From IMG/VR virus record IMGVR_UViG_3300047666_000451, positions 1 through 22,809 of that record: a DNA stretch of 22,809 nucleotides; one strand, written 5' to 3'. Positions 1-22,809 of the stretch are shown here, in pieces. The position numbers and the translations under genes are program-made. Source of the stretch: a virus. How positions within the stretch are numbered: the stretch's first letter is position 1; each line of letters starts with the position of its first letter. A model generated the notes under the pieces. That model was not told the DNA's origin. It saw only the letters and a list, made by a program, of their open reading frames with translations, and did no database searches.

Positions 1-16
1 CAGTTCTAAAACCTTT

Positions 17-62
17 GCTCTCACCCTTTGGGGTGGGGGCTTTCCAACTCCAATTTTTTTTT
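17..62 (+). terminator. hairpin and T-run upstream of RNA polymerase (possible terminator)
   Basis: Bases 17-26 pair with 31-40 around a TTTG loop. The ten-pair stem has two G-T wobbles and is mostly G-C. A TTTCC stretch follows directly, and a run of nine T lies at 54-62. The T-run starts 13 bases after the stem, so this is not a textbook intrinsic terminator. It could instead be a processing hairpin or an mRNA 5' stabilising structure for the polymerase transcript. The 1-105 leader holds no gene. Confidence 0.4.
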
Positions 63-105
63 GCAAATAGGGAACAACAAATGTTCAAAGCCTATCAGGA
101 GTATT

Positions 106-2298
106 ATGAAAACTGTATTAGAGCAACTATGTGACGATCTGACACTTCGACAACAATACCTTCTTGATAAGACAGGCGACAAGGTGGATAAAAGGAAAAA
201 AGCTTGGAAAATATACGACATTGCTGCAACTGATCTAATTGAAATAACCTACGGCCATATTCTTAGTGCTGTCGAAAGTAGAGGTTCTTTAGCGTCTCTT
301 GTTATAAACATGGGTAAGTCTATTAACCGTAAGTTCAAGCTTGAAGCTGATGAAGTTGAAATGGCTCACATGGGCTGGTTTATCCTTGTATCCTACTTTG
401 AGTTAAAGTACATCAAGTATATTGCTAGACATATTCGTTTGGCAAACGGTCGTAAGTCAAAGTACCCAACGTACCATATCTCTGTAATAAACACCACTGC
501 AATAAACAGTATGTTGAAAGAAGTAGATAAGGACAAAGTGGACCTATTTCCTGTGCCTCAACCTTCCTCTGACTGGACAAACACCTACCTCCATCCAGAA
601 AGTAAGTATCCACTTATTAAGAACGCACCTGAGGAAACTATTGTAAAAGTAGAAGAATCAGATTTGAGTTACATAACAGAAACCCTTAACAAGCTAAACC
701 GAACGGGTTGGCGTATTAACGAGACTGTGTTTGAAGTATTTAAAAAGTGCATGAAGAGTGAAAAGACACCGTTTAAGTTCTCAAGAGAAATTGACCCTAA
801 GAAGAAGGCTTCTCTGCTTATTGAGATAAACGCTATCACGGGGATAGCAGATAGAAATCTAGCAAACGCCTTTTACCACCTTTATAACCTCGATTTCCGA
901 GGTAGGATTTATCCTAACACAGCTTTCCTACACGAGCAGTCTTCTGACAATGCTAAGGGTTTACTACTGCTTGATGAAGCGGTGGTTCTTGGTGAAGAGG
1001 GTTTCTACTGGCTTTGTGTTCATACTGCTAACGTGTTTGGTAAAGATGGTATTCCTTTGGACGAACGCGTTCAGTGGGTCCAAAATAATATGGAAGACAT
1101 TTGTAAGTATGCTATTGCCCCAATGGAAAACACAGATTGGATGGACGCAGATAAACCTTTTTGTTTCCTTGCCGCCTGTGTTGAGTTAAATATGCTTGAC
1201 AGTTGGGTCCTCTTTGGCAATCTACCGGACGACTTTCCTAGCTGCTTACCGGTGTATATCGATGGATCAAACAATGGTACACAGCACCTTGTTGCCATGT
1301 CTAAGGACGAAGTAATTGCGCCTCTGGTTAACCTTGTTCCTTCGGATCAGCCCGGAGACGTTTACATGTTTATTGCTAACCACGCTATTGCAGAAATTCA
1401 TGCTAGGGTAGATGCAATGAGTATAGCAGATGTTGCTATGTTTGACATGGTATACAACAAATATCTTAACCTACTGCGTGATGTTGAGCGTTACCCAGAG
1501 AAATCAGACAAGAAAAAGTTAGCCAAGGTTGCTATGCTTGAGTTCAAAAACCACAATCACGACATCAGAACAAAGCTGTTTCCTGTTTACTGGTCGAGGA
1601 TCAACGATAAAAAGATCTGGCGTAAAACAGTAAAAAGAAATGTCATGACACTGGCTTATGGTGGCACTCGTCAAGGTATGGGTGAACAAGTTGTGGATGA
1701 CACAAGAGACCTAAGCCAGTATCTACGAGACAAAGAAATCAAGTGGGGCTACATGCTGGGTAGCCTTATCTATGATGTTTGTTATAAGGAACTCAAGGGT
1801 CCGGCTAAGATGCTAAGAATGTTTCAAGATCTAGCCAAAAGGGAAAATGACCTTGGAAGACATCTTGAGTACAACACCCCTATCACAAACTTTCCTTTCC
1901 GACACAACTACAGGAAAGCAAAGAGCAGAGAGGTAAGTTTCTACTACGGTGAAGATCGAATTAGGCTTACCTTAAGTGTCTGGCAAGAAGCAACCTTAGA
2001 CAAACAGAGACAGAAAACTGGAACACCCCCTAACGTGGTTCACAATTTGGATGCTGTACACGTTGCTATTGTAGTTCACGATGCGCCTTACACAGTAACA
2101 GTTGTACACGACTCCTTTGGTTGCCACGCTGGTAACATGGGGCATATGTTTATGTTCGTTCGTTATAAGTTTGTTGAACTCTATGAGGGTGAGCCTCTTG
2201 AGTATATTATGAAACAGGTTGGATCACTTGATCTTATACCTGAAAAAGGAAATTTGGATGTTCGAGAAGTACTCAACTCTGACTTTGCCTTTGCTTAA
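106..2298 (+). CDS. T7-like single-subunit DNA-directed RNA polymerase
   Basis: Phage RNA polymerase that transcribes the middle and late phage genes from its own promoters. Taking ATG 106 as residue 1 (AGGAG at 97-101), the product is 730 aa; an in-frame ATG at 28 lacks this support. Visible motifs are DGSNNGTQH with catalytic Asp386 (T7 D537), KRNVMTLAYGG with Lys510 and Tyr518 (T7 K631 and Y639), and HDSFG with catalytic Asp669 (T7 D812). The protein ends in DFAFA, like the T7 enzyme's C-terminal foot. T7 RNA polymerase has 883 residues, and nearly all of the missing length lies before the first catalytic Asp, so the N-terminal promoter-melting/RNA-exit domain is reduced. It likely recognises the repeated 19-nt element at 3666, 14205 and 21519. 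Family assignment is secure. Confidence 0.97.
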   Translation: MKTVLEQLCDDLTLRQQYLLDKTGDKVDKRKKAWKIYDIAATDLIEITYGHILSAVESRGSLASLVINMGKSINRKFKLEADEVEMAHMGWFILVSYFELKYIKYIARHIRLANGRKSKYPTYHISVINTTAINSMLKEVDKDKVDLFPVPQPSSDWTNTYLHPESKYPLIKNAPEETIVKVEESDLSYITETLNKLNRTGWRINETVFEVFKKCMKSEKTPFKFSREIDPKKKASLLIEINAITGIADRNLANAFYHLYNLDFRGRIYPNTAFLHEQSSDNAKGLLLLDEAVVLGEEGFYWLCVHTANVFGKDGIPLDERVQWVQNNMEDICKYAIAPMENTDWMDADKPFCFLAACVELNMLDSWVLFGNLPDDFPSCLPVYIDGSNNGTQHLVAMSKDEVIAPLVNLVPSDQPGDVYMFIANHAIAEIHARVDAMSIADVAMFDMVYNKYLNLLRDVERYPEKSDKKKLAKVAMLEFKNHNHDIRTKLFPVYWSRINDKKIWRKTVKRNVMTLAYGGTRQGMGEQVVDDTRDLSQYLRDKEIKWGYMLGSLIYDVCYKELKGPAKMLRMFQDLAKRENDLGRHLEYNTPITNFPFRHNYRKAKSREVSFYYGEDRIRLTLSVWQEATLDKQRQKTGTPPNVVHNLDAVHVAIVVHDAPYTVTVVHDSFGCHAGNMGHMFMFVRYKFVELYEGEPLEYIMKQVGSLDLIPEKGNLDVREVLNSDFAFA

Positions 2299-2316
2299 AC
2301 AATAAGGAACTATGAA

Positions 2317-2532
2317 ATGAAAACTACACTCACTCCAAAAGCCGATATCTTAACCCCACCCTACCCAAAACTAATGCAAGGAGAAACTGGCGTTGTTGTT
2401 TTATTTACGGGTAAAGGTTGTGGTTTTGTTTTGGTCGGCGCAGACATTTATAAAGTCGGACACTTTAGTAGTGATTGGTACACCTCAGGCTTTAAGGAAT
2501 ACACAGGTAAAGTTACACTGGAAAACTCTTAA
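2317..2532 (+). CDS. small hypothetical protein, 71 aa
   Basis: It starts at ATG 2317 with AAGGA at 2304-2308. A nearer ATG at 2312 closes after two codons. The product is soluble-looking, with Gly- and Val-rich beta-like stretches (GVVVLFTGKGCGFVLVG near residues 25-41) and aromatic residues after them. No catalytic motif is seen. Its stop codon overlaps the ATG of the next gene (TAATG), so the two are translationally linked. Function is not recognised. Confidence 0.75.
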   Translation: MKTTLTPKADILTPPYPKLMQGETGVVVLFTGKGCGFVLVGADIYKVGHFSSDWYTSGFKEYTGKVTLENS

Positions 2533-2848
2533 TGATTGGCCCTTGTGTTAAAACAACGGTCAGATGTGAAATAGCGAGTCCTGAGGGTAGAAGTTTTGTG
2601 GGAACTAATTACTGCAATAATGCCCAAAAAGTTTGCCCCGTGCGGTAGGCAAAGGTTATGAAAAATGTATTTCAATTTGTAATCAAGAGGGACATGCCGA
2701 AATAGTTGCGTTAGCTTTAGCAGGTGAACACGCGGTAGGCGCTACTGCTTACGTGACAGGGCATACCTATGCTTGTCAATCTTGCCAAGAAGCTCTGTTT
2801 AATGCAGGGATTTTATTTTTATCTGTAAAGAAGGAAAACAAACAATGA
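2532..2848 (+). CDS. dCMP/cytidine deaminase-like protein, split by a -1 frameshift
   Basis: Zinc-dependent deaminase fold, possibly making dUMP from dCMP. The 5' part begins at ATG 2532 and encodes 38 residues ending ...NAQKVCPVR, then TAG at 2646. The 3' part is in the -1 frame and carries the catalytic motif GHAE (His55, Glu57 of the joined product) and CQSC (Cys82, Cys85), the zinc ligands of the cytidine deaminase family. The two halves join at the CCCC run 2636-2639. A -1 slip there, or one additional C, gives CPRAVGKGYEKC and a 105-aa protein with the order expected for phage deaminase-like proteins. A TTG at 2633 could start the 3' part alone, but that would drop several conserved N-terminal Cys residues. 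It may be a programmed frameshift, a real inactivating indel or a homopolymer sequencing error. Substrate is inferred. Confidence 0.7.
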
Positions 2849-3027
2849 CACCTAAGCAGAAATATGACGAACGTAAAAGACTACGCTCAGAGCGTTTACT
2901 ACGACACGAGCAAACCGCAGCAGATAACTGGCAAGAGTCAAAAGACATGGAAGCTCGTTTGGAAACACTTATGATTTCTTTTGAGCGTATCGCTGATGTT
3001 CTAGAACTTTGGGCTGACCAGCAATGA
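2845..3027 (+). CDS. small charged helical protein, 60 aa
   Basis: The ATG overlaps the deaminase stop (ATGA) and has AAGGA at 2831-2835 with good spacing. The product is almost entirely helical and highly charged (residues 2-30 rich in Lys, Arg and Glu), with a heptad-like second half around FERIADVLELWADQQ. A small coiled-coil or adaptor protein is plausible. The family is not recognised. Confidence 0.75.
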   Translation: MTPKQKYDERKRLRSERLLRHEQTAADNWQESKDMEARLETLMISFERIADVLELWADQQ

Positions 3028-3200
3028 CACAACTTGAGGAGGACCTAGCAGCATCCTTACAAGATCTGATTGACAAAGTTGAAGATATCAGGGGTGTAGA
3101 TATTCATGTTTATGCGGGCGGGGAGATTACTAGGGCAACCGCTCTTGTAAGCTTGCATGAAGCAGAGAAACTTAAACGAAATGCAAGGATAAAATACTGA
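3024..3200 (+). CDS. small hypothetical protein, 58 aa
   Basis: ATG 3024 overlaps the previous stop (ATGA), and the frame is open to TGA 3198-3200. The product begins MTQLEEDLAASLQDLIDKVE (amphipathic acidic helix), continues with a short beta-like stretch IHVYAGGEIT and ends KRNARIKY. The last six residues and the following start region are duplicated at the end of the next gene, where the protein is otherwise unrelated. No motif suggests a function. Confidence 0.7.
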   Translation: MTQLEEDLAASLQDLIDKVEDIRGVDIHVYAGGEITRATALVSLHEAEKLKRNARIKY

Positions 3201-3205
3201 TGTCA
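3179..3205 (+). repeat. junction repeat A, copy 1
   Basis: This is the first of two identical 27-base copies (the other is 3412-3438). It spans codons for the last residues NARIKY, the AAGGA Shine-Dalgarno, the TGATG stop/start overlap and the first codons of the next gene (ATGTCA). The copies bracket gene 3200-3433. Confidence 0.9.
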
Positions 3206-3433
3206 AAAGCCTACAATGGTAATGGAGTTGAAACACCTGAGTTCCGTATTCACAACCAAAAGTCAAGGGATACTTTAGTAAAGTTAGTTGACCAGTTAAT
3301 GTCGCTTGGATACTCTGGGCAAGATGTTAGTTACTTTTTGTGTGGGGTAACTCAGCTAAGGGTATCAAGTAACAATATTACTACAGTATTAAGGCGTAGA
3401 ATAGAAGAACAAAATGCAAGGATAAAATACTGA
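3200..3433 (+). CDS. small hypothetical protein in repeat-flanked cassette A, 77 aa
   Basis: It starts at ATG 3200 (TGATG overlap, AAGGA upstream) and ends at 3433 in another TGATG overlap. The product is mainly helical and basic at the C-terminus (VLRRRIEEQNARIKY); the region at residues 22-45 (RDTLVKLVDQLMSLGYSGQD) resembles a short helix-turn-helix, though no DNA-binding family is recognised. The gene is precisely bracketed by a 27-base direct repeat that includes its own start and the start of the next gene, suggesting gain as a single-gene unit. Function unknown. Confidence 0.75.
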   Translation: MSKAYNGNGVETPEFRIHNQKSRDTLVKLVDQLMSLGYSGQDVSYFLCGVTQLRVSSNNITTVLRRRIEEQNARIKY

Positions 3434-3438
3434 TGTCA
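3412..3438 (+). repeat. junction repeat A, copy 2
   Basis: Second identical copy of the 27-base junction sequence at 3179-3205. It again encodes NARIKY, a Shine-Dalgarno, TGATG and the Met-Ser start, here serving gene 3433-3663. Confidence 0.9.
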
Positions 3439-3663
3439 CCAATCACAACACTTCACTTAAAAAACACCCTGTTCAGCAGCAAGCAAGCCTGTCAAATTAG
3501 TATCCGAAACCCTGATGGAGAACTTGAATACTGCATGGTAAAGAGTTATGACGAAGACAACGATGTCTTTGAGGTTGTGCTGTTAGATGGTAAATCTGGG
3601 GCAGAAGTTGCCTACAGTGAACTCTACGGTGACACCTCCTATGACTATGAAATTGTAGTGTAA
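3433..3663 (+). CDS. small acidic hypothetical protein, 76 aa
   Basis: The start lies in the second copy of the junction repeat (AAGGA, then TGATG). The product has alternating beta-like strands (CQISIRNPDGELEYCMVKS and DVFEVVLLDG) and an acidic, Tyr-rich end (ELYGDTSYDYEIVV), compatible with a small beta-barrel. It is the last gene before the first phage promoter copy. The family is not recognised. Confidence 0.75.
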   Translation: MSPITTLHLKNTLFSSKQACQISIRNPDGELEYCMVKSYDEDNDVFEVVLLDGKSGAEVAYSELYGDTSYDYEIVV

Positions 3664-3665
3664 AT

Positions 3666-3687
3666 AATACTGCCGACTAATGACTAA
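3666..3687 (+). promoter_or_regulatory. putative phage RNA polymerase promoter, copy 1
   Basis: The core AATACTGCCGACTAATGAC lies in the gap between gene 3433-3663 and ssb, and recurs exactly at 14205 and 21519, also in gaps. Aligned to the T7 promoter it matches AATAC at -16 to -12, C at -9, ACTA at -6 to -3 and G at +1 (base 3682). That start point would give a 61-67 base leader for ssb. Recognition by the polymerase at 106-2298 is inferred. Confidence 0.85.
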
Positions 3688-3748
3688 GGCTTTACGCCGA
3701 TGTGGTCACAATATAACAAATTAGAATCCTAGAAAAGGAAATATGAAC

Positions 3749-4390
3749 ATGGCACTTATTAAAAACGTAGAACTTTGGTGGGTCAAGTGCGATCCCGATG
3801 CTCCTGTAAAGAGCAAAGATGATGACAAACCAGATTACTGGGAAGTTCAAATTCGAACTACAGACAAGGCTTCTGCCCTGAGCTGGAAGAAAAACAATGT
3901 GAACTTCAAACCACTAAAGAAGCTTATACGTGATGAAGATGGAGAACCTATTCTTGATGAAATGGGTGAAAAGACGCGAGAGCAAGTTGTAAATGATGAG
4001 GGAAAACCTTATTTCTCTGTTAGCTTGCGTCGTAAGATTACTAAGAAAGACGGCGGTGATATGAAACCCGTCAAGGTTGTTGGCAATGGTTTCCCATTGA
4101 ATCCAAATACTGTTGGTAATATGTCTATTGGTAATGTAAGTATTTTTCAATATGACTACGTATTCCAAGGCACAGAAGGTGTTGCTTCTATGCTTACTGG
4201 TATCCAGCTTACAAAGTTGCTTGAGTACACGCCTAGTGATGGTGATGAGTTTACTGAAGAAAAAATGGAAACGGTGCCTGAGGCGAATGGAGAAACCACT
4301 CCTGCCGCTGATACAGCACCGAAAGGCAAGGCTAAACCTAAGCCTAAAAAGACTGTTGAAGATGAAATGGACGATGAAATCCCATTCTAA
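3749..4390 (+). CDS. ssb: single-stranded DNA-binding protein, gp2.5-like
   Basis: Coats ssDNA during phage replication and recombination and docks replisome partners through its tail. ATG 3749 (MALIKNVELWW, 213 aa) is preferred because AAGGA at 3735-3739 is nine bases away; ATG 3743, two codons earlier, is only three bases from it. The N-terminal and middle region (to about residue 160) is beta-rich with many aromatics and a Gly/Asn-rich stretch (NTVGNMSIGNVSIFQYDY), as expected of a phage OB-fold SSB. A low-complexity linker of Thr, Pro, Ala and Lys follows, and the protein ends in DEMDDEIPF, an acidic tip with terminal Phe like E. coli SSB. It has its own promoter upstream and a strong terminator downstream, fitting high, separate expression. 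Confidence 0.9.
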   Translation: MALIKNVELWWVKCDPDAPVKSKDDDKPDYWEVQIRTTDKASALSWKKNNVNFKPLKKLIRDEDGEPILDEMGEKTREQVVNDEGKPYFSVSLRRKITKKDGGDMKPVKVVGNGFPLNPNTVGNMSIGNVSIFQYDYVFQGTEGVASMLTGIQLTKLLEYTPSDGDEFTEEKMETVPEANGETTPAADTAPKGKAKPKPKKTVEDEMDDEIPF

Positions 4391-4405
4391 GCTAAAATAA
4401 CAATT

Positions 4406-4433
4406 GGAGAACCTGTAGTGGGTTCTCCTTTTT
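4406..4433 (+). terminator. intrinsic terminator after ssb
   Basis: GGAGAACC (4406-4413) pairs perfectly with GGTTCTCC (4421-4428) around a seven-base loop, followed directly by five T. This is the clearest intrinsic terminator in the window. It would uncouple ssb from the following small genes or create an mRNA 3' end that stabilises ssb message. Confidence 0.9.
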
Positions 4434-4454
4434 AACCTTTTTAGGAATAATAAT

Positions 4455-4811
4455 ATGAGTATTTGGGAATTTGAAGAAGGCTGCTTAAAACCATCTTTGT
4501 TGAAGGTTGGAGACAGGCTACAGGTAAAGTCTCAGGAAAGGCTTTTCAAAGTTTTTGGAGATAATTGGAAAGAGTTTATACAAGGTGATGAAAGAGGTTG
4601 TTTAGAATATCTACTTCCAGAGCCTCTAAAACCTCTTGACATCCTTATTGTTCAGGAGATTAAGCAGAGGATCTACGATGATTCTGCTAACTACATACCT
4701 ATCCTGTTTCATGACAATAATAGGGTGTTCTGGTTTATCTGTGATAATGAAGATTATAACAGTGATAACATTACCTTTAATGAAATGTTTGATGTTTTAG
4801 AAACAAATTAA
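4455..4811 (+). CDS. hypothetical protein, 118 aa
   Basis: First gene after the ssb terminator, with AGGA at 4443-4446. The product is acidic with a beta-rich, aromatic core (IPILFHDNNRVFWFICDNEDYN at about residues 80-100). Residues 15-35 (LLKVGDRLQVKSQERLFKVF) look like a small barrel entry. There is no membrane segment, Cys cluster or nucleotide-binding motif. The family is not recognised. Confidence 0.75.
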   Translation: MSIWEFEEGCLKPSLLKVGDRLQVKSQERLFKVFGDNWKEFIQGDERGCLEYLLPEPLKPLDILIVQEIKQRIYDDSANYIPILFHDNNRVFWFICDNEDYNSDNITFNEMFDVLETN

Positions 4812-4824
4812 AAGAGAATAAATT

Positions 4825-4992
4825 ATGATGATTACTTCAAATGGCCTACATATTTATGAGCAGCAGCTTCACAGAGATTATCCAACAAGGATACTAACTT
4901 TAAATCGGGCTGCTTTTGTATTCCCCGATATGGTTGCCGAAGAAATTGCTGAAGTACTAAACAAACATTATTATGGAAACAAAAATGTATAA
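4825..4992 (+). CDS. small hypothetical protein, 55 aa
   Basis: It opens at ATG 4825 (a second ATG follows at once at 4828) behind AGAG at 4813-4816 and runs to TAA 4990-4992. The product starts MMITSNGLHIYEQQLHRDYP and ends in a short helix FPDMVAEEIAEVLNKHYY. It overlaps the next gene by 20 bases. It resembles no family I know, but the spacing, frame and overlap match the other small genes here. Confidence 0.6.
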   Translation: MMITSNGLHIYEQQLHRDYPTRILTLNRAAFVFPDMVAEEIAEVLNKHYYGNKNV

Positions 4993-5584
4993 AGATGATG
5001 TGCCTTCTATTCGAGACTTTGTATTTAACACTGGTCCAAAAGGCCTTGACAGTCTGTTCTACTTTGTTATCGGGTCAATCCGCGTGAAGTTCCTTACCCT
5101 GCCAGATGTGACTAACTCACTCATTGAGGAAGGTCTGCTATCTCGTCATTGTTGGGGTAACAAGATTACCGCCTACGAAGACTACAATATGATGGACAAA
5201 GACAAGTTCATGTCAGACGTCCAGAACTCCGCAAAGAGCACCGTATCGCTATCACAGGAGCTATCTGATATCCGTGGCATCGGTATTACCAAGGCGTCTT
5301 TCTTCTTGCAACTCCTAGGGCGTGACACAGCTTGTTTGGATGTGCACAACCTAAAAAAGCTTGGATACAATTCTAAGAAGTTTTCTAAGCGGGATAGTGC
5401 TGAAGAATACCATGAAACTGTGAATGTGGAGGGCAGTGAGTACTGGTGGGATAACTGGTGTGAGACTATCTACAAAGGCTACCCAAACCACTTTAGCAGT
5501 GCAGAGGAAATTTCTAAGTTTCACCTTGCAATTATCAATCAAGAAGTAACGGAAAGCTTTAAAAAGAAGGAAATGACAGTATGA
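4973..5584 (+). CDS. HhH-GPD DNA glycosylase-like protein
   Basis: Probable DNA base-excision or abasic-site lyase-like protein of the endonuclease III superfamily. The 203-aa product carries DIRGIGITKASFFLQLLG from residue 99, a helix-hairpin-helix, followed by TACLDVHNLKKLGY. Lys107 in GITKA and Asp123 in CLDVH match the positions of the catalytic Lys and Asp of endonuclease III (K120 and D138 in E. coli), 16 residues apart here and 18 there. No four-Cys iron-sulfur motif is seen, and the length is near endonuclease III's 211. The start may be ATG 4973 or 4985; neither has a strong Shine-Dalgarno. Substrate is unknown; phage repair or attack on modified host DNA are both possible. Confidence 0.65.
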   Translation: METKMYKDDVPSIRDFVFNTGPKGLDSLFYFVIGSIRVKFLTLPDVTNSLIEEGLLSRHCWGNKITAYEDYNMMDKDKFMSDVQNSAKSTVSLSQELSDIRGIGITKASFFLQLLGRDTACLDVHNLKKLGYNSKKFSKRDSAEEYHETVNVEGSEYWWDNWCETIYKGYPNHFSSAEEISKFHLAIINQEVTESFKKKEMTV

Positions 5585-5775
5585 TGACGATTATTCTAAC
5601 AGCACTTTGGCTAACCGGGACAGGCATTCTCAGTGTACTTACTTTGCTGTGTCTATCTTTTACAATAACAGATATAGTTAACAGAGACGGTATTGGAGCC
5701 TTAATTGGTTCGGCATTTACGGCTTCCTTTGCGTTCCTTACTGTAGTATCTGTCCTTTTGGGAATGGGGTTGTAA
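5581..5775 (+). CDS. small inner-membrane protein, two TM segments, 64 aa
   Basis: The start overlaps the previous stop (ATGA), with AAGGA inside AAGAAGGAAATG upstream. Hydrophobic segments cover about residues 3-27 and 38-63, separated by a short polar loop (TDIVNRDG), giving a helical hairpin in the cytoplasmic membrane. No lipobox, catalytic residue or holin-specific feature is visible. It sits among early accessory genes rather than lysis genes, so superinfection exclusion or a host-membrane effect is possible but unproven. Confidence 0.75.
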   Translation: MMTIILTALWLTGTGILSVLTLLCLSFTITDIVNRDGIGALIGSAFTASFAFLTVVSVLLGMGL

Positions 5776-6008
5776 TGAGTTTATTTGTTGAAGTTTACGT
5801 TGGCAGCAAAGACAACCGCATACTAATTGCTGAGTCTGTTGCCCACAACGTTTCTAATCTAGCTGACACATCTGACTATAAGTTTACTACAACAGAGTTC
5901 GGCAACCTGTCTCTTGGTATTGTTCCTAGTGTAATGGTAAGTGAGATTAAAGGACATAAACGCAAGCAGTCTGTTTGGAACTTGGTTGCAAAAATGATTA
6001 AGGATTAG
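5775..6008 (+). CDS. small hypothetical protein, 77 aa
   Basis: TAATG overlap with the upstream membrane protein gene. The product is soluble, with beta-like strands at the start (MSLFVEVYVGSKDNRILIAE), a polar middle and a basic helical end (KGHKRKQSVWNLVAKMIKD) that could bind nucleic acid. No family is recognised. Confidence 0.7.
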   Translation: MSLFVEVYVGSKDNRILIAESVAHNVSNLADTSDYKFTTTEFGNLSLGIVPSVMVSEIKGHKRKQSVWNLVAKMIKD

Positions 6009-6013
6009 CAAGA

Positions 6014-6190
6014 ATGAAAACAATCTTTGAAGACGACCAAGTTCTTATAGAAGGGCCAGACAGGGAAGGTGATATTCGAATAAGTGTAGCTAACGACTTA
6101 TCTTGGGTAGATGCACGGGCCTTTCTAGACGCCTGTGATGTGGCAAGAGTTTCTTTTGATAAAACCATGGAGGAGTATGATGAAAAGTAA
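6014..6190 (+). CDS. small acidic hypothetical protein, 58 aa
   Basis: ATG 6014 follows the previous stop by five bases, and the frame runs to TAA 6188-6190. The product begins MKTIFEDDQVLIEGPDREGD and ends in a long acidic helix (SWVDARAFLDACDVARVSFD, then TMEEYDEK). A strand-turn-strand-helix pattern is plausible. It overlaps the next gene by 11 bases. Function unknown. Confidence 0.6.
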   Translation: MKTIFEDDQVLIEGPDREGDIRISVANDLSWVDARAFLDACDVARVSFDKTMEEYDEK

Positions 6191-6332
6191 ATTTATCGGG
6201 GTTAGTGATGAGCAGCTGCTAAAGGAAAGAAGCAACTTAGCTAGACGCCTTTCTGCTTGCCGAGGTGCGCTAACTGATTTAGAAGCCGAGATTTTTAATC
6301 GTAAAGTTAAGGATAGCTACAATGAAGAATAA
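6180..6332 (+). CDS. small helical protein, 50 aa
   Basis: The frame is open from 6135, but ATG 6180 (or the adjacent ATG 6177) is chosen because GGAGGAG lies at 6169-6175 directly upstream. The product MKSKFIGVSDEQLLKERSNL continues as a heptad-like charged helix (ARRLSACRGALTDLEAEIFN), a likely short coiled coil. It overlaps the deoxyribosyltransferase-like gene by 11 bases. Function unknown. Confidence 0.65.
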   Translation: MKSKFIGVSDEQLLKERSNLARRLSACRGALTDLEAEIFNRKVKDSYNEE

Positions 6333-6777
6333 GCATAAAAACCACACGTATTTGGCTGGCCCAATGGAAGATGTTTCCGTTGATCACATGACAAGCTGGC
6401 GAACCGCTGCATCAGAACGACTTGATGCTGCTGGAATTGACTACCTTGACCCAACACGTCGAGTGTCTTTTCACGATCAACTAAAAGGTGTAGATTACCT
6501 TCAGGAAGTTGTTAAGGGTATGAATATCTGTAAACGTATCTTTAAGCAAGATCTTGAAGATATCGCCAATTCCAAGGTTATGCTGGTTGACGCTCGCCGT
6601 TCTTCTGGCAAAGGCACTGGTACAGCTATGGAAACTATGTTTGCTCACACTAAGAACAAAATCATTATTCTCTGGTGTGACCCTGAAGACCCACCTCACC
6701 CGTTCTATGAGGCAATGTATTCAGAGAAGCACTACACACTTGAGGATGCAATTGATGCTGTGTTGGAGTATTACTGA
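6322..6777 (+). CDS. nucleoside 2-deoxyribosyltransferase-like protein
   Basis: This family moves or hydrolyses the deoxyribose of nucleosides or nucleotides (base exchange or N-glycosidic cleavage). The 151-aa product begins with TYLAGPMEDVS (residues 9-19), the family's first strand and Gly-Pro turn, then DPTRRVSF. A second half reads NSKVMLVDARRSSGKGTGTA then METMFAHTKNKIIILWCD; the Glu of METMFA is the likely catalytic Glu and the Asp of VMLVDA lines the site. Length matches single-domain members (about 140-160 aa). AAGGA lies upstream at 6309-6313. In this phage it could salvage deoxyribose or hydrolyse host or modified nucleotides alongside MazG and RNR. Family fairly sure; substrate unknown. 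Confidence 0.8.
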   Translation: MKNKHKNHTYLAGPMEDVSVDHMTSWRTAASERLDAAGIDYLDPTRRVSFHDQLKGVDYLQEVVKGMNICKRIFKQDLEDIANSKVMLVDARRSSGKGTGTAMETMFAHTKNKIIILWCDPEDPPHPFYEAMYSEKHYTLEDAIDAVLEYY

Positions 6778-7235
6778 TGTTAATTGTCAGAAACTCTGAA
6801 AAGTTTCCTACCTCCTTTGTGAGAGGTGTAAAGCCTAAAGTAAGCTGTATGACAACGGCCTACAAACAACTTGCTACAAGGAAAGGCCTTCAGGGTGGCA
6901 CCTACTCTGTTTACCAGATAACCTTAGACTGCCACTCAGGTATCAAGCAAGGGTATATTGGTGTTACTCCTTTAACAATGTACGGGGTTTTCTACCGTTA
7001 TATGATAGAAGCTTACCTTGCTTCCCTTGGGAAGGCCCCACACAGGAGCGTTTACGACTACCTTTGGCAGTACAACGGCAGTGTTATAGTTAAGTGTCTG
7101 CAGTGGGGTATGATTGAGCAGGAAGCTTATGATCTTGAAAAGACGCTTAGACCTGAAGATAACCCTAATAAACAAGATGGTTACAATTGGAATATGAAGG
7201 CAGGAGGAAAGAATGTCAAAGACAAAAGCAAATAG
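6777..7235 (+). CDS. GIY-YIG-like nuclease domain protein
   Basis: Probable small endonuclease of the GIY-YIG fold. The start is in a TGATG overlap; the product is 152 aa. Residues 43-46 (YSVY) and 60-62 (YIG in GYIGVT) fit the two signature strands, followed by Arg74 in FYRYM where the family has its conserved Arg, and Glu-containing EQEAYDLEKTLRPED where the metal-binding Glu is expected. The end GYNWNMKAGGKNV resembles the WN..GG tail of many phage GIY-YIG proteins. There is no extra DNA-binding module as in classical homing endonucleases. The first 24 residues precede the domain; an internal ATG at 6849 is possible. Assignment rests on motif order only. Confidence 0.55.
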   Translation: MLIVRNSEKFPTSFVRGVKPKVSCMTTAYKQLATRKGLQGGTYSVYQITLDCHSGIKQGYIGVTPLTMYGVFYRYMIEAYLASLGKAPHRSVYDYLWQYNGSVIVKCLQWGMIEQEAYDLEKTLRPEDNPNKQDGYNWNMKAGGKNVKDKSK

Positions 7236-7503
7236 ATTTCCCATGACTGGGCAACAGCTTGACGACCTCTACGAAGAACGTGCAGTTATCTTTGAGGCTA
7301 ATAGCGATGTAAGCCTTTGGGAAGTTGGAAACCAAGCAGCACAGAGTATTGGCTTTGATAACAAGTTAACCCTCAAAGCTGCGGTTCAGAGTAGGAAGGC
7401 ACAGGAGTCAGAGGAGTATTGGCAAGCAGATGATGAACCTTGCTGCTGGTGTAATGATGAACCCGGAGAAGACCCTTGCTGCTTTTGTGGGAGGGATTGC
7501 TAG
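7213..7503 (+). CDS. small protein with Cys-rich C-terminus, 96 aa
   Basis: A strong AGGAGG precedes ATG 7213, which lies 23 bases inside the upstream gene. Residues 1-75 are helical and acidic. The last 20 or so residues (DEPCCWCNDEPGEDPCCFC, then GRDC) hold seven cysteines in CxxC-like pairs, a probable zinc knuckle. The next gene also begins with a Cys cluster. A protein-protein or nucleic-acid-binding role is possible; no family is recognised. Confidence 0.75.
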   Translation: MSKTKANRFPMTGQQLDDLYEERAVIFEANSDVSLWEVGNQAAQSIGFDNKLTLKAAVQSRKAQESEEYWQADDEPCCWCNDEPGEDPCCFCGRDC

Positions 7504-7959
7504 ATGGGTGATGTATACATGAGCGGGATTGCCTGTAGAGGCTCTTTTGCTTTAGGAAATGCTTGCAGAAAATGTAGTAGGTGTTTGGCTGAAATCAAAC
7601 GGTGGGAAGCAGCACAATCAGTACACTCTGCATTAAACACACCTTCAAGTGCTTTAAAAGAAATTAGAGATTTGAAGGCAAAAGTAGTAGAGCTTGAAAA
7701 GGAACTTTCTGCACCTAATTCAAACATAAGTGCGCTTTGTAAACAACTTGCGAAAGTCACGAAAGAAAGAACTGACGCAAAAGCAAAGTTAGAAGAAGCG
7801 TTTCAAGCGGGAAGAGAATCTACTGTCAAAGATGTTATCTGGATCCATAGTGAGTATGATGTAATCAGTCCTGGGATTTTAAGATCAGAGCTTGATAAAG
7901 TTTATGAAGACCTAATCGCTAATCGGGTTCCACTTACAGAAAATAAGGAAAACAAATGA
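7504..7959 (+). CDS. Cys-motif and coiled-coil protein, 151 aa
   Basis: It starts immediately after the previous TAG, with GGGAGGG at 7489-7495 (an in-frame ATG at 7519 is an alternative). Residues 10-27 (ACRGSFALGNACRKCSRC) carry four Cys in a zinc-finger-like arrangement. From about residue 50 to 105 there is a continuous heptad-rich coiled coil (EIRDLKAKVVELEKELS, then KQLAKVTKERTDAKAKLEEA). A combined zinc knuckle and coiled coil suggests a dimeric adaptor. The C-terminal ...PLTENKENK is part of a junction repeat. Function unknown. Confidence 0.75.
   Translation: MGDVYMSGIACRGSFALGNACRKCSRCLAEIKRWEAAQSVHSALNTPSSALKEIRDLKAKVVELEKELSAPNSNISALCKQLAKVTKERTDAKAKLEEAFQAGRESTVKDVIWIHSEYDVISPGILRSELDKVYEDLIANRVPLTENKENK
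7932..7948 (+). repeat. junction repeat B, copy 1
   Basis: ACTTACAGAAAATAAGG is repeated exactly at 8303-8319. In both places it encodes LTENK near a gene's C-terminus, in the same frame, and supplies the Shine-Dalgarno for a following ATGAGTAA start. The pair brackets gene 7956-8336. Confidence 0.8.
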
Positions 7960-8336
7960 GTAATTTACACACAATCGTTGGTAAGACACCAACACACATT
8001 TCCCAATCAGAAGATGAAATTGTCATGACTTTCTCAGACAACAGTGAAGGTAGGTTTTACCATGACCAAGACTGTTGTGAGGATGTATGTGTCGATGATG
8101 TAAATGGTGATTGGGATGACCTGATTGGAAATCCAATTCTAGTTGCTGAAGAAAGGTGGAACGATGAACCAGAAGAAGGCTGTTCAGGTAGGGATGAAAG
8201 CAATACTTGGACATTCTACACCTTCAGGGGTATTGACGGCTCTGTAGATGTGCGCTGGCATGGTTCTTCAAATGGATACTACTCTGAATCGGTTACTTTC
8301 AAACTTACAGAAAATAAGGGAACAACGAATGAGTAA
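7956..8336 (+). CDS. DUF7448-like phage protein, 126 aa (cassette B)
   Basis: The ATG overlaps the previous stop (ATGA) with AAGGA at 7945-7949. The product shows the recurrent phage pattern FYHDQDCCEDVCVDDV (residues 34-49), DDLIGNPILVAEE, then TWTFYTFRGIDGSVDVRWHG and SNGYYSES. I associate this with DUF7448, which has no known biochemical role to my knowledge. Paired Cys-Cys and many acidic residues could bind a metal. The gene is bracketed by a 17-base direct repeat covering the ends of the upstream gene and of itself, so it looks like a single-gene insertion. Family assignment is from memory of the pattern. Confidence 0.75.
   Translation: MSNLHTIVGKTPTHISQSEDEIVMTFSDNSEGRFYHDQDCCEDVCVDDVNGDWDDLIGNPILVAEERWNDEPEEGCSGRDESNTWTFYTFRGIDGSVDVRWHGSSNGYYSESVTFKLTENKGTTNE
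8303..8319 (+). repeat. junction repeat B, copy 2
   Basis: Exact second copy of the 17-base repeat at 7932-7948. After the repeat the two copies differ by a two-base indel and then agree again at ATGAGTAA, the start of the following gene. Confidence 0.8.
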
Positions 8337-8796
8337 AGAAGATAAATTTCACGGTGATTTTGGTTCTATGACACCAGAGGAACAAGACGCTGTTATCAAC
8401 CCAAAACACTATAAGATACTCTCTGCAGCTACCATGCTACTGTTCCTCAAGACAGGGATGGAATACATGGATATTATGAGATACGCCTTGTCAAAGCACA
8501 AAGGTGTTATTGCTCACGTTCTTGGTCAGGTATTCAAATATTCTTTCCGCTTGGGTGGCAAAGACGACGCCCTGCAAGATGCTAAGAAGATTGCTTGGTA
8601 TGGTAACCGACTGGTTGAAGAGATTGAGTTTGAGCGAGGTATTACTAAGGTAGAGCCTCGTGGCGAGTATTCAGCAAAAGAAGATCTAACAGCTGAACAG
8701 ATTAAAAGGTTAGCGAGTGGCCAAAATGTTATTGTCGAAGTAAAAGAGGAAGGCGTACGGTTTATGGACGGTTCTACTAGTAGTGTGCTGTATTGA
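8329..8796 (+). CDS. DUF3310 / T7 gp1.7-like protein (possible nucleotide kinase)
   Basis: ATG 8329 overlaps the previous gene by eight bases and has AAGGG at 8316-8320, giving 155 aa; the reading frame is open farther upstream without a supported start. Residues 22-27 (INPKHY) followed by HVLGQVFKYSFRLGGKDDAL and DAKKIAWYGNRLVEEIE match the DUF3310 layout (NPxHY, then a KY..R.G.K..D..KA.WY helix pair). This domain is found in T7 gp1.7, a nucleotide kinase acting on dTMP and dGMP, so dNMP phosphorylation is a reasonable guess. It sits directly upstream of, and is translationally coupled to, the DNA polymerase gene. There is no P-loop, as in gp1.7. The C-terminal 50 residues are not recognised. 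Confidence 0.65.
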   Translation: MSKEDKFHGDFGSMTPEEQDAVINPKHYKILSAATMLLFLKTGMEYMDIMRYALSKHKGVIAHVLGQVFKYSFRLGGKDDALQDAKKIAWYGNRLVEEIEFERGITKVEPRGEYSAKEDLTAEQIKRLASGQNVIVEVKEEGVRFMDGSTSSVLY

Positions 8797-10754
8797 TACT
8801 TGTATTTGACACAGAAAACAACAACCTTCTAAGACACGTTACAACTTACCACTGTGCTGGGGCTATTGATGTGACCACAGGAAAGGAGTACTGGTTTCGG
8901 CCTCACCAATTTAAAGAGTTTCTGGCCTTTCTTGATAGTGCTGATACAATTGTTGCTCACAACTCTAATGGGTATGACGTTCCAGCTCTTGAGAAAATAT
9001 CAAGGATCTCAGGTTTTAAGTGGAAACCAAAGGCCTCAGTCCGGTGTACTAAGGTAATGTCTCAGGTTCTTAACTTTAACAGGTTTGGCTTTGGACACTC
9101 TTTAAAGAAATGGGGTCTGTTCTTTGAGGAAGAAAACAAGGTTAGGCTGAGTAAGGCTATCCGAATGGGCAACAAAGCCGTGGCAGATGAATGCCGTGAG
9201 CTTATTGGTACTTTTTACAAAGGTGACTACACAGGTGGCTTTGACGAGTTTTCTGAAGAAATGTTTGAGTACATGAAGCAGGACGTTCGACTTGGAACAC
9301 TTGTCTACCTGTATTTGATGAAAGAACTTAAGCGTTATCTTAAGGTTATCCAAGACAACTCTATGCCTCGCGCTCTGACATCAGAAACCAACATGGACTA
9401 TGTTATGGCAAAACAATCAGAAAACGGTTGGTTGTTTGATAGGGAAGGCGCTGTAGATCTTCAGGTTGTTATTGAGAAGAAACTTAGGGAGATTGAGAAT
9501 TACGTTAACCCCTTCCTACCTCCAACAATAAAAGTTGTGGACGCAGACACTACTATTGATAATGAAAAAACAACAGGTAAACGTTATGCAGTCACAAAAA
9601 TGCCAACTTACACGAAAGCAGGAAAACTTGCTGCATACACTAGCCGTTGGTTTGGGCTTCCTGATGACACCACTGTTGATACTAGCCCTTTCTTCCGGGA
9701 ATCTGGTGGCTTTTGCAGGATTGAGTTTACTGATGGTGATATTGGCAACACTGCTACGGTTAAGCAGCACCTTACTTCAATCGGCTGGAAGCCGGACGAG
9801 TGGAACTTCAAACGAATCGATGGAAAATTCGTAAAGGTTTCAGCTAAGCTGTCTGACACTTCTTTGCAACCTCTTGGGGACATGGGTAAGGCCTTGATGG
9901 ACTACTACACCCTGCGCTCTCGTAACTCAATTATTAGTGGTTGGTTTGATCACATTGATGACAAAGGTCGTCTTCACGGTGATGTGTTTAACATTGGTAC
10001 ACCAACTTACAGACAAACTCACAAAATTATTGCTAACTTACCTTCTGGTAAGGCTGTGCTTGGTCGTGAGTTCAGAAGCTTGTTTATCACACCAGAAGGT
10101 ACTAAGTTAGTTTCCGCTGACTCCGCTGCCTGTCAGTTACGTCTACTGGCTCACTTTATGGGTGACCCTGAGTTTATGAGGGAAGTTCTTGAGGGTGACA
10201 TTCACCAGAAGAACGCTGATATTCTCTCTGCAATTGTTGGACAAACAATTTCTCGTGCTGATGCAAAACCCTTTATCTTTGCTTTCCTGTACGGTGCAGG
10301 TGGTGCTAAACTTGCCAGTATTCTTGGTATCTCTGAAAAGATTGGCGCAAGGCTTAAAAAGAAGTTTCAGGAAGCTTACCCAATGCTTGACGAGCTTATC
10401 AAGGCAACTCAAGACGAAGCTGAGATTAGTGGATTTATTGTTGGCCTTGACGGTCGCCCAATCTACTGTGACAGTAAGCACAAGGCACTTAACTACCTTA
10501 TCCAAGGTGCCGAAGCAGTTGTAATGAAGTATACTGTCCTTGAGATTGAAAAGCAGTTTGAGCTTCAGAACGTTGATAACAAAATCCTTCTATTTTACCA
10601 TGACGAGGTAACTTATGAAGTGGTGGATGAACAAGCTGAATTTGCTAAAGAGATTATTATGAAGGCCTTTGTGGAAGCACCTAAGGCTGTCGGAGTTGAT
10701 ATTATGACTTGTGGAGATTGTAAGATAGGTATTGACTACTTTGATGTTCACTAA
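8793..10754 (+). CDS. T7-like family A DNA polymerase with 3'-5' exonuclease
   Basis: Replicative polymerase, 653 aa (T7 gp5 is 704). The start is TTG 8793, overlapping the upstream stop (TTGA); the product opens MILVFDTENN. Exonuclease residues are Asp6 and Glu8, Asp62 in HNSNGYDVPAL and Asp164 in YMKQDVRLG. Polymerase motif A is DSAACQLR (Asp443), motif B is RADAKPFIFAFLYGAG (Lys492, Phe496, Tyr500) and motif C is YHDEV (Asp604, Glu605). Two changes from T7 are notable: the motif A Glu that acts as sugar/steric gate (T7 E480) is Gln448, and T7 Tyr526 is Phe496. The segment between exonuclease and polymerase domains (about residues 225-375) aligns with T7 around TVKQHLTSIGWKPDEW. Function is certain; whether host thioredoxin is used is not. 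Confidence 0.97.
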   Translation: MILVFDTENNNLLRHVTTYHCAGAIDVTTGKEYWFRPHQFKEFLAFLDSADTIVAHNSNGYDVPALEKISRISGFKWKPKASVRCTKVMSQVLNFNRFGFGHSLKKWGLFFEEENKVRLSKAIRMGNKAVADECRELIGTFYKGDYTGGFDEFSEEMFEYMKQDVRLGTLVYLYLMKELKRYLKVIQDNSMPRALTSETNMDYVMAKQSENGWLFDREGAVDLQVVIEKKLREIENYVNPFLPPTIKVVDADTTIDNEKTTGKRYAVTKMPTYTKAGKLAAYTSRWFGLPDDTTVDTSPFFRESGGFCRIEFTDGDIGNTATVKQHLTSIGWKPDEWNFKRIDGKFVKVSAKLSDTSLQPLGDMGKALMDYYTLRSRNSIISGWFDHIDDKGRLHGDVFNIGTPTYRQTHKIIANLPSGKAVLGREFRSLFITPEGTKLVSADSAACQLRLLAHFMGDPEFMREVLEGDIHQKNADILSAIVGQTISRADAKPFIFAFLYGAGGAKLASILGISEKIGARLKKKFQEAYPMLDELIKATQDEAEISGFIVGLDGRPIYCDSKHKALNYLIQGAEAVVMKYTVLEIEKQFELQNVDNKILLFYHDEVTYEVVDEQAEFAKEIIMKAFVEAPKAVGVDIMTCGDCKIGIDYFDVH

Positions 10755-10771
10755 TAACAAAGGAAATTCTA

Positions 10772-10987
10772 ATGAAAAGACTGGCAAACAAGTCTACTAG
10801 GGTCTTTGGTCTTGATCACAAACAAAGAGGCCTTGACCATGATAAAAGTGGTGTGCCTAACCAAAACCGTATGAGGGCTATGACAAAGGAACAAATTCTC
10901 CAATACATTAAAATCTATCGATCGGACATAACAAAGGAAGACATCATTAATTTTATTTTAAAGGATACAGATAATGCTTGCCATTAA
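10772..10987 (+). CDS. small basic hypothetical protein, 71 aa
   Basis: Good AAAGGA at 10759-10764 before ATG 10772. The N-terminal half is basic and polar (KRLANKSTRVFGLDHKQRG), with Asn and Pro around residue 30. The C-terminal half is a helix pair (TKEQILQYIKIYRSDITKE, then DIINFILKDTDNACH). It lies between the polymerase and ligase genes and overlaps ligase by 14 bases. Family not recognised. Confidence 0.7.
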   Translation: MKRLANKSTRVFGLDHKQRGLDHDKSGVPNQNRMRAMTKEQILQYIKIYRSDITKEDIINFILKDTDNACH

Positions 10988-11900
10988 CAAACCAATGTTG
11001 GCCGACAACTCAGGTTGGCACCCAGAACTAGTCAAGGCCAACTTACCCTTGCTTGGTTCTATTAAACTTGACGGTATCCGTATGCTTGTTGACAACGGCA
11101 TTGGGTACTCTCGCTCTCTTAAACCTCTGCGAAACAAACAACTTCAAGCCAAGGTTGCTGCAGAGGCAGACACCCTCCAAGGCTTTGATGGAGAAGTCGT
11201 TGTTGGTAACTTCACCGATGAATTTTGCTTTAAGAACTCTTCCCGTGCTTGTGTTAAAACAGACCTTGAAGCAGAGCACAAATTCTATGTATTTGACAGA
11301 TGGGATATGAAGTGTGAGTATACAAGACGCCTTAGTGCTGTGAAAAAAGACTTAGAGATGTTCCCTTCAGATTTTGCTCAGTTCCACGGCTCTGCCCTTC
11401 TACACACCTACGATGAAGTTATGGAGTTTGTTGAAGAGTTACTACAAGAGGGTCACGAAGGGGCTATTTTTCGTCGTAGTGATGCGCCTTACAAGAATGG
11501 GCGGGCCACTGCTAAATCAGGTGGTATGTACAAATACAAGTCTCGTGTAGACACTGAAATTGTTGTAACAGGCTTCTTTGAAATGCTAGTAAACAACAAC
11601 CCAAAAACAACAAACGAGTTGGGCCGCTCTTCGCGATCAATTCATAAAGAGAATATGATTCCTGCAAACACCCTTGGTTATATCGAAGGTACAGGCTTCT
11701 TTGAGGACGGTACTCCATTTAAGACCAAAGTGGGAGTATTTAAGGGCTTTACTAAAGCAGATCTTCAAAACATTTGGGATAAAAAGGAAAAGTTCCTTGG
11801 TAAGCTCATGAAGATCAAGTACATGGGTGTGGGTTCTGACCTTGCACCACGAACACCTGTTGCCTTAGGGTTTCGGGATGAAATTGACACAAGTGATTAG
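10974..11900 (+). CDS. ATP-dependent DNA ligase
   Basis: Seals nicks between Okazaki fragments, using ATP through a lysine-AMP intermediate. ATG 10974 has AAGGA at 10961-10965. In the 308-aa product Lys31 in KLDGIR is the adenylated lysine (motif I). Further motifs are FDGEVVV, YVFDRWD (motif III), EGAIFRR (motif IV) and MYKYKSR (motif V). The rest (from about residue 205) is an OB-fold-like domain ending LAPRTPVALGFRDE. T7 ligase has 359 residues, so this is a compact form. It is adjacent to the polymerase rather than, as in T7, in the early region. Assignment is secure. Confidence 0.95.
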   Translation: MLAINKPMLADNSGWHPELVKANLPLLGSIKLDGIRMLVDNGIGYSRSLKPLRNKQLQAKVAAEADTLQGFDGEVVVGNFTDEFCFKNSSRACVKTDLEAEHKFYVFDRWDMKCEYTRRLSAVKKDLEMFPSDFAQFHGSALLHTYDEVMEFVEELLQEGHEGAIFRRSDAPYKNGRATAKSGGMYKYKSRVDTEIVVTGFFEMLVNNNPKTTNELGRSSRSIHKENMIPANTLGYIEGTGFFEDGTPFKTKVGVFKGFTKADLQNIWDKKEKFLGKLMKIKYMGVGSDLAPRTPVALGFRDEIDTSD

Positions 11901-11916
11901 GGATTGGTAAGATAAA

Positions 11917-12159
11917 ATGCAGACAGTTGAATATGACAAACAAGGGGCTTTGATTACCGCACTTTGCCCTGAAAATAAAAATGAAGATGTAGAAGTACAC
12001 CTAAACAACGATGGGACTGTAATCATTACTCAGTACAGTTTGAAAAATGGTCCCCAAGCTGTTTCTATGACAGCCAACCACTTTGTAGACTTGTTTGGTT
12101 CTTTTAAGAAAATTGAAGAAGTAAGGAATTTAGGAAGGAAAAGAAATGAGTCTGTTTAA
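11917..12159 (+). CDS. small hypothetical protein, 80 aa
   Basis: First gene of a block of small unknowns. ATG 11917 has weak Shine-Dalgarno support (GGTAAG). The product has beta-like strands (VEVHLNNDGTVIITQYSL at about residues 25-42), then a helix and a basic tail (RNLGRKRNESV). It overlaps the next gene by 14 bases. No family is recognised. Confidence 0.7.
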   Translation: MQTVEYDKQGALITALCPENKNEDVEVHLNNDGTVIITQYSLKNGPQAVSMTANHFVDLFGSFKKIEEVRNLGRKRNESV

Positions 12160-12547
12160 AGAAGGCGACATAGCACTGAAAGTAAGTTACCCAAGATTTA
12201 ACGGAGTGAGAGGCTTTGCAACTGTTGAAATTGGAAAAGTCCACAAGACAGGTAGGCTTACCCTAATTGGTGATAAAGCTCAGTGGTCCTTAACAAAGGG
12301 TTTTAGAGACGAGCCTGACTTCTTTACACTTGCATCAAGAGACGCCTATGGAAACACAAGGCTGTATCCAATGTGTAAAGAAGTGGTTGCAGAAATTATG
12401 GCTGAGCGTAGTGCTCATAGAGACCACGTTAAGCTAAGGAAAGTTGGTGAAGCTCTTTCTAGGGTTCGCTGTGTGGAAGAGGCAAGTGCTCTTTGGGAAG
12501 TTATGCCAAGAGTGTTTAAGGACTTAATTTTGGAAAAGGAGAAATAG
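12146..12547 (+). CDS. hypothetical protein, 133 aa
   Basis: AGGAAGG upstream of ATG 12146. The N-terminal half is strand-rich (GDIALKVSYPRFNGVRG, then ATVEIGKVHKTGRLTLIG), like a small SH3-type or OB-type barrel. The C-terminal half is helical and basic (KEVVAEIMAERSAHRDHVKL, then EEASALWEVMPRVFKDLILE). A barrel plus helix layout would suit protein or nucleic-acid binding. The family is not recognised. Confidence 0.72.
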   Translation: MSLFKEGDIALKVSYPRFNGVRGFATVEIGKVHKTGRLTLIGDKAQWSLTKGFRDEPDFFTLASRDAYGNTRLYPMCKEVVAEIMAERSAHRDHVKLRKVGEALSRVRCVEEASALWEVMPRVFKDLILEKEK

Positions 12548-12549
12548 TT

Positions 12550-12741
12550 ATGTTACCTTGGTTACTCATTATTAACAGCCATGATGTATCTTGCGAGTGG
12601 TTTGAAACAAAGAGTGAGGCATGTGTAAGAGCTATGGAAATGAAGGGTTGTCATTGTGAGGTAATTGGTGTAGTTAGTGTTAGGAACTTTGTAGAAGGTA
12701 AGAAAGTATCATCTTTTAATTTGGAGACTAAAAATGACTAA
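12550..12741 (+). CDS. small hypothetical protein, 63 aa
   Basis: Strong AAAAGGAG at 12535-12542 before ATG 12550. It starts with MLPWLLIINSHDVSCEW, hydrophobic but too short for a convincing membrane anchor, and has four Cys (KGCHCEVIG in the middle). Overlaps the next gene by eight bases. Function unknown. Confidence 0.65.
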   Translation: MLPWLLIINSHDVSCEWFETKSEACVRAMEMKGCHCEVIGVVSVRNFVEGKKVSSFNLETKND

Positions 12742-12961
12742 GACTAGTGGAACACAAACAGCTCCTAAAGAACGACACACAAATTTAATGAAGGCTGGTG
12801 ACGTTATGTTGTGTACTCACAGTGCCTCCTTTGCTTACGTGGCTGGGACAAAGTACACAGTTTACAACAATGATAAAGGTTGGGCTTGTATGAAAGGTAA
12901 GGACGGTCTGGAAGATATTTGCAGTATGTTGATCAGTAGTTTTAAGAGGGTTTCAAAATGA
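12734..12961 (+). CDS. small hypothetical protein, 75 aa
   Basis: ATG 12734 is preceded by GGAG at 12722-12725. After a polar N-terminus the product reads as a small beta-barrel (AGDVMLCTHSASFAYVAGTK then YTVYNNDKGWACM), resembling SH3-like phage proteins that open with a KAGDV.....F..GK.Y.V pattern. It overlaps the next gene by ATGA. Role unknown. Confidence 0.68.
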   Translation: MTKTSGTQTAPKERHTNLMKAGDVMLCTHSASFAYVAGTKYTVYNNDKGWACMKGKDGLEDICSMLISSFKRVSK

Positions 12962-13152
12962 CCGATCTACATCTAGACGGGATGACACCACAGAAAGTTA
13001 TCCGTATGATGAAGGATATCATAAACAGGGCGGTTCACAAAGATAAGCAACACCTAATAATCCAAGAGCGAGAGGAAACTTACGGAAACCCTTTTTGTCA
13101 GAACCCTGATAAAGTTTTGTATGTAACCACAACGGGAGAGAAAACAACATGA
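12958..13152 (+). CDS. small hypothetical protein, 64 aa
   Basis: ATGA overlap with the previous gene. The N-terminal half is an amphipathic helix (TPQKVIRMMKDIINRAVHKD) and the C-terminal half is polar and beta-like, ending VTTTGEKTT. The GEKTT tail, the Shine-Dalgarno and the next start are duplicated at the end of the following gene. Function unknown. Confidence 0.68.
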   Translation: MTDLHLDGMTPQKVIRMMKDIINRAVHKDKQHLIIQEREETYGNPFCQNPDKVLYVTTTGEKTT

Positions 13153-13157
13153 GTATG
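13132..13157 (+). repeat. junction repeat C, copy 1
   Basis: This 26-base segment recurs at 13494-13519 with one mismatch (A/G at 13146 versus 13508). It encodes the C-terminal GEKTT, contains GGGAGAG as Shine-Dalgarno and ends in the start codons ATGAGTATG. The copies bracket gene 13149-13514. Confidence 0.9.
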
Positions 13158-13514
13158 CGTGACCAGATTATTAGCATCATAGAAGACAACAACGTGGGGG
13201 AGCTAAATCGAGAGAGGGTGGACATAGATGCAGCAGCCGACGCTATCCTAGCCGCCCTGCCCTCAATGACTGCGCCGCTGGTTTGGAGAGAAGGTGAAAC
13301 ACTACACGAAACCTATGTAGTCCGTTTAGATGGGCGTAGCTATCTAGTGGAGTGGGGCTTCTACGGCTGGGCATCAACCTACTATGTTAACGGACAATTG
13401 CAGCCAGTTGATCTTGGTCAACGGCACCCAACCCGCGAACAAGCCAAAGCCGCAGCCAACACCCACCACCGCGACGCTATGATAGCGGCGTTTACGGGAG
13501 AGAAAACGACATGA
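13149..13514 (+). CDS. G+C-rich hypothetical protein in repeat-flanked cassette C, 121 aa
   Basis: The product starts MSMRDQIISIIEDNNVGELN and contains AADAILAALPSMTAPLVW, a pattern common in phages of higher-G+C alphaproteobacteria as far as I recall. It ends in a helix rich in Ala and His (REQAKAAANTHHRDAMIAAF) and GEKTT. Base composition is unlike its neighbours: about 55% G+C counted over 13201-13500, against roughly 40-47% in adjacent genes. The gene is bracketed by a 26-base direct repeat covering both gene junctions, and both ends are ATGA overlaps. Together these point to recent gain from another phage. Function unknown. Confidence 0.78.
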   Translation: MSMRDQIISIIEDNNVGELNRERVDIDAAADAILAALPSMTAPLVWREGETLHETYVVRLDGRSYLVEWGFYGWASTYYVNGQLQPVDLGQRHPTREQAKAAANTHHRDAMIAAFTGEKTT

Positions 13515-13519
13515 GTATG
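13494..13519 (+). repeat. junction repeat C, copy 2
   Basis: Second copy of the repeat at 13132-13157, 25 of 26 bases identical. Here it closes the inserted gene with GEKTT and starts the MazG gene with the same Met-Ser-Met codons. Confidence 0.9.
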
Positions 13520-13798
13520 AACCTAGAAGTATACAACAAAATTGCCTTGGACTTTCTAGAAGAAGGTACAACAGACGAGCACTTGTTTGTTGGCTTTGCT
13601 AGTGAAGCTGGGGAGGTTATGCAAGAGCGGATGCTAGAGGTTCGTAAAAGTGAAAATTGTACTGTTCCTATTGTGCAAGAACTTAGTGACGTACTCTGGT
13701 ATATTACAGTAATTGCCCACAAGAGAGGATACACCTTGTCAGAGCTTATGACTTACAACATAAACAAGCTCAGTGACCGTGAACTTAACCCTAAGTGA
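13511..13798 (+). CDS. MazG-like nucleotide pyrophosphohydrolase
   Basis: Small all-alpha NTP pyrophosphohydrolase that converts (d)NTPs to monophosphates and may lower ppGpp or remove non-standard nucleotides. The 95-aa product shows the MazG signature: SEAGEVMQE (Glu32, Glu35) and, 22 residues on, ELSDVLWY (Glu57, Asp60), the four magnesium ligands, then a helix HKRGYTLSELMTYNINKL. Length is typical of phage single-domain MazG. The start lies in the second copy of junction repeat C and the gene is immediately followed by junction repeat D, so MazG sits between two probable cassettes. Substrate preference cannot be read. Confidence 0.88.
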   Translation: MSMNLEVYNKIALDFLEEGTTDEHLFVGFASEAGEVMQERMLEVRKSENCTVPIVQELSDVLWYITVIAHKRGYTLSELMTYNINKLSDRELNPK

Positions 13799-13815
13799 GG
13801 AACAAACTATGGTAC
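13799..13815 (+). repeat. junction repeat D, copy 1
   Basis: GGAACAAACTATGGTAC recurs at 13968-13984 as GGAATAAACTATGGTAC (16 of 17 identical). It contains the Shine-Dalgarno and the Met-Val start codons, and the copies bracket gene 13809-13967. Confidence 0.75.
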
Positions 13816-13967
13816 AACCAACTACAGAAGCATATTGTGATAACCAAGACACTACTGACAAAGAAACAATAGCTCGATACAAAATGGCGCTAGAGGCAAT
13901 CATTTTAGTAAGTAGCAGCACTGCTGTAGTACTCGCTAAGAGAGCATTGTATGATAAAACTAGGTAA
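13809..13967 (+). CDS. small hypothetical protein in repeat-flanked cassette D, 52 aa
   Basis: ATG 13809 is chosen over an upstream in-frame ATG (13773) because it has GAGGA at 13797-13801 and sits in the junction repeat, the same context as the next gene's start. The product has a polar N-terminus (QPTTEAYCDNQDTTDKETI) and one hydrophobic helix (MALEAIILVSSSTAVVLAKR), possibly a membrane or packing helix. It is bracketed by a 17-base repeat. Function unknown. Confidence 0.65.
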   Translation: MVQPTTEAYCDNQDTTDKETIARYKMALEAIILVSSSTAVVLAKRALYDKTR

Positions 13968-13984
13968 GGAATAAACTATGGTAC
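13968..13984 (+). repeat. junction repeat D, copy 2
   Basis: Second copy of the 17-base repeat at 13799-13815, with one C-to-T difference. It supplies the Shine-Dalgarno and start of gene 13978-14181. Confidence 0.75.
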
Positions 13985-14181
13985 CTATGAGTGAAGAAAT
14001 CAAAGAATGGATTGACACAGCGACCTATGAGCAGCTATTATGGCAGTGGCGATTTGCAGATCTTGGTAACGATCTTTTTAGCAAGGAACATGAAAGCTCA
14101 GATTACTTTGTAAAGATTATGAAAGAAAAGCGATTTTCAGATGGAGCGCATGCCACTGCATCCAAGGCTGTTGGATGGTAA
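13978..14181 (+). CDS. small conserved-type phage protein, 67 aa
   Basis: AAGGA at 13967-13971 precedes ATG 13978. The product shows a pattern I have seen in many phage hypothetical proteins: a helix TYEQLLWQWRFADLGNDLF, then YFVKIMKEKR and a C-terminal AHATASKAVGW. No biochemical role is known to me. It is the last gene before the second phage promoter copy. Confidence 0.72.
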   Translation: MVPMSEEIKEWIDTATYEQLLWQWRFADLGNDLFSKEHESSDYFVKIMKEKRFSDGAHATASKAVGW

Positions 14182-14204
14182 CTACAAGTAAACTAAGGAC
14201 GAAA

Positions 14205-14226
14205 AATACTGCCGACTAATGACCAA
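14205..14226 (+). promoter_or_regulatory. putative phage RNA polymerase promoter, copy 2
   Basis: Exact second copy of the 19-base core (see 3666), in the 69-base gap before the exonuclease gene, with predicted start G at 14221. One base after the core differs (ACCAA versus ACTAA). It would drive the exonuclease, GIY-YIG, primase-helicase and RNR group. Confidence 0.85.
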
Positions 14227-14250
14227 GACTTAACAGGAGACCAACTATAA

Positions 14251-15111
14251 ATGATTGCATTAATTGATGGAGACCCACTAATTTATCAAGCTTACTGGCA
14301 TGTTAAACGAACTTATGAGACATACCTGAAAAAGCTTAAGAAGCGTTTCACTGATGGTGAGATTGATGAAGAACACTATAATGGACAGCTAGTTTTGGCT
14401 GAGAAGTCCTTTGCTAAAAATGGTTTTGCTAAAGCTAAAATTAACATGGACATGTTGCTAGAGAACATCTTAAATGAGTTGTTTGTTGATGAGTATGCTA
14501 TTGCTGTTGGTGGTGTTGGTAACTACCGACTTGATATCCACCCTGAGTATAAGGCATCAAAGACACGGGCTGCTGTTCGAAGCAGTAAACCTGTATGGTT
14601 TGATGATCTAAAAGACTACCTCGCAGCCAAAGAGGAGTCTATCTCAACAGATGGGTATGAGGCAGATGACTTGCTACGTATCTGGTCTAATGACTGTAAA
14701 CGCACTGACACTGACTACATCATTTGTTCTATTGACAAAGACTTAGACTGTATTGATGGGAAGCACTACATCAACATCCACCCAACAAAACCTAAGCACC
14801 AGTATGAGATTACAGCAGAGTACGCTGAGTGGTTCTATTGGTATCAAGTACTTATGGGCGATAATGTTGATAACATACCGGGGCTTAAGGGTTGTGGCCC
14901 AAAAACGGCAGCTAAAATCCTAGAAGATGTAGAGCCGTGTGACTACCAAAAGGCTGTCTGTATTGCTTACCACAATAAGTATGATGACCCTAAGGGTGAC
15001 CAGTATGGCTACGAAAACATGTTATTCAATGGACGATTAATTCATATCTGGCGGTCCTTTGATGATCACTTTAAGATCACAAGGGAAACGTATGATGAAG
15101 CAATCAAGTAA
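14251..15111 (+). CDS. FEN/PIN-type 5'-3' exonuclease, T7 gp6-like
   Basis: Structure-specific 5' nuclease that removes RNA primers and degrades DNA 5' ends. ATG 14251 has AGGAG at 14235-14239; the product is 286 aa (T7 gp6 is 300). Metal ligands are visible in order: MIALIDGD (Asp6, Asp8), EADDLL (Glu137, Asp139, Asp140), SIDKDLD (Asp162, Asp164) and GDNVDNIPG (Asp204, Asp207), the last leading into the helix-3-turn-helix GLKGCGPKTAAKIL. It is the first gene after the second promoter copy and overlaps the GIY-YIG gene by 20 bases. Assignment is secure. Confidence 0.95.
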   Translation: MIALIDGDPLIYQAYWHVKRTYETYLKKLKKRFTDGEIDEEHYNGQLVLAEKSFAKNGFAKAKINMDMLLENILNELFVDEYAIAVGGVGNYRLDIHPEYKASKTRAAVRSSKPVWFDDLKDYLAAKEESISTDGYEADDLLRIWSNDCKRTDTDYIICSIDKDLDCIDGKHYINIHPTKPKHQYEITAEYAEWFYWYQVLMGDNVDNIPGLKGCGPKTAAKILEDVEPCDYQKAVCIAYHNKYDDPKGDQYGYENMLFNGRLIHIWRSFDDHFKITRETYDEAIK

Positions 15112-15577
15112 CGATGAAATAGGACATTGGACCTTTTATGGTAACTTCCCTAGTTACTTTGATACCCAAGCTTACATTGGTTTTATATACTCAATTGAGA
15201 ACAAGGCTACCAACCAGTTTTACATTGGTAAGAAACAGATGAGGTATGGTGGTAAAAAGAAATCACCCCGTTATAATAAGGAAATGCCTTGGAGGTCCTA
15301 CACAGGTTCTTCTGTACACTTAAACAAAGCTATTAAGGAAATTGGTAAAGAAAAGTTTGAGTTCTTGATTATTGACCTCTACAAAACAAAAGGTGGGTTG
15401 TACTACGCAGAGGCCTACACTCAAATGATCCTTGGTGTTATGACTGAAAAGTTACCTTGTGGTGTGTTACCAAGATTTTATAATGCTCAGATTGCCGCTA
15501 TCCGCTTTGCGCCAAAAGAGGAATTAACCATTAACACTAAGAAATTTATAAGGAATTTTAAAAGGAGGTATCGTTGA
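15092..15577 (+). CDS. GIY-YIG endonuclease
   Basis: DNA endonuclease of the GIY-YIG superfamily, possibly fulfilling the role of T7 endonuclease I (which is unrelated) in the replication module. The frame is open from 15059, but AAGGG at 15081-15085 supports ATG 15092 (161 aa). GFIY at residues 30-33 and FYIGKK at 43-48 are the two signature strands; SYTGSS, a helix LNKAIKEIGKEKFEF and LYYAEAY with the likely metal-binding Glu follow. This resembles the compact Seg-like proteins seen in many phages; no separate homing DNA-binding repeat is visible, and it sits between exonuclease and primase-helicase without interrupting either. Resolvase versus homing role is open. Confidence 0.75.
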   Translation: MMKQSSNDEIGHWTFYGNFPSYFDTQAYIGFIYSIENKATNQFYIGKKQMRYGGKKKSPRYNKEMPWRSYTGSSVHLNKAIKEIGKEKFEFLIIDLYKTKGGLYYAEAYTQMILGVMTEKLPCGVLPRFYNAQIAAIRFAPKEELTINTKKFIRNFKRRYR

Positions 15578-17280
15578 GTAGGATTGTAGGACACGAGCCG
15601 TGTTCTTTTTGTGGAAGTAACGACAACAGAGCAATTTATGAAGATGGTGGTTCTTACTGCTTTTCTCCGGGTTGCTCTAAACCTTATGGGAAAGGAGAAT
15701 CTATGGATGAAGACGAAGACCTAGACGCCTTGTTTGCAGACACAGGGTCAAGTGGCCGACAGACAAGTAACAATACAAAGGGTAGTAATCGTACTTGGCT
15801 AGTAGATGAAGTAACAAATGATTTTGTTTCTGCAGCAGACCCTAAGCGTAAAATACCTAAGGAAATTTATGATTTCTACGGTGTAAAGGTTGGTTACAAT
15901 AGTTCTGGTGAAGTTACTGAAAAGTACTATCCCTATGATATTGTTGATAACAAGCCTCAAGGATACAAGATTAGGGTACTACCAAAGGACTTCAAATCAA
16001 GGGGTTCTATTGGCAAAGTATCGACTTTGTTTGGCCTAGACAAATTTAATGGTGGTCGTAAGCTAATTATCACAGAAGGTGAAGAAGATGCCTGTGCTGT
16101 TCAAGCTGCAAGTTATGCCCACTACAAGTGTTTCTATCCAGTTATCTCTCTTCGTTCAGCCACGGGACTGAATGACCTGATTGAGGCTCGTGATAAGATC
16201 CGTGAGTATGATGAAGTAATCCTTTGGATGGATAATGATAAGGCTGGTGATATTGCTATGCCTGAGGCCGCTCGTATAATCGGATTTGACAAAGTTAAGA
16301 TTGTGAAGAGTAGTGAGAAAGATGCTTCAGACCTTTTTGTAAAAAACAAGAAGGCTGTTATGGAAGCCATATGGCGTTCTGTGGATTATACTCCTGCGGG
16401 CATTTTGACTAAGGAAGGTCTTTGGGAGCAGTTAAAAGCTTACAACAATCTAGAATCTATTCCTTACCCACCCTTTATGTCAGGGCTTAATGAAAAGCTT
16501 AAAGGTATGCGCTTTGGTGAGATTACTTTGTGGACTTCCGGTACTGGCTCTGGTAAGTCAACACTACTACGAGAAATTGTTATGCACCTTCTCGAAACCA
16601 CAGAAGATAAAATTGGTATCCTTAGCCTTGAAGAGTCGCCAGCAGAAACAACAAGAAAACTAGTTGGGATGTCTCTATTCAAAAACCCTGCTGAAGAGGA
16701 GCTTACCGATGAAGAACTAGAGACAGGATTTGAGAATGTCTTCGGTAGTGACCGTATCATGTTGCTTGACCACCACGGTACAGCAGCAAACAGTTCTGTT
16801 GTTGATCACTTAGAGTTTATGGCTCTGAAAGGTGTCAAGTATCTATTCTTAGACCATATTACTCTGCTAGTTGCTGAAGGTGCAGATGGTTTAACTGGGA
16901 ATGAAGCAACAGACAAAGTCATGGGTGACCTACTACGTGTTGTTAAGAAGCATGATATTTGGTTAGGTCTTATTTCACACTTGCGTAAGACACCTGACAG
17001 TAAGGGTAAGTCTTTTGAAGAGGGTAAGCTGCCAACCTTAGATGACATTCGTGGCTCAGGTTCTATTAAGCAAATTAGTATGGATGTTATTGCTTTTGCA
17101 AGGGATGGTGGTTCACCTGATGAGGAAGTTAGAAACACCATTATAACAAAGGTCCTAAAGTGCCGCTATACAGGTTTAACTGGTCCTTCTGGAAGTCTTA
17201 GTTACGATTACAAGACAGGCCGGATGACCTCAATAAACAAAGACAATGATTTTGATGAAGATGAAAAGGTAGATTTTTAA
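15574..17280 (+). CDS. bifunctional DNA primase-helicase, T7 gp4-like
   Basis: Unwinds the fork 5'-3' as a hexamer and lays RNA primers. It starts at TTG 15574 in a TTGA overlap behind a near-perfect Shine-Dalgarno (AAGGAGGT, 15562-15569); 568 aa (T7 gp4A is 566). The zinc domain has Cys10, Cys13, Cys29 and Cys34 (CSFC and CFSPGC). The TOPRIM primase core has TEGEEDA (Glu168) and WMDNDKAG (Asp220, Asp222). The helicase has GTGSGKST (Lys328), FLDHITLL (Asp427, His428), LISHLRK and DDIRGSGSIKQ. The tail is acidic and ends in Phe (NDFDEDEKVDF), like T7 gp4, where the tail docks the polymerase. An internal Met44 with its own Shine-Dalgarno could give a zinc-less short form. Confidence 0.96.
   Translation: MSRIVGHEPCSFCGSNDNRAIYEDGGSYCFSPGCSKPYGKGESMDEDEDLDALFADTGSSGRQTSNNTKGSNRTWLVDEVTNDFVSAADPKRKIPKEIYDFYGVKVGYNSSGEVTEKYYPYDIVDNKPQGYKIRVLPKDFKSRGSIGKVSTLFGLDKFNGGRKLIITEGEEDACAVQAASYAHYKCFYPVISLRSATGLNDLIEARDKIREYDEVILWMDNDKAGDIAMPEAARIIGFDKVKIVKSSEKDASDLFVKNKKAVMEAIWRSVDYTPAGILTKEGLWEQLKAYNNLESIPYPPFMSGLNEKLKGMRFGEITLWTSGTGSGKSTLLREIVMHLLETTEDKIGILSLEESPAETTRKLVGMSLFKNPAEEELTDEELETGFENVFGSDRIMLLDHHGTAANSSVVDHLEFMALKGVKYLFLDHITLLVAEGADGLTGNEATDKVMGDLLRVVKKHDIWLGLISHLRKTPDSKGKSFEEGKLPTLDDIRGSGSIKQISMDVIAFARDGGSPDEEVRNTIITKVLKCRYTGLTGPSGSLSYDYKTGRMTSINKDNDFDEDEKVDF
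15691..15705 (+). promoter_or_regulatory. internal ribosome-binding site and start (gp4B-like short helicase)
   Basis: AAAGGAG at 15691-15697 sits five bases before an in-frame ATG at 15703 (Met44), ten residues after the last zinc-binding Cys. T7 gene 4 uses an equivalent internal start (Met64) to make gp4B, a helicase without the primase zinc domain. The site is seen; use is inferred. Confidence 0.6.
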
Positions 17281-17490
17281 ATGAACAATGAGAAATTTCT
17301 AATTGCAATGACGACTTCAATTCTCTCTAAGATTGTTATGGGGATCCCTCTGTCAGACTATGACAAGAATTTTATGGCTGGTATCAAGGAAGGATTTGAG
17401 TCTATGACAGAAGAAGAACAGAAAAGCCTAGTGATGTTTTCTGACATTCACCAAGCAGAACTTGAAAAGAAAAAAGGGCGGGTTAATTAA
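17281..17490 (+). CDS. small hypothetical protein, 69 aa
   Basis: ATG follows the primase-helicase stop with no gap, with AAAAGGT at 17264-17270. The product is mostly helical (FLIAMTTSILSKIVMGIPLS then DKNFMAGIKEGFESMTEEEQ) with a basic end KKKGRVN. The stop overlaps the next ATG (TAATG). Position suggests a replication accessory, but no family is recognised. Confidence 0.72.
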   Translation: MNNEKFLIAMTTSILSKIVMGIPLSDYDKNFMAGIKEGFESMTEEEQKSLVMFSDIHQAELEKKKGRVN

Positions 17491-17804
17491 TGGAATACAC
17501 TGAACTCACACCTGAGGAAATGCGCCTCTGGAACTATGCAAATAACCTTATGTATGCCAACTTTAAGGCAGACAATGAGGCAGGTGTTACTCGTTTCCTG
17601 AACGATCCCGCTATTAAGGACAAGTTCAATGATGATCAGCGAACTACCCTAATGCAATTCTGGTTGCTAATTACAGGTCTTGATGATGAGGCTTATTCTG
17701 TCGAAACGGGGCCAGAAAAATTTGACGCGGCTGAAGACTATGAAGACTACGAGGATGACGAAGAAGAAGATCAAAATTCCCACGACTCCATAAAAGCACT
17801 TTAA
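17490..17804 (+). CDS. acidic hypothetical protein, 104 aa
   Basis: TAATG overlap with the upstream gene. Residues 1-65 are helical with aromatics (MRLWNYANNLMYANFKADNE, then TTLMQFWLLITGL). The C-terminus is extremely acidic (AAEDYEDYEDDEEEDQ), which could mimic DNA or tether to a basic partner. No family is recognised. Confidence 0.75.
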   Translation: MEYTELTPEEMRLWNYANNLMYANFKADNEAGVTRFLNDPAIKDKFNDDQRTTLMQFWLLITGLDDEAYSVETGPEKFDAAEDYEDYEDDEEEDQNSHDSIKAL

Positions 17805-17834
17805 AAATAATAAAAACAAGGAACCACAAATAAT

Positions 17835-19868
17835 ATGGATAGCTATCAAAAATTTATTCACCTATCACGATACTCTCGATTTTTAGACACAGAAGGTCGT
17901 CGAGAGACTTGGCCCGAAACAGTTAGCCGTGTCATGGGCTTCTGGCGAAAACAAATCGGCAACAACGTTCTAACAGATAAAGAATTCCAGCAAATGGAAG
18001 ACGCTATCTATAACCTCAAAGTAATGCCCTCAATGCGTTCTATGTGGTCTGCAGGGGATGCCCTTGCTTTGAACCACTTCCGAGGTTACAACTGCGCTTT
18101 TGCTGCAGTAGACCACATTCGAGTATTCGATGAGATTCTTTTTATTCTTATGTCAGGCACAGGCTTTGGCTTTTCTATTGAGTCAAAGTACGTAAGCAAA
18201 CTACCGATCATTAACGACAACTTTGTCAAAACTGATCGTATTATCACTATCGGCGACTCCGCTGAAGGCTGGTCTAAGGCACTTCGCAAACTAGTTGCTG
18301 ATCTATATTTAGGAAACGAACATGAATGGGATTATTCTGAAATTAGGCCCGAAGGCGCTCGACTTAAGACTATGGGTGGAAGAGCTTCTGGTCCGCAGCC
18401 ACTTATGGATCTTTTTGCCTACGTAACTTCTGTATTTAAAGGGGCTGCTGGCCGTAAACTTACCACACAAGAAGTGCACGATATTGTATGTAAAGAGGCC
18501 GAGATTGTAGTTGTTGGTGGTGTACGTCGCTCTGCCCTAATTTCTTTGTCTGACTTGGGCGATGTAATTGTACGTGACTGTAAAAGTGTCTTCAAAGTAG
18601 ATGAGTATGTCCTTGTTAACGAAACTGATACACATTGGGAATACGCCCTTACGATGAAGAAGAACCAGCCTACAAAGCCGACTTACATGGTTAGCTTTGA
18701 GAAGGGTACTTGGGAAGAGTCAGCTAAGTTTGATCTTGAAAACAACAAAACAATTTACTGGAACTTCCTAGAAAAACAACGTGCCTTGTCTAACAACTCT
18801 GCTGTTTATGAGTCTAAGCCTTCTATGGCTGTGTTTATGGATGAGTGGGTTGCCTTGATGAAGTCAGGGTCCGGCGAGCGTGGCATATTTAACCGTGCGG
18901 GTGCCAAGGCCTTTACCCCAACACGCCGAGATAGTACTGCTCTTGTTGGCACAAACCCTTGCGCTGAAATTCAGCTACGCAATGGTCAACTGTGTAACCT
19001 TACTGAAGTTGTGGGCCGTGCTGGTGACTCTGTAGAGGATCTTAAGGAAAAGGTTCGTATTGCAGCTATTATTGGAACCCTCCAATCTTCCTTGACTGAC
19101 TTCAAATACGTACGTAAAATCTGGATTAAGAACTGTGAAGAAGAGCGCCTTCTCGGTGTCTCCTTGACTGGTATTCAAGACTGTGAACTGCTACAAAACC
19201 CTACGGCGGAACTTCTTAGAGAACTTAAGCAGGTTGCTGTAAACACAAACATTGAATTTGCTAAGCGTTTGGGTATTAACCCTTCAACAGCAGTAACTAC
19301 GGTAAAACCTTCTGGCACAGTATCACAACTGGTTGACTCTGCTTCAGGTATTCATGGTCGTTTTGCTAAGTTCTACATTCGGTCTGTCCGTCAGGCTAAT
19401 AGTGATCCTCTTACTCAGATGTTGAAGGATCAAGGTGTACCAAACGAGCCTGATGCAATGAACCCTGAAATGACAACTGTGTTCTACTTCCCGATTAAGG
19501 CTCCAAAAGATGCGGTCTTTGCAGATGAGCAGGGTGCAATCCAACAGCTTGAGAACTGGAAAATGTACCAAGAGCACTGGTCAGAACACTCTGTCTCGGT
19601 CACTGTCTATGTCAAGGAACACGAGTGGCTGACCGTTGGTGACTGGGTCTACCAAAACTTTGACTACATCACTGGTGTGTCATTTTTACCATACTCTGAG
19701 CATACCTATCAGCAAGCCCCTTATACTGCTTGTAATGAAGGAGAATACTTGGTAGCTAAAGAACTTATGCCTGATGTTGACTTTTCTCAGCTTGTTAACT
19801 ATGAGTCCGAAGATAACACTGAAGGTGCTGCTACCTTAGCTTGTGGCGGAGGGGGTTGTGAAATTTAA
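17835..19868 (+). CDS. nrdJ: adenosylcobalamin-dependent (class II) ribonucleotide reductase
   Basis: Reduces ribonucleotides to deoxyribonucleotides using adenosylcobalamin as radical source. The 677-aa product resembles the monomeric type. Visible residues are Cys87 in YNCAF and Cys387 in QLCNL (reducing pair), Cys376 and Glu378 in NPCAEI (thiyl radical and acid/base) and a C-terminal Cys670-x4-Cys675 pair that relays electrons. KPSGTVSQLVDSASGIHGRF is the loop near the active site. There is no small-subunit gene, as expected. Between RRSALISLSDLGD and RALSNNSAVYE there are about 60-70 residues rather than the short linker I would expect, suggesting an insertion around residues 245-300. A weakly spaced AAGGA (17818-17822) precedes ATG 17835. 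The glutaredoxin gene downstream is a plausible reductant. Confidence 0.94.
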   Translation: MDSYQKFIHLSRYSRFLDTEGRRETWPETVSRVMGFWRKQIGNNVLTDKEFQQMEDAIYNLKVMPSMRSMWSAGDALALNHFRGYNCAFAAVDHIRVFDEILFILMSGTGFGFSIESKYVSKLPIINDNFVKTDRIITIGDSAEGWSKALRKLVADLYLGNEHEWDYSEIRPEGARLKTMGGRASGPQPLMDLFAYVTSVFKGAAGRKLTTQEVHDIVCKEAEIVVVGGVRRSALISLSDLGDVIVRDCKSVFKVDEYVLVNETDTHWEYALTMKKNQPTKPTYMVSFEKGTWEESAKFDLENNKTIYWNFLEKQRALSNNSAVYESKPSMAVFMDEWVALMKSGSGERGIFNRAGAKAFTPTRRDSTALVGTNPCAEIQLRNGQLCNLTEVVGRAGDSVEDLKEKVRIAAIIGTLQSSLTDFKYVRKIWIKNCEEERLLGVSLTGIQDCELLQNPTAELLRELKQVAVNTNIEFAKRLGINPSTAVTTVKPSGTVSQLVDSASGIHGRFAKFYIRSVRQANSDPLTQMLKDQGVPNEPDAMNPEMTTVFYFPIKAPKDAVFADEQGAIQQLENWKMYQEHWSEHSVSVTVYVKEHEWLTVGDWVYQNFDYITGVSFLPYSEHTYQQAPYTACNEGEYLVAKELMPDVDFSQLVNYESEDNTEGAATLACGGGGCEI

Positions 19869-20023
19869 TGCTGGAAAAAGCAGTAAGAGATAACTACTAC
19901 CTCGCTCTAAAGGCTGTTCTAAAAGCTAACGACAAAATAAATAACAAAACAGAAAACAAGGAAGAAGAAATCACATGGAAAACCAAGATCAAAACACTGA
20001 CTCTGTCGCTATTGAAGCTGTAG
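19868..20023 (+). CDS. possible small basic protein, 51 aa
   Basis: ATG 19868 overlaps the RNR stop (TAATG) and the frame runs to TAG 20021. The product begins MLEKAVRDNYYLALKAVLKA and continues as a Lys- and Asn-rich helix. Its last 49 bases overlap the following gene in another frame, which is more than usual here, so it is less certain. Without it there would be a 106-base gap after RNR, unusual in this packed region. Confidence 0.45.
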   Translation: MLEKAVRDNYYLALKAVLKANDKINNKTENKEEEITWKTKIKTLTLSLLKL

Positions 20024-20220
20024 AGGGCAACCCTGCCTTGGAATCTGTCATTGATGAAAACGGCCAAACCGTTGTTTTGTCTGTAAAAGATAAACAGCTC
20101 CAGATGTTCTCTAAGAATGTCACTTTGGAAGAAGTCATTATTATGCTTACAGTATCTCTGGAAACTGCTAAGAGCCAAATGGCTGATGAAGATGACGTAG
20201 AAGACGCAGAGGAAGTTTAA
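19975..20220 (+). CDS. acidic hypothetical protein, 81 aa
   Basis: AAGGAAGAAG precedes ATG 19975. The product is strongly acidic at both ends (EDDVEDAEEV tail) with a beta/helix middle (TVVLSVKDKQLQMF then VTLEEVIIMLTVSLETAK). It lies between RNR and glutaredoxin and is joined to the latter by TAATG. A regulatory or adaptor role is possible; the family is not recognised. Confidence 0.72.
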   Translation: MENQDQNTDSVAIEAVEGNPALESVIDENGQTVVLSVKDKQLQMFSKNVTLEEVIIMLTVSLETAKSQMADEDDVEDAEEV

Positions 20221-20459
20221 TGTACCTAGTACTTGGTCGTGAAAACTGCTCGTATTGTGAGGCTGCAATAAACGCTCTCATAAAAGCAGACAAAGAGTTT
20301 ACTTATTTTGATGTTACTGACAAAGAAAATGACAGACTAAGGGAAATCTTGACTGTTGATCTTGGTCATAACAAGGTCCCTCAGATTTTTGAGCTTGTTG
20401 GGGGGTATGATGAGCTTAAACATAAACTTTATGACGAAGATAATAAGGACCGACTATGA
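20220..20459 (+). CDS. glutaredoxin
   Basis: Thiol-disulfide carrier, a likely electron donor to the RNR encoded just upstream. The 79-aa product has the active site CSYC at residues 10-13, the cis-proline motif KVPQIF (Pro54) and the Gly-Gly GGYDEL that binds glutathione in the family, in canonical spacing. The start is in a TAATG overlap. Phage glutaredoxins beside RNR are common, which supports the role. Confidence 0.9.
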   Translation: MYLVLGRENCSYCEAAINALIKADKEFTYFDVTDKENDRLREILTVDLGHNKVPQIFELVGGYDELKHKLYDEDNKDRL

Positions 20460-20911
20460 CAAATGAGTTACCTAAAAAGAAAGGACGAGGTCGGCCACGT
20501 AAGGTTGTCCTCGTCCCTAAAAAGGACCGTGGCAAAAAGCCAGAGCCAGAGCCTTTTGGACCAGTGCAAGCTGCTAACTTGTTTATTAGTAATCTGGGTG
20601 ATACAGATGTTGTCTGTGTATTCGGTATTGATCCTTTTACAGAGGAGTTAATTGAGCAGCTTTGGGTAAACCCCCATATTTCCAAGATTGTTTGCTCAGA
20701 CACCTCACCTGAGGGGATTACTGGTATCAACCGCCGAATTTCTGGTCGTAGCTTCTCTATGCACCGTTGGCTAGTTTCTCCTGTACCGGACTTCCTTCAG
20801 ATGCCAAGGTCACTGGTCTGCGCTGTGGCTAAAAAGGATAAGGAAACTGTTGAATCACTAGGACACCCCACTGTAGACTTTGTAGTACTGGAAGAATTAA
20901 ATGTCGATTGA
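20456..20911 (+). CDS. AT-hook protein with unknown alpha/beta domain, 151 aa
   Basis: ATGA overlap with glutaredoxin and AAGGA at 20445-20449. Residues 8-16 (KKGRGRPRK) form a classical AT-hook minor-groove-binding motif, followed by a basic Pro-rich linker (VPKKDRGKKPEPEPFGP). From residue 40 the sequence alternates strand and helix (DVVCVFGIDPFTEELIEQLW then ISKIVCSDTSPEGITGI) as in Rossmann-type folds, but without a Gly-rich nucleotide loop I can name. DNA binding is likely; the domain's activity is unknown. Confidence 0.75.
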   Translation: MTNELPKKKGRGRPRKVVLVPKKDRGKKPEPEPFGPVQAANLFISNLGDTDVVCVFGIDPFTEELIEQLWVNPHISKIVCSDTSPEGITGINRRISGRSFSMHRWLVSPVPDFLQMPRSLVCAVAKKDKETVESLGHPTVDFVVLEELNVD

Positions 20912-21137
20912 AGAAGAACAATTTGAGACCTTTATCCCTTACAACCAGAATAGTGACTACTTCTTTGTTGTTTTTAAAGAGTACTTGAGGGATACTGAGA
21001 CAAACCAACTAGACACTATAGTTGTCACCTATGGTAATGTTGAGTTTGAACTCCACTGGGATGACTATGACTGTTACTACCGAGGTTCTATTGTTGACTA
21101 TAACACTGGAAAAACAATTCAAGGATATATGGTATGA
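20901..21137 (+). CDS. small acidic, aromatic-rich protein, 78 aa
   Basis: ATG 20901 overlaps the previous gene by 11 bases; GGAAGAA lies upstream. The product is strand-rich with many Tyr, Phe and Asp (SDYFFVVFKEYLRDTE then VTYGNVEFELHWDDYDCYYR). It looks like a compact beta protein. Stop overlaps the next start by ATGA. No family recognised. Confidence 0.7.
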   Translation: MSIEEEQFETFIPYNQNSDYFFVVFKEYLRDTETNQLDTIVVTYGNVEFELHWDDYDCYYRGSIVDYNTGKTIQGYMV

Positions 21138-21334
21138 CTACATTTTCTGTAATTAGTATTTTAGTTTTGCTTGGGTGCTTGGCTTATCTTCTAAAACTTG
21201 AGAAAGAACGAAGAGAAAGCCTAAAAAGGATGACAGCAGCGAGACTTAAGTTTTCTGAGTCTTTAAGAAAGTACTCTGAAGAAATGGAATTATTGATCGA
21301 GAAATATCGTAAAAGCAGGAGTAACCACAAATGA
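21134..21334 (+). CDS. single-pass membrane protein with charged helix, 66 aa
   Basis: ATGA overlap upstream. Residues 3-20 (TFSVISILVLLGCLAYLL) are a membrane segment, the rest a long charged helix with heptad character (LKLEKERRESLKRMTAARLK then SLRKYSEEMELLIEKYRKSR). An LLGC sequence resembles a lipobox, but no basic residues precede it. The layout is reminiscent of small spanin-like or membrane-anchored coiled-coil proteins. It is not near lysis genes, so the role is open. Confidence 0.7.
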   Translation: MTTFSVISILVLLGCLAYLLKLEKERRESLKRMTAARLKFSESLRKYSEEMELLIEKYRKSRSNHK

Positions 21335-21510
21335 ACGGTGAGGTAGACTTGGAAGATCTTGTAACTATCCACAAAGATGAGTATAAGGACCTCCTTCAAG
21401 CCTCAAAGTGGTTGAGTGCCTTAGAAGGAGCAGGTGTAGATAACTGGCACGGTATTGACTTTGCCCGTGATCTTTTGGGTAAAGATGACGATGAAAGTAT
21501 CCCGTTTTAA
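21331..21510 (+). CDS. small protein with SSB-like acidic tail, 59 aa
   Basis: ATG 21331 overlaps the previous stop (ATGA) with AGGAG at 21317-21321, and the frame runs to TAA 21508-21510. The body (VTIHKDEYKDLLQASKWLSA then LEGAGVDNWHGIDFARDLL) matches a small phage protein type I have seen, without known function. It ends KDDDESIPF, closely resembling the acidic tip ending IPF of this phage's SSB (DDEIPF) and of E. coli SSB. It could compete for SSB-binding partners. Followed by the third promoter copy. Confidence 0.75.
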   Translation: MNGEVDLEDLVTIHKDEYKDLLQASKWLSALEGAGVDNWHGIDFARDLLGKDDDESIPF

Positions 21511-21518
21511 GGCATGAA

Positions 21519-21540
21519 AATACTGCCGACTAATGACTAA
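21519..21540 (+). promoter_or_regulatory. putative phage RNA polymerase promoter, copy 3
   Basis: Third exact copy of the 19-base core (see 3666), in the 60-base gap before gene 21571-21804, with predicted start G at 21535. Bases 3666-3687 and 21519-21540 are identical over all 22 positions. Confidence 0.85.
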
Positions 21541-21570
21541 TCAATTTATAAATATGAAAAGAGAAATAAC

Positions 21571-21804
21571 ATGACAACTAAAAACAACACAACTACACAG
21601 TCCACCGGCGGCGTTGGCTTCTTCGGTATCCTTGCTGTACTGTTCATCGGTCTTAAACTGGGCGGCGTAATTGCTTGGTCTTGGTGGTGGGTTCTGGCTC
21701 CTCTGTGGCTCCCTATCTCAATCTTCCTCGGTATCCTCCTTGTTGGTCTTATTGTGACTGGCGTTGTAATGGGTGTTGCCTCACTCTTTACTAAGAAACT
21801 GTAA
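21571..21804 (+). CDS. two-TM membrane protein, TM_Fragile-X-F-like
   Basis: Small inner-membrane protein of 77 aa. After a Thr/Asn-rich N-terminus there are hydrophobic segments at about residues 14-30 and 47-72, separated by the Trp-rich turn IAWSWWWVLAPLW. This pattern fits the 'transmembrane Fragile-X-F' family often seen in bacteria and phages, whose function is unknown to me. AGAG (21560-21563) is a weak Shine-Dalgarno. It is the first gene after the third promoter copy, and its codons look more biased than those of its neighbours, so high expression is possible. Confidence 0.78.
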   Translation: MTTKNNTTTQSTGGVGFFGILAVLFIGLKLGGVIAWSWWWVLAPLWLPISIFLGILLVGLIVTGVVMGVASLFTKKL

Positions 21805-21814
21805 GAATGAAACT

Positions 21815-21888
21815 GCCACACGTAGCTCAAGAACAAAGAGCACTTCACTGATAAAGGAGGGTTACAGGTTAAATCCTGTCGTGTGGCT
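21815..21888 (+). tRNA. degenerate tRNA-Ile(GAT)-like element
   Basis: A cloverleaf can be drawn. Acceptor 21815-21822 pairs perfectly with 21880-21887 (eight pairs, one more than normal). The D stem GCTC/GAGC encloses a nine-base loop without the usual GG. The anticodon arm at 21843-21859 has loop CTGATAA, hence anticodon GAT (Ile), with one A-A mismatch next to the loop. The T stem ACAGG/CCTGT has a six-base loop TTAAAT that lacks C56. No CCA is encoded. Loss of both D-loop GG and T-loop C56 would weaken the elbow, so it may be a decaying tRNA, a tRNA-like RNA or an unusual functional tRNA. Confidence 0.6.
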
Positions 21889-21943
21889 AATAACGAGAAA
21901 ATAAGTGCATCTATAATAGAGAAATCTAAACAAAGGAAAGCTT

Positions 21944-21973
21944 ATGACTTACGAAGAGAAGGTGACACCATGA
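21944..21973 (+). CDS. possible leader peptide, 9 aa
   Basis: AAAGGA at 21932-21937 is well spaced before ATG 21944, which encodes MTYEEKVTP and stops at a TGA overlapping the next gene's ATG (ATGA). It may be a coupling leader that hands ribosomes to the P-loop gene. The rest of 21889-21943 shows no gene. Confidence 0.4.
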   Translation: MTYEEKVTP

Positions 21974-22482
21974 TTACTACTTATATCAACGTTTTCGGTG
22001 GACCCGGAATTGGAAAATCAACAACCGCTGCTGATATCTTTGTGAAAATGAAGAAGAAGGGTTTTGACGTTGAACTTGTAACCGAAGTTGCCAAGGATTT
22101 TGTTTGGGAGAAGCGTTCAGCAACTCTTCAAATTCAACCTTATGTAACCTTTAAACAGTACCGGAACCTAATCCGTCTCAAAGGTCAGGTTCAGTATGTA
22201 ATCACAGATGCCCCTGTACTACTTGGCGCTGTCTACTGTGAGTTGTATGGTGGCGCGGGTTGGATGCGCAATGCAGTATTTGAGTCACACCTTGAACTTT
22301 CACCCTGCATTAATATCCTTTTGGAGAGGACCTTTGACTATCAACAGAATGGGAGAATTCAATCCTCTGAAGAGGCTTTAGGTGTTGATGAAATGATCAG
22401 TAAACTTTTTAGTAACATTGAGCCTTACCAGTCTGTTTCAAAAGAAGAAGCTTATGAATTTATGGGATTGGCAAATGATTGA
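21970..22482 (+). CDS. P-loop NTPase, phage AAA-type
   Basis: Probable ATP- or GTP-binding kinase-like protein, 170 aa. ATG 21970 (AAGG at 21959-21962) is preferred to the in-frame GTG 21883, which lies inside the tRNA-like element. Residues 8-16 (VFGGPGIGKST) are a Walker A loop near the N-terminus, and YVITDAPVLLG with its Asp fits a Walker B or catalytic Asp. TEVAKDFVWEKRSATLQ resembles NadR/thymidylate-kinase-like phage ATPases, and LLERTFDYQQNGRIQSSEEA resembles their lid region. The substrate is unknown. It overlaps the next P-loop gene by eight bases. Confidence 0.78.
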   Translation: MITTYINVFGGPGIGKSTTAADIFVKMKKKGFDVELVTEVAKDFVWEKRSATLQIQPYVTFKQYRNLIRLKGQVQYVITDAPVLLGAVYCELYGGAGWMRNAVFESHLELSPCINILLERTFDYQQNGRIQSSEEALGVDEMISKLFSNIEPYQSVSKEEAYEFMGLAND

Positions 22483-22809
22483 TGATAACAACATAGACAA
22501 CGCTCCGGTCCTTTACATTGTTCGTGGCTGGCCCGGATCAGGAAAAACTACTTTTGTAAAGAATAGCAAGCTTGAATGCCTACATCTTGAGGCTGACATG
22601 CTTTGCGTCAAGACCGCTGCTTACCAATGGAAAGGCGAGAACGTCAAAGAAAACCACAAAACTTGTTTTGAGATTGCTAAGTTAGTTTTCTCTCGTGGTG
22701 CTGACCTGTGTATCTCTAACACCTTTACTCAAAAATGGGAGTTTGCCCACTATGTTCACTTGGCTAAATCCCTTGGCTACTATGTAGAAGTTTACCGTAT
22801 GGATGATGA
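22475..22809 (+). CDS. P-loop kinase-like protein (3' end beyond window)
   Basis: The frame is open from ATG 22475 to the window edge (111 complete codons) without a stop. VRGWPGSGKTTF at about residues 16-27 is a Walker A loop, then HLEADML with an acidic residue after the first strand-helix, and SNTFTQKWEFAHYVHLAKSL, a pattern of AAA_33-type kinases related to polynucleotide kinase and zeta toxin. Substrate could be a nucleotide, nucleic-acid end or other small molecule. Truncated by the window, so the C-terminus is unseen. Confidence 0.72.
   Translation, partial: MIDDNNIDNAPVLYIVRGWPGSGKTTFVKNSKLECLHLEADMLCVKTAAYQWKGENVKENHKTCFEIAKLVFSRGADLCISNTFTQKWEFAHYVHLAKSLGYYVEVYRMDD

Follow-up and report, generated by a model that had tools for sequence, protein, structure and literature searches.

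Duplicated gene joints around single genes at four loci of one phage genome, probable traces of one-gene insertion

The window, by which we mean the whole stretch of DNA analysed, corresponds to one complete IMG/VR record (22,809 bases). Pfam searches placed a single-subunit RNA polymerase, an ATP-dependent ligase and a 5'-3' exonuclease in the window, which also encodes a family A DNA polymerase; from similarity of gene order, further genes were read as a putative primase-helicase and ribonucleotide reductase. The best DNA polymerase matches among deposited phages were those of roseophages DSS3_PM1 and DSS3_VP1 (Naomviridae, 47-49%), and a DNA-level search of deposited phages returned no close match to the window. 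Relatives were IMG/VR contigs found by scanning with the DNA polymerase and the exonuclease. These comprised a closer group (L029, complete as L004; L028; L027; L005/L030; L036), ~82-95% identical over most shared blocks, and the more distant L031, L033 and L042. Gene calls came from a simple gene caller, and the relatives are metagenome contigs from few samples.

Single genes at four loci, A to D, are bracketed by direct repeats that lie at gene joints, with the following layout.

3179-3205, + strand: pair A, left copy (27/27); tail of gene 3024-3200 (NARIKY and stop), Shine-Dalgarno AAGGAT and start ATGTCA
3200-3433, + strand: cassette A gene, 77 aa; tblastn relative RcXuper gp183
3412-3438, + strand: pair A, right copy; tail of the cassette A gene and start of gene 3433-3663
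7932-7948, + strand: pair B, left copy (17/17); tail of gene 7504-7959 (LTENK) and ribosome site of B
7956-8336, + strand: cassette B gene, 126 aa, DUF7448 (PF24240, Pfam E 2.6e-23)
8303-8319, + strand: pair B, right copy; tail of B and ribosome site of gene 8329-8796
12958-13152, + strand: gene Y, 64 aa, upstream of C, with the C-type tail TGEKTT
13132-13157, + strand: pair C, left copy (25/26); tail of Y, ribosome site and ATGAGTATG
13149-13514, + strand: C-type gene, 121 aa, phrog_23314
13494-13519, + strand: pair C, right copy; tail of C, ribosome site and start of the mazG-like gene 13511-13798
13786-13815, + strand: pair D, left copy (25/30); tail of the mazG-like gene, ribosome site and ATGGTAC
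13809-13967, + strand: cassette D gene, 52 aa
13955-13984, + strand: pair D, right copy; tail of D, ribosome site and ATGGTACC, the start of gene E (13978-14181)

All four pairs were present where an earlier note on this DNA had placed them. Positions 3179-3205 equal 3412-3438 (27/27) with sharp repeat edges; 7932-7948 equal 8303-8319 (17/17) and, past a 2-base indel, ATGAGTAA matches again (7956 and 8329); 13132-13157 agree with 13494-13519 at 25/26; and 13799-13815 agree with 13968-13984 at 16/17, within a longer but weaker match (13786-13815 and 13955-13984, 25/30) whose final 12 bases are identical. The A, B and C repeats form the final codons of the upstream gene with the reading frame kept, so that unrelated proteins end in common C-terminal tails (NARIKY, LTENK and TGEKTT). 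An order-2 Markov model predicts ~0.2 exact local repeats of 14 nt or more per window, compared to four seen, three at joints and one within the ligase gene. Gene starts were aligned at -35 to +15 (1176 pairs in the window), and the four most similar pairs were A to D, each between neighbouring genes. Gene-order permutation yielded 0.21 adjacent pairs with a score of at least 14 versus four observed (P = 5e-5), and the similarity was limited to consecutive genes and absent from other starts. The four repeat pairs are thus confirmed as real and not due to chance.

Other features of the window were recorded alongside. Three intergenic copies of a AATACTGCCGACTAATGACTAAGG-like sequence (3663-3695, 14202-14234 and 21516-21548), present also in relatives such as L027, L029, L031 and L033, are probably promoters of the phage RNA polymerase; they are located away from repeat pairs A to D. 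The stretch 14171-14238 is 100% identical in L029, with gene indels on either side. L027 8950-10245 and window 21517-22809 are 99.8% identical, compared to ~89% over the preceding 7.4 kb, and this near-identity is, to judge from the alignment, a recent exchange between lineages that switched near the third promoter copy. A tRNA-Ile with anticodon GAT lies at 21815-21888 (ARAGORN), and a SegE-type GIY-YIG endonuclease at 15095-15577 (Pfam E 1.3e-25); the region around the latter (14927-15583) is replaced in L005/L030.

The earlier note had proposed that the joints serve exchange of accessory genes; the D and B genes, and Y beside C, are each missing from some relatives. Four arrangements occur at locus D. 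The window has mazG-D-E, L027 has mazG-E, L005/L030 have mazG-X-E, and L028/L029 have mazG-X-D with D fused to the extreme end of E. Both anticipated configurations were therefore found here, namely a missing cassette with a single joint (L027, where the mazG tail, one joint and gene E follow one another) and a different gene, X, between the same joints (L005/L030). The single joint of L027 alternately matches left- and right-copy variants, so that insertion and deletion at D are not polarised. L027 also carries a gene, Z, with the start region of mazG duplicated exactly (65 nt) on either side; judging by this duplication, Z is a fresh one-gene insertion with a duplicated target.

At locus C, gene 12734-12961 is followed by Y and then C in the window, by C directly in L027, and by W and then C in L029. 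The gene gained or lost is thus mainly the upstream Y (12958-13152), with W or nothing as alternatives at its position, which corrects the earlier assignment of C as the bracketed cassette. C-type proteins have conserved ends, an AALPxMxAPLVW motif and a variable middle; none was found in deposited phages. Since the TGEKTT tail is native to the C-type family, Y would be the gene with the borrowed tail. L005/L030 carry two tandem C-type genes at this locus (cores z = 15.7), with gene 12734 reduced to its start. The statement that bracketed genes are unrelated to their neighbours accordingly held for all four in the window and failed for these tandem paralogues.

The cassette B gene is missing from L029. 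In L033 it stands behind a gene 7213 that is truncated, and in L042 it divides that gene in two. Exchange at the B joint did not follow the predicted pattern: L029 lacks the gene and has a joint unlike the pair B repeat. Conservation of the DUF7448 core ends at YYSESV; beyond it, each relative has its own tail (LTENKGTTNE in the window, SGNNKKKGSQ in L033, SFKNAK in L042), with other tails again in Sulfitobacter, Sinorhizobium and Bacillus phages. The window tail LTENK is that of the upstream neighbour; these alignments show a tail that is non-conserved and, by its match to the neighbour, evidently borrowed. The protein of window 7213-7503 has a cysteine-rich C-terminal part (DEPCCWCND) that in L033 (331-486) is a small frame of its own behind the RNA polymerase and in L042 (11099-11754) is severed by the DUF7448 gene. 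Comparison of window 6014-6332 with L029 1493-1669 further revealed that gene 6014-6190 is gone from its place in L029, yet its 3' end occurs there in fusion with the terminal part of the following gene; the partners of tail and start joint have thus changed.

The cassette A gene aligned with Rhodobacter phage RcXuper gp183 (tblastn 38.8%, E 8e-5) over residues 1-67 of 77. The alignment stops before the repeat, the tail of A is not common to both, and the NARIKY tail is therefore apparently foreign to the family; the cassette A gene probably carries a borrowed tail. L033 contains a counterpart of gene 3433-3663 (alignment score 71 versus a shuffle maximum of 45) that is preceded by a different gene. 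Scans with the RNA polymerase for relatives spanning locus A, and with gene A and the exact joint A pattern across IMG/VR, found none.

In pairwise comparisons among the relatives, 25 gene indels (gains or losses) were catalogued, not all of them independent, as X was counted twice (events 5 and 17) and so was the gene near 8523/9121 (events 20 and 26). Repeats at these indels had a median length of 4 nt, measuring at most 7 nt (2-7) in 20/25 and at least 8 nt in 5/25. Unrelated start pairs have a mean of 4.2 nt in common and reach 8 nt or more in 2.2%; long joints are therefore over-represented at indels, yet dispensable. Repeats like pairs A to D are few or absent in relatives (none or one in the close ones). 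Just before the exonuclease gene, one gene is present in L029/L031, another in L005, and the joint alone in the window and L027, where its sequence looks like the deletion scar of the L005 gene.

What the loci present, then, are duplicated joints, copies at adjacent genes, gene turnover at the joints and an empty single-joint site at D. We consider the repeats to be, probably, traces of one-gene insertions at overlapping translation joints, made by illegitimate recombination or by recombination over short homology. Genes of this operon usually carry the ribosome-binding site of the next gene within their final codons, and the stop overlaps the next start. With one gene's tail doubling as the next gene's ribosome site, a harmless insertion would have to duplicate the block, which would explain both how far the repeats extend and why tails are borrowed. 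A newcomer would spare both neighbours only if the tail, ribosome-site and start block were retained on each side: the left copy would stay the upstream gene's tail and now start the newcomer, and the right copy would serve as the newcomer's tail and also start the downstream gene. The duplication step itself we infer, and later loss of a newcomer between repeats might proceed via annealing of short homology. In favour of insertion are the placement of the four best start pairs between consecutive genes, the empty site of L027, X in L005, Z with its 65-nt duplication, the variable DUF7448 tail, the relative of A aligned only up to residue 67, and the differing genes and apparent deletion scar ahead of the exonuclease gene. 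Counting against it, most indels between relatives came without a long duplicated joint (20/25 at 7 nt or less), so that duplication would be unnecessary when a newcomer brings its own ribosome site; moreover, with the C tail native and that of Y borrowed, replacement within a tandem array fits locus C better than insertion of C.

That last point touches on an alternative we regard as unlikely, in which a gene was duplicated in tandem and the body of one copy was later replaced or decayed, while both copies kept the same tail and joint. L005/L030, with two tandem C-type genes and the same joints where the window has Y and C, are what it would predict, as is the C-type tail of Y. However, no residual core similarity was detected at A, B, C or D in the window, flanking and bracketed genes being paralogues only among the C-type genes of L005/L030, and relatives display a single unrelated gene gained or lost at D and Z; the sharp repeat edges at A also argue against it. 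Far less probable is a dedicated linker system, in which the joints would be maintained recombination sites for accessory-gene exchange: the empty and alternative-gene states of D and the alternatives to Y would suit it, but the repeats are unlike from locus to locus, most exchanges proceeded without them, and no recombinase linked to the joints was identified. Long joints being over-represented without being required is itself evidence against such a system. Of the exchange interpretation in the earlier note, the presence or absence of one gene and the alternative genes thus stood, and the linker system at the translation-junction level went unsupported.

Two further explanations appear most improbable. 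Functional convergence, with the repeated block as a regulatory or translation element selected at several genes, would account for the Shine-Dalgarno and start inside the repeats and has a parallel in the start-associated repeats of Cluster K mycobacteriophages, but each pair has its own sequence and the adjacency test contradicts it, similarity occurring only between consecutive genes. An assembly artefact duplicating short sequences is conceivable for a metagenome contig, and A is known from this record only; against this, the contig L026, which comes from a different record, matches the window at 100% identity across B (window 3897-9081), both copies lie within intact reading frames, and the C and D structures have counterparts in other contigs. 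A mobile element with target duplication was rejected, as Pfam and PHROGs found no transposase, integrase or homing endonuclease in A to D. With few or no such repeats in relatives, the joints look like traces of recombination combined with selection for intact translation rather than dedicated sites.

How a single gene can enter between two overlapping genes and leave both intact is rarely seen, and four scars in one small contig, together with empty and alternative states in relatives, make the step traceable; tails common to unrelated neighbours offer a simple searchable signature of gene gain. Across 60 other loci, 15 adjacent start pairs reached the score, compared to ~1.9 expected. Several of these have other causes, namely promoters in L020, hairpins in L058, a strong Shine-Dalgarno consensus in L008, L044 and L048, and paralogues in L030; the general excess of similar adjacent starts in other phages is hence only suggestive. 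A T7 control gave one match (7608/7906), both genes lying next to annotated T7 promoters (phi1.5 and phi1.6). Joint-duplicating insertion may, tentatively, be a general route of single-gene gain in phages with overlapping genes, with shared tails recording recent gain.

The arrangement can be compared to several known systems. T4 early promoter stem-loop linkers, each an early promoter with a stem-loop, stand between exchangeable small genes; the resemblance of the window joints to them would lie in that role. Lambdoid boundary sequences are short homologies at gene borders, common to different phages and proposed to direct exchange; the window also has short homology at gene borders, but its repeats are private to each locus and mostly unused in the relatives' exchanges, 20/25 indels having 7 nt or less. 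A literature search on direct repeats with ribosome sites found no matching report. In Cluster K mycobacteriophages, start-associated sequences follow a single 13-bp consensus present at 11-19 genes (PMC3203893) and overlap the Shine-Dalgarno by the ATG as the window repeats do, whereas the window has four different pairs at neighbours only, and no single consensus at many starts. In LRRHood, 29-bp repeats surround genes 43-46 and relatives are single-copy (PMC3029335); there too a direct repeat at a gene end brackets an insert, albeit of four genes and 1.35 kb rather than one gene per pair. Closest is Island3 of Cluster I mycobacteriophages, in which genes 67/68 match over about 50-60 bp at their 3' ends (Pope et al. 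2011, PMC3029335): the extra gene ends like its unrelated upstream gene, over 18 C-terminal residues, and Brujita, without the gene, has one recombinant copy. Both cases are one-gene inserts whose 3' end copies that of an unrelated upstream gene, and this sharing of 3'-terminal DNA and C-terminal residues is seen at A, B and C and more weakly at D; an empty relative with a single recombinant copy exists for D (L027, mixed variants) and not for B, where the L029 joint differs. Island3 is one event, whereas the window holds four in a 22.8-kb contig, with shorter repeats (17-30 bp) that include the ribosome site and start. The principle is known from single cases, and the gain here is recurrence and detail: four such events in one genome are an unusually dense case of a known phenomenon.
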